Source: Pseudomonas sp. GR 6-02
Lineage (GTDB): Bacteria > Pseudomonadota > Gammaproteobacteria > Pseudomonadales > Pseudomonadaceae
Length of the DNA: 64,000 nt
NCBI RefSeq assembly: GCF_001655615.1
Contig: NZ_CP011567.1
Location: forward strand, 3,233,001 to 3,297,000
Direction: 5' to 3'
Numbering within the stretch: position 1 is the first letter of the stretch; each line of letters opens with the position of its first letter. This document shows, in pieces, positions 1 to 64,000 of the stretch. A program made the translations under genes and the position numbers. The notes beneath the pieces are model-generated. The model was not told where the DNA came from and did not search any database. It saw only the letters and a list, made by a program, of their open reading frames with translations.

Positions 1-2
1 CC

Positions 3-1349
3 GCATCGGCTTTCATCTGTACGGGGCAAGCGGCAGAAAAGGATCCTGCGTTGCTCGGTACCCAATTGACCCCACTGGGAGGCGAGGTCGCGGCGAGCGC
101 CGATGGTGTCATTCCGGCCTGGACGCCACCAGGCCCACAGGGTGCCAGCTGGAGTCATGGCCAAGTGCGCGGGCAGCAATGGAAGTTCAAGGACGACAAA
201 CCGCTGTTCAGAATCGATTCGGGCAACGTCGCGAAATACGCCAGCAAGCTTTCGCCTGGCCAGGTGGAAATGTTCAAAAAGATTCCGGGTTACCGGATGG
301 ATGTGTACCCGACGCGTCGCAGTTGTGGCGTACCCGATTTCGTTGCAGAAAACACCAAAAAGAACGTCGGTTTCGCCAAACTCGACGGCGATGGCCTGGC
401 GCTGCAGGAAGCCTACGTGCCCGGTATTCCGTTTCCGTTTCCGACCTCGGGTGCCGAGGTCATGTGGAACATGAAAATGCGCTACCGCGGCGTCGGCTTC
501 GATATGTCGAAAACCGTTTCCGGGATTTCGCCACGCAAGGGCAGTGAAGACTGGCTGCGAACCTCCACCGACTGGTTCATGTACACGCCATGGGGAGTGA
601 AGGGCAGTGCGCTGTTTTCCTCATTCGATCGCCTCGAAGTCGCGACCTACTTCAGCTACTCCGACCCCGCAGCCCTTGCCGGGCAGGCCGGGGTGGTGAC
701 TACCAAGGCTGGCGAGCAAGCCACCACGTTCTACTACTTCCCGGGCCAGCGCCGCGTACGTCGCATGCCGGCGTATTCCTACGATGCGCCGCAAATCGGT
801 CTCGATAACCAGTACACCATCGATGAGTCCAATGTGTTCTTCGGCCCGATGGATCGCTTCGACTGGAAGCTGGTCGGCAAGCAGGAAATGCTCGTGCCCT
901 ACAACTCGTTCGGTGCCTACGACAACTCGGCGAAGATCGAGGATGTGGCCAAGCGCGACTTCATCGCCCCCGAATCGCGCCGCTATGAAATGCACCGTGT
1001 CTGGGTGGTCGAGGCCACCGTACGCCAGGGCATGCGCCATCAGGCGCCGAAGCGCCTGTTCTACATCGACGAAGACAGCTGGAACGCGCTGATGGCGGTG
1101 GATTACGACAAGCAAGGGCAAATCTGGAAAGTCCGCGAGGGTTACACGATCCCGGTCTACGAGACTGGCACCTGCGATATGGAAGCCCAGGCGCAATACA
1201 ACCTCGTTGATGGTCGCTACCTGTACGACATGACATCAATTGGTACCGGCAAGAACGACCATCGCTGGCTGACCGATAGCGCCAACAACCCTCGTCTGAA
1301 ACGCGACTTCTACACCTCAGACAATCTGCGCGCCACCAGCGAACGCTAA
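3..1349 (+). CDS. DUF1329 family envelope protein (5' end cut by window edge)
   Basis: The frame is open from the first bases of the window, so the true start and the beginning of the signal peptide lie upstream; the first visible residues (ASAFICTGQAAEKD) look like the end of an export signal. The block LTPLGGEVAASADGVIPAW is the hallmark N-terminus of DUF1329 proteins, which are periplasmic or outer-membrane-associated and resemble LolB/LppX lipid-binding folds. It is followed 21 bases later by a DUF1302 gene, then an MMPL transporter and a YCF48-like gene, the usual partners of this family. The role is inferred to be moving a hydrophobic compound across the envelope. The substrate is unknown. 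Confidence 0.9.
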   Translation, partial: ASAFICTGQAAEKDPALLGTQLTPLGGEVAASADGVIPAWTPPGPQGASWSHGQVRGQQWKFKDDKPLFRIDSGNVAKYASKLSPGQVEMFKKIPGYRMDVYPTRRSCGVPDFVAENTKKNVGFAKLDGDGLALQEAYVPGIPFPFPTSGAEVMWNMKMRYRGVGFDMSKTVSGISPRKGSEDWLRTSTDWFMYTPWGVKGSALFSSFDRLEVATYFSYSDPAALAGQAGVVTTKAGEQATTFYYFPGQRRVRRMPAYSYDAPQIGLDNQYTIDESNVFFGPMDRFDWKLVGKQEMLVPYNSFGAYDNSAKIEDVAKRDFIAPESRRYEMHRVWVVEATVRQGMRHQAPKRLFYIDEDSWNALMAVDYDKQGQIWKVREGYTIPVYETGTCDMEAQAQYNLVDGRYLYDMTSIGTGKNDHRWLTDSANNPRLKRDFYTSDNLRATSER

Positions 1350-1370
1350 CAGCAGTTTCCGGGAACAGAC

Positions 1371-3017
1371 ATGAAAAAAATAATCAGTAAAACCTCAGGT
1401 CTTGTCATCGCGTGTGCAACCCCATTTGCCATGGCGTTCACCTTTGAAACCGAAAACATTCACGGCTCATTTGATTCCACCCTCGCCGTGGGCATGGGGC
1501 TGCGCACCGAGTCTCGCGGCTGCAACCTCATCACCAGTGGGGCCAGCGGGCACAACCCTCCCAGCGGTTGTCTGTCGCCCAGCGCCAATATCGGTGATCA
1601 GGGCGACCTGAACTACGACAGGGGTGACTTGTTCACCAACTACATCAAGGGCACCCATGAATTGGTGCTGAAGTTTCCCGAAGACTACACGTTCATGGCG
1701 CGCGGTAGCTGGATCCGTGATTTTGCGGCGACCGACACCAGCGGCGCGTTGTCGGCCAACCGGCCAGAAGGCGTCGGCAACGACGGCCTCACCAGCGATG
1801 CTCGGGATGATCTGGAGTTCAAGGCTCGCCTGCTCGATCTGTGGGTGAGCAAGAGCTTCGATGTCGGTGACCAGCGTGTCCGCGCTCGTCTGGGCAATCA
1901 GGTAATCAACTGGGGCGAGAGCTTGTTCGCTGCCGGCGGCATCAACAATACCAACGCTTACGATGTCATGGCGTTGTCGCGACCCGGCACCCAGCTCAAG
2001 GAAGCCCTGCTGCCGGCGCCGATGTTGAGCCTCGCGTCCGGGCTCGGTTCCGGCGTAAACATCGAGGCGTATTGGCAATTCAACTGGAACAAAAGCGAGT
2101 TACCACCCGTGGGCAGTTACTGGTCCACCACCCACGCGCTGGGCGAGGGCAGGGGCGCCTACGGTTACGACGAAAAAGACGCACGCAACGGCGGCCAATG
2201 GGGTGTTTCGCTGCGCTGGCAGCCAGACAACACCGATCTCAACCTTGGCCTGTATGTGATGCGTTATCACGACAAGCTGCCGTCACTGACGATGCAGGTG
2301 CTGGACCCGGAAACCTTCGCCCTGGCGCAAACATGGGAGTACCCGGAAGACCGCATGATGTACGGCATCAGCGCCAATATGCCGATCGGCGACTGGGCGG
2401 TGGGCACAGAACTGTCATACCGTCCCAAAGACGCGGTACCGCTCAACCCCGTAATCGACGCCTGTGCCAGCAACGGTGGCAAATGCTGGAAAGACGAAAA
2501 GAAACTGCAATGGCACCTGACCGGCATCTACAGCATGACGCCGTCCAACTCGCCGACATTGCTCGACTTCACCGGTGCCAGCACCGGCACGCTGTTGAGC
2601 GAACTGGTGGTCGTGAAATACCCGGGCCTGCATAACGACTACGCCGGCGAACCGATTGCCGCCGGCCTCAATACCTGGCAACTGGATCCGGCCATCCCGC
2701 CGAGCGCCAAGGGCAACAAAACCTCTTCCGGGATCAGCCTCGATTTCAGCCTGACGTATGACAACACGCTGATTCCTGGCTGGCAGGTCACGCCGGGGGT
2801 GTTCTATTCGCGATCAATCAAGGGACGCACACCCAATCTGTCGGCGACGTTCACCGAAGATGCCAGCAGCATGAACCTGTACCTCAACTTCGTGCGCAAT
2901 CCGGCGAGCTGGCAGATCTCTGCCAACTACGCGAAGTTCATGGGCGGCAAGACCCCTTACGATCAACTGCTGCGTGATCGTGATTACGTCGGTCTTGTGG
3001 TTTCCCGAACCCTGTGA
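1371..3017 (+). CDS. DUF1302 family outer-membrane protein
   Basis: The 548-residue protein starts with a signal peptide (MKKIISKTSGLVIACATPFA, cleavage near AMA). The body is rich in alternating aromatic and polar residues (for example YWQFNWNKSELPPVGSYW) and ends in VGLVVSRTL, as expected for a beta-barrel or porin-like outer-membrane protein. DUF1302 proteins are regularly encoded beside DUF1329 and RND/MMPL genes in Pseudomonas and in steroid- or lipid-degrading bacteria. Its stop overlaps the region where the MMPL gene begins, so the genes are almost certainly cotranscribed. Inferred role: outer-membrane passage for a hydrophobic substrate. Confidence 0.88.
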   Translation: MKKIISKTSGLVIACATPFAMAFTFETENIHGSFDSTLAVGMGLRTESRGCNLITSGASGHNPPSGCLSPSANIGDQGDLNYDRGDLFTNYIKGTHELVLKFPEDYTFMARGSWIRDFAATDTSGALSANRPEGVGNDGLTSDARDDLEFKARLLDLWVSKSFDVGDQRVRARLGNQVINWGESLFAAGGINNTNAYDVMALSRPGTQLKEALLPAPMLSLASGLGSGVNIEAYWQFNWNKSELPPVGSYWSTTHALGEGRGAYGYDEKDARNGGQWGVSLRWQPDNTDLNLGLYVMRYHDKLPSLTMQVLDPETFALAQTWEYPEDRMMYGISANMPIGDWAVGTELSYRPKDAVPLNPVIDACASNGGKCWKDEKKLQWHLTGIYSMTPSNSPTLLDFTGASTGTLLSELVVVKYPGLHNDYAGEPIAAGLNTWQLDPAIPPSAKGNKTSSGISLDFSLTYDNTLIPGWQVTPGVFYSRSIKGRTPNLSATFTEDASSMNLYLNFVRNPASWQISANYAKFMGGKTPYDQLLRDRDYVGLVVSRTL

Positions 3018-3025
3018 GGCGCGCC

Positions 3026-5428
3026 GTGAATAGTTCGCTGAAAATGACAGAAACCAAAGTGCGCGGCGTGTTGCCGCGCATCGAGCAGTGGTTGTTTACC
3101 CATCGCCTGTTGACGCTGTTGAGCCTGGCCGTGTTCACCGTGGGCATGGCCTGGTTTGCGGTGCAGTTGCGCATGGAAGCCGGGTTTGAGAAACAGCTGC
3201 CCATCGGCCATGAGTACATCGAAACCTTCGAGACATATCGCAATGATCTACTAGGTGCAAACCGGCTCACGGTAGTGGTCAAGGCTCGGAGTGGCACGAT
3301 CTGGAGCAGAGCAGGGCTCAAACGTCTTTATGATGTAACCCAGGCCCTGATTTTCCTGCCCAACGTCTCGCGCAGCAGCGTGCGTTCATTATGGACGCCC
3401 AACGCGTTCGTCAACGAAATCACCGAGGAGGGCTTTCGTGCCGATCCATTGGTGCCGGGCACGGTGACGCCTGAGAGTCTCGATGAGGCGAGCATTGCAA
3501 TGATCGCCGACTCGACGGCGCAGGGCGGCTTTATCGGAACACTGGTGGCTCGCGATCAGGGCAGCGCGATGATCACCGTGGATCTCAACGAATTCGATGC
3601 TGACGGCCAACGCCTCGACTACGTGGCGTACAACCGGGTCCTGGAGCAAAAAATTCGCAGTCAGTTTGAAGACAAAGACTTCGAGCTCCAGATCATCGGT
3701 TTCGCCAAGCAGATCGGTGACATTGCCGAAGGTGCCTCGGCGGTTCTGGAGTTCTGCCTGCTGGCGCTACTGCTGACGGCTGCTGCGGTGTACTGGTATT
3801 GCCATTCGCTGCGTTTCACGTTGCTGGCGGTGGGCTGTTCGCTGGTGTCGTTGATCTGGCAGTTTGGCTCCCTGCGTTTGCTCGGCTACGGACTTGATCC
3901 ACTGGCGGTCTTGGTGCCTTTTCTGGTGTTTGCCATTGGCGTGTCCCATGGCGTTCAGCAGATCAATTTCATCATCCGTGAAATCGCCTGCGGCAAGTCG
4001 GTGGAGGGTGCGGCACGGGCCAGTTTCAGCGGGTTGCTGATCCCAGGCACGCTGGCTTTGGTGACCGCATTCGTGTCGTTCGTGACGTTGTTGCTGATCC
4101 CGATTCCCATGGTTCGGGAGCTGGCCATCACCGCTTCGCTCGGGGTGGCGTTCAAGATCATCACCAATCTGGTGATGCTGCCGGTGGTGGCGTCGATGCT
4201 GCGAGTCGACTCGGGCTACGCCGCGGCCGAAGAAATTTCCCGCCAGCGTCGTGCCCGTTGGTTGCACGGTTTTGCCCGATTGACCGAATGGCACAACGTG
4301 CGCTGGGTGCTGGGCATGGCCGTGCTGATCTTTGTCACGGCGGCCTGGCAGAGCCATGATCGGGTTGTCGGCTCCTTGCAAGCCGGTGCACCGGAGTTGC
4401 GCGAGGACGCACGCTTTAATCGCGATGCGGTCTCCATCGCCAGCAACTATGACATCGGCCTGGATTGGCTCAGCGTGGTCTTCGAGGCCAAAGTCGACGC
4501 AGGGACGAACGCCTGCGAAGACGTCGCCCTCGGCCAGTACCAGGATCGCTTTGTCTGGGCGATGCAGGGCGTGCCAGGGGTGGTGTCGGTCACCTCGTTC
4601 TCCAACAGTCTGCGACAGTTCAACGAGGGCTATAACGAGGGCAACCCGAAAATGAACGCGGTACCCATCGACCCGACCAACTACTCATCGATGGCCGCCG
4701 AGGTGGCTCGCGTGCCAGGAATGATGCGTCCCGATTGCAGCATGACGGCGGTGCATCTGTTTCTCGCCGATCACAAGGCGACGACCATTCACCGAGTGAT
4801 CGCCGCCGCCAAGGCATTTCGTACTCAGTTCACTCAGGATGGGGTGAGCGTACGCCTGGCTTCCGGCAATGCCGGGGTGATCGCTGCGATCAACGAAGAG
4901 GTGGAACGCAGCGAGCTGCCGATGATGCTTTACGTCTATGCCGCGATCGCTCTGCTGGTGTTTATCGTCTACCGCGACTGGCGCGCCGTGCTGGTGTGCT
5001 GCCTGCCGCTGACACTCGGCACCTTCATCGGCTACTGGTTCATGAAGGAGCTGCAAATCGGCCTGACCATCGCCACCTTGCCGGTAATGGTACTGGCCGT
5101 CGGCATCGGCGTGGATTACGCCTTCTACATCTACAACCGTCTGCAACTGCACCAAGCTCTCGGGCAGCCGATCACCAAGGCCGTCGAGCACGCCTTGCTG
5201 GAGGTGGGTGTGGCAACGATTTTTACCGCCATCACGCTGGCAGTGGGCGTGGCCACCTGGGCGTTTTCCGATCTCAAGTTCCAGGCCGACATGGGCAAGC
5301 TGTTGGCCTTCATGTTCCTGGTCAACATGGTCATGGCCATGACCGTGCTGCCTGCATTCGCCGTGTGGCTGGAACGGACATTCCCACGGCGGCGCCCGGT
5401 GCGCCTGATCGGCTCACTGGTGCATTGA
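3026..5428 (+). CDS. RND/MMPL family transporter
   Basis: This is an inner-membrane transporter of about 800 residues with the two-fold MMPL/RND layout: one N-terminal helix (LLTLLSLAVFTVGMAWF), a periplasmic domain, a helix bundle around residues 240-400, a second periplasmic domain, and a second bundle at about 630-770 containing GIGVDYAFYIYNRL. The sterol-sensing-like helices argue for a lipid or hydrophobic cargo. GTG at 3026 is preferred because GAGG sits six bases upstream; GTG 3014 and ATG 3044 are alternatives. It sits in the same operon as DUF1329, DUF1302 and YCF48-like genes. The substrate cannot be read from sequence. Confidence 0.88.
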   Translation: MNSSLKMTETKVRGVLPRIEQWLFTHRLLTLLSLAVFTVGMAWFAVQLRMEAGFEKQLPIGHEYIETFETYRNDLLGANRLTVVVKARSGTIWSRAGLKRLYDVTQALIFLPNVSRSSVRSLWTPNAFVNEITEEGFRADPLVPGTVTPESLDEASIAMIADSTAQGGFIGTLVARDQGSAMITVDLNEFDADGQRLDYVAYNRVLEQKIRSQFEDKDFELQIIGFAKQIGDIAEGASAVLEFCLLALLLTAAAVYWYCHSLRFTLLAVGCSLVSLIWQFGSLRLLGYGLDPLAVLVPFLVFAIGVSHGVQQINFIIREIACGKSVEGAARASFSGLLIPGTLALVTAFVSFVTLLLIPIPMVRELAITASLGVAFKIITNLVMLPVVASMLRVDSGYAAAEEISRQRRARWLHGFARLTEWHNVRWVLGMAVLIFVTAAWQSHDRVVGSLQAGAPELREDARFNRDAVSIASNYDIGLDWLSVVFEAKVDAGTNACEDVALGQYQDRFVWAMQGVPGVVSVTSFSNSLRQFNEGYNEGNPKMNAVPIDPTNYSSMAAEVARVPGMMRPDCSMTAVHLFLADHKATTIHRVIAAAKAFRTQFTQDGVSVRLASGNAGVIAAINEEVERSELPMMLYVYAAIALLVFIVYRDWRAVLVCCLPLTLGTFIGYWFMKELQIGLTIATLPVMVLAVGIGVDYAFYIYNRLQLHQALGQPITKAVEHALLEVGVATIFTAITLAVGVATWAFSDLKFQADMGKLLAFMFLVNMVMAMTVLPAFAVWLERTFPRRRPVRLIGSLVH

Positions 5429-5438
5429 GGAGACCCCG

Positions 5439-6383
5439 ATGCGAAACCTGATTCCTTTGATTGTTCTTATGTTGCCGGCATTGCTACAGGCTTCTCCCTT
5501 GCCGGCCGTACCCGCGACGCAAACCGCCAACGCCAGTGCCGCCACGCTGTTGAGCGCTTCCTGGGCCGGGGAGCGAACCGTTGCCGTCGGCGATCACGGC
5601 ATGGTGTTGTTGTCGGATGACCACGGGCAGCGCTTTCGTCAGGCGACTTCCGTACCGTTGTCCACTCCGTTGACCGGTGTTTCCTTTGCCGATTCCAAAC
5701 AGGGTTGGGCCGTCGGCCACTGGGGAGCAATTCTCGCCACTAGCGATGGCGGTGATGTCTGGCAGGTTCAACGATTATCCAGTGCAGAAGACCGGCCATT
5801 GTTTGCCGTGCACTTCTTCAACCCGACGCAAGGCGTCGCAGTGGGGCTGTGGTCGCTGGTGCTGACAACCGATGACGGCGGCAAGACCTGGATCGATCAG
5901 AAAATCGACGCGCCACCCGGATCGAGTCGTGCCGACCTGAATCTGATGGGACTGTTTGCCGATGAAAAAGGGCGCTTGTATGCCACCGCAGAGCGCGGCC
6001 AATTGTTGCGCTCCGACGATCAGGGCAAGCACTGGCGCTACCTGGATACCGGCTACAGCGGCACGTTGTGGACGGGGGCTGTCCTGAGTGACGGCTCGCT
6101 GCTGGTGGGCGGACAACGCGGCACGCTGCTGCATGGTTCCGCAGACGGCTCGAGCTGGCAGCGCGTGCCGCTGCAAAGCAAAAGTTCAGTCACAGCCATC
6201 GATGTCTCAGAGCGAAAAGTCATCGCGGTGGGACTCGACGGTTTGATTGTGCGCAGTGACGACGGTGGACAGAGTTTTCACGAGCAACCCAGCGGCGACG
6301 GTGTTTCGCTCACGGCGTCGCTGCTGAACAGTGACGGCTCACCGATTCTGTTTTCACGACGAGGCGTCGTCCCTCAGCACTGA
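5439..6383 (+). CDS. YCF48-related beta-propeller protein, exported
   Basis: The 314-residue protein has a clear signal peptide (MRNLIPLIVLMLPALLQAS). It contains repeated sialidase/Asp-box-like turns (SDDHGQRF, TSDGGDVW, TTDDGGKTW, RSDDQGKHW, RSDDGGQSF), each preceded by hydrophobic strands such as AVGHWGAIL. This is the YCF48/HCF136-like propeller fold that accompanies DUF1302/DUF1329/MMPL operons. GAGGAG lies six bases before the ATG. It is the last gene of the envelope module and is followed by an inverted repeat. Probable role: a periplasmic assembly or stability factor for the transport complex, inferred from context only. Confidence 0.87.
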   Translation: MRNLIPLIVLMLPALLQASPLPAVPATQTANASAATLLSASWAGERTVAVGDHGMVLLSDDHGQRFRQATSVPLSTPLTGVSFADSKQGWAVGHWGAILATSDGGDVWQVQRLSSAEDRPLFAVHFFNPTQGVAVGLWSLVLTTDDGGKTWIDQKIDAPPGSSRADLNLMGLFADEKGRLYATAERGQLLRSDDQGKHWRYLDTGYSGTLWTGAVLSDGSLLVGGQRGTLLHGSADGSSWQRVPLQSKSSVTAIDVSERKVIAVGLDGLIVRSDDGGQSFHEQPSGDGVSLTASLLNSDGSPILFSRRGVVPQH

Positions 6384-6393
6384 TGCCGCTGCG

Positions 6394-6430
6394 ATGTCGG
6401 GAGGCTAGCGCGATGCCCGTTTCCCGACAT
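6394..6430 (+). terminator. Candidate terminator after the envelope module
   Basis: A perfect 9-bp inverted repeat (ATGTCGGGA / TCCCGACAT) with a 19-base loop starts 11 bases after the YCF48-like stop codon. It is followed by a T-containing stretch rather than a strong T-run, so it may be a weak terminator. It separates the transport genes from the acyl-CoA dehydrogenase operon. Confidence 0.5.
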
Positions 6431-6516
6431 TTGGCTTGGTCATTTTCTAAAACTTCCTGCTGATTTTCGGCCGGTTCCCCCGTGCCTGAAAGCGTTTTTT
6501 CACGCGCAAAATAATA

Positions 6517-6536
6517 AACATAACAGATGTTGCGTT
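6517..6536. promoter_or_regulatory. Palindromic operator candidate upstream of acyl-CoA dehydrogenase
   Basis: The sequence AACATAACAGATGTTGCGTT is an imperfect 10+10 palindrome (7 of 10 paired). It resembles the sites at 18611-18630 and 20857-20876, which precede the second amine oxidase gene and the dioxygenase gene. It lies about 90 bases before the start codon at 6629. The likely binder is the TetR protein encoded at 18780-19442, an inference from the shared sites and location. Confidence 0.5.
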
Positions 6537-6628
6537 AAATAATTTTGCTTGTTAGAGTCGATCTCAAATAACAAGACGCAGAACGTTGCAAAGCGCAACG
6601 GCCTGCCATTCTCGATGGAGGTACTCTG

Positions 6629-7912
6629 ATGATCTCGCTCAAATCGACGCTTACCCTGCCAGCTGCCGGGCTCTCCGGCTTCGAAACACCGCTGACAGAA
6701 GAGGAGGCTGCGATTCAGGCCTCCGTCCACCGCTTCGCCAAAGAGGTGTTGCGCCCCTTGGGGCGTGAGCTGGACCGCATGACACCGGAAGAGGTGATTG
6801 CCCCAGGCTCGCCTTACTATTCGATGTTCAGCGAGTTCGCCAAGTTGGGTCTTGATCCGGCGCTGTTGGCACAGTTGCCACCGGATATGGCGATACGGAT
6901 CGAATCACTGATCGGCGAAGAACTCGGTTGGGGCGATGCCGGCCTGGCAGTTTCCCTTGGCTGTGCTGACTTCCCGCTGCAAATGGCCGTCGCCGCCGGC
7001 AATACCGAATTGGCCGAGCTCTGCCAGGGCCGGATCGGTTGCTGGATGGCCACCCAACCCGATCGTGGTAGCGACAACCAGATCTTCGATATGGCGCGTG
7101 ACTGGCCGGCAGGAAAGCCTGGAAATATCGGCAACCTGACCGCCAAAGTGGTCGGCGATGAAATCATCCTCAACGGTCAAAGCTCGGCGTGGGTATCCAA
7201 CGGAGCCGTCGCGCAGGTCGCGCTGGGTATGATCTGCGCCGATTACGGTGACGGTTTCTACGATGCCAACGGTCGGCCGCATGGTATTGCGGTGATCATT
7301 CCGCTTGATCTCAAAGGCGTGTCTAAAGGCAAGCCGCTGGACAAGATCGGTCAGCGTTCCCTGCCACAAGGCGAAATCTACTTCGACAGCGTGCGAGTGC
7401 CCCGGCGCTTTGCAATCGCCGAGCGCGAAAACTACTACGGCGCCGTCAGCTCTTCCTGGTCGTTTGCCGGCACGCACATGAGCCAGGTGTTCACCGGCGT
7501 CGCGCGCGCCGCATTCGAGATGGCGTTGCAGTACTGCCATGAACGCCGCCAGGGCGGTCATCAGTTGATCGACCACCAGATGACCCGCCTGCGTCTGGGC
7601 GAAATGCTGCGCCGTGTCGAGGCCGCCCGCGCTGTCGCCCGACGTTCGCTGAGCTTCGCGCGTCTGTCGCCGCAAACCCATCCCTACGCCACAGCTGCTG
7701 CCAAGGTCACGGTGACCGAAGAGGCGATGGCCGTTGTGCAAGAAGCCTTCCGCCTGTTCGGTGGCAACGGCACCACCCGCGAATACCCGATCGAGAAGCT
7801 ATTGCGCGACACCCAGTCCTCATTGATCGAGGACGGCGAAAACCGTGTCCTGACCATGCGTCTGGGGCTGCTGGCCCAGCAGCTTTATGCCGAAGGCTGG
7901 GCGAACAACTGA
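6629..7912 (+). CDS. Acyl-CoA dehydrogenase family protein
   Basis: The 427-residue flavoprotein has the family's N-terminal helical domain, a middle beta domain (CWMATQPDRGSDNQ, SSAWVSNGAVA) and the C-terminal FAD/active-site region (RLFGGNGTTREYPIEKLLRD, then LIEDGENRV, whose Glu is at the usual catalytic-base position). GGAGG is well placed before the ATG. It introduces an alpha,beta double bond into an acyl-CoA. It leads an operon with a reductase-like protein, an acyl-CoA ligase and a thiolase, which together could shorten or modify an acyl chain. The exact substrate is unknown. Confidence 0.9.
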   Translation: MISLKSTLTLPAAGLSGFETPLTEEEAAIQASVHRFAKEVLRPLGRELDRMTPEEVIAPGSPYYSMFSEFAKLGLDPALLAQLPPDMAIRIESLIGEELGWGDAGLAVSLGCADFPLQMAVAAGNTELAELCQGRIGCWMATQPDRGSDNQIFDMARDWPAGKPGNIGNLTAKVVGDEIILNGQSSAWVSNGAVAQVALGMICADYGDGFYDANGRPHGIAVIIPLDLKGVSKGKPLDKIGQRSLPQGEIYFDSVRVPRRFAIAERENYYGAVSSSWSFAGTHMSQVFTGVARAAFEMALQYCHERRQGGHQLIDHQMTRLRLGEMLRRVEAARAVARRSLSFARLSPQTHPYATAAAKVTVTEEAMAVVQEAFRLFGGNGTTREYPIEKLLRDTQSSLIEDGENRVLTMRLGLLAQQLYAEGWANN

Positions 7913-7967
7913 CCCTGAAGATTCACCCGACATCACTCATCCAATAACAACAATGAGGTACATCCCG

Positions 7968-9101
7968 ATGGCCAAATATCCTGTGGTTGTCTACGGCGCC
8001 AGTGGTTACACCGGCATGCTGATCATGGACTGGTTGATCGACCAGCACATCCCGTTCACCGCCGTGGCGCGCAACGCCGGCCGTGCCCAGGAAATGATGG
8101 CGCAACGCGTTGTCGGCCTGGAGTCGGCGACCTACGAAATCATTGAGTGCCCCCACGAGGTCGAAGCGTTGACTTCGGTGTTCAAAGGCGCGCGCGTGGT
8201 TTGTAACACGGTCGGCCCATTCATCAATTTTGGCCTGACCGCCGTTGAAGCGGCATTGAAGGCCGGCTGTCATTATCTGGATCCTGCCGGTGAGCAAGCG
8301 CACATTCGTGCCTTGCGCGACCAGTTTGGCGAGCTATACCGCCAGGCTGGGCTGCTGCTGTCCCCATCGCTCGCGTACATGTACACCTACGCCGAGATCG
8401 CCGCCGAGCTGGCCCTGGAAACTCCGGGCGTCGATTCGCTGGAAACCGCAACCCTGACCCGTGGGCCACGTACCGGTGCCGCCGGTGTGACCGTTGGTTC
8501 AACGGCCACCATTTTCGAAGGCATGCGCTACCCCGGCGCCTATCTGTGGGAGAAGGCACTGGTGCCATATGCGCCGAATACGAGCTTCAACGTGGTCTGT
8601 CCCGATCTGCTGGAGTCGGTGTTCTGCCTGCCATGGGGCGGCACTTCGTTGCCGGTGTTCTATGAGGAGGATAGCCGGGTGCGCAGTTGCATGTCCTGCG
8701 TTGGTTTCTACGACAACCCGGTGATGAAAATGGTCCACGGCCTGGGTGAGAAGTGGGAAGCCGAGTACAAACACCTGCCGAAAGAGCAGCAGGACGCGGT
8801 GATCAATAGCCTCGTGCAGTCGACCACGCCGAGCATGCCACCGCGCGAGCGCAGCACCTTGCAACGCACCGTCGACTTCGCGATCGGCCGCGGTCAGTTG
8901 ACAGCGGTGCGTGCCACCGTGTACGGCATCACGCCCTACATCGCCACCGGCGCCTTGCACGCGGCAGCCGTGGTCAAGCTGTTGAACAACGATAGCGCCA
9001 AGGTCGGTTTCGCATCGGCCTCGAAAGCCTTCGGTCATCGCTACCTGCTGGGCTTCCTCGAACAGCGTGGCTTGGCTCGCGCAACCGTTACCCAACTGTG
9101 A
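7968..9101 (+). CDS. Saccharopine dehydrogenase-like NAD(P)-binding protein
   Basis: The 378-residue protein begins KYPVVVYGASGYTGM, the Rossmann nucleotide-binding motif of the saccharopine dehydrogenase/trans-acting enoyl reductase superfamily, and continues with the family pattern ARVVCNTVGPFINFG and CHYLDPAGE. The ATG at 7968 is chosen because GAGG lies just upstream and translation from it opens directly with the motif; a longer frame begins at 7887 inside the preceding gene. Members of this family reduce enoyl or imine bonds in lipid or amino acid metabolism. Within a ligase-dehydrogenase-thiolase operon it probably acts on the same acyl intermediate, but the reaction is not determined. 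Confidence 0.78.
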   Translation: MAKYPVVVYGASGYTGMLIMDWLIDQHIPFTAVARNAGRAQEMMAQRVVGLESATYEIIECPHEVEALTSVFKGARVVCNTVGPFINFGLTAVEAALKAGCHYLDPAGEQAHIRALRDQFGELYRQAGLLLSPSLAYMYTYAEIAAELALETPGVDSLETATLTRGPRTGAAGVTVGSTATIFEGMRYPGAYLWEKALVPYAPNTSFNVVCPDLLESVFCLPWGGTSLPVFYEEDSRVRSCMSCVGFYDNPVMKMVHGLGEKWEAEYKHLPKEQQDAVINSLVQSTTPSMPPRERSTLQRTVDFAIGRGQLTAVRATVYGITPYIATGALHAAAVVKLLNNDSAKVGFASASKAFGHRYLLGFLEQRGLARATVTQL

Positions 9102-9111
9102 AGTGACCGAC

Positions 9112-10671
9112 ATGGCGATTATTGATTTCTTCGACCGTGGCTGGCGGATCAATCCGCACGGCGCGGCGTATATCCAGGATGACCGGGTTTTCACCTTTAC
9201 CGACGTCCGCAACTTGTCATGCCGTATCGCCAATGCACTGTTGGCCGAGGGTTTGCCCAAGAGCACCAAGGGTGCGATCTGGTCGGCCAACGATGCCGTG
9301 GCCTGGACGTGCACACTGGGTCTCTGGCGCGCCAACATGTGCTGGATTCCGGTTGGCGCTCGCAACAGTGCCGAAGAGAACCGTCATGTGCTCGATGCGT
9401 TCGACTGCGAGGTGCTGTTTTTCCAGAAGGAGTTCGCATCCATCATCGACGCGTTGCGCCCGAGCTTGCCGAAAATCCGTTTATGGATTTGCATCGACGA
9501 ACATCTGCCCGAAGCACCTTCGCTTAAAGTCTGGATCGAAGGTCAGCCGAACACGCCACCCAAGGTCGAGTATCAACTCGACGATGTAGTGGCGATTTCG
9601 CCAACCGGTGGCACCACAGGCTTGCCGAAGGGTGTGATGAACACCCATCGCAGCATCCAGACGTTCTGTGCGCACTTCATGATCAACTTCCCTTATGGGG
9701 ATGAGCATCCACCGGTCAACCTGGCGGCGGCACCGATGACCCATACTGCCGGCACACTGTCCCTGCCGTGCACCTCGCGGGGCGGCACCGTGGTAGTTAT
9801 CACCAAGCCGGACCCGGCGCTGATGCTGGCGATGATTCCGAAGTACAAGGTCACCGAGACTTTTCTGCCACCGACGGTGATCTATCGCCTGCTGGATGTT
9901 CCAAATCTGGCGCAGAAGGTCGATTTCAGCTCGTTGAAATACTTTCTTTACGGCGCTGCGCCAATGTCGGTGGAGAAGCTCAAGCAAGCGATCGAAACCT
10001 TTGGCCCGGTGATGGCCGGCGGATACGGCCAGACCGAAGCGCCCGCATCGATTTCCAACCTGCCGCCCGCCGAGCATCTGCAAGGTGGACGACTGGCATC
10101 GGACGAGCGTCTGTCATCGGTCGGCCGCCCCAATCCGCTGATTCGCGTCGAGATCCTCAGCGACGCCGGGGAGATTCTCGCCCAGGGCGAGTCCGGCGAG
10201 ATCTGCGTACGCGGTGACCTGGTCATGAAGGGTTATTACAAGGACCCGCAGAAAACCGCCGAAACCATCATCGACGGTTGGCTGCACACCGGTGATATCG
10301 GCCATCTCGACCCCCATGGCTACCTGCACATCACCGACCGCAAGAAGGACATGATCATCTCCGGTGGTTTCAACGTTTATCCGAGCGAGGTCGAGCAGGT
10401 GCTTTGGGCCCATCCGGCAGTGCAGGACTGCGCGGTGATCGGCGTGCCGGACGAGCAGTGGGGCGAGAGCGTCAAGGCCGTCGTCGAGCTGAGTGTTGGA
10501 CAAAGCGTCACCGCCGAAGAACTGATCAGTCTCTGCAAAGACCGACTCGGATCGGTCAAGTCTCCGAAAACTGTGGATTTCATTGATGCATTGCCACGCA
10601 GTCCTGTTGGCAAGGTGTTGAAGAAGGATCTGCGTGCCCAGTACTGGCAAAGCGTTGATCGGCAGATCTGA
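9112..10671 (+). CDS. AMP-dependent acyl-CoA synthetase
   Basis: The 519-residue enzyme has the complete ANL-superfamily signature: P-loop ISPTGGTTGLPKGVMNTH, the GGYGQTEAPA motif, the hinge LHTGDIGHLDPHGYLHITDR, and the C-terminal KSPKTVDF with the catalytic lysine in SPVGKVLKKDL. It activates a carboxylic acid to its acyl-CoA using ATP. ATG 9112, just after the upstream stop codon, gives MAIIDFFDRGW, a standard N-terminus; the frame upstream of it overlaps the preceding gene. The tight spacing places it in the same operon as the acyl-CoA dehydrogenase and thiolase. Chain length and substrate are not readable. Confidence 0.9.
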   Translation: MAIIDFFDRGWRINPHGAAYIQDDRVFTFTDVRNLSCRIANALLAEGLPKSTKGAIWSANDAVAWTCTLGLWRANMCWIPVGARNSAEENRHVLDAFDCEVLFFQKEFASIIDALRPSLPKIRLWICIDEHLPEAPSLKVWIEGQPNTPPKVEYQLDDVVAISPTGGTTGLPKGVMNTHRSIQTFCAHFMINFPYGDEHPPVNLAAAPMTHTAGTLSLPCTSRGGTVVVITKPDPALMLAMIPKYKVTETFLPPTVIYRLLDVPNLAQKVDFSSLKYFLYGAAPMSVEKLKQAIETFGPVMAGGYGQTEAPASISNLPPAEHLQGGRLASDERLSSVGRPNPLIRVEILSDAGEILAQGESGEICVRGDLVMKGYYKDPQKTAETIIDGWLHTGDIGHLDPHGYLHITDRKKDMIISGGFNVYPSEVEQVLWAHPAVQDCAVIGVPDEQWGESVKAVVELSVGQSVTAEELISLCKDRLGSVKSPKTVDFIDALPRSPVGKVLKKDLRAQYWQSVDRQI

Positions 10672-10688
10672 CGTCGAGGAGTTAAGTG

Positions 10689-11927
10689 ATGGAACCCATT
10701 TACATAGCCGGCATCGCCATGACCCAATTCGGACGTCATCTGGAGCGTAGCCTTCAGGATATGGCTCTGGAGGCGTTGCAGGGGGCTCTGGCAGACGCCC
10801 GCGCCCAACGCTCCGACATCGAGGCAGTGTTTTACGCCGGCATCACCAACGGCCATCTACAAGGCCAGCTCTCCATCCCGGGGCAGGTGATGTGCAGCAA
10901 GATCGGCATCGAAGGTGTGCCGGTCTACAACGTCGAAAACGCCTGTGCCTCGGGCAGTACCGCGGTTCATCTGGCGGTGCAGAGCTTGCGCTCGGGGGCT
11001 ACCGATGTGGTGTTAGCGTTGGGCGCCGAGAAAATGAACGTGCCGGACAAGTCGCGGGCACTGGCACTGTTCGAAACCGGCTGGGATGTTTCCACCGCCG
11101 AGGAGAACTACGCCACGCTGGTAAAAATGGGGGAGGGCATCGTTGTTCCGCCAGGCTCGGAGTCTGATCGCCCGTACAGCAAGTTCATGGCCATTTATGC
11201 CGCCATGTGCCGTTGGCACATGAAGACCTACGGCACCACACAGCGGCAGATCGCGGCGGTGTGTGCCAAGAACCATCAACACTCGGTGCACAACCCTTAT
11301 TCGCAATTTCGCAAGACCTTCACCATCGAAGAGGTACTGGAGGCGCCACCGATCACCTATCCGATCACGTTACCGATGTGCGCGCCGTTGTCCGACGGCG
11401 CGGCCGCCGCGATCATTTGCACCGAGGCGGGTCTGAAACGCATCGGGGCCGATCCGAAACGTTGTGTGCGAATCGCCGCCAGCGTGATCCGCAGTTTCAC
11501 CTTGCGTGGACTGGATGAGCCGCACAAGCACGTCAGCCTGTTGGCTGCGCGCCAGGCCTACGAGATCGCCGGACTCGGCCCGCAGGACATGCATGTGGCC
11601 GAAGTACACGACGCTTCGGCAATGGGGGAAATCATCCAGTCGGAAAATCTCGGACTGGCGCCGCTGGGGGAGGGTGGAATTTGCGCCGAACGGGGCGATT
11701 TCACCCTGGGTGGCCGCATACCGATCAATACCTCCGGCGGCCTGGAGTCCAAAGGTCATCCGCTCGGCGCAACGGGGATCGGCCAATTGTACGAGTTGAC
11801 CACTCAATTGCGCGGGGAAGCCGGGGCGCGCCAGGTACACGGCGCGCGGCATGCCATCCAGGAAAACGGCGGCGGTCTTCAAGGTGTTGAGGAAGCAGCG
11901 GTCGCTATTCACATCCTGAGTCGATAG
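10689..11927 (+). CDS. SCPx-type thiolase family protein
   Basis: The 412-residue protein carries the nucleophile cysteine in ENACASGSTAVH, the histidine motif EVHDASAMGEI, and SGGLESKGHPLGATG. The second thiolase cysteine motif (CxGGGxG) is replaced by QENGGG near residue 395. That pattern is characteristic of SCPx-like or non-canonical thiolases, which include steroid and other lipid side-chain enzymes, rather than standard FadA. GAGGAG precedes ATG 10689. The operon context (ligase, acyl-CoA dehydrogenase) fits a beta-oxidation-like cleavage or an aldolase/lyase partner function. Confidence 0.85.
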   Translation: MEPIYIAGIAMTQFGRHLERSLQDMALEALQGALADARAQRSDIEAVFYAGITNGHLQGQLSIPGQVMCSKIGIEGVPVYNVENACASGSTAVHLAVQSLRSGATDVVLALGAEKMNVPDKSRALALFETGWDVSTAEENYATLVKMGEGIVVPPGSESDRPYSKFMAIYAAMCRWHMKTYGTTQRQIAAVCAKNHQHSVHNPYSQFRKTFTIEEVLEAPPITYPITLPMCAPLSDGAAAAIICTEAGLKRIGADPKRCVRIAASVIRSFTLRGLDEPHKHVSLLAARQAYEIAGLGPQDMHVAEVHDASAMGEIIQSENLGLAPLGEGGICAERGDFTLGGRIPINTSGGLESKGHPLGATGIGQLYELTTQLRGEAGARQVHGARHAIQENGGGLQGVEEAAVAIHILSR

Positions 11928-11938
11928 GAGCGCATCAC

Positions 11939-13306
11939 ATGTCCATGACCTATCAAGCGCAAGAGCTGGAAAGCCACTTTGCCGGCGGGCATTTCCGCCG
12001 GTTGGGTGGCTGGGTCGAGAGTCCGGTTGATCTGCAGCCGGAGCTCGAAGGCGATGTCAGCGCGGATGTCATCGTGATCGGTGCCGGTTTTGCCGGGCTG
12101 TCTACCGCCCTGGAGCTTACGGCGCTGGGTGCGAAGGTAATCATCCTTGAACAGGAATTTGCCGGTTTCGGTGCCAGTGGTCGCAATGCCGGTTATCTGG
12201 GCGGAAGCATCGGCATTGAGTTCGAGCTGTTCTTGAAACGTGTCGGTCACGAAAAGGCGAAAAACATCGTCAGGTTCTACGACGAAGGTGTCGCCTACGT
12301 CGAAGGCCGATTGCGCGAACTGGGTATCGACTGCGACTACAACGCCTCGGGAATCATCAGGGCGGGCATCCATCCTTCCCAGGAGAAAAAGCTACGCAAG
12401 AGTATGGCAGTGGGTGACGAACTTGGCTCCCGTACCGAGTTTCTGGATCAGGCTCAAATGCGCGCACGGGGGATTCCACCGGCATTTCTGTTTGGCTGCC
12501 TGCAACGCCATGGCGGTACGCTGGACCCCGGCAAATACGTGATGGGACTGCGGCGGGCGGCGCTCCAGGCAGGCGTGAAACTGTATGAGAATACGAAGTT
12601 GGTGTCGTATTCCGATGGGCCGACGATCACCTGCCAAACCACGCACGGTCGTGCGACAGCCCCGAATTTGGTGTTGGCCACCAATGCCTATACGCCGCAA
12701 ATCGGGCTTCTGCGCGACAAGATTGTTCCATTTCGGGTGTCGGCAGTCGAAACCGAGCCATTGTCTGCGCAGCAGTTGGCGTCATTGGGATGGGCAGGAC
12801 GGGAAGGGTTGATGACACCGCACTGGACCATGGAAAGCCATCGTCTGACGGCGCGTAATACGTTGCTGCTGACCACCAAACGGCTCGGCTATGTCTACGG
12901 TTCCAAAACCCCGAACATTCCCGACGATGTTGCCTACCGCGAGCTGGAAAACACGCTGGGGGCACGTTTCCCGACTTTGCGCGGTATTGGTATTCAATCG
13001 TGCTGGAGCGGCTACGTCAGCATGGCCTACGACGCGTTGCCGGTGGTGGGCGAAACCGGAACCCACCACAACATTATCTACACCGCAGGCTGCTCCGGAC
13101 ACGGCATCGCCACCCAGTCGCTGATCGGGCATCTGCTGGCGGAAAGAATCGGCGGCATCGAGCATCCGTTGCTCGCTGCGCTGCGCCACAAAACCCCGAA
13201 AACATTGCCAGAGCCGCTGCAATGGTGCGCCGTGAATCTGGCGCTAGGGGTGGCAAACAGCCTCGACGAATACACCAACCGCAAGGTTGCACGCACTCAT
13301 CGTTAA
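11939..13306 (+). CDS. FAD-dependent oxidoreductase, DAO/PuuB-like
   Basis: The 455-residue protein has the FAD-binding motif VIVIGAGFAGLSTALEL ending in an acidic residue after IILE, and the C-terminal DAO signature SCWSGYVSMAYDALPVVGE. The layout resembles gamma-glutamylputrescine oxidase and related amine or amino acid oxidases, which oxidise an amine to an imine or aldehyde. AGGAG lies upstream of the start, 11 bases after the thiolase stop, so it is cotranscribed with the acyl-CoA genes. Together with the amine oxidases downstream it suggests that the compound degraded carries an amino group. Assignment to a specific substrate is not possible. Confidence 0.83.
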   Translation: MSMTYQAQELESHFAGGHFRRLGGWVESPVDLQPELEGDVSADVIVIGAGFAGLSTALELTALGAKVIILEQEFAGFGASGRNAGYLGGSIGIEFELFLKRVGHEKAKNIVRFYDEGVAYVEGRLRELGIDCDYNASGIIRAGIHPSQEKKLRKSMAVGDELGSRTEFLDQAQMRARGIPPAFLFGCLQRHGGTLDPGKYVMGLRRAALQAGVKLYENTKLVSYSDGPTITCQTTHGRATAPNLVLATNAYTPQIGLLRDKIVPFRVSAVETEPLSAQQLASLGWAGREGLMTPHWTMESHRLTARNTLLLTTKRLGYVYGSKTPNIPDDVAYRELENTLGARFPTLRGIGIQSCWSGYVSMAYDALPVVGETGTHHNIIYTAGCSGHGIATQSLIGHLLAERIGGIEHPLLAALRHKTPKTLPEPLQWCAVNLALGVANSLDEYTNRKVARTHR

Positions 13307-13406
13307 TCGTTGAGGGCGCGTAGAACAACGCGTTAAAGGAAGACAACACGCTGATTTTCAGTGGTGGCACAGGCCTTGAAGTCATTGGCCGGGCAGGCGC
13401 TCGCCT

Positions 13407-13449
13407 GCAGAAAGACAAAATGGATTTTGTTTCTGCCACCGCTTTTTTT
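13407..13449 (+). terminator. Candidate terminator before amine oxidase cassette 1
   Basis: A near-perfect hairpin (GCAGAAAGACAAAAT pairing with ATTTTGTTTCTGC, two-base bulge) is followed by CACCGC and a run of seven T residues. A second short GC-rich hairpin (GCAGGCG / CGCCTGC, 13393-13408) abuts it. The position 100 bases after the oxidoreductase stop and before an independent start fits a transcription terminator. Confidence 0.55.
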
Positions 13450-13514
13450 ACTGCCGCACGGACGCTCTGTCATGAGCGTTCAATCCAACAATAACGTTAT
13501 GTGAGGCATCGATT

Positions 13515-14987
13515 ATGAACACTGACGCCCCTCCAGATTTAAAACGAAGACAATTGCTCAAACTGGCCGGTGCTACAGCGGCGGTGGGATCGATTGGTTT
13601 GAACATCGGCCTGGCCAATGCCGCCGATACGCTTTTGCAAGACAGCTCGGACAATGTTCTCGACGTGGTGATCATTGGTGCAGGCCTTGCCGGTCTGACG
13701 GCAGCCCGCGATCTGCATCTGGCGGGTTGCCAGTCGCTGTTGGTGCTCGAAGCGCGCGATCGTGTAGGCGGGCGCACCCTTAATCACGATCTGGGTTCAG
13801 GCTACATCTCCGAGGTCGGAGGCCAGTGGATAGGCCCGGGGCAAACGGCTGTAGCGGATCTCGCCCGAGAGCTTGAGGTGGGCACCTTTCCGAGTTTCTA
13901 CGACGGTGAAACCATCATCCTCGGCGGTGACGGACGTGTCGCCGTTGATTTGAAAGGCACGTTCGGCACCGATGAAGCCGTTTCGGCAAAGCTCAGTGAA
14001 CTGTCGCGGGACGTGCCGTGCGGTACACCGTGGAAGTCACCCAGGGCCGCCGAATTGGACAAGCTCTCGGCAGGTGAATGGCTGGCTCAACAGAACATAA
14101 AGCCTGAGGATCGGGCTGGGTGGAACGCCAGTTTCCTCCTGACCTGCGGTGTTACGCCGGCAAAGATGGGCTTTCTGCATTTTCTGTCGATGATCAACTC
14201 GGCCGGTTGCGAATATATGCGGCTCGACTCAATCAAGGACAGCGCGCAGGGCACACGGATCGTCGGTGGTTCGCAGATTCTCAGCAGCAAGATGGCGCAA
14301 CTGTTGGGCGACAAAGTTCGCTTGTCCTGTCCAGTGCGAAAGATTACCGACTGGAATCGCGACATCGTCAGACTCCAAACGGATCAAGGCGAGATACGTG
14401 CCCGGCGGGTGATCATGGCGATTCATCCCGCACTCTGCCAACGCTTGCAGTTCGATCCACCGCTGCCCGAAGCCCGTGCAGCCTTGCAACGTGCCTGGCC
14501 GGCACACTCTCCGGCCCGCAAGACCGCGATGGTCTACCCGCGGCCTTTCTGGCGTGACAAAGGCTTGAACGGCCACATCATTCAGGTGGGGGGGCCGGTC
14601 ATCTGGGCTTACGACAACTCACCGCCCAACGGTGAAATCGGAGTCATCAATGCATTCGTCATGAATGCGGCAGCACCTGCTGATCCTGAAGCCGCTAAAC
14701 GTGTGCAGACCGAGATCTATGCGCGTGCCTTGGGGGACGAAGCGCTTAACCCCGTCTCCTACCACGATCATGACTGGGCGCATTTCGACCCATGGACGAT
14801 CACTTGCGTGTCGCCGATTCCTCCAGGCTTCTGGTCGACTCATGGCGAGGCGCTGCGTCCACCCTGCGGCAATCTGTTCTGGTCGGGCACTGAAACTGCT
14901 GATATCTGGGCAGGCTACATGGATGGTGCCGTACGCGCCGGACACCACAGCGCCTTACAGGTGCTCAACGCCTTGCGTCGGGCATAG
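13515..14987 (+). CDS. Flavin monoamine oxidase family protein 1 (Tat-exported)
   Basis: The 490-residue protein has an N-terminal Tat-like signal (KRRQLLKLAGATAAVGS), the FAD motif DVVIIGAGLAGLTAARDL, the second flavin motif LEARDRVGGRT, and the C-terminal FAD loop SGTETADIWAGYMDGAVRAG. It belongs to the amine oxidase family that includes nicotine oxidoreductase NicA2. The gene lies nine bases upstream of a diheme cytochrome c gene. In NicA2 the physiological electron acceptor is a cytochrome c rather than O2, so a dehydrogenase role is plausible here. It is paralogous to the gene at 17102-18595 (same length, shared motifs). Confidence 0.88.
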   Translation: MNTDAPPDLKRRQLLKLAGATAAVGSIGLNIGLANAADTLLQDSSDNVLDVVIIGAGLAGLTAARDLHLAGCQSLLVLEARDRVGGRTLNHDLGSGYISEVGGQWIGPGQTAVADLARELEVGTFPSFYDGETIILGGDGRVAVDLKGTFGTDEAVSAKLSELSRDVPCGTPWKSPRAAELDKLSAGEWLAQQNIKPEDRAGWNASFLLTCGVTPAKMGFLHFLSMINSAGCEYMRLDSIKDSAQGTRIVGGSQILSSKMAQLLGDKVRLSCPVRKITDWNRDIVRLQTDQGEIRARRVIMAIHPALCQRLQFDPPLPEARAALQRAWPAHSPARKTAMVYPRPFWRDKGLNGHIIQVGGPVIWAYDNSPPNGEIGVINAFVMNAAAPADPEAAKRVQTEIYARALGDEALNPVSYHDHDWAHFDPWTITCVSPIPPGFWSTHGEALRPPCGNLFWSGTETADIWAGYMDGAVRAGHHSALQVLNALRRA

Positions 14988-14996
14988 GAGGCGACA

Positions 14997-15653
14997 ATGA
15001 AAAAAATCATAGCGTTTGGCGTCATCGCAGTCATTGCCGTGCTGTTGGCGATTTTCGGTCGTGACCTTCTCGATCTCTATCGCCTGCAGAGTTACATCAC
15101 CACGTCCACTGAAGCGTACCAGACCGAACGTGGGAGCTGGCCGCATCTGACGGATGCCTGCACGGGTTGCCATGGCAGCAAGGGCAACTCGCTGAACTCG
15201 CCTTATCCGAGTCTGGCCGGACAGCCGGCCGCGTACCTGTCTGCGCAGTTGCACAACTTCGCCAGTGGGCAACGGGCTGCACCCAATATGGGGCCGTTGG
15301 CGATGACCCTCAGCCGCGATGATATTGATCTGCTGGCGAATTTCTATTCTCGGCAATCCGTCAGCGCGAATGTGGCTTTCAGCCCTGACGAAGGTCTGAA
15401 GGAAAAGGGCAAACAACTGGTGCAAACGAGAGGCTGTGCAGCCTGCCACGGTGGCCAGTTGATGGGGCACGACGCGTTTCCTCGCTTGGCCGCGCAAGGG
15501 CACGACTACCTTTTAGCGCAGCTCAACGCTTTTGCCACAGGTGAGCGCAATGAGTCCAGCGGCGCAATGAAAGCAATGGCGGCCGCGCTGTCAGCGGATG
15601 AGCGTAAGGCGATTGCCACCTACCTTGCCGCACTGGCTCCTCAACCCAAGTAA
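14997..15653 (+). CDS. Diheme cytochrome c 1
   Basis: The 218-residue c-type cytochrome has an N-terminal membrane anchor or signal (IIAFGVIAVIAVLLAIFG) and two heme-binding sites, CTGCH near residue 55 and CAACH near residue 145, each followed by the usual distal Met region. Two tandem cytochrome c domains place it in the c4/c553-like group acting in the periplasm. It directly follows flavin amine oxidase 1 and is probably its electron acceptor. It is a paralogue of the protein encoded at 16446-17102, which has the same length and the same position behind an amine oxidase. Confidence 0.9.
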   Translation: MKKIIAFGVIAVIAVLLAIFGRDLLDLYRLQSYITTSTEAYQTERGSWPHLTDACTGCHGSKGNSLNSPYPSLAGQPAAYLSAQLHNFASGQRAAPNMGPLAMTLSRDDIDLLANFYSRQSVSANVAFSPDEGLKEKGKQLVQTRGCAACHGGQLMGHDAFPRLAAQGHDYLLAQLNAFATGERNESSGAMKAMAAALSADERKAIATYLAALAPQPK

Positions 15654-15692
15654 ATCATCAAATTTTCTGTCAGATGTATCGAGGCTATCGTT

Positions 15693-16355
15693 ATGGAACC
15701 GAGAAATATTGTGCTGTGCTTTGCCTGTTTCTTGCTGCTCGCGAATGGGCTGACCTTCGGCATCAAGTTTCTTAAAAAAAGAAACCTGCTACTGGCTCTC
15801 GAATGGTTTGTGGTCGCCTTTTCCGCGACAAACTTCCTGATATTTTTCCTCACCGGATCGGAGCATTCGTACCTCATTTCATACTTTTGTGATGCGTTCT
15901 CCAGAGCCTTCGGGATCCCGATCATTACGGTACTCGGGTTGATGGCGGTGACGCATACCTACAAGCCCTCAGTGCGCAAGGAACTCATGATGTTTGCCGG
16001 CGCCCTGGTGGGCACATTCGCTTTGATTTCCACCAAGGTTCTGATCACGCTCCAGCCGTATTTCTACGTGATGATGTGGGTGATGTTTTCGGTTTATCTG
16101 GTCTATTTCGCAGTGAGGCTCGCAAGCGCCGGAGAGTTCCTGCACGCGATCGGGGTGATATTTGGCATGCTCGCCTCACTGACCATTGCTTGCATTTATG
16201 ACTTCTACAAAATCCCTGGGGACGACACTAACGTGCTGCTGAACTTCTATGTTCTTGCGCTGACTACTTGGGCTTATTTACTGGTGCACTTGTACTACGC
16301 GTATTGCGCCTTAGAGCGTTCGAAGAACTCAATGGCGCTTTTGCAGACACGCTGA
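15693..16355 (+). CDS. Multi-pass membrane protein of unknown function
   Basis: The 220-residue protein is almost entirely hydrophobic segments (about seven predicted helices by eye: IVLCFACFLLLANGLTFG, ALEWFVVAFSATNFLIFFL, IPIITVLGLMAVTH and others). I do not recognise a transporter signature. It sits 39 bases behind cytochrome c 1 and is the last plus-strand gene before the convergent second amine oxidase cassette, with a strong terminator after it. It may be a quinone- or cytochrome-linked membrane partner or a small permease, but nothing in the sequence decides this. Confidence 0.7.
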   Translation: MEPRNIVLCFACFLLLANGLTFGIKFLKKRNLLLALEWFVVAFSATNFLIFFLTGSEHSYLISYFCDAFSRAFGIPIITVLGLMAVTHTYKPSVRKELMMFAGALVGTFALISTKVLITLQPYFYVMMWVMFSVYLVYFAVRLASAGEFLHAIGVIFGMLASLTIACIYDFYKIPGDDTNVLLNFYVLALTTWAYLLVHLYYAYCALERSKNSMALLQTR

Positions 16356-16378
16356 GAGATATGTTTTTCAGGTATGCG

Positions 16379-16403
16379 AAGCCGCCATTCTGGCGGCTTT
16401 TGG
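16379..16403 (+). terminator. Rho-independent terminator
   Basis: A perfect 9-bp stem (AAGCCGCCA / TGGCGGCTT) with a three-base loop TTC and a short T-run follows the membrane-protein gene by 24 bases. It lies between the two convergent cytochrome/amine-oxidase transcription units. Confidence 0.75.
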
Positions 16404-16445
16404 CGTATGAAAGAGGAGGGCGGCGGGCATCCTTGCCCAGCGGGA

Positions 16446-17102
16446 TCAGGGCACCAGATTCGCCAGATAGTGCGACAAGGCCTTGATATCCTCGTCGGAC
16501 AACGCACCCGCCATAGCATTCATGGCTTGTGTCGGATCTTTGCGTTGGCCAACTTTGAAGGCTTTCAGTTGGTCCGTCAGATAAAGCTGCCCTTGTCCCG
16601 CGATGCGCGGAGCCAACGGGCCGCCAGACAATTTTTCGCCGTGACAGGCTGCACATCCATTGGCGACGACCACACGCTGACCTTGCTGTTGAAGAGCATC
16701 ATCTTTCGTCGTGACTTCAGTCACGCCTGGTTTCTGTTCGGCGAAATAACTGGCCAGACGCTTGATCTGCTCATCTGTCAGATTCGCCGCCAGCGGACTC
16801 ATCTGTGCACTGTGTCGGCGTCCTTCGGCAAACGCATGTAACTGGCTTTCGATGTACGCTGCGGACTGACCCGCAAGAGCGGCATACTGGGCGTCCCGCG
16901 GCTGGCCTCTTGCGCCATGACAGAGTGCGCAGGTGTCCTGCAATTGTGGCCACGCACCACCATCGGCCTGGTAATCAGCGTCATGCTGATCCACGGCATT
17001 CATAAAGCGGTATCCCGCCAACAGTTCTGGCCCATAGATCACTGTCGATCCCGCCAGCGCGGTTGTCACAGCGATTGCCCCAATCACGATAGTCCGCTTC
17101 AT
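16446..17102 (-). CDS. Diheme cytochrome c 2
   Basis: The 218-residue protein begins MKRTIVIGAIAVTTALAG (signal/anchor) and has heme sites CALCH and CAACH with the same spacing as cytochrome c 1. ATG 17102 is chosen because it overlaps the amine oxidase stop (ATGA), gives a signal peptide and matches the paralogue length; the longer frame to 17309 lies inside the oxidase gene. Tight coupling to the oxidase gene supports an electron-acceptor role in the periplasm. Confidence 0.9.
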   Translation of the reverse strand: MKRTIVIGAIAVTTALAGSTVIYGPELLAGYRFMNAVDQHDADYQADGGAWPQLQDTCALCHGARGQPRDAQYAALAGQSAAYIESQLHAFAEGRRHSAQMSPLAANLTDEQIKRLASYFAEQKPGVTEVTTKDDALQQQGQRVVVANGCAACHGEKLSGGPLAPRIAGQGQLYLTDQLKAFKVGQRKDPTQAMNAMAGALSDEDIKALSHYLANLVP

Positions 17103-18595
17103 CAGACGTTCCTCCCCGGTTGAACCAACGCCTGTAGCGCTTCCATCGCCGCTCGATGGCCTGCGCGGATCGCGCCATCCATCGCCCCAGCCCAGATCTC
17201 CGCCGTTTCGGTGCCGGACCAGATCAGACGGCCAACGGCCGGGGTCAGGTATTCGCCCCATTGAGTCCAGAAACCGGGGGGCATTGGAGAAATGCAGCTC
17301 AGGGTCCATGGGTCGACTTTGCCCCAGTCCTGATCATGGAACTGGATCGGATGCAGGGCTTGCTCGCCCATAGCTTGGGCGTAGATCTCCGACAAGGTGT
17401 CCTGCGCCGCTTTGGGGTCATGGGGTAATTGCCCAGGCCTGATAAAGCCGCTCAGGACGCCCAGACTACCGTCCGCAGGGGAGTTGTCGTAGGCCCAGAT
17501 CAGGGGGCCCTCCACTTGTACGATCTGCCCGTTAAGGCCTTGGTCTCGCCAGAACGGTCGCTCATAGACGTGTACGGTCTTGCGCATTGGCGCATGGGCC
17601 GGCCAACGTCGCTGCAGCTCGGCGCGCTCGGTTGGCAAAGGCGGATCGAAGATGATCTGATTGCACAGCGCCGGGCTCAAGGCGGCAATCACCTGCCGCG
17701 TGCGGATGATGCCCTGGTCGGTATGCAATTCGACGACATCACGATCCCAACCGACAATCTTGCGCACCGGACACGCCAGCCGGACTTTGTCACCCAGAGC
17801 CTGTGCCATCTTCAAGCTGAGGATCTGAGAACCACCGACCAGCCGTGATTCCTGCGCGCCACCTTTGATGCCTTCGAGCTTTTCGAGGCGGCAGTCGGAG
17901 GAGTTGATCATCGCCAGGTAATGCAGCAGGCCCATGCCGGCCGGCGCCGTACCAAAGGTCAGACTCACAGACATGTTGAATCCGATCTTGTCTACGTTGC
18001 TGATGCCTTGTTCGGCTAGCCATTGGCCAATCGAGAGTTTGTCGAGCTCAGCAGCGTCCTTGGCTTTCCAGGGCGCTTTACTGGGAACACCTTCGGCCAG
18101 CTTGTTCAGTTTGCCGACGATTTCAGTGTTGGAATTCGGGCCATCGCTGACATCCTCTTGGATCTTTTCGTCGCCCATCAGATAAACCGCCTTGCCCTTG
18201 TAATAAGTAGGGAAGGTTGCGACATCGAGCTGCCTTGCCAGATCCGCAATCGATGTTTGGCCAGGACCGATCCATTGGCCGCCGGCCTCAGAGATGACGC
18301 CGTTGCCCAAGTCATGGTTGTACGTGCGGCCACCGACGCGATCGCGGGCCTCAAGGACTACAAACGACTCGCAGCCGGCGGCCTGAAGATCCCTGGCTGA
18401 TGTAAGCCCGGACAGCCCCGCGCCCATGATCACCACATCCAGTATCGAAGCGTCTGTCGCAGGTTCGGTTTGAGCCATGGCACGCCCACTGATGCCAAGT
18501 CCTCCGGCGAGGGCGGCGCCTCCGATCGCTTGCAATAACAATCGTCGCTGCCGTGATTGCGTCGACAGCTCATCGAGATCCGAATCCATCTTCAC
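17102..18595 (-). CDS. Flavin monoamine oxidase family protein 2 (Tat-exported)
   Basis: The 497-residue protein has a twin-arginine leader (RQRRLLLQAIGGAALAGG, cleavage near AMA), the FAD motif DVVIMGAGLSGLTSARDL, LEARDRVGGRTYNHDLG, the motif GGQWIGPGQTSIADLA shared with oxidase 1, and the C-terminal SGTETAEIWAGAMDGAIRAG. It overlaps the following cytochrome c gene by four bases. An operator-like palindrome lies directly upstream of its ribosome-binding site. With oxidase 1 it forms a pair of diverged amine oxidase/cytochrome cassettes facing each other. They may act on successive amines or on different substrates. Confidence 0.88.
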   Translation of the reverse strand: MKMDSDLDELSTQSRQRRLLLQAIGGAALAGGLGISGRAMAQTEPATDASILDVVIMGAGLSGLTSARDLQAAGCESFVVLEARDRVGGRTYNHDLGNGVISEAGGQWIGPGQTSIADLARQLDVATFPTYYKGKAVYLMGDEKIQEDVSDGPNSNTEIVGKLNKLAEGVPSKAPWKAKDAAELDKLSIGQWLAEQGISNVDKIGFNMSVSLTFGTAPAGMGLLHYLAMINSSDCRLEKLEGIKGGAQESRLVGGSQILSLKMAQALGDKVRLACPVRKIVGWDRDVVELHTDQGIIRTRQVIAALSPALCNQIIFDPPLPTERAELQRRWPAHAPMRKTVHVYERPFWRDQGLNGQIVQVEGPLIWAYDNSPADGSLGVLSGFIRPGQLPHDPKAAQDTLSEIYAQAMGEQALHPIQFHDQDWGKVDPWTLSCISPMPPGFWTQWGEYLTPAVGRLIWSGTETAEIWAGAMDGAIRAGHRAAMEALQALVQPGRNV

Positions 18596-18610
18596 CTCCT
18601 TCTTCTATTT

Positions 18611-18630
18611 ATAATTACAGATGTTATGTG
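18611..18630. promoter_or_regulatory. Operator candidate upstream of amine oxidase 2
   Basis: ATAATTACAGATGTTATGTG lies 16-35 bases before the start codon of amine oxidase 2. It shares the core ACAGATGTT with the site at 6517-6536 and the half-site GTTATGT with the site at 20857-20876. A further half-site GTTATGTG occurs at 13496-13503, before amine oxidase 1. Placement over the promoter/RBS region suggests repression. Confidence 0.45.
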
Positions 18631-18779
18631 AATATATGACGGAAGAGGCCTTCAGCAAAGTGAAATCGAGAGGATGGCGATAAAGAGTGGATTTGAGCGT
18701 AAGGAAGATGCAGATATGCTGGGTTCGCTCCCCGAATGAAGCGAACCTTGTTGATGGTATGAAGACAGGGTAGGGGGAT

Positions 18780-19442
18780 TTATCGAGAGGGGCTGATCAG
18801 CGTGATGACGGCATCCATCAACGCCTTGCTGCGTTTGGGTTCAAATCGTTCCGGCTCGATCGGTAGCATCATCATCCAGCCGTCACTCAGTGCGCTGAGC
18901 TGGTCAGCGAGTAGATCGGCAGGAATGTCCTTGCGGATGATGCCTTGGGTTTGCCCCTTGGCCAGAATGGTCGCGAGATCCTCTCGGAATCGCGAGTAAC
19001 GTTTCTGGATCACATCGGCAAACACTGGCTCGTGCCGGGCGTGGGCGAGCATTTGAAACAAGGCAAGCCAGCGGGCTGAGTCGTTGGCTTGAGTCAGGTT
19101 CAACCACTGCTCGATCATTGCCCTGACGTCGACTTTTTCTTGATCGGACTCCAGCAGATTGTCGAACTCGTCGAACAGACTCTGCGCGGCCGCAGTGATC
19201 ATCTCTTCCTTGTTGGCGAAGTAGTAGGTCACGGCGCCAGTCGTGCAGCCAGCATGACTGGCGACTTTGCGCAGAGAGGTCCCGGCATAACCCTCCTGGG
19301 CAATCACCTCGATGGCAGCGGTCAACAGTTCTCCGCGTTTTTCCAGGCGATTGCCTACCGGGCGTCCTCGGCGTGGGGCGTGTGCGGAATCACTGTCAAT
19401 GGGTTGCTGACGATCCGTGGAAGGCGCTTGGGCATCATGCAT
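18780..19442 (-). CDS. TetR family transcriptional regulator
   Basis: The 220-residue protein contains a classical TetR helix-turn-helix (LLTAAIEVIAQEGYAGTS, then GCTTGAVTYYFANKEEM) near residues 38-85, followed by an all-helical ligand-binding domain. It is preceded by an unusually long basic, proline-containing N-terminus (APRRGRPVGNRLEKRG). It lies between the amine oxidase 2 operon and the Rid/dioxygenase operon, on the same strand. Related palindromes upstream of these and of the acyl-CoA dehydrogenase gene make it the likely pathway regulator. The inducer is unknown. Confidence 0.88.
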   Translation of the reverse strand: MHDAQAPSTDRQQPIDSDSAHAPRRGRPVGNRLEKRGELLTAAIEVIAQEGYAGTSLRKVASHAGCTTGAVTYYFANKEEMITAAAQSLFDEFDNLLESDQEKVDVRAMIEQWLNLTQANDSARWLALFQMLAHARHEPVFADVIQKRYSRFREDLATILAKGQTQGIIRKDIPADLLADQLSALSDGWMMMLPIEPERFEPKRSKALMDAVITLISPSR

Positions 19443-19532
19443 GAGAGAAAGTGATTCCGTTGGTTGAAGGCGTTGAGCCGACAGCGGCTGCGAACGCCAT
19501 TTTGGCTTGGCATGTCGAGAACATGCAATCCT

Positions 19533-19949
19533 TCAGATTCGACCGCTATTAATCACAGCAACGGCTCGTACTTCCACTCGCAATCCGGGAAGTGCAAGTT
19601 GTGAAATACCGACAGCGGTCCACGCTGGATAGCGCTCGGGGAAGTACTCGTCCTTTACCTGCCCAAAGGCATGAACTTCACCCTGAAGATCCGTGTGGAA
19701 GGTCATCAACTCGACCACATCGGCCAGGCTTGCGCCTGCGGCCTCAAGGATGGTTCTCAAGGACTGAAACGCCAGATGGGATTGTGCCTGGATACCTTCG
19801 GCAGGAACCATGGACGCGTCGATACCGACCTGGCCGGACACCCAGATCATGTTCCCGACACGCGTCGCCTGGGAAAAATGGAAGGTGTCGTAGATGGCCT
19901 GGGTGTGGCTAGGATTGATCGATTGACGCTGCAGGTCTTGAGTACTCAT
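19533..19949 (-). CDS. Rid (YjgF/YER057c/UK114) family protein, non-archetypal
   Basis: The 138-residue protein has Rid-fold motifs (MIWVSGQVGID, TAVGISQLALPGLRVEVRAVAVI). Archetypal RidA uses an arginine in the segment PAR-S-x-V to hydrolyse imines and enamines. Here that segment reads PAWTAV, so the arginine is a tryptophan, which places it with Rid subfamilies that lack the classical deaminase residue. It is cotranscribed with the upstream PhyH-type dioxygenase gene (13 bases apart). In a cluster of amine oxidases, handling of a reactive imine is an attractive role, but the residue change means the chemistry may differ. Confidence 0.85.
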   Translation of the reverse strand: MSTQDLQRQSINPSHTQAIYDTFHFSQATRVGNMIWVSGQVGIDASMVPAEGIQAQSHLAFQSLRTILEAAGASLADVVELMTFHTDLQGEVHAFGQVKDEYFPERYPAWTAVGISQLALPGLRVEVRAVAVINSGRI

Positions 19950-19962
19950 GGCGTTACTCCTC

Positions 19963-20796
19963 TTATATTAATTGGCGGAACGTTGGGTGGCGGAAAGGAT
20001 CTCCGGCTTTCAAGGTCGACAGCTCCTCACTGAACAGCACGCCCTGTTGCGGGTAACCGGCGGCGCTGTGCTCTGGCAGAGGTCGAAAGGTTGCGTCGTC
20101 TCCAAAGAAACGGAAGACGAAGGTATGGCGGTCCGGGAAGGCTGCATCCACCGGCGCACCGCCGTGTAGCGAACCAGGATGCAGCAGGACGATATCGCCG
20201 GGCTCGGTGGCCCACGAAATGATGTCGAACGCCTTGGGATTGTTCTGACGCAGAGCCTCAATGTCAGGCAGACGCGGCAAGGCATCGCCGCCATGCAGAG
20301 GTTGCGTCGGATCATTTGGGTCGCGAAACGTGGTGCCGTCGTAACGCGGCCCTATGTGTGAGCCTCGGACGATCTCCAAAGCGTTTTTCTTCGGGACCGA
20401 TTCAAAACTGATCCAGGCATTGGCCCAGTGGTTTCCCGCCCACGGCAGGTAAGACGTGTCCTGATGCCAAAGTGTGCGAGATCCGCGCCCACCGGCCTTG
20501 AGAAATACTTCTTCGGCGAAATACCACACATTCTCCGAGCCCCAGAGCTGTGCAAACAGCTCGCCAAAGGGCAGGGAGGTCACCAGTTCTTCGAGACGGG
20601 CCTTGGCGACCGGATTCGCATTGTCGACGTGCGATTGTTGCTCAGTTCCGTCGAACATTCGGGTCGCATGAGGGCCATGATTCTCGACAGCCCAGTCGTA
20701 GGCTGCCCGGCACTTGGCCAATTGATCTTTGTTCAGAAAACCTTTGATCAGGACGGCCCCGTCTTCCAGGAACGCCTTTCGCACAGAGGGTTGCAT
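19963..20796 (-). CDS. Phytanoyl-CoA dioxygenase (PhyH) family protein
   Basis: The 277-residue Fe(II)/2-oxoglutarate-dependent oxygenase has an HxD iron motif in LWHQDTSYLPW, the distal histidine in LLHPGSLHGG, and a 2-oxoglutarate-binding arginine candidate in FVFRFFGDD. A GGAGAAAG ribosome site precedes the ATG, and a strong palindrome lies about 60 bases upstream. It is first in a two-gene operon with the Rid protein. The family hydroxylates lipids, small acids and amines; within this cluster it may hydroxylate the amine substrate or a breakdown product. Confidence 0.87.
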   Translation of the reverse strand: MQPSVRKAFLEDGAVLIKGFLNKDQLAKCRAAYDWAVENHGPHATRMFDGTEQQSHVDNANPVAKARLEELVTSLPFGELFAQLWGSENVWYFAEEVFLKAGGRGSRTLWHQDTSYLPWAGNHWANAWISFESVPKKNALEIVRGSHIGPRYDGTTFRDPNDPTQPLHGGDALPRLPDIEALRQNNPKAFDIISWATEPGDIVLLHPGSLHGGAPVDAAFPDRHTFVFRFFGDDATFRPLPEHSAAGYPQQGVLFSEELSTLKAGDPFRHPTFRQLI

Positions 20797-20856
20797 GAGA
20801 GCTTTCTCCTCGAAAATGCCACTTGGCGATTTGGATGCTAGCAGTCACTCAGATTA

Positions 20857-20876
20857 AACACAACACCAGTTATGTT
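20857..20876. promoter_or_regulatory. Strong palindromic operator upstream of the dioxygenase operon
   Basis: AACACAACACCAGTTATGTT is the centre of a longer palindrome extending to 20853-20880, with 11 of 14 positions paired (ATTAAACA on the left, TATGTTTAAT on the right). It is the best of the three related sites in the window and sits where a promoter for the dioxygenase gene is expected. TetR control is inferred. Confidence 0.55.
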
Positions 20877-20880
20877 TAAT

Positions 20881-21361
20881 CTATGACAGCCTATAATGTC
20901 TTCCCGCCGGGAGATTCCTAGAGCTAGGTAAAGGCGTGCGGGTAGCCATTGTATGGTTCATGGCAAGCTAGATCGTAGATAGCAGAGATGGGCCAAAATG
21001 AACGGGGGGCAGAGGCCTGCTTTCGGCAAATAGCGGTCGTTAGCGCCTTGCCCTGCTAGTGAAGCTCTCCGCAATGTCAGCCCCTTACTCGCTGATTCAT
21101 ACTTAAATAGGGTTTCAGAGCAATGCTTGGTGCATGGGTCGCTAGGAGCGTAATTTTCGACGGCGTCGCCAGACATTGGCCAATTCCTGTATGGCTGTCC
21201 TTGAAATCCGCGCACCAACCCATGCCGAAAGCCACAGATTTCACACAGCGTCGTGATTGCTGACATTCCTGGAAGCATTGTTCATGCAGACCGATTAGGT
21301 GCGACGGATGCGGCAAGATCAGTGCTAGACCTCTGAGATATCAAACGACTACTGGGCAGGC
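20881..21361. other. Intergenic region without a supportable gene
   Basis: This stretch lies between the dioxygenase operator and the first island repeat. Small frames exist on the minus strand (20958-21278, 21077-21316) but none shows a recognisable domain or a convincing start. It may be decayed sequence at the island border. Confidence 0.4.
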
Positions 21362-21443
21362 GATCTGCAAACAACTCCGGCAACGAAGAATTTCCGATCC
21401 CGGTATGAAAGCTGATGTGCATATTTAAATAATATTTTTTGGA
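21362..21443 (+). repeat. Left direct repeat of island 1
   Basis: The block runs from GATCTGCAAACAACTCCGG to the AT-rich TTTAAATAATATTTTTTGGA. It is repeated nearly identically at 30179-30296. The two halves (21362-21388 and 21389-21443) are contiguous here but separated by an extra 35 bases in the right copy. The repeats face the same way and enclose the six-gene island 1. Confidence 0.8.
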
Positions 21444-21515
21444 GGATGCAGTGAGCAGAGTTCACTAAGGGGCTGATTGTTCGGCTGTTTCATATTTAGC
21501 TGCTTATACGCATAT

Positions 21516-21850
21516 TTAAAAAATCTCGACAATTGGCCCCCACGTAAGAATACGCAGGGGGGATTTTTCCGGGAGTTCGTCTTTTGACTGCAAGTAACGC
21601 TGCATCGAGCCGCCGATCATTGTAAGCACCGCGTCGTTGATCGTCGCCCCGGGGGCCATGCCTTTGATTTGCTTCACGGTGGCGAGATCCAGCGTCACCG
21701 AGTCCCAGACACGTTGGGCTGAAACGCTCGCGTTGAATCGCGTACGTGGTACGTCGCCCTAGGATGACAACAATGTTTGAGCGAGCCGGCGCAGGCCGTG
21801 CGGGGCGAGCTTGGGAAGCACACGTCTCAGCGGCGCTGACCATGCGCGGC
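21516..21850 (-). pseudogene. Remnant of a WS/DGAT wax ester synthase/acyltransferase
   Basis: On the minus strand one frame reads, from about 21850, a leucine-rich stretch, then a TAG codon (near 21763), then PRTRFNASVSAQRVWDS, LATVKQIKGMAPGATINDAV and RYLQSKDELPEKSPLRI before losing homology at 21516. These are the central motifs of bacterial wax ester synthase/diacylglycerol acyltransferases. The catalytic HHxxxDG region and the C-terminus are missing, so this is an internal fragment with at least one stop. It lies just inside the left island repeat, indicating earlier rearrangement here. Confidence 0.75.
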
Positions 21851-21931
21851 TTGCTCACCAGTGATCAAGGCGGCCTAGCAGGGTTGTTGTTCAACCGGCT
21901 ATGCCAGATCGCAAGCGATGGAGCTGGAAAC

Positions 21932-24715
21932 TCAAGGCGTCGCACATCCCACGGCACGCGCGATTGTCCAGTCAACCTCATCCCGCATCAGTTCGATCAC
22001 GCGGTCCTGACCTTGGCTATAGACCTCCTTTGACAGGTAGCTTACAAAGTCCCTCAGCGATGCTGCTTGAAAGCCGAATTCGATAGCAACTTCGCCTAGC
22101 CGCGCAGGCCGCTCGGCCAAGCTGGGGAAGGCTTCGCCGCTACCAACCAAATCGGTGAATATGCGAAACAACGCTTCGGGGACGACCCGCTCGAAGTTCG
22201 GCTCGGATAGCTCAGCAACCATTTCCCTCGCCTCGACCGCTCGCCGGGAAATGTCTGGCAGAATGGCACCTGCGAGAGACAATGTTTCATCAATCAGTCT
22301 CGCACGAGTGCTACTGAAGGCTGCGAAATGCCGGATTTCATCTAGCTTGCGAGCAGTGCGCAACGCCCCGATCCGTGCTGCCACAGCTATATGAATTGAT
22401 TCCGCATCAGTCATGGGCGCGGTATCGATGCCTGCCTGCCAGCTTTCAAAGGCCTCCGACAATCGGCCGAGACCTTCAAGCACACCACCTGCAATGTTCG
22501 ACACCGCAGCCTGGACAGACGTCGGCGCATCGCCCGTAGCCGCAAGTTTCGCGGCACCTGCCAACAATTCGTCCAAGCTACCCTGGATGAGCAACGCTTC
22601 AGCATACAGGTCTGCAAAGCCGCCGCGCATGTGGTCGATGCCGAAGCTGGCGAGTGTCTTCATGGGGTCTGCACCGTCCGCCACAGCCTGAAGCTCGCGG
22701 CGCACGACCTCCCTCAGTTCGCGGTCCACAACGGGCCCGTCACCTGCGCCCTTTTTGGCACTCAGCGACGCGCTGCCAAGACGCCGCCGCACATAGATAC
22801 GCGATTGTGGAGGCAACTCGTCGAGTGCACCGCGCAGCGACATGCCTGCTACATCGTCCCAACGAGCGTCGAGTTCGGCAGCGTCCTGTGCCAGCCGCAG
22901 GCGATGGTATAGCTCTTCCGTTCGTGAAATGGCATCGTCACTTTTTCCATAAAACTCGACTGCCGCCTCATTGATCTGTCTTGCAACCGTTTCACTAATC
23001 GTGGTGTCAAGATCGGGCAGCATCAGCGCTCGGACGTCGGCCCGATGCCAGAGCGCATTAGGGTCAGGGTCGGAGGGGGTCACCGAAAACAACTGGCCTT
23101 CTTTTCCAGCCTTGCGTATCAGTTGCTCCGCAACGTCTTTTGATTTGTCGATCTGGCATGGCCCAGCCAGTACGTGCGTGATCACGCCTGACGTAAGTCG
23201 CCGAACGAGCAAGCCAGGGCGCGCGACTTTGACGAGGTCCTTGTCACGGATACGTTTAAGCACTCGATCATACAAGTTTGCCTGAATGCGTTCCGGGTCA
23301 TTGCGAAGGCTTTTCACCCAATGCTTAGGATCGAAAGCATCCTTGTCCTTTTCCATCAGTGAGACCGCTAGCCGAAGTGCCAGCGGCGAACGGCCTACCG
23401 TGGCTATCACGCGATGGAGGGCAGTCTCGTCGAGCGCGATACCTTGCCTTATCGCCTCGTTGGTTAGATAGGTCCTAGCCTCGCCGTCAGAAAATTGCTC
23501 AAGGTTGATTAGCAAATTGAGCCTATTAACTATCATTCTGTCAGCAGCGAAGCTTCTCGACACGCAGATCACGAACGGCAGTGCTCCCCCTTGCTGCATC
23601 TGCTTTGCGATATGGAAGATGCTGTAATTGGCTTCATCGTCCAAACCCAGTATTTGCTCCATGCTGTCGAAGATGAAGATTATCCGAGGAGGAGACTGAT
23701 CAGACATACGGTTGAAAAGGCGAGCCAGCTCAGTGATCTGCTCGCCTCGCCCAAGATAGTTGCGGGTCGAGCGTGAATAGGAGTGCGATTCCAGTCCGTA
23801 TTGTGAAGAGTTTGGCCCGTCGTTCAACAGTTTGTCGATCATCGCCGGCGGAAGCCACCGCCGTGCCTGTCGCATCAACTCGCCGGTAAGCGTGTCAAGG
23901 CTTGAAAAGTAGCCGTCGCGGTTTTGTAGATCCCGCCGATCAAAGTCGAAATGGAAAACCGCCGAAGGAAATTGACTTAATTTGGGCCCAAAGTATTTAA
24001 CTGCCCGGCGCCACTGCCGCCCTAAAGGCGTTGGAGATGGGGTTGTTTCGCTATTGAGCAAATCAGAAACGAAACAGCTAACGAGCAGCGACTTGCCCAT
24101 ACCGCCAGGTGCTTCGATCGCGACGCCCGCAGCGTGGTCTCGCCAGAGTTTGTGCAGAGTTTCAAGATCTTTTTCACGCCCAACAAAGCGATGCAGGTCG
24201 GCCCCACCAAGAGCTAGCGTGAGGTCGAGTCGCTGGATCATGCTCTCCAACTTACCTTCAGTGACGTTTGGGCTCACGCCTGCGGCTACTGCGCAGCCGG
24301 TGGCCACACGTAAGGCAGACAACTGTTCGCGGTCATATATGTCGACGGAAAATTTTTCGCCATCGAGCATGGCGCGCAGCATTCGCTCGACAGCCGTGAG
24401 GGCAAATTCTGGCACGGCATTGAACGCTTTTCGGGCAGCTTTCACGCCAAAGCCTTCCAATGCGCGCAACCGTAGATCGCTTGGGATACGAAGTGCATCC
24501 GCACCGTCGCTGGTGAAGGCAGGTTTCGCAACGTCCTGGATCGCAATGGAAGTCAACAATGCGTCCTCACGCAATTTCGCGTCGGCTTCTCTGTGATTCG
24601 AATGCCATTGTGCGAGCAAGTCGCCAGAGCGGAAGCTCTCACGTACCGCTGCGGCCGCCCAAAGTTCGCGCGTAGGGTCTTGCGTATTGCTGATCGCTGC
24701 ATCTAGGGTGCTCAT
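21932..24715 (-). CDS. STAND-type NTPase with helical C-terminus (island 1)
   Basis: The 927-residue protein contains a STAND/AAA-like NTPase near residues 180-450: the entry motif RFVGREKDLETLHKLW, Walker A APGGMGKSLLV and Walker B RIIFIFDSMEQI. This is followed by a winged-helix-like part and about 400 residues of alpha-helical, TPR-like sequence. ATG 24715 overlaps the preceding gene's stop (ATGA), so translation is coupled to the EAD-NTPase gene. I see no enzymatic effector domain fused to it. It probably acts as the sensor or scaffold ATPase of the protease-containing system. The exact family is not recognised. Confidence 0.82.
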   Translation of the reverse strand: MSTLDAAISNTQDPTRELWAAAAVRESFRSGDLLAQWHSNHREADAKLREDALLTSIAIQDVAKPAFTSDGADALRIPSDLRLRALEGFGVKAARKAFNAVPEFALTAVERMLRAMLDGEKFSVDIYDREQLSALRVATGCAVAAGVSPNVTEGKLESMIQRLDLTLALGGADLHRFVGREKDLETLHKLWRDHAAGVAIEAPGGMGKSLLVSCFVSDLLNSETTPSPTPLGRQWRRAVKYFGPKLSQFPSAVFHFDFDRRDLQNRDGYFSSLDTLTGELMRQARRWLPPAMIDKLLNDGPNSSQYGLESHSYSRSTRNYLGRGEQITELARLFNRMSDQSPPRIIFIFDSMEQILGLDDEANYSIFHIAKQMQQGGALPFVICVSRSFAADRMIVNRLNLLINLEQFSDGEARTYLTNEAIRQGIALDETALHRVIATVGRSPLALRLAVSLMEKDKDAFDPKHWVKSLRNDPERIQANLYDRVLKRIRDKDLVKVARPGLLVRRLTSGVITHVLAGPCQIDKSKDVAEQLIRKAGKEGQLFSVTPSDPDPNALWHRADVRALMLPDLDTTISETVARQINEAAVEFYGKSDDAISRTEELYHRLRLAQDAAELDARWDDVAGMSLRGALDELPPQSRIYVRRRLGSASLSAKKGAGDGPVVDRELREVVRRELQAVADGADPMKTLASFGIDHMRGGFADLYAEALLIQGSLDELLAGAAKLAATGDAPTSVQAAVSNIAGGVLEGLGRLSEAFESWQAGIDTAPMTDAESIHIAVAARIGALRTARKLDEIRHFAAFSSTRARLIDETLSLAGAILPDISRRAVEAREMVAELSEPNFERVVPEALFRIFTDLVGSGEAFPSLAERPARLGEVAIEFGFQAASLRDFVSYLSKEVYSQGQDRVIELMRDEVDWTIARAVGCATP

Positions 24716-25791
24716 GCTCCCACCTCGACCCGCAAATCGACTAGTTTGGCAAAAACCTCCCGACAAAGATCAGAGCCACTGTACTGTCGCGCGAGCGCTT
24801 GCGCGTTACCGATGCGCAGATCGAGTTCGGTCTGCTGAAGCGCCTTACGCCCCAAGTTGTTCAGTGCGATTGCCGCGTCGCGGATCTCGCTGTCGCTGAA
24901 AGGGGTGAGCAGCTCCTGCTGCGCCCTACGGCCCGGATCCACAGGCTCCGTGACTGCGTCTGGCCCGAGCAGGAAGATCACGCACTTGCCAAACATTCCC
25001 TCAAGCCTCTCTCGGCACAACAGCGATACGAATCTTTTCACCTCGGGCCTTAGATCCCGGTCAAGACTGTCGAAGACCAACCAATAGGGTTTGCTCCAAT
25101 TGCCAGCAGCGCGAGCGAGACAGGCAGCGAGCTCCTCCGCGAAGCGCGCAGCCAAGGTGTCCGAGGTGGTACCGTCTGAAGTGGGCTTCTTGGCATCGGT
25201 GATCTTGAGATTGCGTACCAGCGCTTCAAACAGGACATCAAGCGTTTGATTGGCAAGTGTGGCGCTAACTAGGTCGAACTTGAGTGCCTCCGCTACGCCT
25301 GTATCTGCCACGTGCTTGATCAGATACCAGCTGTGGCTGCGACCCAATCCTCGTGCTCCGGCGACTTTGATGATGCTGACACCAGCCCCGGGCCCACCAC
25401 CATAACTAATCGCGTCCTTTAGGTATTGACGCAGTGCACTGCGATTAACAATTGGCCTACCTTCCGCAAGCCGCGAATCTGACGGACATCCCATTCGCTT
25501 GAGCGCGTCCTGAGTCGCTTGAATCCGCACCACGGTCTCTTGCAAGATCGCGACCTCCGGACTTGCGCCTATCATGGGTATCAATCCCGCCAACAAATCC
25601 ACAAGGCAGCTGCCATCACGCTTGATCCAGAAAAAAAAGTCGGCAACGATTGAGTCGATCGGCAGGGTGTCCGAACTGAAATCAGCAATGGATAAGTTGC
25701 TATAGTTCCTCAGCCAGTTGTTAAAGCCCCTTTGATCGAAGCACCGTAAAACGGCAAGCAGTGCCTTGCGTTCGTCCGGCAGTATTTCCAT
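24712..25791 (-). CDS. EAD-like domain fused to degenerate P-loop NTPase (island 1)
   Basis: The 359-residue protein has residues 1-80 (ALLAVLRCFDQRGFNNWL ... CLVDLLAGLIPMIG) resembling effector-associated domains (EADs), the adaptor-like modules described in bacterial conflict systems. A P-loop-like region follows with GARGLGRSH, where the Walker lysine is replaced by arginine, and Walker B YWLVFDSLDRDL. ATG 25791 begins one base after the protease gene stop, and its own stop overlaps the STAND NTPase start. The three genes therefore form one translationally coupled unit. It could bridge the protease (via EAD-EAD contact) and the STAND ATPase; this is inference. Confidence 0.75.
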   Translation of the reverse strand: MEILPDERKALLAVLRCFDQRGFNNWLRNYSNLSIADFSSDTLPIDSIVADFFFWIKRDGSCLVDLLAGLIPMIGASPEVAILQETVVRIQATQDALKRMGCPSDSRLAEGRPIVNRSALRQYLKDAISYGGGPGAGVSIIKVAGARGLGRSHSWYLIKHVADTGVAEALKFDLVSATLANQTLDVLFEALVRNLKITDAKKPTSDGTTSDTLAARFAEELAACLARAAGNWSKPYWLVFDSLDRDLRPEVKRFVSLLCRERLEGMFGKCVIFLLGPDAVTEPVDPGRRAQQELLTPFSDSEIRDAAIALNNLGRKALQQTELDLRIGNAQALARQYSGSDLCREVFAKLVDLRVEVGA

Positions 25792-25792
25792 C

Positions 25793-26812
25793 TCACACCC
25801 CCACATTATTCGCGCGCGCATCGGCGAGAATTGCGCCCAACGGAATACCTTCGTTGTATGGCACTTTCGCAGGCCCGCCGCTCTGTCCGGCGTGGTGGAT
25901 GCCGATCAGGCAGAGTGCGGCATCGAATACGGGCGCACCGGAAGAACCTGGTTCGGTATTTACGCTATGGCGAAAGCGAGTAGCGCCGAGGTTGAGCACA
26001 GATCCGAGGTCGATCTTCATCGGTTTGCCACCAGGATGCTGCAGTAGCAGCAGACCAGCATTCATCGCAATGGCCGAGGGGGCCGAAACGTCGATCCGAC
26101 CACGCGGATCGCCGTCTGCCACGATAGGTTCTTTGGCCAGCTTCCGCTCGAGTTTGAGGATTGCATAGTCAAGTGCGCCGGAATCGGTGGCCATAGGCCC
26201 GTTAATCAGATCTTCCGACGCGTGGGGACTGAAGGCGAGCAGGGCGTTGGCCATCACGTCCAGCGCCGGAGTCGTATAGCCTGCACCGTTGCTTTTGTAG
26301 TCGAAGCGGCAAATTACCGGACCGGTCAATTTACCTTCGCTGCTAATCTTGGAGGCGATCACATGATGATTGGTTAATACCAAGTCCTCAGCGATCAGTG
26401 TTCCGGTGCCAAACCCGGCTCCTGTGTCGATCTGGCATACCGCCGCTTCAAGGGATGCTAGTTTACTTCGGAACGCATCGACGTCCTGATAAGGCGTGCC
26501 TGCTCGAATTAGTACTTCCAAGTCTGACAGTGCCGGTGTCACACCAAAGCCCACGGTGGCAGCTACCTGGCCGACCTCGACCACACTGGGGCGAGCATCT
26601 CGTACAGCCGCGATCAATTGCTCGGTAGTGAACCGAAGTTGGAAATAGTCAATGACTTCAATAACCTGGGTTTTCCAGGGCAAAAATGAGTTGGTAAATG
26701 TATTATATGGGAGGCCGAAACGCTGTAGCAGCAGTGACTGCATGTCAGTCTGGCTGAAACTTTCCTCAACGGCTCTTTTGAATACGCCCAGCATCGGGTG
26801 TTGAAGTCGCAT
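25793..26812 (-). CDS. EAD-trypsin-like serine protease (island 1)
   Basis: The 339-residue protein has an EAD1-like module at residues 5-75 (FKRAVEESFSQTDMQSLLLQ ... LIAAVRDARPS) followed by a trypsin-like protease domain with the full triad: His in LTNHHVIA, Asp in GALDYAILKL, Ser in EPGSSGAPVFD. No signal peptide is seen, so it should act in the cytoplasm. ATG 26812 has AGGAGG five bases upstream; the longer frame to 26878 has no such site. Trypsin-like proteases with EADs are known components of NTP-dependent immunity systems, where proteolysis activates or constitutes the effector response. Confidence 0.85.
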   Translation of the reverse strand: MRLQHPMLGVFKRAVEESFSQTDMQSLLLQRFGLPYNTFTNSFLPWKTQVIEVIDYFQLRFTTEQLIAAVRDARPSVVEVGQVAATVGFGVTPALSDLEVLIRAGTPYQDVDAFRSKLASLEAAVCQIDTGAGFGTGTLIAEDLVLTNHHVIASKISSEGKLTGPVICRFDYKSNGAGYTTPALDVMANALLAFSPHASEDLINGPMATDSGALDYAILKLERKLAKEPIVADGDPRGRIDVSAPSAIAMNAGLLLLQHPGGKPMKIDLGSVLNLGATRFRHSVNTEPGSSGAPVFDAALCLIGIHHAGQSGGPAKVPYNEGIPLGAILADARANNVGV

Positions 26813-26937
26813 GGCGCCTCCTAGATAGTAATATCTCCAGCGGCGACAAGTGCCTTCAACATCACTGCGGCACCGCATTGCTTAGAGATAGCGTTTTCGT
26901 CGTATACATGGTCTGCAACAAACTTGCCCTTGGTGTA

Positions 26938-28272
26938 CTAGTTGGAAAAACTCCACAGGTAAGGGGAGTTGATCAAGTGTTTGTAGTACGAAAAACCATT
27001 GTAGCTTTCAAATCGATGTAGTGTGCGCGCCAGACTCCAATCGGGCTGATGCCCCATATTCTCGAATATGAGCGCATCCGTTGCACTTGCTTCCCAATCG
27101 TTAGGTGGATTCCAGACTTCTGGGCGACCGGCGGGATGCTGCACGGTACGGGCCGACAAGGGATCGCCATTGTGAAGGTGCGTTGCGAAATTGAACGTCC
27201 CTTCTAGTGCATGGACAATGCCGATGAACCACCAGGGCACGCCAGTGGATAGGGCTACCGGGGCATAGTGTGGCTTGTACTGCAATAGCTTTCTGCGGTG
27301 CCATTCGACTTGGGAGGCCCACTCCGGCCTGATGGACATGCCTGCATAAAGTGCTTCATAACGCTCCTTGAGATCTGCGAACTTGATGCTCTTGAAGGGG
27401 GGCAGCGGATGTGGGGGGGAGGGTTTTACTGCTGTGAGCGTTGGCACCGAAGCGACGGGCTTGCGTTGAGAGGCGAGATCCGCTCGGCTGAGTTCGTCAT
27501 AGCGGCGCAGCAGTGCCGCAGAGCGCGCTGTAACGTCGGGGTCCCCGCTGTCCTGCAGCGCAGTCAACCGTTGGAGCAGCGGAGTCAAGGCAAGCAATGC
27601 CTGAGTGGCTGCATGGAGCTCAGCTATCGCCGCATCATAATCGATAGTGCCTGGAGCCACTTGTGACACTGTGAGGGGAGCAATTGTCGTTACCTCGTCC
27701 GATATTAACCAAGCGTTGGTCGAATCATAGAGGTCCTTCGTCGACATCACCGACACATGCATGTGGTGATTATGTGGGTTGGCGCCAGTATAGGGCCGCC
27801 ACGCCCAAGGCGGTTGCCCACCTTTTGCCTCGGAGGCGCAGATTCGCCGATTCCAGATCATGTACTTGATCCGCGGATCGTGGCTGGTGCGCAGCATCTC
27901 TACGAGCTTGTTGCAGTCGCAGCCTTTGGCCGGATCATGGGTAAAGTCGCGCGCAGTAACTACGCCGACGCCTTCATCGGTGATCCAGGGATTGTGATCC
28001 GAACTGCGCGAGGCATGTGCGGCATCGCCGATGCCACCGTCGCTCGCCTTGCTGCGGCCGGGGGCCCATTCGTTGACTTGCTTTAAAAGCGTGTCGAGTG
28101 ACCGCGCAACACGCCAACTGTTCACACCCGCCTCAAGCCCACCCAGTACAACGGGCGGCGACTCGGGGTCATTGTGCATATCGCCTTCGTTTTTGACTGA
28201 GTCGAGAGCCTTGGCCTTTTTGCTTTTCGGGATTTTCCCAACTCGATGCAGCTTGTCTCGATCTTTAGTCAT
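26938..28272 (-). CDS. Two-domain peptidoglycan hydrolase: M15-like peptidase + lysozyme-like domain (island 1)
   Basis: The 444-residue protein has an N-terminal M15/VanY-like domain (residues about 55-178) with zinc-ligand candidates His in SSDHNPW, Asp in VTARDFTHD and His in NPHNHHMHVSV. A linker of about 110 residues leads to a C-terminal glycosidase-like domain with a candidate catalytic Glu in HALEGTFNFATHLHNGDPL and the ending YYKHLINSPYLWSFS. No signal peptide is visible; the N-terminus is basic (KDRDKLHRVGKIPKSKKAK). Such pairs are usual in phage endolysins and cell-wall toxins. It is 125 bases upstream of the protease gene on the same strand, so it may share its transcript. Confidence 0.78.
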   Translation of the reverse strand: MTKDRDKLHRVGKIPKSKKAKALDSVKNEGDMHNDPESPPVVLGGLEAGVNSWRVARSLDTLLKQVNEWAPGRSKASDGGIGDAAHASRSSDHNPWITDEGVGVVTARDFTHDPAKGCDCNKLVEMLRTSHDPRIKYMIWNRRICASEAKGGQPPWAWRPYTGANPHNHHMHVSVMSTKDLYDSTNAWLISDEVTTIAPLTVSQVAPGTIDYDAAIAELHAATQALLALTPLLQRLTALQDSGDPDVTARSAALLRRYDELSRADLASQRKPVASVPTLTAVKPSPPHPLPPFKSIKFADLKERYEALYAGMSIRPEWASQVEWHRRKLLQYKPHYAPVALSTGVPWWFIGIVHALEGTFNFATHLHNGDPLSARTVQHPAGRPEVWNPPNDWEASATDALIFENMGHQPDWSLARTLHRFESYNGFSYYKHLINSPYLWSFSN

Positions 28273-28373
28273 TGCCACACCCGAATAGGTTGCTTTATTT
28301 CATGATGAGCGTTGCTTTAAGCGAAACCTAAATCAATACTCGAAAAGTATCGGCACGATATGGAGCATTCGCA

Positions 28374-29477
28374 ATGAGCGTCTACCGAATTTATGGCGAT
28401 AAACTACTGAGCAAAACTGAATTTGCCGATGCCGTAGCTGAGGCTGGCAATAACGCACTTGATCCAAACGTCTTTCTGACGAACGTTGCAGCTGATATCG
28501 CGCTTGTAGAGACTTCAGCGCTCGAAAATACAATGAATCCTGCAGTCACGCAGTTCGTGCCTATCGGTTTTGGCAGGCCGCTGACTATTCTAATACGAGA
28601 AATCTATACGGGCCGTTATCCATCTCGGGGCTTTCTCGGCAGCAGCACTAAACCGATGGCCGTCGTTACTGGGCTCAAAGACTATTCGGCTTATGCTGCA
28701 ACAAGCCGCGCAGTGAACTTTTTAATGAAGGATGTAAAGCCCCATACCCGGTTTAAAGCACCACCTACATTCACTGATGGTACCAATGTTGTGGCCTATT
28801 CGCCGGCCGTGGTAACCGACTCCTTCCATTTCACTATCGAGATTGCTTTCGATAAGTTCGACGATAGCTTGTTCGACTTGGTATCGAAGGGGCTTGCCAC
28901 CGCCGCCGGTATTCCGGTGCTCATGCCCGCCGCCGGCTACCTGCTGGCCGCAAGCGGCCTGGTAAAGATTGGCGCCAGCGTTGCTGACGGATTAATCGAT
29001 GGCAAAGCGTCTTTCTCAGTCACGGACAGCTTCGACTTCAACTTGCCTGGTACTGCCGCCCCGGCTGCTGACTTTCGCGTCCTCTGTCATTTCGATGCCA
29101 ATGGAATGACCTACGACCCGGTGCAAGGCCTGCTCAACCCGAATGGTACAGTCTACCAAGGCGATGAACCCTACGTAGTGATTAGCCTCGACGGTGCGGT
29201 CCGTAAAAATCTTGAATCCTTTTCTGCCGCTGTCGCCACAGCCGGCATCCTGAAGCAGTTCTTCAATATGCGTGATGGCGCAGAGGTCATATCAACGTCA
29301 CTTATCGATGCGGTGAAACTCGCCAGCGATATGAAATATCGTGGTCAGGCGGAGGACCTGCAGAGACAGATCGAATTAGCAGTTGGGACCGAAAAAAATG
29401 AGTTACAGGCGCGGCTCGACGCAATTAACAAGAACATCCTGACCCAAACACTCAGGGTAGGAGCTGCGCCAAAGTAA
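28374..29477 (+). CDS. Unknown protein with long hydrophobic helix (island 1)
   Basis: I do not recognise a family for this 367-residue protein. Residues 1-165 are mixed strand-rich sequence. Residues about 173-208 form a long Ala/Gly/Leu-rich hydrophobic segment (AAGIPVLMPAAGYLLAASGL), a beta-rich part follows (SFSVTDSFDFNLPG), and the last 60 residues are charged and helical (EDLQRQIELAVGTEKNELQA). There is no signal peptide. It is divergent from the hydrolase gene and sits in the same repeat-bounded island as a cytoplasmic protease. A membrane-active or pore-forming effector is conceivable, but that is speculation. Confidence 0.72.
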   Translation: MSVYRIYGDKLLSKTEFADAVAEAGNNALDPNVFLTNVAADIALVETSALENTMNPAVTQFVPIGFGRPLTILIREIYTGRYPSRGFLGSSTKPMAVVTGLKDYSAYAATSRAVNFLMKDVKPHTRFKAPPTFTDGTNVVAYSPAVVTDSFHFTIEIAFDKFDDSLFDLVSKGLATAAGIPVLMPAAGYLLAASGLVKIGASVADGLIDGKASFSVTDSFDFNLPGTAAPAADFRVLCHFDANGMTYDPVQGLLNPNGTVYQGDEPYVVISLDGAVRKNLESFSAAVATAGILKQFFNMRDGAEVISTSLIDAVKLASDMKYRGQAEDLQRQIELAVGTEKNELQARLDAINKNILTQTLRVGAAPK

Positions 29478-29528
29478 ACCGATTAAACGTCTGTTGCCAC
29501 GCGACTTCATCAGGGTGGACCTGCAACC

Positions 29529-30149
29529 ATGAACACGAAACCAACCACGACCTTCAACGATTTCGAGGACGCCGTTGACTTTGTCGATGGCCTCCTTGCC
29601 AAGCAACCCGACGCGTCCGAATCGGCACTCGAGACGCTTGTCGATTTCGGTAAGTTCGAAGGGATGCCTGCACAGATCGAACTGGACGATGATGGTCGCA
29701 GCGCACGACTTCTGCGCGCGATCACTTATTACAGCCCCAAAGGCCTAGATTGGCCGGTACCGGTTGGTGCTTGGCTCGACGGTGCATCTATCCCGCGAAT
29801 CTTCTGGACAATAATTGGCGGGCCCTTCGAGGGTAAATATCGCAACGCTTCGATCGTTCATGATCATTATTGCATAGCCCAAACCCGCAGTTGGCGCGAT
29901 ACTCACCTTATGTTCCATGACGCAATGCGCTGTAGTGGCGTTGGTAAAACCCAAGCCACTGTTATGTACTATGCGGTTTATCGCTTCGGGCCGAGATGGG
30001 GCGTGGCTGGACTCGAATCGCTCACCAGTGCAGCGGACGAGATTAGAGACGCAAATGCGGATTCATTCGTGCAGGATGCCATGCGCATTGTAGCGGAGGA
30101 ATTAGGGCCAGAGGCGGCATCCAAACTTGCAGACGCGCACACCATTTAA
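29529..30149 (+). CDS. DUF1353 family protein (island 1)
   Basis: The 206-residue protein has the DUF1353 signature GAWLDGASIPRIFW, then YRNASIVHDHYCIAQTRSWR and MFHDAMRCSGVG. DUF1353 proteins are small, common in prophages and accessory islands, and have no firm function; conserved Asp/His residues suggest metal binding or hydrolysis. It follows the unknown 367-residue gene by 51 bases on the same strand. Residues 1-75 are an acidic extension not typical of the short phage versions. Confidence 0.8.
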   Translation: MNTKPTTTFNDFEDAVDFVDGLLAKQPDASESALETLVDFGKFEGMPAQIELDDDGRSARLLRAITYYSPKGLDWPVPVGAWLDGASIPRIFWTIIGGPFEGKYRNASIVHDHYCIAQTRSWRDTHLMFHDAMRCSGVGKTQATVMYYAVYRFGPRWGVAGLESLTSAADEIRDANADSFVQDAMRIVAEELGPEAASKLADAHTI

Positions 30150-30178
30150 CGAAGGAACATGCGCCGGGGAGGAACAGT

Positions 30179-30296
30179 GATCTGCAAAAAGCTCCGGCAA
30201 CGAAGGACGTCAGACTCGATTCACACGCTAACGTTTTAAGGATTTCCGATCCTGGTATGAAAGCTGATGTGCATATTTAAATAAAATTTTTCTGGA
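30179..30296 (+). repeat. Right direct repeat of island 1 (with 35-base insertion relative to left copy)
   Basis: 30179-30205 matches 21362-21388 and 30241-30296 matches 21389-21443. The intervening 30206-30240 is unique to this copy. Read in frame from 30179, the whole copy is open for 33 codons (…TKDVRLDSHANVLRISDPG…) and ends in TAA. It may therefore be the 3' end of an old coding gene, the sort of sequence many integrases use as target. The left copy lacks 35 bases and is out of frame. Confidence 0.75.
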
Positions 30297-30545
30297 CGGC
30301 CCTGTTGCCCCTGTCGTATTTCAGCGACGCAACAAGAATGTCGTCTGATCGCAGCTCCTGCAACTCCTAACGAGAGTCAACTGTTGCGTAACGGATGTCG
30401 GCGATATACGACAGGTCATCCTTTTCGTGCCTACTTGGAGAGATGGCAATTTAGGAATATTTCAGCTCCGAAGTAGGAGAGGATGTTGCCGCAGGCCGAA
30501 AACTGACCCATTAGAGGCTGCTCTGCCGACTGAAAACGGACTTCG
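30297..30545. other. Non-coding sequence between island 1 and IS21 remnant
   Basis: No gene is supportable here. The sequence carries short GC-poor stretches and no clear hairpin with T-run. The right part near 30500-30545 may belong to the end of the IS21-type element that follows. Confidence 0.35.
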
Positions 30546-30940
30546 GTGTTTCAACTGCTTCTGCTCACTTTTCGAGCAGGAGAACACAGGCTGATCAGTA
30601 TGGAATTGTTGGGAAAAATCCGGCGGATGTACTTCCGCGAGCAGCTCTCGCTGCATCAGATAGCCAAGCTTACCGGCTGTCGAGAAACACCTTCCGAAAA
30701 TGGGTCAGAGCGCCCGAAGCCACTCAACCAGCGTACCCGCGGTGCGCAAACTTCAATCAACTCAGCCCATTCCAAGAGACGCTGGAACAAGCGTTGAAGG
30801 CCTATTCGTTCCAAGCAAAGCACACCCGTAGAAGCGCCAAAGCACTTTTCGAGCAGATTAACGTCTACCTAAAAGATGTGCTGATGCGGCTGCCAGCGCA
30901 ACGAGTCGGTAAGATCGGGCAACTCCTATCGCATCAGTGA
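30546..30940 (+). pseudogene. istA: IS21-family IstA transposase remnant
   Basis: The frame from 30600 reads MELLGKIRRMYFREQLSLHQ and IAKLTGCR, the helix-turn-helix start of IstA. Homology then continues in another frame (NTFRKWVRAPEATQP, and later KAYSFQAKHTRRSAKALFEQ), so a frameshift occurs near 30680-30690. The DDE catalytic domain and the IstB gene are absent. This is a 5' fragment of an IS21-type element between two defence cargos. Confidence 0.75.
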
Positions 30941-31168
30941 GTGTAGGCCTGGCTTACACGAGATGAGTTGGGCGTACGCTCACGGCTCTAATTAGATAAA
31001 TCCATACAATCTGAAGCTGCGCAGTGCTGGCTGAAAGAACCTTTGACGGCCCTCGTACGCGCGCTGAAAATGATAAGAAAAAATTTATACTCAATGCTCA
31101 AAGTACGCCTGCGCTCGCGGCGCCCTGATACGTGAGCATCTCGGCATCTCCAATTGGAAGCTATTACA

Positions 31169-34100
31169 ATGGATATGAACAACACGGCTTTAAATCTGGA
31201 ATACGCAAGCAAACGCATCAAACCGAGCAAAGACACCATCTTGGTCATCGGCACAGGCATGAGTATGGGGCTGACCGATGGACAAGTCCCCCAGCTTGCC
31301 TGGACTGGGCTGATTCGAAGCGGATTTCGCTACGCTGTCGAGATCGGGAAAATCCAACAGGCCAGCGCTGAGAACTGGCTAAAGCTTTTAGACGGGTCGC
31401 CGACCACTACCGAGATCCTGCATGTGGCCGGTTTCCTGTCGGGTAGCCTGTCCAGCGGCGATGGTTACGATTACGCCGCATGGCTGACAAAAGAGTTCAG
31501 TGAAGTCGAGATTCACAACGAGGCGCTTGCCAATACCGTCAGGGCTTTATCGGACGCAGGGGTAAAAATTTGCACTCTCAACTATGACTCGTTGCTAGAG
31601 AATGTCACCAACCTTTCACCCGTGTATATGACCGAGTCAGATGAGGTCATCGAGTGGTTCAAAGGCGAGCGTAAAGGCATTCTTCACCTACACGGCCACT
31701 GGAAGAAGCCCGACACCTGCATTCTGAGCAGTGGAGATTATGAAACCACGATACAAAGCAGTACACGCAACTTCTTCCAGCAGCACCTGACAGTGTTTGA
31801 AAACCTAGTGTTCGTAGGTTGCGGAGGCACGTTTGAAGACCCCAATTTCGACAAAACGCTCGGCTGGCTGAGAAAAGAGCTCAAGTCGACCAAGCACTCT
31901 ACTTTTGCACTGATCAAGGATTCAGAAGTCACTGCGCGTAAAGCGGATGCAGCATGGAAAAATATCGTCGAGCCAATCGGCTTCGGCACGAATCATTCGT
32001 CTCTTGGGCAGTTCCTTGATGGACTGTTCCACGAGGTTACAAGTCAGAACCATGGGGCGTACCCAGATCTGCGAGGCAACACCGCTATCCAACGTATGGA
32101 GCAAGGGCAAAAGACCGCCACCCTGGATGGCATTCATAGCCCGCTCCCCCCAGCACCTCAAGCTCACAGCGTCAGGCACGCCCAGTCATTCCAAGCGGAG
32201 CAGATCCTGAATCTCCACAGACGCTTGTGGTTGGCTGCTGACTGGGGGATGGAAGAAGATGAATTCATTTCCGCACTGATCGCGCGTATATCTAACAAAA
32301 CCAACAAGGTTTATTCGGTAAACATTGGCAACTACACCGACAAAGCGTCCTTCTACCGCCAAATCGAAGAGCTTTTGGGCGCTTCATTCGAATCATTCTG
32401 TAGCACCTTGTCGCTCATTGACCAGCCTTACTTGCTTCTAAGGGACGTTCCGCTCGACACCTGTGACGACAAGGAAAAACTCCAAGCCGATCTCCTAAGC
32501 CTGACGGATATTCTTACTTCCTTTTGCCCGAATCTCCGGATGATTTTAATAAGTCGGAATCTGCCCGCCTGGAGAAACGAGGCGGTCGAGCTGACTGCTT
32601 TGGATGGTGCCGATACCAGGGCGTACATCGAGTCACACCTTCTCTACCAAGGCGGCTTGGGCAACGATGATTTCACGCAGCTTTATGAACACACCAACGG
32701 CGTCCCTCGGATCATCAAGGAAGCGCTGGATAAGCTTGTCGTCGCATCACTGGAAGAGATCATCAGTGAGCGAGGCAGCTCACGCATCAATCTGACGGGC
32801 CGCTTCGGAGACTCCATCAAGGCACTGTCAACTGCGAAGGAAATCGAAAAGCGCTATGCATTTTCTCTGCTTAAGAGCTTGGCTGCGTTCCCTTACGGCG
32901 AATACCTGGACAACATCAAGCGGGTCGATAGATCGAAGAAATATTCGATTGATCACGTGGTCATCCTCCAGCGAGAAGGTTTCATTTATGTGGAGGATCA
33001 GGACAGCTTCGGCCACACCGGCACCCGGGGTTCTAAAAAAAGGCTCATCGTCACCCGTCCTGTGAGGCAGTGGCTCGCCCAAGAGACGAAGCGCAAGGAA
33101 ATCGCGAAGATCAAAAATCAGGCCTACCAGCTCTACTTCGGTGAAGATTGGGAGACCCTGAATCCCAAGCTGCATCATATCTTCAAGGCGAATGACATCA
33201 GCGAAAAATCGTCCGAGATCAACAACGCCAAGTACTTCATCGTTGAAGTCTTCGTCGAAGGCAAAACCAACGAAAGGTGGCGTACTGTTGGCATGGAACT
33301 CGCCTCGCAGTTCTGCGCGACAGTGAGCAAAAAATCTTATTACAAGGTCGTGCAGGACTTGTATATCGCGCTGAAGTCGATGCTAGATAGCTGGGATAAG
33401 GATCAAAAATACTGGTTCTTTATTTACTTATGCGCGCAGTCGATCCGGATGGTTGGTGACAAGGCAAATGCTGGTGAGGCACTCCAAATGCTGCTGGGGT
33501 GCCAGGATCACATTGATCAGCCAAAGCTGATAGGTTCGATCAAGCTGCATATCGCTATGATCTATTCAGGGAGGAAAGATCATGCCCAAGCTGTTGAGTA
33601 TGCCACTCTGGCGCAGAAGCTGAGCAAGGGCAGCGTCGCGATGCAGGCCGCCCATATCGCGCTTTCAAACAGTGATCTCTCCACCAGAGAAGCTGATATA
33701 TCAAAGATCCAGGCTAAGGCAAAAACCAAAGCAAGCACGCTGTACGCCAATATTGCGTTAGATCGTGCTGATGATCTCGAAGCTCCTGCCAGAGCCGAAA
33801 TGCTCAAAGAGCTTGTCGAGTACTGTCACGAGAACAAAGACTTGTATAACCAAATCCGGGCGACGCTCGCCTACGCAGACTCACTTATGACAGTCCGCGG
33901 TTCGCTCGACGCTAATGAAATCTCCACGCTCATCAGCATTTACCACCATCTATACCATGACAATCTGACGCCACTACATTCAAAATGCCACCGCATCCTC
34001 TGGGCGGCTTTTGAGGTAAATAATGACTACATCAACCTGCTTCAGCTATTCAAGTACAGTTCACTCTACTGGCGGTTGCGTGACGAGCAGAAACCTGAGC

Positions 34101-34207
34101 TTGAAGCGGTGAATAAATTTAAAACTCTTGGCCTTCCCGAAACCATGCCCGAGCGTGATTCCGCAGTATCGTATTACTACGGAAGACTCGCAACGATCGA
34201 GATCTAA
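31169..34207 (+). CDS. SIR2-domain protein with degenerate STAND-like NTPase and helical C-terminus
   Basis: The protein of about 1,012 residues has an N-terminal SIR2-like NADase domain: VIGTGMSMGL (residues about 26-35), the catalytic Asn in CTLNYDSLLE (about 138) and the His in ILHLHGHWKKP (about 174), followed by VFVGCGGTFEDPNF. The central region (about 340-540) resembles a STAND NTPase (LISRNLPAWRNEAVELTALD, YEHTNGVPRIIKEALDKL), but the expected Walker A is replaced by LAADWGMEEDEF. The C-terminal 450 residues are TPR-like helices. SIR2 domains in this context deplete NAD+ upon phage sensing. ATG 31169 is preferred over TTG 31154. Confidence 0.82.
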   Translation: MDMNNTALNLEYASKRIKPSKDTILVIGTGMSMGLTDGQVPQLAWTGLIRSGFRYAVEIGKIQQASAENWLKLLDGSPTTTEILHVAGFLSGSLSSGDGYDYAAWLTKEFSEVEIHNEALANTVRALSDAGVKICTLNYDSLLENVTNLSPVYMTESDEVIEWFKGERKGILHLHGHWKKPDTCILSSGDYETTIQSSTRNFFQQHLTVFENLVFVGCGGTFEDPNFDKTLGWLRKELKSTKHSTFALIKDSEVTARKADAAWKNIVEPIGFGTNHSSLGQFLDGLFHEVTSQNHGAYPDLRGNTAIQRMEQGQKTATLDGIHSPLPPAPQAHSVRHAQSFQAEQILNLHRRLWLAADWGMEEDEFISALIARISNKTNKVYSVNIGNYTDKASFYRQIEELLGASFESFCSTLSLIDQPYLLLRDVPLDTCDDKEKLQADLLSLTDILTSFCPNLRMILISRNLPAWRNEAVELTALDGADTRAYIESHLLYQGGLGNDDFTQLYEHTNGVPRIIKEALDKLVVASLEEIISERGSSRINLTGRFGDSIKALSTAKEIEKRYAFSLLKSLAAFPYGEYLDNIKRVDRSKKYSIDHVVILQREGFIYVEDQDSFGHTGTRGSKKRLIVTRPVRQWLAQETKRKEIAKIKNQAYQLYFGEDWETLNPKLHHIFKANDISEKSSEINNAKYFIVEVFVEGKTNERWRTVGMELASQFCATVSKKSYYKVVQDLYIALKSMLDSWDKDQKYWFFIYLCAQSIRMVGDKANAGEALQMLLGCQDHIDQPKLIGSIKLHIAMIYSGRKDHAQAVEYATLAQKLSKGSVAMQAAHIALSNSDLSTREADISKIQAKAKTKASTLYANIALDRADDLEAPARAEMLKELVEYCHENKDLYNQIRATLAYADSLMTVRGSLDANEISTLISIYHHLYHDNLTPLHSKCHRILWAAFEVNNDYINLLQLFKYSSLYWRLRDEQKPELEAVNKFKTLGLPETMPERDSAVSYYYGRLATIEI

Positions 34208-34216
34208 GCTTCTTCC

Positions 34217-34243
34217 GGGCTCGGCGATGCCGAGCCCGTTCTT
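34217..34243 (+). terminator. Rho-independent terminator of the SIR2 gene
   Basis: A perfect 9-bp GC-rich stem (GGGCTCGGC / GCCGAGCCC) with loop GAT, followed by GTTCTTT, starts 10 bases after the stop codon. This is a textbook terminator. Confidence 0.85.
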
Positions 34244-34583
34244 TAGTCGCAGGCACATACGGTGTTTTCTGAATCATTGTGAACAACTGCGCGTTAGTTG
34301 GAGGGGCAGCGATTCAAACACTTCCGCCTCGGAGTCCAATGTCTCCGAATACGGTAGTGGCGACTCAGGAGGAACTGGGAACGCTTCGCGACACCAAGCT
34401 CGTAGGATTGTTCCTACAAGTGCCGTCGCATCGACCTCGCAGCGCCAATCATTGCGCGGCGCCGCATGCACAACGTCATGCGGTCTGCACGAATTCCGTC
34501 TCAGTATTCGAGAGAGCTATAAACTTGAAGGGGGGAGTACTGTGCAGCATGGAGCAGTACCAGGACTGGAGGGCAAAAAATAG
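34244..34583. other. Intergenic region without a supportable gene
   Basis: Short overlapping frames occur on both strands (for example 34128-34583 and 34279-34620), but they overlap the SIR2 gene end or lack ribosome sites and domains. I see no RNA gene or repeat. Confidence 0.35.
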
Positions 34584-34790
34584 TTATTCGTTCAGGAATT
34601 TCGGGCGGGGCAGCCGTTGACGACTCTTCTCACCCGGGAGCTTTCGCATTACTTCACGCAATCGCTCTGCAGGCCCTTCAAGCTCTTCTGGAGATGCTCG
34701 ATTGATTGCGAAGATTAATTGTTCGCGCCTACGCTGCTTGCCCTCTAAGATTTCAGCAAGCTCTGCATCGGACTGGGCATAACCTTGCAT
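34584..34790 (-). CDS. Small charged helical protein, hypothetical
   Basis: The 68-residue frame is strongly charged and predicted helical (AELAEILEGKQRRREQL, EELEGPAERLREVMRKL), with AGGAA about 8 bases before the ATG. It is unlike a random frame, but no family is recognised. A 78-codon frame (34815-35051) lies just upstream on the same strand, so the two could be a tiny operon. It is located between the SIR2 and KAP genes and transcribed against both. Confidence 0.4.
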   Translation of the reverse strand: MQGYAQSDAELAEILEGKQRRREQLIFAINRASPEELEGPAERLREVMRKLPGEKSRQRLPRPKFLNE

Positions 34791-34814
34791 AAATTCATTC
34801 CTGCAGAAGACAAT

Positions 34815-35051
34815 TTAACACAGGGGTTGCCTAGCTATGGGGCTGGTGATCGGCGTCTGTTCGTGCTCACCCTGGGCATTAACGACACAAACCGATATTT
34901 GGCTACTCAGCGCGCCTTGAGATGACATGTGTTCGAGCCTAATCGCAAGCATGGTCGTAATTTTCAAAAAAATGCGCCATGAACTCATACCACCCATTTC
35001 TCCGACCATTAGGATATAGAAAGTGCCATGAGGATGAGCCGTACGCAACAC
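34815..35051 (-). CDS. Possible small protein, hypothetical
   Basis: This is a 78-codon frame beginning at TTG, with internal ATGs (MGGMSSWRIFLKITTMLA). It ends 24 bases before the small helical protein gene. No domain is recognised and the start is uncertain; listed only because the gap between the flanking large genes would otherwise be unexplained. Confidence 0.22.
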   Translation of the reverse strand: MLRTAHPHGTFYILMVGEMGGMSSWRIFLKITTMLAIRLEHMSSQGALSSQISVCVVNAQGEHEQTPITSPIARQPLC

Positions 35052-35208
35052 CTACGAATATACTCGGCAAGCCTTCCACACTCCTCAAGCCTTCGAAATG
35101 TCGTCGCTACAATGCCCTCACTGGGCGGGAAAGTAGTGTTCGCGCTGCCGATCAATTAATCTCGCTGTGCTGGCCCTCGGCCACGTCTCGCCCACGAAGG
35201 AACGTCCT

Positions 35209-38200
35209 ATGCAGCCCCATGATTCGATGCCGGCCGTGCTAGATCGGCAAATAGCAAACGAGCAAGATGACGCGTTTGGACACAGGCACTATGCCCAAGC
35301 ACTACGCAGCCTGGTTGAATCCGAACGCCATCAACCTCCTTTTAGCATCGGCCTTCTAGGGGGGTGGGGCACGGGTAAAAGCTCGATCAAGGAGCTATAC
35401 ACGAAAGGCTTGGAGGACGACGCCGATGCTATGCAAGGAAACAGCGCTAGAAAGAATCGCTTCAAAAGCATCACCTTCAACGCTTGGCGCTTTGGTGGCA
35501 AGGACCAGGACATCAAACGCGCGCTGCTGCGCCATGTCTTTTTGGAGCTCGGAGGTGACGAGAAGACGCTCCATGACAAATTGTTCCGGAACGTGACGCA
35601 CACAGAGCAGCAATGGAAAGGCTGGAAGGAGTATGGCCTTCAGCTATGGCGCGCCTGGGCAATGCCTCTGCCCGCATTCGTCATCGCGATGGGCATACTA
35701 TTACTCTTCGTTTGGGCTGGCTTGCAGATTGCTCCAGCAGATGCTCCCATCGTCCAGTCCACGCTTGCACTGATACTGACGGTCTCCTACAGCTACATAC
35801 TCAAACAGCTTAAACCCTCCAAGATCGATAGCTTTCGCTCAATCACTAAGGTTTCACTTCCTAGCGCGAGTGCTGAGCAGTACGAGGAAATGCTGCTGGA
35901 GCAACTAAAAGAATTTAAACAACCCTCCAAAGGCTTTCTGAGCAAGACCATTCCTTGCGAGCGCCTGGTCATTTTCGTCGATGACCTTGACCGACTTTCT
36001 GCCGAGGAGATGGTGCTCGGTCTTGATGCCGTTCGCGCGTTCATGGAGATTCCAACTGACAGACTTCCAAAAGGTCTTGGATTGGTATTCGTCATTTCCT
36101 GTGACGAGGCGAAGGTGGCTGATGCTCTTTGGCGCGGCCGCAGCCACAACCCGGAACAGCCGGGCACGGTGTTTAGCCACAATGATGCACGTCGATACTT
36201 GGATCGTATCTTCCAATTCCGCCTCGAAATACCACCACCTCCGCGCGGTGACATGCGTCAGTTCGCACTCAAGCATCTGCTGACATTTACAGACATTGCC
36301 GATGACCTTAACGGTAAGGTCGTAGCCGCTGAACAGCTGATTGAACGCATGATTCACGTGAACGTTGTCGACCCACGCAACGCGCTTCAGATCGTTAACG
36401 CGTTTGCTCAGTCATGGTGGCTGGCCAAGCGCCGAGAACAGGAGGGCGTCAATGGTCGTCCCGGTGGGTTGCATGATGGCGCTGTAACCGGATACCTGGA
36501 GTCGTTAGCTGCTCTCAGCGCAGCCAAAGTTAGCTTCCCTGATTTCTACCGTGATCTGCAGGATGATCCAGAGTTCCTTGATCGACTGACCGCGGTTTTT
36601 GTTAACGATCATCCAGTCTTGGAACTGCCCCTTGACGCTCAGCCTCTTTTACTTAAGCGTTATGTAATGTTGGAAACCGATAGCAAAGGGGGCAAGACCA
36701 CAAAAATCCGGGAAGGATGCAGAGAGCTGCGGCAGTTTCTTTCCAGTCTGGTCGGTATCCAGTGGCCCGTTTCCCTTCAGAGTCTCCTGCTGCTATCTGA
36801 AGACCCTATCAGCCGCAAGTTCGGCTCGGGTACCCGCATAATCTACGGCCTGCTAGTGTCGGGCGATACCCGAGGGCTGATTGAACACCTTTCGCCGCGC
36901 GCCGACCAGATCATGCTTAGTGAAGATCAGGCTCGCCTGCTGCACCAGATGATCGGAGAACTGCACTTGGAGCCGGCAAGCCGGCGACACAACGCGATGC
37001 GTGTCGTGGCTAACCTTCTGAACGACCTGCCTCCCCGAACTGTACGGTTGGTAATCGGTCACCTATGCACGGAGTTGGCGGCGTCCAGTAACTTGAGGTC
37101 GATGGTCGGCGTGTCGAAGCTGGCTTCGGTTTTGCCACTTGCTAACAGCCAGCAACAGCAAATCGTAGCCGCAGCCCTCGTCGGCGACCTTTGTACAGAG
37201 GATGCTCCTTTCGGCTTGCGCCTCGAAAACATGCAGACACCGAGTTTGGATGTCGCTATAGACATGGCAAAAGCAGTAGCCGAGATTGTTCTCGCTGTGT
37301 GGAAGACTCAAGGGCTTCCTGCCCCCCAAGATCAAATATTCAGGCAGTGGCTCCACACGCGATCCATCACCGTCGACGGCATAGCGCACTCATTTCCATT
37401 CAGCTTACTGGAAGAATGGATCGTTAGTAATGAGGAAATGCTTCTCCACACTCTGGGCACGGACTACGCGACCTTGCTTGCAGTTGAGGTTGAGGCAGGC
37501 CGCGCTGCGGAGATCAATATCCCTAGGGCGGCGTTACGGATCGGTAAGCTTTTCGAGCAGATGGCGTTGGCTGGTGAGGAAAGTCGGGCTGAGTTGTGGC
37601 CGTTGGTTGAGCGTTACCTGAGCCTGACAGAGAATGACCTCAAAGCCTGTGCATTTACTGTCCTTGAGCAGCATCACAACCTGATGAGCCATCAAGTGCT
37701 CTCGCAATGCCTAAGGAAAATGACGGAACTGCTGATTAACCATCCCGATCCGTCCATGGATTTTGATCGGGGTTTTAGGTGGTTGGTACAAATGACGGCC
37801 AGCCGCCTCGATCATCTGTCCGAAGCAACCAAGGACAGCTTGCTCGAACTGATTGAAAACATCACATCTGATCCTTACGAGGATGACGCAGTTGCGCTAT
37901 TCGAGCAATTGAAGCGTAGCGATGAATTGCTGGCCAAATCAGCGGAAGGGTGGGTCGCAACGCTGGCCGGTGAGCTACCGCTTAAATGCTGCGAAGCACT
38001 GTTAAAGAGCTATGTGAGATTGCCGGATGATGTAAAAATCTCAATTGTGGCTTACCTCGACAGCGGTTTCAAAACAGCTTCTCTACCTGCGCGTTTCGAT
38101 GCCCTTTATCAGATAGCTGTTCGCGCTATCCCAAGTACTTGCTGGAATGAAGCAGAGCTTCAGAGCCATCTCCGAACGGCTCTCAGCCAACTGCCATCCC

Positions 38201-39282
38201 TGGTATCCAGAGCGTCTAATGAGCTAAGTGTTCTGCTCCAAGGGCTTACTCAGGTCTATTTGAATGCCGAGCCTCCGGTCGTTGCCTCAGGCTTGGAGAA
38301 TGCTTTCGCCACCGCAGTGAGCTATCCAACGCAGCTTAATACCCTTCACAAATTCTTCGGGGAACATTGGCCTTCGAAGGACTCAGTCACGCCGGGCAAC
38401 ATACCCGAGAGAATTTTCAACGAAGCTGTGACAACCATGACCAGCTATCCTCAGGAGGCAAAGCGAGATGTACTGAACTCATTGCAGAACATGATCGAAG
38501 TTGGCATCGTCGCGCCGACCCATCAACCTGAATTGATAACTCTTGCCTGCACGGTGTGGCAAAAACATTCCGCTGAAGCAGAAACCTTTTTGGCGCATAC
38601 GAAAGCGTCGTTGACCGCTGCCCAGGTCGCTACGCTGGCGGACGCCATAAACTGGGAGTTGGAGGAAGAAGTCGAGCGGCTCGAACAAATTTGGAATAAC
38701 GTTTCGCAAGGATTAACTGCCGAAGAGCAACGAGCTGCCACTTTGTTGATTTTAGCCAAGGGGCAGCAACTCGGGAAGACTGACCTCCCAGATCAATGTC
38801 TCAGCATCTGGACGCGATCTCTGGGTATGAAGGCATACTCCGTGCTTGAGCAAGTGATGTTTGGCAATGGTGTCACAGACGCTACCCAGAGGCGCCTATG
38901 GCGACAAATTATTTCCTTAACGCAAAAACCGCCCGCGATGGCACTAGTCGAACTGGCACTGAAGATCCTGGAACAGGCGTCAGCGCCAGAGGTTAGCGCA
39001 GCGGTCAATCCCGAATTAAAGTCGATTACCCAGCACTTCACCGATCAAGCTGAGCGTTCAGGCGTAGCGAGCCTGCTGCTCAAGCATGTACCACGATGTC
39101 CGTCCATCGCCACTAAAACTAATCTGGCTGATCTGGCGCATAGCCTGGGGTCACCGGCGGTACTGAAAACGGTCGACGCCACATCGTTAACCGAAGACGA
39201 CTTGAAGGCAATCGCTGAAAAATTTGGTGAAGGGAGAGACATGAAAAGCCTTCGTAAGCGATTTGATAAGGCGGGGGGATGA
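35209..39282 (+). CDS. KAP family P-loop NTPase, very large
   Basis: The protein of about 1,357 residues has the KAP NTPase N-terminus: FSIGLLGGWGTGKSSIKELY (Walker A, residues about 45-60), an inserted hydrophobic region at about 150-200 (FVIAMGILLLFVWAGLQIA and a second segment), and Walker B CERLVIFVDDLDRLSAEEMV near residue 255. About 900 residues of helical, HEAT-like sequence follow. KAP NTPases are membrane-anchored STAND-like ATPases frequent in phage-defence islands; a characterised example is PifA, which excludes phage T7. ATG 35209 has AAGGAA upstream; the frame extends earlier without a ribosome site. Confidence 0.85.
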   Translation: MQPHDSMPAVLDRQIANEQDDAFGHRHYAQALRSLVESERHQPPFSIGLLGGWGTGKSSIKELYTKGLEDDADAMQGNSARKNRFKSITFNAWRFGGKDQDIKRALLRHVFLELGGDEKTLHDKLFRNVTHTEQQWKGWKEYGLQLWRAWAMPLPAFVIAMGILLLFVWAGLQIAPADAPIVQSTLALILTVSYSYILKQLKPSKIDSFRSITKVSLPSASAEQYEEMLLEQLKEFKQPSKGFLSKTIPCERLVIFVDDLDRLSAEEMVLGLDAVRAFMEIPTDRLPKGLGLVFVISCDEAKVADALWRGRSHNPEQPGTVFSHNDARRYLDRIFQFRLEIPPPPRGDMRQFALKHLLTFTDIADDLNGKVVAAEQLIERMIHVNVVDPRNALQIVNAFAQSWWLAKRREQEGVNGRPGGLHDGAVTGYLESLAALSAAKVSFPDFYRDLQDDPEFLDRLTAVFVNDHPVLELPLDAQPLLLKRYVMLETDSKGGKTTKIREGCRELRQFLSSLVGIQWPVSLQSLLLLSEDPISRKFGSGTRIIYGLLVSGDTRGLIEHLSPRADQIMLSEDQARLLHQMIGELHLEPASRRHNAMRVVANLLNDLPPRTVRLVIGHLCTELAASSNLRSMVGVSKLASVLPLANSQQQQIVAAALVGDLCTEDAPFGLRLENMQTPSLDVAIDMAKAVAEIVLAVWKTQGLPAPQDQIFRQWLHTRSITVDGIAHSFPFSLLEEWIVSNEEMLLHTLGTDYATLLAVEVEAGRAAEINIPRAALRIGKLFEQMALAGEESRAELWPLVERYLSLTENDLKACAFTVLEQHHNLMSHQVLSQCLRKMTELLINHPDPSMDFDRGFRWLVQMTASRLDHLSEATKDSLLELIENITSDPYEDDAVALFEQLKRSDELLAKSAEGWVATLAGELPLKCCEALLKSYVRLPDDVKISIVAYLDSGFKTASLPARFDALYQIAVRAIPSTCWNEAELQSHLRTALSQLPSLVSRASNELSVLLQGLTQVYLNAEPPVVASGLENAFATAVSYPTQLNTLHKFFGEHWPSKDSVTPGNIPERIFNEAVTTMTSYPQEAKRDVLNSLQNMIEVGIVAPTHQPELITLACTVWQKHSAEAETFLAHTKASLTAAQVATLADAINWELEEEVERLEQIWNNVSQGLTAEEQRAATLLILAKGQQLGKTDLPDQCLSIWTRSLGMKAYSVLEQVMFGNGVTDATQRRLWRQIISLTQKPPAMALVELALKILEQASAPEVSAAVNPELKSITQHFTDQAERSGVASLLLKHVPRCPSIATKTNLADLAHSLGSPAVLKTVDATSLTEDDLKAIAEKFGEGRDMKSLRKRFDKAGG

Positions 39283-39717
39283 GCCGTTAAGTCCCCGAGC
39301 CCACAGAGCACCGGTGCAGGTGCGCATGTCCATTGGCTCAGTGTCGAGACAGACCGCGTTGATGCTGCGTTGAACTGGGATATTGACACGTGCACAGCCG
39401 GTCGGGTGCGAGGTTGGTTAACTCACTATGAGTGTCTGTTGTTTGAATGGGATTGCGATTCTTGCAAAAGCTGGAGAAAAGACGCTCGATTGGCATCGAA
39501 CTTTAAGGCCTAAAAAACCGCTAAAACAAACGAATGGCGCTCGCAGTTAATTGGTTTCTATTTGCGAACCAGATTAGCGTCGATTCTGTAACACAGGGCT
39601 GCTCTGGCGATTGACTCATCGAGTCTGCATGCCGATAACAATTGAATAGGGATTGGTCGATACAGCCGACCTGTAAATCATGGCCAAGGCCAATAACCAA
39701 TTTGAAAACGAGTTTCA
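39283..39717. other. Intergenic region between KAP and membrane-protein genes
   Basis: These 435 bases hold no frame with a credible start or domain. The last 100 bases are AT-richer and likely carry the promoter of the following gene. No terminator-like hairpin is obvious after the KAP stop. Confidence 0.35.
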
Positions 39718-41277
39718 ATGAACCACGAAAACGTTGTTACCTTAGAACAAACAGCGGATGAGATGCGACGCCTGGCGAAAAAGGTCGAGCGCCGGTCTTC
39801 GAAGTCACTGGAGGCGATGAAGGATGTACAGCGCGATTGTCAGGAGAGAATCCAAGCGCTCAAATATGAGCTGAGCAAGGATCTCATCGACCAAGCCAAC
39901 GCACCAGTCAATAGAGCTGTCAGTATCCTCACCTACGTCTTGGCTGCAGTTGTCATAGTCGGTGGTGTGTTCGCCTGGCTGACAGCCAATAACCTTGAGT
40001 CCACCTTGCAAACGCTCATGACAAAGAGGATCGAATCCTGGCTGTCGCTCGAAGATGAGCATTCGCAGGCCAGCAGGACACTCGATGCCTATCGGACCCG
40101 TGCGTTACTTGATTCTTACATGATCCAACTCGCTAGGCAGAAATCGCAGAACACGTCCATTGTAGATCTCAACTTCAAGGTTAGTGACAAAAAGCGCCTT
40201 ATGGCGATCGTCCGCTCACCATCGTCTGACTACCAGGATTTTTACGACGCGCTGCGCTTGCTAGCAGTGGCCGACGGAGAGTGGGGGATTATCGTCGGCG
40301 AGAACGAGTTGGGACGTGATCTTGTCGGACTGATTAAAGACCCGCGCTTTGATTCGATGAGAAAGCTCGACATACTGCAGATCCTTTCGCGCAATCGAAA
40401 CCTCATTGAGGTTGAAGCGGCATATCTTCAGGATAACTCGGCATTCGAGCCGCTTCGTTACCAGTCCTACCTCAATCTCAAAAATTATGATAAAAGCTCG
40501 CCTGCAGGTGAACTCGCGCTAAAATACGCTATCGGTCTTTTGCAAAGCAACGCCGTTCACAAAGTGGAGGACGCGCTCGAACATATCGCGGCGATCGATC
40601 CGTTTAATACCGACCTAGCAGCATTTCTTCTTCAGCTGCCGGAGCGCCAGCGCGAGCTGAGGATGAACTATCGCCTGGCAGTTGCCAAAGGGCTGATATC
40701 TCAGTTGCCTGCTCCGAGTGCCATGAGCTTATATCTACCTGAAGATAACGAGCCAGTGGACCGAGAAGCTATTCGTTCCACTGTCACGGCGCTAATCAGC
40801 GCTTTGTTGGACGATGGTCTAATGCTACGAATGGACAAGACATTTGTCGCAAGGCCTCATCTCGCGCTTTATTATCGCCAAGCCGATGGTGTGGCCGTCC
40901 CCAAGCAGTTTCCATTGGAGCGACTAATGGGGGACGAACAACTGATGCAGACTATCTACAAGAGTCAATATTCCAAGGGTCTAGAACGTTTTGCCCAGTT
41001 TTTCTCTGTAACAGACGGAGGCGAGGTCATCGTGCTGGCGAAATTGACGGTGCCTGCTGCAGCCCTTGGTCTCGCGACTGATCCATTATCACCCAGAGAT
41101 ATCGTCGGGCGGCTGGAATTCGCTCAGGACGCGAGACTCCAGTTTACTTGGAGAGACAGCCTGGGTGACTGGCAGACTAGAGGTATCGAAAATCTAAGGG
41201 AAGCGAGAGTGAGCATGGTGTTTGACAAAGACGCTATATCTTATCGCGACACGAGTCTAACTGACTGGATCTTCTGA
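39718..41277 (+). CDS. Membrane-anchored hypothetical protein next to KAP NTPase
   Basis: The 519-residue protein starts with a coiled-coil-prone region (residues 10-60, RRLAKKVERRSSKSLEAMKD), has one transmembrane helix at about 65-87 (SILTYVLAAVVIVGGVFAWL), and then a soluble helical domain with HEAT/TPR-like segments of about 430 residues. It is not a family I recognise. It lies downstream of the KAP gene on the same strand, so the two membrane proteins may work together. Confidence 0.7.
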   Translation: MNHENVVTLEQTADEMRRLAKKVERRSSKSLEAMKDVQRDCQERIQALKYELSKDLIDQANAPVNRAVSILTYVLAAVVIVGGVFAWLTANNLESTLQTLMTKRIESWLSLEDEHSQASRTLDAYRTRALLDSYMIQLARQKSQNTSIVDLNFKVSDKKRLMAIVRSPSSDYQDFYDALRLLAVADGEWGIIVGENELGRDLVGLIKDPRFDSMRKLDILQILSRNRNLIEVEAAYLQDNSAFEPLRYQSYLNLKNYDKSSPAGELALKYAIGLLQSNAVHKVEDALEHIAAIDPFNTDLAAFLLQLPERQRELRMNYRLAVAKGLISQLPAPSAMSLYLPEDNEPVDREAIRSTVTALISALLDDGLMLRMDKTFVARPHLALYYRQADGVAVPKQFPLERLMGDEQLMQTIYKSQYSKGLERFAQFFSVTDGGEVIVLAKLTVPAAALGLATDPLSPRDIVGRLEFAQDARLQFTWRDSLGDWQTRGIENLREARVSMVFDKDAISYRDTSLTDWIF

Positions 41278-41428
41278 TTGCTCATTTTTCTCGCTGGTAG
41301 TTAGTGATAGACAACAGACGTCTACCGAGGAAGGCAATATACCGCCTAGTTGAAGACACTGATTACAGATGGAGCGCTGTTCTCAATTAGTATTTTGACG
41401 CCGTGATCAGGGGAGGGGAGAGTGGCGT

Positions 41429-41890
41429 CTAGTCAGGCTTATGCTCGTTGAGGTTGGGCAGGACCATCAGCGTATGTTCATCGTAATGAGGAAAAAATCG
41501 CTGCCATGCACGTACACCACCCAACTCGCCCACAGCTAGGATAATAGCCTTGTGAGAGGCCGTAAGCAGAGCGACTTGCCGCTCTAAATCTTCTATACGT
41601 TCGTCTTTCATTGCAAGACTGGCTATTAGCCGTTTTTGAGAGTTCTTTTTCGCTCGTTCTACCCATTGGTTTCGGGTTGTTTGCAATTGTTGATAGTGAG
41701 CAATTAGGTCTCTTCGAAATGTGTCCCGCGTGAGAGTGGAAACGGCGCCTAGATTCTCCATTCTACGCACAATGGCATGGGCAGTTATTCTCTCATCGTT
41801 TTCCAGCATGGAGTCAAGAACGCTAAGTAGATTGTCATCAAGATTAACCGCATTTGCGGTGCGGCGTACAGGCTTGCTCGGTGCTGGCAT
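41429..41890 (-). CDS. gmtX: GmtX-like small protein of a gamma-mobile-trio element
   Basis: The 153-residue protein has a basic N-terminus (PAPSKPVRRTANAV), a helical winged-helix-like part (ITAHAIVRRMENLGAVSTLT) and a coiled coil (MKDERIEDLERQVALLTASH). It ends the recombinase operon after two large tyrosine recombinases, the order of the gamma-mobile-trio (GmtY-GmtZ-GmtX) and, functionally, of Tn554 tnpABC. ATG 41890 has GGAG six bases upstream; GTG 41908 is an alternative. It is probably a DNA-binding accessory factor for transposition. The name rests on position and size. Confidence 0.6.
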   Translation of the reverse strand: MPAPSKPVRRTANAVNLDDNLLSVLDSMLENDERITAHAIVRRMENLGAVSTLTRDTFRRDLIAHYQQLQTTRNQWVERAKKNSQKRLIASLAMKDERIEDLERQVALLTASHKAIILAVGELGGVRAWQRFFPHYDEHTLMVLPNLNEHKPD

Positions 41891-41934
41891 ATTGACTCCG
41901 CTAGGCACGTAACAGGGCTTTAGCGCAAAAGCGG

Positions 41935-44220
41935 CTAGCCTTCAAATAAGTCTACTTGATGGACCGGTACCGACAAATCCGGACCATCTGGAAAAGGGTT
42001 TTCACCTGGTCGACATGCCAATGCTTTATCAATATTTTCTAACGTTTTTTTGGCATGATCCAATTGATTTGCTCTTCCGATACTATCACTCAATCGAGCC
42101 TCTATTTTATTAACGGCTAAGGCGATTTTTTCACGAAGCCCAAATAGATTTTGCTGATGACTTTTCAGATCTGTAACGCAAAGATGACGGCACCCGCCGT
42201 AACACTCTAAATGCTTTGGACAAGGATTGGTCATGAAACTGTTAATGCAAAATCCATAAGGCGTAACGTGAAACCCATCAGCTTCTCCCGCCAGAAAGAG
42301 AAATGCCGCCTCATCGCCCATTGTCGCCTGAATCTCTCGAAACTCTTCAACAATGGGACCGGATACCTTGCCACTTAGGATCATCGCTAGCACTTGCGAA
42401 CCACCTATTGGCATAATATCAAGTGCCGTGTGCGGCAGATCCATTGAAGCAAGTTCTTCTAATAAGCTGCGGTGATCGTACCGGTACGACTGCTCAACAC
42501 TACGACGGCCGTAACGCTTAGTTATAATCGTGTCAGCTACGCCCATCCTAAAGAGTTCACTATTTTGAACGTGACGAAAAGAATGACTATTTATTGTAAG
42601 GCCTTGGTTTTCTTCATTGCGCCCATATCGCTGAAAAAAAGTGGTGTTTGAAGTTTGACTTTTGTAATAGTGGCTTCGTAAGTCGACCGTATCGAGGATT
42701 CCAACAAAGCAGTATTTGCGAATATCGCATAGCCCATCATTTCTCCCTTCTGATAGTGCGCGGATGGGCGCAAGAAATAACATATTATGTGGAGGTATCA
42801 AGCCCGCAGCGGTGCGCAACGGCTTTAGAGGTGAGAGCTTGGACGGCATTCTTAATCTCACCAGCTGCTCTAACTCCGATATCTTAAAGTACCCCTTTCT
42901 GAAATTTACCTTACAAGGCACCCCGGACACTGTGCGAAAAGGAGTGAGCGATTCATACCCTCTACGCAGCACGGCGAAATACTGCCGCACGACATTCTTC
43001 ACTTTTCCTCCTTGTTTTTTTAATGACAACTGTCGACTCTCAATTTCGTCCAGTACGCCAATGTCATAATTTTTTCTGTACTGCGCAGTTAATCGAACTT
43101 CGTCGTCATCTTCAAATACAAATGGATTGCCAGTCAAATACGGATAGAGGTCTGCCGCGGCCACCAACTCGTCCGGCTGAAAGTCAGCCAAAATCCGATT
43201 GGTTTGATACTGTTTCTCAAGAGTGGCGCGGAGCGGCTGGGTGAGCAAGAGCACCCGACTCAGAAAATCAGTAATAATCTCCCTGAACATCTCGGGAATG
43301 TGCTGTATATCTGGATGTAAGAGCTTGCCATCTTTATCCGAAATACTTCTTTTTTCAACAAAATATCTAAGGGCAATCGATGACGACATACCGCCGAACT
43401 CGCCTGCGGGAATTCCCTTTTTACTCAGATGAGAAAACTCCTGACACCAATCGACTGGTATAAGTGGTGTTTCGCCCATTCGCAACCCACAGAGCACAAG
43501 AATTTTGGCTTGCGCAAACCTCAACTCATCATAAAATGTCTGTGGATCTTCGGTAAAAACAATTCGGATCAGTTCCCAGAATGCATTGTAATCTGGAAGG
43601 CGCTCAGTGCGTTTGCGCTCCGAAAGGTTTTGTCGAAAATTAGACGTATCCTCGCGACTGTTACGGCGTTTGACGCTAACTGCAGGCAACAAAGGAGTGC
43701 GATCAACCAGACAATGAAAGTCAAATATATGCTGTACCGAATTTCTAATTCCTCTGGCCAGTTGACCAGAAGGCTGTAACAGTGATGCGTATTTAAGTGC
43801 AGTCGCAATGTGATCAACACTCAATTCCCACGGCTCAGCTTTGCCACAACAAGATGCAATGATACGAATGGTTCGGACAATGTATTGGCTCGCATGCGCT
43901 GCGGATACACCTTTCACATAAATATAGTGAATTGCGCATGCTTTGATTAAGTCCTGCCACGAGTTCGTAAGCTTCGCCCTTGCGATTGCGGGTACTCCTT
44001 GTGCCCTCCGCTCCGCGTTGATCAACGCCAGACATTTTATGTCGGTCCCAAAGTCCGCAAGCCAATAAGGGACTCGGGGATTATCTGCCATATGGAATAA
44101 GGGCCATCCCTCACCTTTTTTTACGGTTCCATCAGGTGCAGTCGGAATGTCCCAGTTGACGTCTTTAGACATTGCAAGAATTTTGTTTGCTTCAATAAAA
44201 TCCCTAAAATTATTATTCAT
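41935..44220 (-). CDS. gmtZ: GmtZ-like integrase (VPA1269-type)
   Basis: The 761-residue protein contains tyrosine-recombinase elements: LVLCGLRMGETPLIP (first catalytic Arg), INSHSFRHVQNSEL (HxxR box) and a tyrosine candidate in SVEQSYRYDHRS. A Cys/His cluster near residue 680 (NPCPKHLECYGGCRHLC) is typical of this large integrase class. Its start ATG 44220 overlaps the gmtY stop by eight bases. The coding sequence is clearly more AT-rich than the flanking chromosome. Gamma-mobile-trio elements, described in Vibrio and other gammaproteobacteria, carry anti-phage and toxin cargo, which agrees with the neighbouring KAP and SIR2 genes. Confidence 0.68.
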   Translation of the reverse strand: MNNNFRDFIEANKILAMSKDVNWDIPTAPDGTVKKGEGWPLFHMADNPRVPYWLADFGTDIKCLALINAERRAQGVPAIARAKLTNSWQDLIKACAIHYIYVKGVSAAHASQYIVRTIRIIASCCGKAEPWELSVDHIATALKYASLLQPSGQLARGIRNSVQHIFDFHCLVDRTPLLPAVSVKRRNSREDTSNFRQNLSERKRTERLPDYNAFWELIRIVFTEDPQTFYDELRFAQAKILVLCGLRMGETPLIPVDWCQEFSHLSKKGIPAGEFGGMSSSIALRYFVEKRSISDKDGKLLHPDIQHIPEMFREIITDFLSRVLLLTQPLRATLEKQYQTNRILADFQPDELVAAADLYPYLTGNPFVFEDDDEVRLTAQYRKNYDIGVLDEIESRQLSLKKQGGKVKNVVRQYFAVLRRGYESLTPFRTVSGVPCKVNFRKGYFKISELEQLVRLRMPSKLSPLKPLRTAAGLIPPHNMLFLAPIRALSEGRNDGLCDIRKYCFVGILDTVDLRSHYYKSQTSNTTFFQRYGRNEENQGLTINSHSFRHVQNSELFRMGVADTIITKRYGRRSVEQSYRYDHRSLLEELASMDLPHTALDIMPIGGSQVLAMILSGKVSGPIVEEFREIQATMGDEAAFLFLAGEADGFHVTPYGFCINSFMTNPCPKHLECYGGCRHLCVTDLKSHQQNLFGLREKIALAVNKIEARLSDSIGRANQLDHAKKTLENIDKALACRPGENPFPDGPDLSVPVHQVDLFEG

Positions 44221-45745
44221 TATCGACGGCACCGTTTAACTCATCAATAATATTTTCCACCCGTTCTAAAACATCTTGCAGCTGCGAATAAGCGGGGGAA
44301 TAGTTCTCGCCTCTGGATGCATTGTAAAATTGCAGTACAACGGGTCGCAAACCCTCAAGAACCTCTTCATGAATTTTTGCGTTCGTGACAGCTAGGAAAC
44401 GATCACAGCCATAACATGACAATACCGGATTTTTTGCACAAAGTCCCTGTCCAAGGGTGCACATGCCAATTCCCGCTATCGGTATTCCGTGTGGCATGCC
44501 TCCTATTTGGTGTACGGGTAGTGCGTTCGATAAGTCCTCAGTACTGATCGTTCGGTTTCTCGCAATACGCTCAATTTTGCTATATATCGGAGAAATAGCC
44601 AGTGCCCGATTCACTCGTTCGGCCTGCGTCGGTGATGATTCAAAATAAACCAGCCCGGTCATTGACCAGCTGTGCCCCATGTATTCAGCTAGTTCTTCCT
44701 GGGTGGCACCTGCGTCCACCATACGTTGCGCAGCACTATGCCTGAAATCGGTGCTACTACGTCCATCCAACCCAAGTTCTGCGGTGAGTCTTGTTAGCGA
44801 TGAGCCGACGCCTGATGGCGTCAGGCCAAACAAGGAATCGGTTAGAGCGCCGGGTGATTGAGGGTACGCTTGGTCCGTGGTTCGCCGGCGATGCAACACT
44901 ACAAATATATTCGCCCACTCGCGCTTTATTTTTCGTAACATCGGGATAGGTGGCGTGCCCTTGCGTTGTTTTCCTCGAAAAAATCGCAACTGCACACTGT
45001 GGGATTTTTCAAAATTAAATATATTTAAATGTTCGATTCTAAGTTTTGCAATCTGCTTGGGGCGCATTGCAAGCTGATAGCAAATACATAAAATACAGGC
45101 ACTGATTAAAAGGGATATTTTGACATTTCCCAAGTCATGTTTTGAAAGGTCATTGATCGAGTCCAGAAAATCAATAATTTTCCGGTCTTCATACGAATCA
45201 AAAAATACGTCACCGCTCCGGACACTGGCATACCTATCCACGGGATGTTGACGAAGTGACGCAATTCGGGGTCTGGAATCGTTATTCAGAACGCCCACGG
45301 ATTGACTACAACAAAATAACAGTAGCGACTTTAGCGCGCATAGTTGATGGTTATTACACGCCGTAACTATTTCGCGCCGCCACTTAGCATCGACATTCAG
45401 GGGCAGGGTTAGCGAGAGGTCTAGCGTCGTATATATAAGGCTATTATCGAGCTTCTGAAGTGCCTGGAAATACATTTTGATGGTTGCGCCTGCCAATTCA
45501 GAGGCGGAACGAGCAAGCCACAACTTCATCAGGTGTATCAATTCCCCGTCAAAGGAACTGAAATCAAACTCTAGGAACTCACCATTAACCTCAAAGGACC
45601 ATGCGTTTTCCTCGGGATTTCTTATGGTTTTCCAGCAGTCTGCAAAATCATCCCAATAACGGATTACAGAGGGCAGGGGAGGCAGGGGAGCCAACGCCTC
45701 TAGCAGTTTTGCGTTACCAAGAAAGCCCGACTGACTCCGCTGCAT
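44213..45745 (-). CDS. gmtY: GmtY-like tyrosine recombinase
   Basis: The 510-residue recombinase has the first Arg in YQLAMRPKQIAKLRIEHL, the second box TDFRHSAAQRMVDAGATQEE, and the C-terminal GHSWSMTGLVYFESS with the nucleophile Tyr candidate. The usual first histidine of the HxxR box appears as Thr (TDFR). A Cys-rich tail (GMCTLGQGLCAKNP, SCYGCDRF) parallels that of GmtZ. ATG 45745 is favoured because AAGGAG lies six bases before it; ATG 45760 is also possible. It is translationally coupled to gmtZ and lies nine bases after a decayed third recombinase. Confidence 0.7.
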   Translation of the reverse strand: MQRSQSGFLGNAKLLEALAPLPPLPSVIRYWDDFADCWKTIRNPEENAWSFEVNGEFLEFDFSSFDGELIHLMKLWLARSASELAGATIKMYFQALQKLDNSLIYTTLDLSLTLPLNVDAKWRREIVTACNNHQLCALKSLLLFCCSQSVGVLNNDSRPRIASLRQHPVDRYASVRSGDVFFDSYEDRKIIDFLDSINDLSKHDLGNVKISLLISACILCICYQLAMRPKQIAKLRIEHLNIFNFEKSHSVQLRFFRGKQRKGTPPIPMLRKIKREWANIFVVLHRRRTTDQAYPQSPGALTDSLFGLTPSGVGSSLTRLTAELGLDGRSSTDFRHSAAQRMVDAGATQEELAEYMGHSWSMTGLVYFESSPTQAERVNRALAISPIYSKIERIARNRTISTEDLSNALPVHQIGGMPHGIPIAGIGMCTLGQGLCAKNPVLSCYGCDRFLAVTNAKIHEEVLEGLRPVVLQFYNASRGENYSPAYSQLQDVLERVENIIDELNGAVDNE

Positions 45746-45769
45746 GCGTTGCTCCTTCATCTGTCCCTT

Positions 45770-46838
45770 TTAGGAGCGCAGATGGCTGACATGGACGTCA
45801 AATGCATGATTCCAAACGGTGGCTAAGCGATCCTCAAAAAAAGCTCGTGCGTACCGCCGTGGCATATCCGAGGTGCGGGCCCAGCCAAAAAAGGCTCGCA
45901 GTCTCTGGATTGCCATCTCGAGGTCGTCGCCATTTTCTACAAATTGATGAAGCCTGACAGTCGCACACGTATGCCTCATATCGTGCGGTGTAATGCGGCT
46001 GGCCCCGCGATACTGCTGAAGTGATTGGGAGGCTGGCCAACGCTGGCGGCACAGGCAGCTGCCGGGCGGCATTGTTGTTTTTTAGGCTGGGCTGTTCTTG
46101 GCGCGGATCACGCTGATACGGATTGTCGCCGACGTTCAGCCAGTTCACAGTTTCTACGGTCGGGGTGAAGCGTTTTTCGCTTTTTAATGCATCCATAGGC
46201 AGCACCAGGGTTTCACCGCGGCGTAATCCAAGATGCAACATTAGTAGGCACAATACGTAATTACGCCAGCGTAACGTACTGTTTCTAAAGGGATTACGTA
46301 CCGAGTACGGATCAATGATCTGGTAAAACTCATCCAGCACTGGGCTTGGCAACGCTCGGACAATTTCTGCCGGCGGCGCGGGCGCCATACCCAGCGAGTC
46401 AAACAGCTTCTCCAGACGCTCCAGGCGCATGCTCAGCAGCCAAAGCATGTCAGGATCGGCATGACTTTTCACCAGGCGCTGAACACAACTTTTGACGAAA
46501 ACGTAGGCCACACGCCAGTTGGGATGGTAGTTGGCAGCAGTCTGGGCACCATGATTTCTGGCCGTGATGAAAAACGTCTCAAGACAGGCTTCAAGCTCAT
46601 CGAATTTGAGCTCCGCAATCAAGCAATCAAGGCAGTCAGCCTGGTATAGCCGTCTGGCCGACTGGTATAGCTGTTCGATCACGGACAATTGGGTTCGTAG
46701 TGTGGACGGCGCCAAGCTCGCACCGTCCAGTGCAGACCAGACTGTCGACCAATAGCGCGGTCGTCCACGGTCATCGGTCAACAACCAACCAACGAGTCCG
46801 GAGGGCACGGAAATGTCTTTCAAATGTACAACAGGCAT
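45770..46838 (-). pseudogene. Tyrosine recombinase with internal deletion/frameshift
   Basis: The N-terminal frame from 46838 carries a SAM-like core-binding domain and the first catalytic Arg (LMLHLGLRRGETLVLPMD) down to NNAARQLPVPPALAS. The catalytic C-terminus (ITPHDMRHTCATVRLHQF ... FFGWARTSDMPRRYARAFFE) is in a different frame, 45770-46072. The segment normally joining them is largely missing, so this is a frameshift with a deletion near 46020-46070. It sits immediately upstream of gmtY in the same direction, giving a row of three recombinases. Confidence 0.8.
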
Positions 46839-46952
46839 AAGCGCAACAGCTGAAGCTGCTCCTTATGGGAGGAAGCGTTGCAGTTGAGCCTAGGTAATTT
46901 CCTGTGTAACGCAACACACACGAACATGCTCGTCTTACGTGTAATGTATATT

Positions 46953-46985
46953 ATGTTAAATGATGTGTCTTGGCGGAACTTCCTA
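46953..46985 (+). repeat. Direct repeat R1 (core GTTAAATGATGTGTC…GGAACTT)
   Basis: The 27-base core at 46955-46981 matches R2 at 23 of 27 and R3 at 23 of 27 positions, in the same orientation. It lies upstream of the decayed recombinase gene and at the left edge of the TIGR02391-family module. The upstream half of the longer R2/R3 repeat is not conserved here. Confidence 0.65.
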
Positions 46986-47418
46986 TGCTGTTGTCCATTG
47001 TCACTAATCCCCGGTCGCCACATCCCCAAAAATCAGAAGCTTGACTGCCCATTATCACCCCCTCCCATACGTTGCGCTTTCACGAAACCCCGTTTCGGTA
47101 CCTCACGCTTCGAATACTGCTTAGCGTTAGCGCTTAGTACATCTGCTAAACGTAGATCACCATTCAATGATTTTAACGCGAGGGTTTGCCAATGACGCCG
47201 GCCGTTCATCCCATTCCCGATTTTCCCTCCGTACAGTCACGGGCGACCTGATCGCGAAACTAGGTTTCCAGGAAACGTCCAAACCCCTGCACGCCCGATA
47301 AAGGAGGAGCTCGGTATGGCCAGACACAACATGTGAGTCGGCCGGGTCATCCCCACGTACATCAGCATCCTGTGTCTGCAAAAAATTCTGACAGTTTTGC
47401 TCGCAAAAAAACGATGAA
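46986..47418. other. Region between R1 and the TIGR02391-family gene
   Basis: No gene is supportable. A 74-codon minus frame (47157-47381) lacks a domain and a ribosome site. The sequence directly follows repeat R1 and may include the non-coding end of the module. Confidence 0.3.
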
Positions 47419-48276
47419 TTAGATCAAACGCGGTACCGCAGTGGCTTCGAGGAGGTACAACTGGTTGACGAGCATGAACTCGCGAACCGCCTCACGACTG
47501 CTCATTACAACCTCTCGGTGAGCGCGTGGATTGCGATAAGCCATCGTCACGGACTTGAACAAATTGGATTTACCCGCCTGCTCCCCTGCGTCCTGGTCAT
47601 CCCAATGCAGCAACGATCGATTCCCTTCGAATGCGTGCGTGAAAAGCTGGTTGCTGCTCTTATCGTAGACCCCGATCCGGGTTCGAACGATATCTTCCAA
47701 TCTTCGGAAAGCAGTCGTGATGGCGAAGTCCGGATTGTCGAGAAATCCAATCGATAGATCGATTAGTCGTTCGTCGAGCAGACCCAGATTCAATACAGCT
47801 GGAAACTCTTCAAGCAGGTGGAGGACATCAGCTCTGGCGCGATAGGACGGGCGCTCAATGTATTCATAATATCGGGAAGGTCGGACGGGCCTGGATTGAG
47901 TCAGGTTTTTCAGATCAGATGAGAGGAGGCAACCAGCTTCGCAACGACGATGAAATTCCTCATCAACATCGTATTCCTCAATATCCACCTTAAACAGCTG
48001 AAGCAACTCAATGGCAGTAGAAAGTCCTGTCGGGCCAGTTCCTGAATATCCCGATCTGAATCCAGGCTTGATCAATATTTGCAGATAGGGAGAGACGGTC
48101 AGCAGGATACTGTGCTCGCCTATTTTTCCGTCGAACCACGACAAAATCCAAGCCGCTTGTACATGTTCGCCCGCCCCCAGAACGCTTTTTAGTGCGTCAA
48201 CGCATCGCTGGGTAACTCCGGGCGTACCATGATATTCGATACCCGCGAGTTTGTTCATGTCGATCTTTTTGCCCAT
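47419..48276 (-). CDS. TIGR02391 (Ymh-like) family protein
   Basis: The 285-residue protein has, in its C-terminal third, the TIGR02391 family pattern: RRLEDIVRTRIG, a polar middle, then GKSNLFKSVTMAYRNPRAHR and LMLVNQLYLL-like ending helices. Such domains occur in abortive-infection-type and mobile-element proteins and are related to HEPN-like helical folds with an RxxxH-type motif; here RNPRAH could serve. The first 160 residues are unassigned. It is the only gene between repeats R1 and R2, so it may be the cargo of a small mobile unit. An RNase/anti-phage role is inference. Confidence 0.68.
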   Translation of the reverse strand: MGKKIDMNKLAGIEYHGTPGVTQRCVDALKSVLGAGEHVQAAWILSWFDGKIGEHSILLTVSPYLQILIKPGFRSGYSGTGPTGLSTAIELLQLFKVDIEEYDVDEEFHRRCEAGCLLSSDLKNLTQSRPVRPSRYYEYIERPSYRARADVLHLLEEFPAVLNLGLLDERLIDLSIGFLDNPDFAITTAFRRLEDIVRTRIGVYDKSSNQLFTHAFEGNRSLLHWDDQDAGEQAGKSNLFKSVTMAYRNPRAHREVVMSSREAVREFMLVNQLYLLEATAVPRLI

Positions 48277-48530
48277 CACCGCCCTCCGTCCGATTTTTTG
48301 TGCCGCTTCTTTTTTAAAATGTCGATGGAGTAATTCAATCCGCCAAACTCAACTGCTCAAAGGACAGCTCGCGCAAGCCGCTAGAGCCAAGAAGGTCGGA
48401 AAGCCTGGAGAAACTTGCCCAAATATGCCGCACTTGAAGTCGCCGGCCTTTTTCCATGAACATAGACCTATGAACATTCTCCAACGGCATTAACCATAAG
48501 ACTACAGCAGCGTGCGGTTCCGAATGACTT

Positions 48531-48581
48531 ATGAACATATGACATCGCCCATAAGTTCAATGATGTGTCTGTGAGGAACTT
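48531..48581 (+). repeat. Direct repeat R2
   Basis: A 51-base sequence beginning ATGAACATATGACATCGCCC and ending GAGGAACTT is identical to R3 (51420-51470) at about 44 of 51 positions and to R1 over the 27-base core at 23. It has the same orientation as R1 and R3 and lies between the TIGR02391-family gene and the 771-residue gene. Confidence 0.75.
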
Positions 48582-48738
48582 TATATGCTTGAGGTCAAAC
48601 TCCACCACTTTCCGATTTTGCAGACGTCCAGGCTCTTCTCGTTGAAAGTTTTGCCCCGTCTGTACAAGAACTCCAGCTGGATATGCAAACATCACTTTTT
48701 GAGGCGCTCAAGCACGCTTCACCGATACAGCGGAACGT

Positions 48739-51054
48739 TTAATTGATGTTCGTTTGTGGCGGTAACAACCAATGTCGTTCGGTGGTCCATCCGAGAAAAA
48801 CCTGAGCCCCCTCACTTTTCTGGCGGTTCAGGGTCAACGTGAGCCCGGAAGCTGCCACACGCAACCCCATAATTGCCGGTAGAAATCTCTCCCGGAATGC
48901 AATGGGTTGAGCCGCGAAATGAGCTTCGATGCTATCGATTGCGCAACGCCTCTCGGCGTCATCCTGCAAGGATAAATAAAACACCATCTGGCGCCAGGCA
49001 TAAGCGGTATTTTTGAGCATCACCAAGCTTGAGTGATAGAGCTTGATTTTCATCTGCTGCCGCATGCATATCCATTGGAAGCACTCCTGAGCAAGTGAAC
49101 CCAAGCGATGATGTAGCAGCGCTTTCAAACCGAGATCACCAAATAGAAGCGAAAGGTTTTGCGTCGTCAAAATCTGTTGTTGCTCGATGATCCTTCCGTT
49201 GGTTGCTGAATGCCATGCCCCCAAGGGTGCATTAGCCCGCTCCGCGCACAGGTTCGCCAATGCATCACTGGTATCCAAGTCACGCTGGAAATAGTTTCTG
49301 CTCTTTGATTTCGGCTTATCGGGAAGGATCGCCAGTTGGTTCGTGTCGATGTCGTAATAATGAGCGTAAAGGGTGCCATCTATCAACGAGGCCGCTCGCC
49401 TGGCTGCTTCCACGAATTTATTCGAAAAGGTTCCCATGAAAATGTCCGCCGCGACCTCCTCCACAAAAGGAAGATCCAGCTTCGCCGTGACAGCAAGCGA
49501 ACCAAACTCCTGAAGTAGCTTGTTCGGAAGGATTGCCTGAGGGAAAGCAGCGAGGGTTGTTGCCGAGGATTCGATCAAGGCTTGTCTGGCTCCCTCAACG
49601 GCGACAGTGTGTGCCTCTCGTTCACCTTCAACGGCCGCCACCCAAGGCAACTCACTGATTTTGATTTGGCTCTGTAGGTTGAGCAGCAGCAATGAACGGC
49701 GTCGCTGAAAAGCACGATACGTTGCGATAGACAATGTGCGCAGTGTCGCATCGCGAAATCCAGCACTGCAGATTTCGGCCGTCATCGCTGGCAGTACTCG
49801 CGCCACGGTATCCCCAGATGTGATCAATCCCTTGTCAATCAACTGACTGATGGTTCCCTTTCGACAGCGCTCGAGGCGTCGGCGAACTGCGGGAGGAATG
49901 GCGACACCTGTTTTCAGCGAATATGCCTTCGCCTCCTCACTGGTAATTGGTTCCAACAGGGACGAAAAATCAGAGATGCCTTCCGAGCTCGTATAGCTGG
50001 TCAGACGCTGAGAAACCGCCTTGGCGATCAGATAATGCTCGGGCGCGGCCACCTGACGGCGCTGTATGGCTCGGCTCTGTAGATGATCTTCGGATTCGGG
50101 ATGACCATGTTTGCACACGAAATCATTGACGATCCGCCGAATACGTCCGACTTGACGCCCTGTCAGCGAGGTTGGGTCACGGGAGCAGAGCCTTAGCAAC
50201 GCGTACAACTCCCCTACCCGCCCCCTGAAAGGTTCAACGTTGAGGATGTCATTGCTACCGGTGGCATCGAACTGACTACTTAGCGCATTCGCCTGCTCAA
50301 GCCAGCCTTCAGGATATTGCCGACAAGGCCAATCATCCTGGTACGTTAAGAGGAAGAGCGAGATAGCTGCATCGAAGAGAGGCAACCGAGTCATGACCAC
50401 ATGTTTTTGCACCGCCAGACGCTGCTGCGCAGGGAGTTTTGAAAGCAGCTTTTTGATATCGCCGACATCGAAGATCTGCACTTCCACCGCCGCGAGCGGT
50501 AGCCCGTCAGAAGCCATTGGAAAGAAACGCAGTTGCTCAAAAAAAGGTGCGATCGACTCAATCAGTCTGCGTGCTTCCTCCGTGCGCTGCTGTCCCAACA
50601 GCCAAGCCACGTACAGTAGTGCTGCCTCTTCTGGTACATCGATCCGATAGTCGCTGTTCACCAGTTGCTTTTGCAGTGCTTCGATCCCCTCATCCGTAAG
50701 GTGCCAGGTGTTGAGATCAAGTCGTTCAAAACCAGGGCGGATGCCTGGGATTGAGGCGGCCAGCCGCCGCTCGTACACGGTCAGTGCACCACCGGCCAGA
50801 TACTGTCCAGTGGCAAAACCACCCGTGGCTACCTCCAGCGTGACCCATTCAGGCACATCCACGAGTGGTATACGTGAGCCATACAGCGCGGTGCCTTGCA
50901 CCATGTGTTCGACCACCTGCTGCCAGCGCTCAATCCGTTCGCGCGTTTTCTCAGTGTCTAGACCCGATGCGGTCAATGCTCGAGATAATTGAAAGACCGC
51001 ATAACCGGCGTTTATGCCGGCCATTGCATCCGTTTCCCTATCGTGCCTGGACAT
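48739..51054 (-). CDS. Large unknown protein between repeats R2 and R3
   Basis: The 771-residue soluble, mostly helical protein is not one I recognise. It has no P-loop, no signal peptide and no obvious catalytic motif; Arg/Gln-rich helices (AVRRRLERCRKGTISQLIDK, ATYRAFQRRRSLLLLNLQ) are prominent. It starts 25 bases from the 3' end of a tRNA-Lys on the same strand and is the sole protein gene of the R2-R3 module. Codon use and GC content are near the chromosomal norm, unlike the AT-rich recombinases. Position suggests a cargo or mobility function; nothing more can be said. Confidence 0.75.
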   Translation of the reverse strand: MSRHDRETDAMAGINAGYAVFQLSRALTASGLDTEKTRERIERWQQVVEHMVQGTALYGSRIPLVDVPEWVTLEVATGGFATGQYLAGGALTVYERRLAASIPGIRPGFERLDLNTWHLTDEGIEALQKQLVNSDYRIDVPEEAALLYVAWLLGQQRTEEARRLIESIAPFFEQLRFFPMASDGLPLAAVEVQIFDVGDIKKLLSKLPAQQRLAVQKHVVMTRLPLFDAAISLFLLTYQDDWPCRQYPEGWLEQANALSSQFDATGSNDILNVEPFRGRVGELYALLRLCSRDPTSLTGRQVGRIRRIVNDFVCKHGHPESEDHLQSRAIQRRQVAAPEHYLIAKAVSQRLTSYTSSEGISDFSSLLEPITSEEAKAYSLKTGVAIPPAVRRRLERCRKGTISQLIDKGLITSGDTVARVLPAMTAEICSAGFRDATLRTLSIATYRAFQRRRSLLLLNLQSQIKISELPWVAAVEGEREAHTVAVEGARQALIESSATTLAAFPQAILPNKLLQEFGSLAVTAKLDLPFVEEVAADIFMGTFSNKFVEAARRAASLIDGTLYAHYYDIDTNQLAILPDKPKSKSRNYFQRDLDTSDALANLCAERANAPLGAWHSATNGRIIEQQQILTTQNLSLLFGDLGLKALLHHRLGSLAQECFQWICMRQQMKIKLYHSSLVMLKNTAYAWRQMVFYLSLQDDAERRCAIDSIEAHFAAQPIAFRERFLPAIMGLRVAASGLTLTLNRQKSEGAQVFLGWTTERHWLLPPQTNIN

Positions 51055-51079
51055 TTGTCCTTCTGACCCTGCGATGTAG

Positions 51080-51154
51080 TGGGTCCGGGGGCTGGATTCG
51101 AACCAGCGCCCACCCGGTTAAGAGCCGAGTGTTCTACCGCTGAACTACCCCGGA
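51080..51154 (-). tRNA. tRNA-Lys (anticodon CTT), unusual
   Basis: The cloverleaf folds perfectly: acceptor TCCGGGG/CCCCGGA, D stem GTTC/GAAC, anticodon stem CTCGG/CCGGG with loop CTCTTAA (anticodon CTT), T arm GCTGG-TTCGAAT-CCAGC, and encoded CCA. The discriminator base is C, and the sequence differs strongly from the usual Pseudomonas tRNA-Lys(TTT), which starts GGGTCG. It is embedded between repeats R2 and R3 in mobile DNA, so it may be a mobile-element-borne tRNA. Its 3' end faces the 771-residue gene. Confidence 0.85.
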
Positions 51155-51419
51155 ACAGAGCGCGCATTGTCTACTCGCAACGAACGAATGTGAAGATTGA
51201 AAACGTTGCCGCTCGTGACACATATAGAGATTACTCCCGTTCGAAAATATTGGTGTAACTTCCTCCCCCCCCGCTGCAATGCCAGAGGCAACTGGATTTG
51301 CGCAGATAACCACTGTTTGCACCGCTGCGGTCTAAACAGTCGGTCATGAACAAGTTTTGGAGAGCATGCGCTTTGTTTTTCTAATCTAAACCTTTATTTT
51401 AAAAGGACTTATTGGAGCC

Positions 51420-51470
51420 ATGAACATCTGACATCGCCCATAAGTTAAATAATGTGTCGGGACGGAACTT
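51420..51470 (+). repeat. Direct repeat R3
   Basis: A 51-base repeat starting ATGAACATCTGACATCGCCC and ending ACGGAACTT, same orientation as R1 and R2. It closes the module containing the 771-residue gene and the tRNA. A weaker look-alike (CTTAACGTCGTGTCCGGGA) occurs at 54329-54347. Confidence 0.75.
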
Positions 51471-52140
51471 CTCCCCATGTTGGACGGCTGAACCGCAGGA
51501 TATTCACTGCCTTGTCCCTGCTTGATCGACTCCGTGCCCCTTGGATCATTTTTTTTATAATGGACGCTCTTTACTCAGAAGCTACAAACCTCAACCTCCA
51601 TTCAATTAATCGTACTTTCGTGTTCCGTGGCCAGCCAGTTTTCACAACACAGCCAATTAATCCGGCTTGGCGCCCGTGCTATCGACGCGCCCCGGAGACC
51701 CCAATCGTCAGCACAGTGATGCGCAAGGTGCACGGTATTACCTTCCATTTTCTCAATTATTTGTGGCGTGCCGGGGTTCGGGGGCAACCGGCGCCGGTCA
51801 TGGCTAGGCCTCCGGAACCCCCACCAAATAAGAGTCTGGATCATGAGTTCATTCTGATTTTGAAGGGCTACGTTGAATCTCAAGGGTTGCCGACCAAAAA
51901 GGCGCTCCCTGATGTCTGCACGCTCACAGAAAGTCGAAGGTGGAAAGGCATGACTATCAGCGGTATCCAGGCCTTAATCCGACGGCATCGGGCTGCATCA
52001 GCTCTCGCGCGAGACGGCCAAGCTCGCATGCGTAGATCTTGTTGCTACCATCCATAAATCTCTGTTTGCCGTTCGCGTACATGCTGGGGCGACCTTCGAA
52101 GTTGAAGCCCCCTACCCGCTCTCCCAGGAATTTGAATGGC
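51471..52140. other. Debris region right of R3
   Basis: A 201-codon plus frame (51452-52057) begins inside R3 and shows no recognisable domain; it is probably not a gene. A 68-codon minus frame (51957-52163) adjoins the DUF3224 remnant and may be part of its decay. No RNA gene was seen. Confidence 0.35.
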
Positions 52141-52468
52141 AGGGTGCGTTCCATCGATGTCAATTGTGATCCCTCCTGACCCTGATATCCCTTTCAAACC
52201 ATCCGTACCACTGCCTCCAACTATGCAGAAAAACTCATCTGCACGATCAATTCCGGTAGTGGAGGCGGAGTGAATGAAGTTAAAGGAACCCTCTACCCCA
52301 ATTCACCGTCCCCTTGAAGCTCTCCATCGCGATGTAGCAGCCCCTTCTTGATGCTTGGTCGAACGCCGCAGTAAAGGCTGTTGAAGAAATACCATCGATA
52401 GCTCCTGTATAGGACTTTTCCATGGAGCTGATCGACACTGGTAAGCCTGTTGTAATTTCGGGCGTGGG
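52141..52468 (-). pseudogene. DUF3224 family remnant (copy 1), frameshifted and 5'-truncated
   Basis: The minus strand reads TPEITTGLPVSISSMEKSYT, then AFTAAFDQASRRGCYIAMES, then after a frameshift near 52290 GVEGSFNFIHSASTTGI and GSGTDGLKGISGSGGITIDI. This is the order of the DUF3224 beta-barrel family (GSF..H..T, VPGSGTGEL.GI.G.G). The N-terminus is replaced by an IS66 transposase tail at 52469. It is closely related to the copy at 58380-58625. Confidence 0.75.
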
Positions 52469-52636
52469 ATGCTGTGGCAGCAGTTGATCGATCTCACTCG
52501 CTCGCTACGTCGGCAGGCGCGTCAGCACATCTTTGAGATACGCATAAGGATCATGCCCATTCATGCGGGTTGACTGAATCAAGCTCATGATCGCAGCTGC
52601 CCGCTTACCGCTGCGTAGCGACCCGGCGAACACCAG
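52469..52636 (-). pseudogene. IS66-family transposase C-terminal remnant
   Basis: The minus strand reads LVFAGSLRSGKRAAAIMSLI, NGHDPYAYLKDVLTRLPT, a TAG codon at 52505-52507, then ASEIDQLLPQH. These are the conserved last 55 residues of IS66 TnpC transposases. An upstream extension to 52747 (MPDFSFGKPQDLLGDAEL) is open but not convincingly IS66. The fragment is fused directly to the DUF3224 remnant. Confidence 0.82.
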
Positions 52637-52942
52637 TTCGAGCGTCCAAGTGCCCACGGCCCTGCTGCAGCCCAAATGAGCGAATTTATCCTTTAGCTCG
52701 GCATCCCCCAAGAGATCCTGCGGCTTGCCAAACGAAAAGTCAGGCACTAAGGTAGCGCCCTCTAACGACTGGCCCTGGACTTTGGGTGAGCGGTAGCGGC
52801 TACAGACAAAAAATCAGATGGCAGCGCACCCTCCTTTGGCGAGTACTTCACCGCACAAAGATAGCGCTGTCCCACTGTCAAGGTGCCCGAGGCTCTATAG
52901 AGCTTTCCTTGAAAGTAACAATCACAAGAAAGGAAGCCCGTG

Positions 52943-54220
52943 ATGACGAATGCTAGTGCTAGCGCGACTGTCACCAACAGTTTGGCAACACCCCACGCCC
53001 AACGGATGAGCACCTACGTGTTCGCGCTGTTTTTCATCCTCGGCAGCATCACCAGCCTTAACGATGTCCTGGTGCCAAAACTCAAGCACCTCTTCAGCCT
53101 CAGCTATACCGAGGCCATGCTTGTGCAGTCGTCATTCTTTTTTGCCTATTTCATTTTCGCCATACCCGCAGGCCTGCTCATTTCGCGAATCGGCTACATG
53201 AGAGCGGCCGTCCTCGGGTTGCTGCTGATGGCTGGTGGATGCCTGCTCTTCATTCCTGCCACCCAGTCCGCATTGTTTCCAGCCTTCCTCGGCGCCCTCT
53301 TTGTGCTTGCGATTGGCGTGACAACCGTTCAGGTCGTTGCGAACCCGCTGCTTTCACTACTCGGAACCGCCGCAATGGCCCCTAGCCGCCTCACCCTCGG
53401 CCATGCGTTCAATTCGCTGGGAACCACGGTCGCTCCCTATCTGGGTGCCATACTGATCCTGGGCTCCCTCAATGCAGTAGATACCTCCGCATTGTCGCCA
53501 GCAGAACTGACGTCCTTCCTGGCGCAGGAAGCCAGCGTGATCAGCAACACCTATGCAAGCATTACGCTCTTCATCTGCATGGTCGCCTTGATCGTCTGGC
53601 TGAAAAGAAATGAGCTGCAACCCTCAACAAGACCTGAACGTCTCAATCCACTCGCTGCGCTCGACCTTCTAAAGCAGCCGCGCTTTGCACTCGGCACCGT
53701 TTGCATATTTCTCTATGTCGGCGCCGAAGTCACGATTGGCAGCCTCATCACCGACTACCTCATGCTGCCGACAACCCTGGCCCTTCCCGCCGAAGCCGCA
53801 GGCAAGCATGTTGCCTTCTATTGGGGTGGCGCCCTGGTTGGCCGCTTTATCGGCTCGGCGCTGATGCGCACTTTCGCGCCCGGGAAACTGCTGGCCTTTG
53901 CCGCCACGGCAGTCATTGTGCTGTTGACGATCTCTGCCACCACACAAGGCGTTGTTGCCGGATGGTCGCTGCTGGCCGTCGGGCTGTTCAACTCCATCAT
54001 GTTTCCGACGATCTTTACCCTTGCGACCGCAGGGCTCGGTCATCGCGCGGCGGAAGGTTCGGGCCTGTTCTGTTGCGCCATTGTTGGCGGGGCATTTATT
54101 CCGCCATTGACAGGGTATGCGGCCGACCTCTCGACGCTCGCGATGGCATTGAGCGTGCCAGCGACCTGTTATGCCGGCATCGCAATCTACGGTTGGTATG
54201 CCCGCGCTCCGAAGCACTAG
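52943..54220 (+). CDS. FucP-type MFS sugar transporter
   Basis: The 425-residue protein has about 12 transmembrane segments and resembles the glucose/galactose/fucose:H+ symporter group (FucP/GluP): FALFFILGSITSLNDVLVPK, QVVANPLLSLLG, LTLGHAFNSLGTTVAPYLGA, FYWGGALVGRFIGSALM and GLFNSIMFPTIFTLA are characteristic. ATG 52943 has AAGGAAG seven bases upstream. It is monocistronic by appearance, on the chromosomal side of the IS66 debris. The substrate is probably a neutral sugar. Confidence 0.88.
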   Translation: MTNASASATVTNSLATPHAQRMSTYVFALFFILGSITSLNDVLVPKLKHLFSLSYTEAMLVQSSFFFAYFIFAIPAGLLISRIGYMRAAVLGLLLMAGGCLLFIPATQSALFPAFLGALFVLAIGVTTVQVVANPLLSLLGTAAMAPSRLTLGHAFNSLGTTVAPYLGAILILGSLNAVDTSALSPAELTSFLAQEASVISNTYASITLFICMVALIVWLKRNELQPSTRPERLNPLAALDLLKQPRFALGTVCIFLYVGAEVTIGSLITDYLMLPTTLALPAEAAGKHVAFYWGGALVGRFIGSALMRTFAPGKLLAFAATAVIVLLTISATTQGVVAGWSLLAVGLFNSIMFPTIFTLATAGLGHRAAEGSGLFCCAIVGGAFIPPLTGYAADLSTLAMALSVPATCYAGIAIYGWYARAPKH

Positions 54221-54350
54221 CATTCCCTGGCGCGGCTAGCCCATTGGTAGAAGCTAACAATCAGATTCAACCGCTTGTTCGCCGTGCCAGGATCGAGCCC
54301 CAGCTCGCCTTGAAGTGGTCTAATGAAACTTAACGTCGTGTCCGGGATTA
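54217..54350 (-). pseudogene. Possible tyrosine recombinase N-terminal fragment
   Basis: The minus strand reads LQGELGLDPGTANKRLNLIV then SFYQWASRARE and stops, directly abutting the MFS gene end. The pattern resembles the core-binding helices of tyrosine recombinases (xANKRLxxIxSFYxW). There is no catalytic domain. Weak evidence, but in keeping with the recombinase-rich surroundings. Confidence 0.35.
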
Positions 54351-54659
54351 ATTGACCACTACACTCAGTCTGATAATGGGCGCTGATGACCGAAGCTAAA
54401 AGTGGAGCACGGGTTTGGTAATTCGATGACGACCGAATCTTTATGTAATCCGCACGATCTGCCGAGGTCTGAGGCGTTCCAAAACGACTACCTGTTGAAG
54501 TTTCTGAGCGCAGAGTCCGAATCACGGTGACTTAACCGAACGCTTACGATTACCAGGGGACGTGTGCTGGACAATGGGATGATGACCTGAAGGCGGAGCG
54601 CGGCTCCGAAGCTGTCGAGTTTTGGCTTTTTGCGCAGTGACACCCGGGTAGCCGATCTG
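54351..54659. other. Intergenic region left of the diguanylate cyclase
   Basis: No gene is supportable; frames of about 100 codons (54217-54525, 54488-54808) run into neighbours and lack domains beyond the recombinase-like tail noted separately. No clear terminator for the cyclase gene is seen. Confidence 0.35.
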
Positions 54660-56195
54660 CTACATATCGGCAAGTTGGACTTGATCTCTACCATTTGATT
54701 TTGCACTGTACATCGCGGTATCGGCACGCCGAATGAAGGCGTCAAACGATTCTGATGGAATCCATGTTGCAACGCCGAAGCTACAAGTCGCCTGTCCAAT
54801 ATCATCAAATGGTAGGGTGTTTATTAGAGCTCGAAGCTTTTCTGCCAGCAGCCTTGTATCGTTCAGTTCGCTATCCGGGCAGATCAATGCAAACTCTTCT
54901 CCGCCTGTTCTGCACAGCAGATCGGTTTTGCGTGTTGCCGAACGTATTCGTGTGCACAACGACTTCAGAACGTTATCACCACACTGATGGCCCCAGCGGT
55001 CGTTGATGTGTTTGAAGTGATCGACGTCAAACATGATCAGCGACAGAGGTCGGTATTGCACGTTAGCCTCGATGAGCAAGTGCTCCATCAACTCTTCGAA
55101 GTATCGGCGGTTATAGACTCCGGTCAGGTGATCGGTAATGTTCAACAAACGCAAGTCTTGCGTGCGCTCATCAACCAGCAAGAGGGCGCGGGCGCGCTGC
55201 GTAATCAGCAAGTACACCATCAAGGTCAGCAGCAGCGACAACCCTGCTCCGAACACGACAATTAGGCTGATGGACAGTGCGTAGCTGTTGGCGACCAGAA
55301 ATGTTGAGCTGGGTCGAAACTGGATCAAGTAATTTTGGTCGGCTACTTTCAGCAGCCGCTGCGTGTACAGCGCTGAAGGGGCCGCGGGGGCCAAGCTCTG
55401 ATAAATGCTTTCCCCTTGATGCTGCGTGTCGATCAATAAAAGCTTCACGTTCAGTCGTTGCAGACTTGGTAATGGAATGCCTTGTTCCATCAAAGAAGCC
55501 AAGCGTACGCTGGAGACAACGAACCCCTGCAAATTATCATCGTTCAATGGAACCTCAGGGGGCTTCTGGAATACAGGTGCGACAAAGAAAACCCCCGATT
55601 GCCCATTGGTCATTTTCAACGGTTCCGACACAACTATTTGACGTGTTTGTCGTGCCTTGCTCATCAAGGCTTGGCGACCCGGGCGAGCTAGAATATCCAT
55701 GCCGGGTATGATCTTTACGTCATCGCGCTTCAATAAGTAGAGCAATATCCAGTGTTCCGGCCGGCTGGTGAGGGGGACTCTTTCACCGGTGACGGGATTA
55801 ATTTCATGATAAGAAAAATCACTGGTACCGTTGAGGAGCGCCTTAGCGCGAAACGTTTGTAGATCCTTCTCGAGAATCCTTGGCACCCAGCTATAGGCTT
55901 CGTCCTCTCCAACTAGAGGCGTAACAAATCCCAGAAACTCCTTTTCAGTGACATCGTCGGCGTTGATAAAGAAACGCCTCACAACGTCTAGTTTCAAGAC
56001 CTGAGTATTAAAGCGTCGTTGCAGGCGACTGAATCTTTCGTCGACCTCCAGTTGAAAAGCAACGCTAACGGTACGCTGCTCTGCCCCTGCGAACAGAATC
56101 AGCACCAAGAACGTGACTGCCACCCCAGCTAGGCACACCAGACCGCAAAGGGTCACGTCTGATGCTTTGAGCGCGTTCTGACGAATAGACATCAT
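54660..56195 (-). CDS. CHASE-GGDEF diguanylate cyclase
   Basis: The 511-residue inner-membrane protein has a first helix (VTLCGLVCLAGVAVTFLVLI), a periplasmic CHASE sensor domain (residues about 50-270, including FVTPLVGEDEAYSWVPRIL), a second helix (SLIVVFGAGLSLLLTLMVYL), and a GGDEF domain with DHLTGVYNRRYFEE, FDVDHFKHINDRWGH and the active-site loop RTGGEEFALI. It makes cyclic di-GMP from GTP in response to an extracellular signal. ATG 56195 has AAGGAA upstream and is preferred over starts at 56213 and 56264. No I-site RxxD five residues before GGEEF is obvious (CRT precedes it). Confidence 0.9.
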   Translation of the reverse strand: MMSIRQNALKASDVTLCGLVCLAGVAVTFLVLILFAGAEQRTVSVAFQLEVDERFSRLQRRFNTQVLKLDVVRRFFINADDVTEKEFLGFVTPLVGEDEAYSWVPRILEKDLQTFRAKALLNGTSDFSYHEINPVTGERVPLTSRPEHWILLYLLKRDDVKIIPGMDILARPGRQALMSKARQTRQIVVSEPLKMTNGQSGVFFVAPVFQKPPEVPLNDDNLQGFVVSSVRLASLMEQGIPLPSLQRLNVKLLLIDTQHQGESIYQSLAPAAPSALYTQRLLKVADQNYLIQFRPSSTFLVANSYALSISLIVVFGAGLSLLLTLMVYLLITQRARALLLVDERTQDLRLLNITDHLTGVYNRRYFEELMEHLLIEANVQYRPLSLIMFDVDHFKHINDRWGHQCGDNVLKSLCTRIRSATRKTDLLCRTGGEEFALICPDSELNDTRLLAEKLRALINTLPFDDIGQATCSFGVATWIPSESFDAFIRRADTAMYSAKSNGRDQVQLADM

Positions 56196-56264
56196 TTTGT
56201 GTTCCTTGCTCATCGCCAAAAATAGCGTGCAGTGACCTGAAGTACTTTTGGAGTATCGGCACAC

Positions 56265-56509
56265 TTGTCGTTATCTTTATAAATCAGACGTTAGAGCAAG
56301 GGGCTTATATTAAGGGCTCCAACCAGTTAACGGTTCAAATCTAGAGCTGTCGTGGCAAATGGGGCTGCGAACAGTTATAGACACGTTCGCCGACCCTCCG
56401 CAGGCTTCGGCCGATGTGCATGCGTCAGCCAGTCTGGCAGCGCTCAGGCGAACCCAAGCTTGTGAATGGCAAAGTCGCGCAACCCGCTTTTCTGGAGCTT
56501 ACTCGATCG
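56265..56509. other. Intergenic region upstream of the cyclase
   Basis: No gene is supportable. The cyclase promoter is expected in the AT-rich part near 56265-56300. The remainder leads into the hairpin repeat at 56510-56555. Confidence 0.35.
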
Positions 56510-56555
56510 GCTGATTTTGGCCGGTTGCTACCCTTCGTGACGGGAAGCAACCAGC
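56510..56555. repeat. REP-like hairpin downstream of the isomerase gene
   Basis: The segment GGTTGCT-ACCC-TTCGTGAC-GGG-AAGCAACC forms a hairpin (arms 56523-56529 and 56546-56552 with inner CCC/GGG pairing), preceded by GGCTGATTTTGGCC. Pseudomonas genomes carry many intergenic copies of a similar palindromic element. Here it may end transcription of the isomerase gene. Confidence 0.45.
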
Positions 56556-56564
56556 CATCAAGCG

Positions 56565-57314
56565 CTAAGTATTTTGCGACTTGAGCCAGCCTAAGCTTGC
56601 AACAGTAGTGCTGGAAGGACGGTATTCACATCCGATCCATCCTGTGTATCCACGATGTTCCAGAGTCGCGAACAATTCAGCAAAATTTAAGATGCCTGTC
56701 CCCGGCTCGTGGCGACCTGGGCAGTCCGCAATCTGTACGTGGACGGTTCGGTCATAAAACTGATCCAGAACATTTGCGGCGTCGCCGGTCAAAAGCTGTG
56801 CATGGTAAAGATCGAGAATCAGTCCAATACTCGGGAAGGCTTCCAGCACCCGTAGCGCTTTGCTGAAATCCGACATGTAGTACCCCGGGATTTCCTTTGG
56901 GCTTATCACTTCAATCAGGGGCCGCAACCCCCGATCTTCAAAATATTTGACTGCATATTCCAAGTTGCTCATGAAACTGGGCGCAGCTGAAACTTGTGCA
57001 GTAATCCCAGACATGACGTGCACATTTGAGCAGCCCAACACCTTTGCATACCTGGCGGCCAAGGCTAAACCTGCACGAAACTCTTCTTCCTTGCCTTGCA
57101 ACGCAGCAATGCCCTTGGTGACTCCGGCCGGTGCAGCGAACTGGATCAGAGGTAGAGAATATTGAGTCAAATGTGCGGCCAATTGACTGGCTTCAAATTC
57201 ATAAGGCGAAGGAAACTCCACCGCCTTGAATCCAGCAGCCGCTGCAGCTTCGATACGCTGGAGAAAAGGCAAATCGTTGAATTGGAAGCCGAGATGAGCA
57301 TTGAACTTGAGCAT
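56565..57314 (-). CDS. Hydroxypyruvate isomerase-like TIM-barrel protein (OtnI/Hyi family)
   Basis: The 249-residue sugar-phosphate-isomerase-type TIM barrel starts MLKFNAHLGFQFNDLPFLQR, followed by AAAAAGFKAVEFPSPYEF, GCSNVHVMSGI, EVISPKEIPGYYMSDF, LILDLYHAQLLTGD and VQIADCPGRHEPGTG; the Glu/Asp/His/Glu set expected for metal binding is present. The family isomerises hydroxypyruvate/tartronate semialdehyde or 2-oxo-tetronate. Only this gene lies on its transcript, divergent from a LysR regulator 178 bases away. Confidence 0.85.
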   Translation of the reverse strand: MLKFNAHLGFQFNDLPFLQRIEAAAAAGFKAVEFPSPYEFEASQLAAHLTQYSLPLIQFAAPAGVTKGIAALQGKEEEFRAGLALAARYAKVLGCSNVHVMSGITAQVSAAPSFMSNLEYAVKYFEDRGLRPLIEVISPKEIPGYYMSDFSKALRVLEAFPSIGLILDLYHAQLLTGDAANVLDQFYDRTVHVQIADCPGRHEPGTGILNFAELFATLEHRGYTGWIGCEYRPSSTTVASLGWLKSQNT

Positions 57315-57492
57315 TCAGTAAAAATCCGTTTTGAAAGAGGCAAGTCATCTGCCTGGACGCGAGCCTCGAGAAGGCGACAACACAGTTATCGCAGGCATAT
57401 TAAAGAGACTCCTCCATCACGAAAAATATTATGTTGTGATTTTTTCCATCACTAATTGTTATGCTTTGGGTTTCGATCCGAGAATGACTGGT

Positions 57493-58383
57493 ATGAATCT
57501 CAAAGCGTTGATGTGCTGCGTAGAAGTTGCGCGGCAAGGTAGCTTCACCAAAGCCGCGCAGAGCCTGCACATCGCCCAACCAGCATTGAGCATGGCCATT
57601 ACTCGATTGGAAGAGGAGTTGGGCGTTACGCTTTTCAACCGCGCGGCACGACAAATCAACGTGACGGCTGAAGGAAAAAGCTTTATTGCCCGTGTCGAAG
57701 TCGCTTTGCTCGAACTAGACATGGCACGTCAAGAGCTGCGGGATCTGTCGCATTTACACAGTGGTGAGATTCGTCTCGGCGTGCCTCCCATGTTCGGGAT
57801 CAACTACATTCCGCAGGTACTCAACGCCTTTGGCAAGAGATATCCAGGTATCGTGATGACGGTGATTGAAGGCAGTGCGGATGACATCAGCCAGCGCCTG
57901 GAAAGCCGTGACATTGATGTCGCCCTGCTGGAGTCTCGTCGAGTAGAGAGCGGATGGGACTCCGTTTTGTTAGGCACCGACGAGATGGTGATGTGCATGA
58001 ACGACAGCCACCCACTTTCGCGCGAGGCTTTTATCGAGGCCTGGCGTCTGCAAGATGAGAAAATGGTGCTTTTTGACCAGACATTCCTGCAACGCCATAT
58101 GTTCGACACCTTCTGCGAAGCCTCCGGAGCCCGCTATCGAATAGCATTGCAGACCAATTTCGTCTCACTGGTCATCAAGGCAACACTGGATGGAATGGGC
58201 GCCTCTACATTGCTGCGTTCCATTCAGCAATGTGTACCCGGCTTGCTGGGCATTCCCTTCAAACCGGCACAGATCATGAGTTTCAGTCTATGCTGGCGAG
58301 CTAACGAATATTTGTCTATCGCAAACAAGCGGTTTGTTGAGTTTGCTCAAACAACCGGTTTCTTCGGTAAAGACCCCGACTAA
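57493..58383 (+). CDS. LysR family transcriptional regulator
   Basis: The protein of about 296 residues has the LysR helix-turn-helix at residues 1-60 (CCVEVARQGSFTKAAQSLHI, SMAITRLEEELGVTLFNR) and a substrate-binding domain (LRDLSHLHSGEIRLGVPPMF). ATG 57493 or 57484 is likely; the frame continues upstream to 57331 but the extra residues are not LysR-like. Divergence from the isomerase gene makes that gene its probable target. Confidence 0.88.
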   Translation: MNLKALMCCVEVARQGSFTKAAQSLHIAQPALSMAITRLEEELGVTLFNRAARQINVTAEGKSFIARVEVALLELDMARQELRDLSHLHSGEIRLGVPPMFGINYIPQVLNAFGKRYPGIVMTVIEGSADDISQRLESRDIDVALLESRRVESGWDSVLLGTDEMVMCMNDSHPLSREAFIEAWRLQDEKMVLFDQTFLQRHMFDTFCEASGARYRIALQTNFVSLVIKATLDGMGASTLLRSIQQCVPGLLGIPFKPAQIMSFSLCWRANEYLSIANKRFVEFAQTTGFFGKDPD

Positions 58384-58625
58384 CAGTCAATGGAGTTGAA
58401 ACGCGCCAAGCCACCGATCTCGGCTGCGAGTCCGATGTAACTGCCCGTCCTGGTCGTCTGGTCGAACGCCGCAGTAAAAACTGTTGAGGAAACACCGTCG
58501 ATAGCACCCGAGTAGCATTTCTCCATGGTGCTGATAGACACTGGTAAGGAGGTAGTAATCTCGGGGGTTGGGCTCAGGCCTATTGGTTTAAAATTCTTAG
58601 CAGTAAAAGTGGCTAACGCTTCCAT
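58380..58625 (-). pseudogene. DUF3224 family protein, C-terminally truncated (copy 2)
   Basis: The 81-codon frame starts MEALATFTAKNFKPIGLSPT and contains SLPVSISTMEKCYSGAIDG, then FTAAFDQTTRTGSYIGLAAE, the N-terminal half of DUF3224. The family is about 130 residues, and the C-terminal GSF..H and VPGSGTGEL blocks are missing because the gene ends against the convergent LysR gene. It may still be expressed as a short protein. It is about 70 percent similar by eye to the remnant at 52141-52468. Confidence 0.65.
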
Positions 58626-58769
58626 TCACATCCGTCTCTATCCAAATGAGTGAGGTTCTGTTTCTACTCCCCCAGCACAGCACAGAGCCAAAAACGCTTT
58701 TCGGAGCTAAGCCTATTTCCATCTATGTGGCAGCAACTCCGAGGTGTCTTCACCGGACTCTTACTTCCG

Positions 58770-58893
58770 CGCATAGAGAAATGCAGGACGGAAGCCCTTG
58801 GCCTGGAACGCTTCCAACTGGCTAGGGGGCACACCGATCAGGATACACTCCTCGACCAGGGGGCTCAGAAAACGCAATATAAAGCACGCTAAG
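58770..58893 (-). pseudogene. C-terminal fragment of an unidentified gene
   Basis: The minus strand reads LSPLVEECILIGVPPSQLEA then FQAKGFRPAFLYARK and a TAA stop. The composition and sharp end look like a real protein C-terminus, but no start exists: the frame runs into the WYL regulator gene's 3' end. Family not recognised. Confidence 0.35.
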
Positions 58894-59593
58894 ACAAATG
58901 CTGCGGCGGCCGCTGATGAATGTCCACCTCGCGCCATTCTTTAAGTAAGACTTGCCTCCGACGAGGGTAGCGCTCGGGCTTTACTCTCAAAGCAGATATG
59001 CGATCAGTCCTAAAGTGACGGAACTCTTGCCGTAGTTCGCACCACCCGGCAAGCATTCGAGCATGATCAAAATAGCCCAGCGCAACGGGCCAAATCGTTC
59101 TCTCTGAACTAGCTCCCTTCAGATCTAGATACTTGATTATTACCTTATGCTCGACTCGAATGGCCCTTCGAATCTGCGACAGATCGATGGCCTCTAATTC
59201 TGTTTGATCCCCTTTGCCAACCACCAATGAATTGGTATCAAGTGCGGTCCGCAGGTCTTGGGGTAAAACAGAAGCTATTTTTGACAATGCTCCTTTTGCG
59301 GCACTACTCAGTTGAAGGTCAGCACGCTCGGACACCCAGCGAGAACCCAAGACAAGGGCCTCTATTTCCTCCTCGGTAAACATCAATGGCGGGAGCATAA
59401 AGCCGGGGCGTAAAACGTAACCAAGTCCTGGCTCGCCTTCAATGTTGGCACCTTGCCCCTGAAGCGTTGCGATATCTCTGTAAAGCGTACGAACGCTTAT
59501 CCCCAGTTCTTTGGCCAAATGATTGCCAGTCACTGGAAAACGATGGCTTCGCAGGGTCTTAATCAGATCAAATAATCTTTCGGTGCGAGACAT
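58889..59593 (-). CDS. YafY-family WYL-domain transcriptional regulator
   Basis: The 234-residue protein has an N-terminal HTH_11 domain (RLFDLIKTLRSHRFPVTG, ELGISVRTLYRDIATLQGQG) and a C-terminal WYL-type domain (LDLKGASSERTIWPVALGYF, then MLAGWCELRQEFRHFRTDRI). It is divergently placed with respect to the glutathione S-transferase gene, 270 bases away, and is the likely regulator of that gene. Confidence 0.87.
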   Translation of the reverse strand: MSRTERLFDLIKTLRSHRFPVTGNHLAKELGISVRTLYRDIATLQGQGANIEGEPGLGYVLRPGFMLPPLMFTEEEIEALVLGSRWVSERADLQLSSAAKGALSKIASVLPQDLRTALDTNSLVVGKGDQTELEAIDLSQIRRAIRVEHKVIIKYLDLKGASSERTIWPVALGYFDHARMLAGWCELRQEFRHFRTDRISALRVKPERYPRRRQVLLKEWREVDIHQRPPQHLS

Positions 59594-59862
59594 AAGTGGC
59601 TTTGTTGGTGGTGTGATCTCAACGAGATGCTGCCATCATTTGGCAGCAAGTCAAAGAACTGATTGCCATCAACCTCTGGGGAAGACTACTGAAGGCCATT
59701 TGGATCATGCTAATAGCGATGTTCAACGGAAACGACCTGATAGGAAGAGCTTTCCTGGCAGGCTGATGAGAGCAGACGCAACGCACGCATCACTACTGAC
59801 ACTTTCTGTCAGTATGCAGGAAGACAATGGCAGTGTTGATCACTAAACAAGGAGCTAAAACC

Positions 59863-60486
59863 ATGCGTCTTCACTACCATCCCGCATCAACTTGCAGCCG
59901 CCGAGTGCTGATGGCCGCACATTACCTCGAAATCAAAGTCGATCTCGTGCTGGTGAATCTGTTCAATGGGGAGCAGAACTCTCCTGAATTTCTGAAACTT
60001 AACCCGAATCATCGGGTTCCGGTTCTCGAACATGATGGATTTGTTCTTTGGGAATCTTACGCCATCATGCAGTACTTGGCGAATATGACCCCTAGCCAAA
60101 CTATTTATCCCATCGAACCCCGCGGCCGTGCTGACGTTAACCGCTGGCTTTTTTGGTGTGGGCAGTATTTCATGCCGGGCGTCGGCATTCTTAACTGGGA
60201 GAACTCGATCAAGTCTTTGGCTGGAATTGGTTCGCCCGACCCCAGTGAGGTCGCTCGCGGAGAGCGGCTTGTGACTGAAGCTGCGAAAATTCTTGATGCG
60301 CACCTTAGTAATCGAGAATGGATTTGCGACACCGGTCTTTCACTCGCCGATTTTGCTATAGCCGCGCCACTAGCTGACCAGCACAGCGCCAAATTCCCCG
60401 TAACTGATCTGCCCAATCTCCAGCGGTGGTTCATGCAAATCCAGGCGCTTGAGTCTTGGAAGAAGACGGAAGCAGGTGCTCTGTAA
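59863..60486 (+). CDS. Glutathione S-transferase family protein
   Basis: The 207-residue protein has a thioredoxin-like N-domain with MRLHYHPASTCSRRVLMAAH (catalytic Ser/Cys region), NPNHRVPVLEHDGFVLWESY (the cis-Pro and ES glutathione-binding motif), and a helical C-domain (SLADFAIAAPLADQHSAKFP). AAGGAGC lies eight bases before ATG 59863; the frame begins at 59827 without a ribosome site. The family conjugates glutathione to electrophiles. The physiological substrate is unknown. Confidence 0.88.
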   Translation: MRLHYHPASTCSRRVLMAAHYLEIKVDLVLVNLFNGEQNSPEFLKLNPNHRVPVLEHDGFVLWESYAIMQYLANMTPSQTIYPIEPRGRADVNRWLFWCGQYFMPGVGILNWENSIKSLAGIGSPDPSEVARGERLVTEAAKILDAHLSNREWICDTGLSLADFAIAAPLADQHSAKFPVTDLPNLQRWFMQIQALESWKKTEAGAL

Positions 60487-60551
60487 GCTAAAGGCGTCCG
60501 GTTGGAGCAATGCCTAACTAGGCGTCAGGCATTGCCGTCAGGATGTAGTCC

Positions 60552-60597
60552 CATTGAGCCTTTATTGACAATTGACGCACTCAATAAAGGCTCAATG
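60552..60597. repeat. Perfect 17-bp inverted repeat between convergent genes
   Basis: CATTGAGCCTTTATTGA (60552-60568) and its exact complement TCAATAAAGGCTCAATG (60581-60597) are separated by 12 bases. It lies between the ends of the GST gene and the aldehyde dehydrogenase gene. The stem is AT-rich with no T-run typical of a terminator, though it could work as a bidirectional one. Confidence 0.7.
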
Positions 60598-60749
60598 ATT
60601 CTTTCTTGAAACATTGGTGAGGGAGACGCACATGTTTCGACGACCTCACTGTTCGGCCAGGTGTTTCTCAAGGTTGCCTGAACTCTGCGACTCTGGACAT
60701 CGTTAACCTCGTGAATGACTGTCTGCAAAGACGAATTTACTTCGTAGGT

Positions 60750-62168
60750 TTAATCCAACTCACTGATGCAGACCACTTTAGGCTGCGTCATGTCCTCATA
60801 GGCAAACCGGACACCTTCTCGCCCCAGACTTCCGTACTTGAATCCACCGAAAGGCATGGCATCAAAACGATAATCGGAAGAGTCATTGATCATCACGCCA
60901 CCGGCTTGAATTTGCCGCGCCAATTTCAAGGCCTTGGAAAGATCACGTGTGAAGAGTCCCGCATGCAAGCTGTACTCCGGAGCGTTGGCCAGAGCAACAG
61001 CATCATCCAACTGGTCAAAAGGCTCCAGGATGACAACCGGCGCGAAGACTTCCTGCTGCCAGATACGACTGTTATGGCTTACACGCTCCAGTACGGTCGG
61101 CGCATAGCTTCCCACTTCGCGATGGTGCCCACACAGAAGAACGGCCCCCTCGGCCAGTGCTTCATTCACCAATTGTTCGGTACGACGGGCCGCCTGTTCT
61201 GTAATCATCGGGCCTACATCCGTTGCTCGCTGGTCAGGATCACCCACTACCAAGGCACGCGTTTGGCTGACAAAACGCTCACGGAAGTCCTCATAAATTG
61301 AACTATGTACAAGGATGCGTTGAGTGCCGATGCAATTCTGCCCTGCTGCCCAAAAGGCGCCAGACACGCAGGACTCAACAGTCGGTTCGATATCGCAATC
61401 TTCAAGCACGAGAACCGGGGCATTTCCTCCCAGATCCATCGCTAGCTTCTTCAACCCTGCACTACGAGCGATGGCCTCACCTGTGGCAAAACCGCCCGTA
61501 AAGGAAATCATCCGAACTTCACGAACCTCCACCAATGCTTTACCCAGATCGACGCCACCGGTCGCCGGGGTTACCACAGACGGAGGCAGACCCGCTTCCA
61601 CCAGGCACTCAACCAGCTTGAGAGCAGACAACGGTGCGAGCTCTGAGGGCTTCAGGATCACAGCATTACCACCGGCGATGGCCGGGCCAAGTTTATGGGC
61701 GACCAGGTTCAGCGGATCGTTGTAGGGGGTGATCGCGACGATAAGCCCCAACGGTTCCCGAGTGAACCAGCCTTGGCGCGATTCGGAGCCTTCATATGCC
61801 TCAAATGGAATCACTTCCCCGGCGTTACGACGAGCCTCTTCCGCCGAAAGCTTCAGCGTATTCACACAACGCTTCACTTCCTTCTCTGCTTGTCGCAGCG
61901 TCTTCCCCGCCTCTGCAACAATGAGTTTGGCAAACGCTTCAGCCTCAAGCTCTACACGCCGGGCCGCCTCCTCAAGGATGCGTGCACGCAGGTGACGAGG
62001 CATTGCCGCACTCTCACGCACGCCAATTCGCGCGCGTTCCAGCAAGCCAGGAACTGCGGCGGCATCGAGGCAAGGGACACTGCCCACCAAGCGACCATCG
62101 AATGGACTGAACACATCAATCTGTTTGGCTTCAACAAGCTGGATACTGGCCATGCTGGATACGCTCAT
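60750..62168 (-). CDS. Aldehyde dehydrogenase family protein
   Basis: The 472-residue NAD(P)-dependent dehydrogenase has [45 protein letters not shown], and the catalytic Cys in [15 protein letters not shown]. The catalytic Glu motif ELGGK appears as MDLGGN, so the Glu is replaced by Asp. The group resembles lactaldehyde/phosphonoacetaldehyde dehydrogenases. AGGAGA precedes ATG 62168. It follows the homoserine-dehydrogenase-like gene by 12 bases on the same strand, suggesting joint function on a semialdehyde. Confidence 0.88.
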
Positions 62169-62180
62169 GACTATCTCCTG

Positions 62181-63221
62181 TTATTTGCCGTGGGCGGAGT
62201 GGATGGCGACGATGTCAGACAGCAATGCGAAGGCTGTTTCGATGCGCCCTGCCCCAGGCCCGGACACCGTGACAGCTCCCAGGAGTTCGGTCTTGAATGA
62301 CACTGCATTCGTAGCGCCGTTGATTCCGGCAAGAGGATGTGAGTTCGACAGTAAGCGAGCCTCGACACTCGCTCGAACCGAGCCATCCGCTTCACGATCG
62401 GCTGAGCCAATCAGTTTCCAGCTCGCGCCATTGGCACTTGCCTGGGCAATATCTTGTGCGCTGATATTGCTGATACCCGAGCACGCTACATCGCTGACAT
62501 TCAGTCGTGCGTTGAGCAGTTCGTTGGCCAGGATCACCACCTTGAGGCGTACGTCAAACCCTTCCACATCGGCGGTTGGATCTGCCTCGGCGTAGCCGAG
62601 TTGTTGCGCTTGTACGACGGCATCGTTGAACGCCAGGCCGTCTTTCATCCGGGTGAGCACGTAGTTGGAAGTGCCGTTCAGGATGCCTTCGAAGCCTTGC
62701 ACATTGGCACCCGCCAGAGCCTGCCTGGCCAGACGAATCACGGGGGTGCCACTCATCACCGCCCCCTCGTATTCGAAGGCGACCTGGTTGCGCCGGGCCA
62801 ACGCCTTGAGCTCGGCACCGTGCAGCGCAATAGGCCCCTTATTGGTGGTCACTACATGAATGCCGCTTTCCAAGGCCCAGCGGCAAAAGGTAGTGGCAGG
62901 CTCGCCATCCACCGGATTGGTAAAAGTGGCTTCAGCGATGATGTCTGCACCGGAATGCTTGATCACGGTTTCGTTGAAGGCCTCAGCATTGCCGCCGCGC
63001 AGTTGAGCGAATGCGCCCTTCTCAACCGGCAGCGCCACCAACTGCTTTGCATCCAGACCGTCTTTGGCAACGATTGAGCCGAGGAACAGATCGGTGACAC
63101 CGACAATTTTAATGGTGAAGCCGAGGGCCTCTTTCCACTCGGCATTACAATCGGCGACCAATTGGGCGAAGCCACGGTTCACGCCACCAAATCCTACCAA
63201 GGCAATTTTGTACTCAGTCAT
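62181..63221 (-). CDS. Homoserine dehydrogenase-like protein, short form without ACT domain
   Basis: The 346-residue protein starts MTEYKIALVGFGGVNRGFAQ (NAD(P)-binding motif) and has THE catalytic-region motifs VVTTNKGPIALH, ILNGTSNYVLTRM and EADPTADVEGFD of homoserine dehydrogenase. It ends without the C-terminal ACT regulatory domain of the biosynthetic housekeeping enzyme (about 430 residues). ATG 63221 has AGGA nine bases upstream and matches the family start; the frame extends to 63329. The coupling with an aldehyde dehydrogenase and an Lrp regulator suggests a catabolic rather than biosynthetic role. Confidence 0.85.
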   Translation of the reverse strand: MTEYKIALVGFGGVNRGFAQLVADCNAEWKEALGFTIKIVGVTDLFLGSIVAKDGLDAKQLVALPVEKGAFAQLRGGNAEAFNETVIKHSGADIIAEATFTNPVDGEPATTFCRWALESGIHVVTTNKGPIALHGAELKALARRNQVAFEYEGAVMSGTPVIRLARQALAGANVQGFEGILNGTSNYVLTRMKDGLAFNDAVVQAQQLGYAEADPTADVEGFDVRLKVVILANELLNARLNVSDVACSGISNISAQDIAQASANGASWKLIGSADREADGSVRASVEARLLSNSHPLAGINGATNAVSFKTELLGAVTVSGPGAGRIETAFALLSDIVAIHSAHGK

Positions 63222-63336
63222 AAGCGTTGTTCCTATATTGATGTTGTTCGTTAGGAACATCCTAAGAGCCGGGCTTTGGCAGTTGAATATGGCAGAGTGC
63301 TGTATTAATTGAGCGTTTTGCCCAAGCACGATGTTG

Positions 63337-63774
63337 TCAAAACACCGCAGAAAGGACGAACGATGTCACGGTGTTTTCCACCCCCGGCATGGCCGCGATT
63401 TCCTTCCACACGAGATGGACGCGTTCAGGTGTGGCGGCATTCACACGCAGCATTAAATCGAACTCACCACTGAGTACTTCACATTGCACGACTTCGGGAA
63501 TGGAGCGCAGCGCAGTCAGTACTTCTTCGCCACGCATGCGGTCGTAGCGGTAGACAAAGATCACCGCGCTGATAAGCGACGTAGGCCGCCGCGACTCACC
63601 GAGAAGAACCGTATAGCCCTGGATCGCACCGTCGCGCTCAAGACGCTCGATGCGCTGGCGCACCGCATTGCGCGACAAGTTGATCTTGGCACCCAGTTCG
63701 ATATGGGCTATTCGCGCATTGGCGGTAAGTTCGGCCAGTATGCGTTCGTCCAACGGATCTAGAATGCGCTTCAT
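63337..63774 (-). CDS. Lrp/AsnC family transcriptional regulator
   Basis: The 145-residue protein has the Lrp helix-turn-helix (ILAELTANARIAHIELGA, NLSRNAVRQRIERLERDG) followed by the RAM/ligand-binding domain (VVQCEVLSGEFDLMLRV). ATG 63774 overlaps the stop of the upstream gene (ATGA). It is 115 bases upstream of the homoserine-dehydrogenase-like gene on the same strand. It probably senses an amino acid and controls this small operon. Confidence 0.88.
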   Translation of the reverse strand: MKRILDPLDERILAELTANARIAHIELGAKINLSRNAVRQRIERLERDGAIQGYTVLLGESRRPTSLISAVIFVYRYDRMRGEEVLTALRSIPEVVQCEVLSGEFDLMLRVNAATPERVHLVWKEIAAMPGVENTVTSFVLSAVF

Positions 63775-63998
63775 GCAGACCTCTGCAGCGCCAGACGAAG
63801 AGCCTGGCACAGACCGTCAAGATCGCCCTTGGCCAGGTACGGTGGTTGCGCGCGCACCTCGACAGTGCTCGGAACGCTTGCTTGCCAGACGCCCAGTTCG
63901 GCCAACAGCGCCGCTGACTTGGCCGGCGCAATTTGCCCGAAGGTGACCATCGGCGCGCCCAGGCTGCGTCGATGAAGCCTGCCGGCCAGTACACCGAC
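63771..63998 (-). CDS. Partial gene cut by right window edge, family not recognised
   Basis: The frame runs from the window edge to TGA at 63771-63773 and encodes the last 75 residues of a protein, including GVLAGRLHRRSLGAPMVTF, then GQIAPAKSAALLAELGVWQA, then LAKGDLDGLCQALRLALQ. It overlaps the Lrp start codon by four bases, so translation is coupled. I do not recognise the family from this tail. Its start lies outside the window. Confidence 0.6.
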   Translation of the reverse strand, partial: VGVLAGRLHRRSLGAPMVTFGQIAPAKSAALLAELGVWQASVPSTVEVRAQPPYLAKGDLDGLCQALRLALQRSA

Positions 63999-64000
63999 AG

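Follow-up and report, generated by a model that had tools for sequence, protein, structure and literature searches.

The LypABC system of Caulobacter crescentus is tripartite and essential for lysis and release by gene transfer agents (Banks et al. 2026, PMC13236601). In the sections of that article considered here, LypA is a trypsin protease fused to a C-terminal ATPase and LypB is its NLR-like partner, and the downstream lytic effector is stated by the authors to be unknown. EAD1-linked lysozyme and papain-like peptidoglycan peptidases have already been noted in NucA-peptidase systems, according to the relevant sections of Kaur et al. 2020 (PMC7159879), and protease-activated pro-nucleases operate in several of the nuclease-protease systems covered by the consulted portion of a 2025 paper (PMC12799240). 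The words "lysozyme" and "peptidoglycan" are both absent from that portion, and "peptidoglycan" is absent from the consulted portion of the main text of Kaur et al. 2021 (PMC8195603). Among the matches listed for open-access titles and the beginnings of abstracts, no M15/lysozyme-type hydrolase in a CARD-NLR operon was present.

The window (the whole 64,000-nt stretch of Pseudomonas sp. GR 6-02 DNA analysed in this study, part of a single-contig 6.5-Mb genome) contains a cassette of six ORFs at 21932-30149, which were placed just as a preliminary description of this DNA had claimed, two of them being divergent from the rest. On the minus strand the order of transcription is a wall hydrolase (446 aa, 26938-28278), a trypsin-like protease with an EAD1-like N-terminus (25793-26812), a degenerate P-loop ATPase with the motif GRSHS that is homologous to the LypA-like C-terminal ATPase (gene 2, 24712-25791), and a LypB-like STAND NTPase (21932-24715). 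The plus strand carries, in divergent orientation to the hydrolase gene, a gene for a 367-aa protein (28374-29477) and, after it, one for a DUF1353 protein (29529-30149). The translational coupling proposed for the protease, gene 2 and the STAND gene (the trio) was confirmed, as the stop codon of the protease gene is separated from the start of gene 2 by a 1-nt gap and gene 2 overlaps the STAND gene in the sequence ATGA. The likely start of the protease is the ATG at 26812, which has AGGAGG ahead of it, the longest ORF starting at 26878. The hydrolase gene is located directly ahead of the protease gene.

When 72,556 plasmid records were searched by tblastn with gene 2, a single record was matched (37% identity), and this plasmid of Caulobacter rhizosphaerae (NZ_CP048816.1) turned out to carry relatives of all six cassette genes. 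The identity between the window and Caulobacter proteins was 51% for the hydrolase, 46% for the 367-aa protein, 43% for the protease, 38% for gene 2 and 37% for the STAND NTPase, and for the DUF1353 protein it was 38% over 81 residues only. Five of the six genes keep both order and orientation, with the 367-aa gene divergent from the row of hydrolase, protease, gene 2 and STAND genes, and the DUF1353 gene is found at the opposite end of the Caulobacter cassette. The coupling of the trio is nearly the same there (a 2-nt gap, then a 4-nt overlap as in the window), and the hydrolase and protease genes overlap by 17 nt. Judged by this joint recurrence, the six genes form a real unit, and the hydrolase, the 367-aa protein and the DUF1353 protein, which the preliminary description had put forward as possible conserved partners, all accompany the trio on the Caulobacter plasmid. 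Copies of the whole six-gene set were found in these two places only. At positions 1468-5409 of the Caulobacter locus (L004) a second EAD1-trypsin gene and two more genes lie directly beside the cassette, and one of these two showed a match to the tail of nSTAND1.

A third trio was found on a Paracoccus plasmid (two records), where it adjoins photolyase and sulphate genes. The hydrolase profiles gave no match in the 16.7-kb stretch around it, and because the Paracoccus trio shows no such hydrolase, this enzyme is not obligatory for the trio. A trio occurring widely without the hydrolase was the outcome that the preliminary description had named as speaking against it. What we found was a rare trio whose split form is accompanied by the hydrolase in two of three cases (the window and Caulobacter), none being detected in the remaining one (Paracoccus).

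The window STAND protein matched the Pfam families AAA_16 and nSTAND1 just below the cut-offs, and its Walker A motif reads GGMGKS, as it does in Caulobacter, and GGVGKS in Paracoccus. Homologues of this protein are encoded next to genes for LypA-sized trypsin proteins in the genomes G785 (same class as the window genome) and G585 (same phylum), in Polaromonas and in Rhizobium phaseoli, and in G785 and G585 the STAND gene directly adjoins the gene of the trypsin protein, which is 605 or 644 aa long. A C-terminal AAA-type match was detected in the LypA-length trypsin proteins of G785 and Polaromonas; in those of G585 and R. phaseoli, in which neither Pfam nor the gene-2 profile found a match, a C-terminal ATPase was assumed from length and layout. 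For the ATPase region of gene 2, represented by three sequences, an hhalign comparison with the C-terminal portions of five LypA-like proteins yielded a probability of 97.6% and an E value of 3.7e-12. The gene-2 profile itself detected the ATPase part with an E value of 3e-10 in Polaromonas and of 2e-8 in G785, and it did not match the LypA-like proteins of G585 or R. phaseoli. The P-loop lysine has been replaced by arginine in the window, Caulobacter, G785 and Polaromonas and is kept in Paracoccus. By this homology the trio corresponds to a CARD-NLR/LypABC-like module in split form, with the LypA-like part divided between two coupled genes and accompanied by a LypB-like STAND protein, a link that rests on layout and on LypA-like relatives, since it was these relatives that were compared rather than LypA and LypB of C. 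crescentus. The earlier assignment of the protease and STAND genes to a conflict-type module is thereby upheld. No endonuclease family was matched by Pfam among the six cassette genes, a LypC-like trypsin-endonuclease thus being absent, and for this reason the cassette was not filed as LypABC proper. Gene 2 had no match in viral contigs, and sequences of solved structures gave nothing useful for gene 2, the hydrolase or the 367-aa protein.

The catalytic part of the protease was readily recognised (Trypsin_2, Pfam, E 3.8e-14); among the sequences of solved structures this domain matched glutamyl endopeptidases best, and in PADLOC-DB 2.0.0 (2023) the only matches for the trio were those of this trypsin part to Avs1b and RT-Protease_XI. 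The preliminary description had seen an EAD both in the protease and in gene 2 and had proposed that contacts between the two relay sensing to the protease. For the protease the signal was weak: EAD1 was the best Pfam family for the N-terminus and covered nearly the whole model, with E values below significance at the cut-off (0.023 in the window, 0.0097 in Caulobacter), and in an hhalign comparison with a small collection of EAD1 sequences 79 columns were aligned, with an E value of 0.024 and a probability of only 2%. For gene 2 it was not, as neither Pfam nor hhalign revealed an EAD signal in the N-terminus of the window or Caulobacter protein, and a relay by EAD-EAD contacts is accordingly too strong a proposal for the window sequence. 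The sensing of phage by the STAND protein, which the preliminary description had put at the start of this relay, is likewise too strong a reading. In Paracoccus EAD1 scored above the cut-off in both the protease (8.3e-11) and gene 2 (2.4e-13), so a divergent EAD in gene 2 of the window would follow from orthology only. Comparison by hhalign of the N-termini of the protease and gene 2 with those of the LypA-like proteins disclosed no sequence link.

The hydrolase had been described as an M15 peptidase joined to a lysozyme-like domain, and this make-up was partly substantiated. Its M15-type domain spans approximately residues 54-192 and its lysozyme-like domain residues 297-446, and Pfam gave no match, M15 included. 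The zinc site of M15 peptidases is a conserved His/Asp/His pattern. Residues H88, H95, D111, H169, H172 and H174 of the M15-type domain were invariant in all 43 aligned sequences, the weakest M15 match (L070) having been left out of this count. In IMG/VR contigs the M15-type domain was found at 62 viral loci (33-64% identity) and the lysozyme-like domain at no fewer than 80 (32-56% identity), and the predicted fold of a viral homologue is suggestive of a lysozyme-like C-terminal domain. No viral ORF clearly joined the two types of domain, a lone weak match to the lysozyme profile being present among the M15 viral loci (L051, E 0.0073). By the homology of its parts, the hydrolase is made up of two phage-endolysin-type domains. 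A joint alignment of both domains was poor and was left unused.

The hydrolase ORF is shortened by an in-frame TAG (26938-26940) that follows the residues LWSFSN. The 38 in-frame codons past this TAG (26824-26937, minus strand) encode the conserved tail of the lysozyme-like domain, which is also present in the four cellular homologues that were aligned. In 77 of the 81 viral matches to this domain the alignment reached at least profile position 185, and 4 of the 16 positions that are invariant in 40 viral sequences fall beyond the point of the TAG. A search of the genome with the lysozyme-like domain likewise located one TAG within the domain. The C-terminal domain is thus probably damaged, unless the TAG is read through or represents a sequencing error, and the change looks recent because the 38 codons beyond it are still conserved. 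As the hydrolase is truncated in the window strain, the module may be impaired there. Within the hydrolase gene, at 27744-27775, there is also an overlapping palindrome with 21-nt arms, which possibly arose by chance.

The DUF1353 protein matched its Pfam family with an E value of 4.7e-22 and the phage tail-gene family PHROG 1158 with 4.3e-23. The 367-aa protein keeps its divergent place beside the hydrolase in Caulobacter, and a single-sequence structure model of it had a mean pLDDT of 32 and no usable fold. A distant relative (23% identity) is encoded on a Pseudarthrobacter plasmid, in a 21-kb stretch from which the trio is absent; neither the 367-aa protein nor this homologue matched anything in viral contigs, and the 62 viral M15 loci contained no match to the DUF1353 or 367-aa family profiles. 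A link with the 302-aa proteins encoded near Rhizobium hydrolases was considered and rejected, since among the ORFs of 17 sources the 367-aa profile matched only the window, L004 and L006.

Wall-hydrolase domains were also encountered in other operons with proteases. On plasmid pCpl of Sinorhizobium meliloti (L085, 3054-7468) a single protein unites trypsin and NucA nuclease parts with the lysozyme-like domain known from the window, the product of the following gene ends in the same M15-type domain, and further downstream there are a likely alpha/beta hydrolase gene and PAS, CHAT and S8 genes. Rhizobium leguminosarum combines the lysozyme-like domain with another M15 domain (Peptidase_M15_3) in one protein, which is encoded downstream of two caspase-family genes and separated from them by three others, and in Paroceanicella the domain occurs near patatin and S8 genes. 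The LypABC-like G585 locus (L076, 528-12741) encodes a trypsin-NucA protein, a lysozyme-like protein, a trypsin, a LypA-like protein, a STAND protein and an EAD1-trypsin; its lysozyme-like protein (255 aa), whose gene is flanked by the trypsin-NucA and trypsin genes and precedes the LypA-like and STAND genes, matched Pesticin (0.0015) and Phage_lysozyme (0.0086), both below the cut-off, and differs from the window hydrolase. Two cases run counter to this pattern, namely a Methylobacterium protein with the lysozyme-like domain that is encoded among unrelated genes and a Microvirga M15-type protein that has transposase and chitosanase genes around it and an S8 peptidase gene at a distance of about 8 kb. 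Twelve plasmid records were matched by the lysozyme-like domain, and these observations draw on the surroundings of five of them. On a Rhizobium johnstonii plasmid (L090), genes annotated as M15 metallopeptidase and peptidoglycan-binding protein are situated within 10 kb of a trypsin-NucA gene.

A LypA-like protein or a split pair beside a full STAND gene was found at seven loci (the window, L004, L008, L075, L076, L082 and L084), at least three of which (the window, L004 and L076) have an adjacent wall hydrolase, the neighbours of the other four having been scanned in part. L081 (G1418), where the STAND and trypsin genes are apart and a LypA-like match is lacking, and L083, which has a STAND fragment only, were left out of this count. 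The Polaromonas pair has NucA as a neighbour, and S8-trypsin or S8 proteases accompany the pairs of G785, Polaromonas and Rhizobium. The effector slot therefore looks variable among LypA-like/STAND loci, as far as their gene neighbourhoods indicate, and by its position and recurrence the wall hydrolase is a well-motivated candidate for the lytic effector of the window cassette.

The cassette was rare wherever we searched for its components. Gene 2 was matched in 1 of 369 genomes of the class, the STAND protein in 1 of 198 genomes of the family, the 367-aa profile in 1 of 398 genomes of the phylum and the lysozyme-like domain in 1 of 79 genomes of the genus, the sole match being in each case the genome of the window strain itself. 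Four of the 72,556 plasmid records were matched by the STAND protein and two by the 367-aa profile. With the STAND profile 3 of 299 genomes of the phylum were matched (the own genome, G785 and G585); in the class of G585 the number was 2 of 240 genomes (one match fragmentary), in its family 1 of 179 (G585 again) and in the family of G785 2 of 150. Genome contigs were also scanned with two short peptide patterns from the STAND alignment and two from a conserved part of the 367-aa protein; no relative was confirmed in either scan, and such an absence is weak evidence. Within the genomes and plasmids searched, the trio is rare and not widespread, and the cassette was likely gained horizontally.

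The surroundings of the cassette are those of a mobile island. Direct repeats of 54 nt, 94% identical, are present at 21386-21439 and 30238-30291 and matched only these two places in the genome. The preliminary description had taken them as the boundaries of the island; the repeats are real, but they belong to an integration-site region (21092-21534, the left end of the island, containing the left repeat) and to a partial second copy of it (30179-30298, containing the right repeat), and the insert runs on to about 46.93 kb. The left flank was matched in 8 of 79 same-genus genomes, and the integration-site region of about 440 nt in three of these eight (G1485, G1503 and G1460). In two of the three relatives the sequence found at 46935 in the window (46935-46966, the right end of the inserted DNA) comes 28 and 38 nt beyond this region, and the third has a more diverged form. 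Because these two relatives join the left-end region to the 46935 sequence, the inserted DNA comprises about 25.4 kb (21535-46934). None of the 11 window proteins tested was encoded in the 19.9-kb stretches of the three relatives (L179, L180 and L181) at E 1e-5. A self-contained transposon delimited by the direct repeats was rejected as a description, since no recombinase ORF was recognised between them and the relatives continue the integration site into 46935.

At its right end the island has a four-gene recombinase operon (41429-46838, minus strand), of whose products one scored above the Phage_integrase cut-off, one below it, and two had no integrase match. GInt islands, as treated in the sections of PMC5385486 considered here, are similar in having a four-gene recombinase operon at one end with a small last gene, variable cargo and an AT-rich opposite end, and their ginABCD operon encodes three integrases and a small fourth product. 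The island in the window differs from them in the internal partial copy of the end region that splits its cargo and in having only one product that passes the integrase cut-off (PMC5385486). This copy (30179-30298) separates the six-gene cassette from cargo with SIR2- and KAP-type genes, and it may reflect two insertions at one site. The SIR2_2 protein (1017 aa, 31154-34207, plus strand, E 4.6e-17), which also gave weak ThsA matches in PADLOC, is a probable defence gene product; at 35167-39282 (plus strand) a 1371-aa KAP-family P-loop NTPase (E 1.1e-26) is encoded, followed by a 519-aa protein without a Pfam match. Just outside the island, at 47419-48279 (minus strand), there is a Hypoth_Ymh protein (E 3.1e-12).

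The data show the gene content, the coupling, the relationship of gene 2 and of the STAND protein to LypABC-like modules, the endolysin-type make-up of the hydrolase and the conservation of all six genes in two bacteria. The trigger, the protease substrate, the passage of the hydrolase through the membrane and the lysis itself are inferred, and the proposed course is as follows. The STAND NTPase would detect an intruder, or a disturbance caused by it, and would oligomerise with ATP. It would then dock the protease via small N-terminal helical domains, with the help of the degenerate ATPase, so that the protease turns active and cleaves a partner. Subsequently the hydrolase would reach and cut peptidoglycan, and the cell would lyse before the intruder spreads, the 367-aa protein being a candidate helper for the passage of the hydrolase through the membrane. 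We give about an even chance to this reading of the island as a LypABC-like lysis-control module whose LypA part is split and whose likely executioner is the two-domain endolysin-type hydrolase. More tentatively, and with some doubt, we suggest that phage-type lysis enzymes may repeatedly have been captured by bacterial NLR-protease immune modules, giving the cell a regulated means of suicide of the very kind that phages employ, and that the 367-aa protein would replace a holin in giving access to the wall.

The trio could also work alone, with the protease as an effector on host or phage proteins and with the hydrolase, the 367-aa protein and the DUF1353 protein forming a separate co-travelling module, for example phage-type decoys that are guarded by, or that trigger, the STAND protein. 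The Paracoccus trio, with no hydrolase found, would suit this idea, and so would the match of DUF1353 to a phage tail-gene family and the phage-type nature of both hydrolase domains, as expected of bait. However, both six-gene copies have the hydrolase as the first gene of the row, in Caulobacter it overlaps the protease gene, and wall-hydrolase domains recur in other protease operons, so that a trio acting without the hydrolase appears rather unlikely to us. The decay of the island offers another account of the interrupted hydrolase: an old conflict cassette, defunct in the window strain, whose neighbourhood has been kept by chance. The TAG does remove positions that are invariant in 40 of 40 viral homologues, yet the other five ORFs are open, coupling and Walker A are kept, and the conserved codons beyond the TAG point to a recent change. 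Moreover, decay leaves the Caulobacter copy unexplained, and we regard it as improbable.

Finally, the module could control lysis in the strict manner of LypABC, where lysis frees particles or DNA and is not a means of defence. Both lysis and the release of gene transfer agents depend on LypABC, according to the sections consulted (PMC13236601), and a wall hydrolase would suit release; against this, the cassette is rare (STAND gene in 1 of 198 same-family genomes) and resides on a mobile island beside SIR2- and KAP-type genes, which makes a dedicated release function quite improbable. Returning to the preferred reading of a lysis-control module with the hydrolase as executioner, the cassette represents a concrete candidate for wall opening by an NLR-protease system, in a set kept in two bacteria whose proteins are 37-51% identical (DUF1353 being alignable over a short stretch). 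It also suggests a possible identity for the lytic effector described as unknown, in the sections considered, by the authors of the LypABC work (PMC13236601), and there is a hint that endolysin-type domains have been recruited repeatedly by conflict operons of protease, nuclease and caspase type.

In comparison with LypABC, the window cassette shares a trypsin protease, an ATPase region without conserved Walker residues and an NLR-like STAND protein in one operon, whereas LypA is one chain in C. crescentus and corresponds, by way of its LypA-like relatives, to two genes in the window; LypC is absent from the cassette, and a wall hydrolase, the 367-aa protein and the DUF1353 protein are added (PMC13236601, sections consulted). 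EAD conflict systems and the NucA-peptidase "System 3" have EAD1, trypsin and STAND components, which the cassette resembles with its trypsin and STAND proteins and with an EAD1-like copy that scores below the cut-off; the window hydrolase shows no EAD that could be recognised, and its neighbours are a LypA-like pair in split form (PMC7159879, in the sections consulted). Since EAD1-linked lysozyme and papain-like peptidases are on record in that source, the wall hydrolase, which the preliminary description had called a new kind of partner, is new in part. With the CARD-NLR anti-phage systems, such as the gasdermin operon of Lysobacter, the cassette would have in common a protease with a possibly death-like N-terminal domain, an NLR-like protein and a putative death effector, and it differs in that the effectors named in the consulted sections are gasdermins, phospholipases and endonucleases, while the window has a candidate wall hydrolase (PMC13236601). 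If the proposed role of the hydrolase is true, a wall-directed effector would join these gasdermin, phospholipase and endonuclease effectors of CARD-NLR systems.
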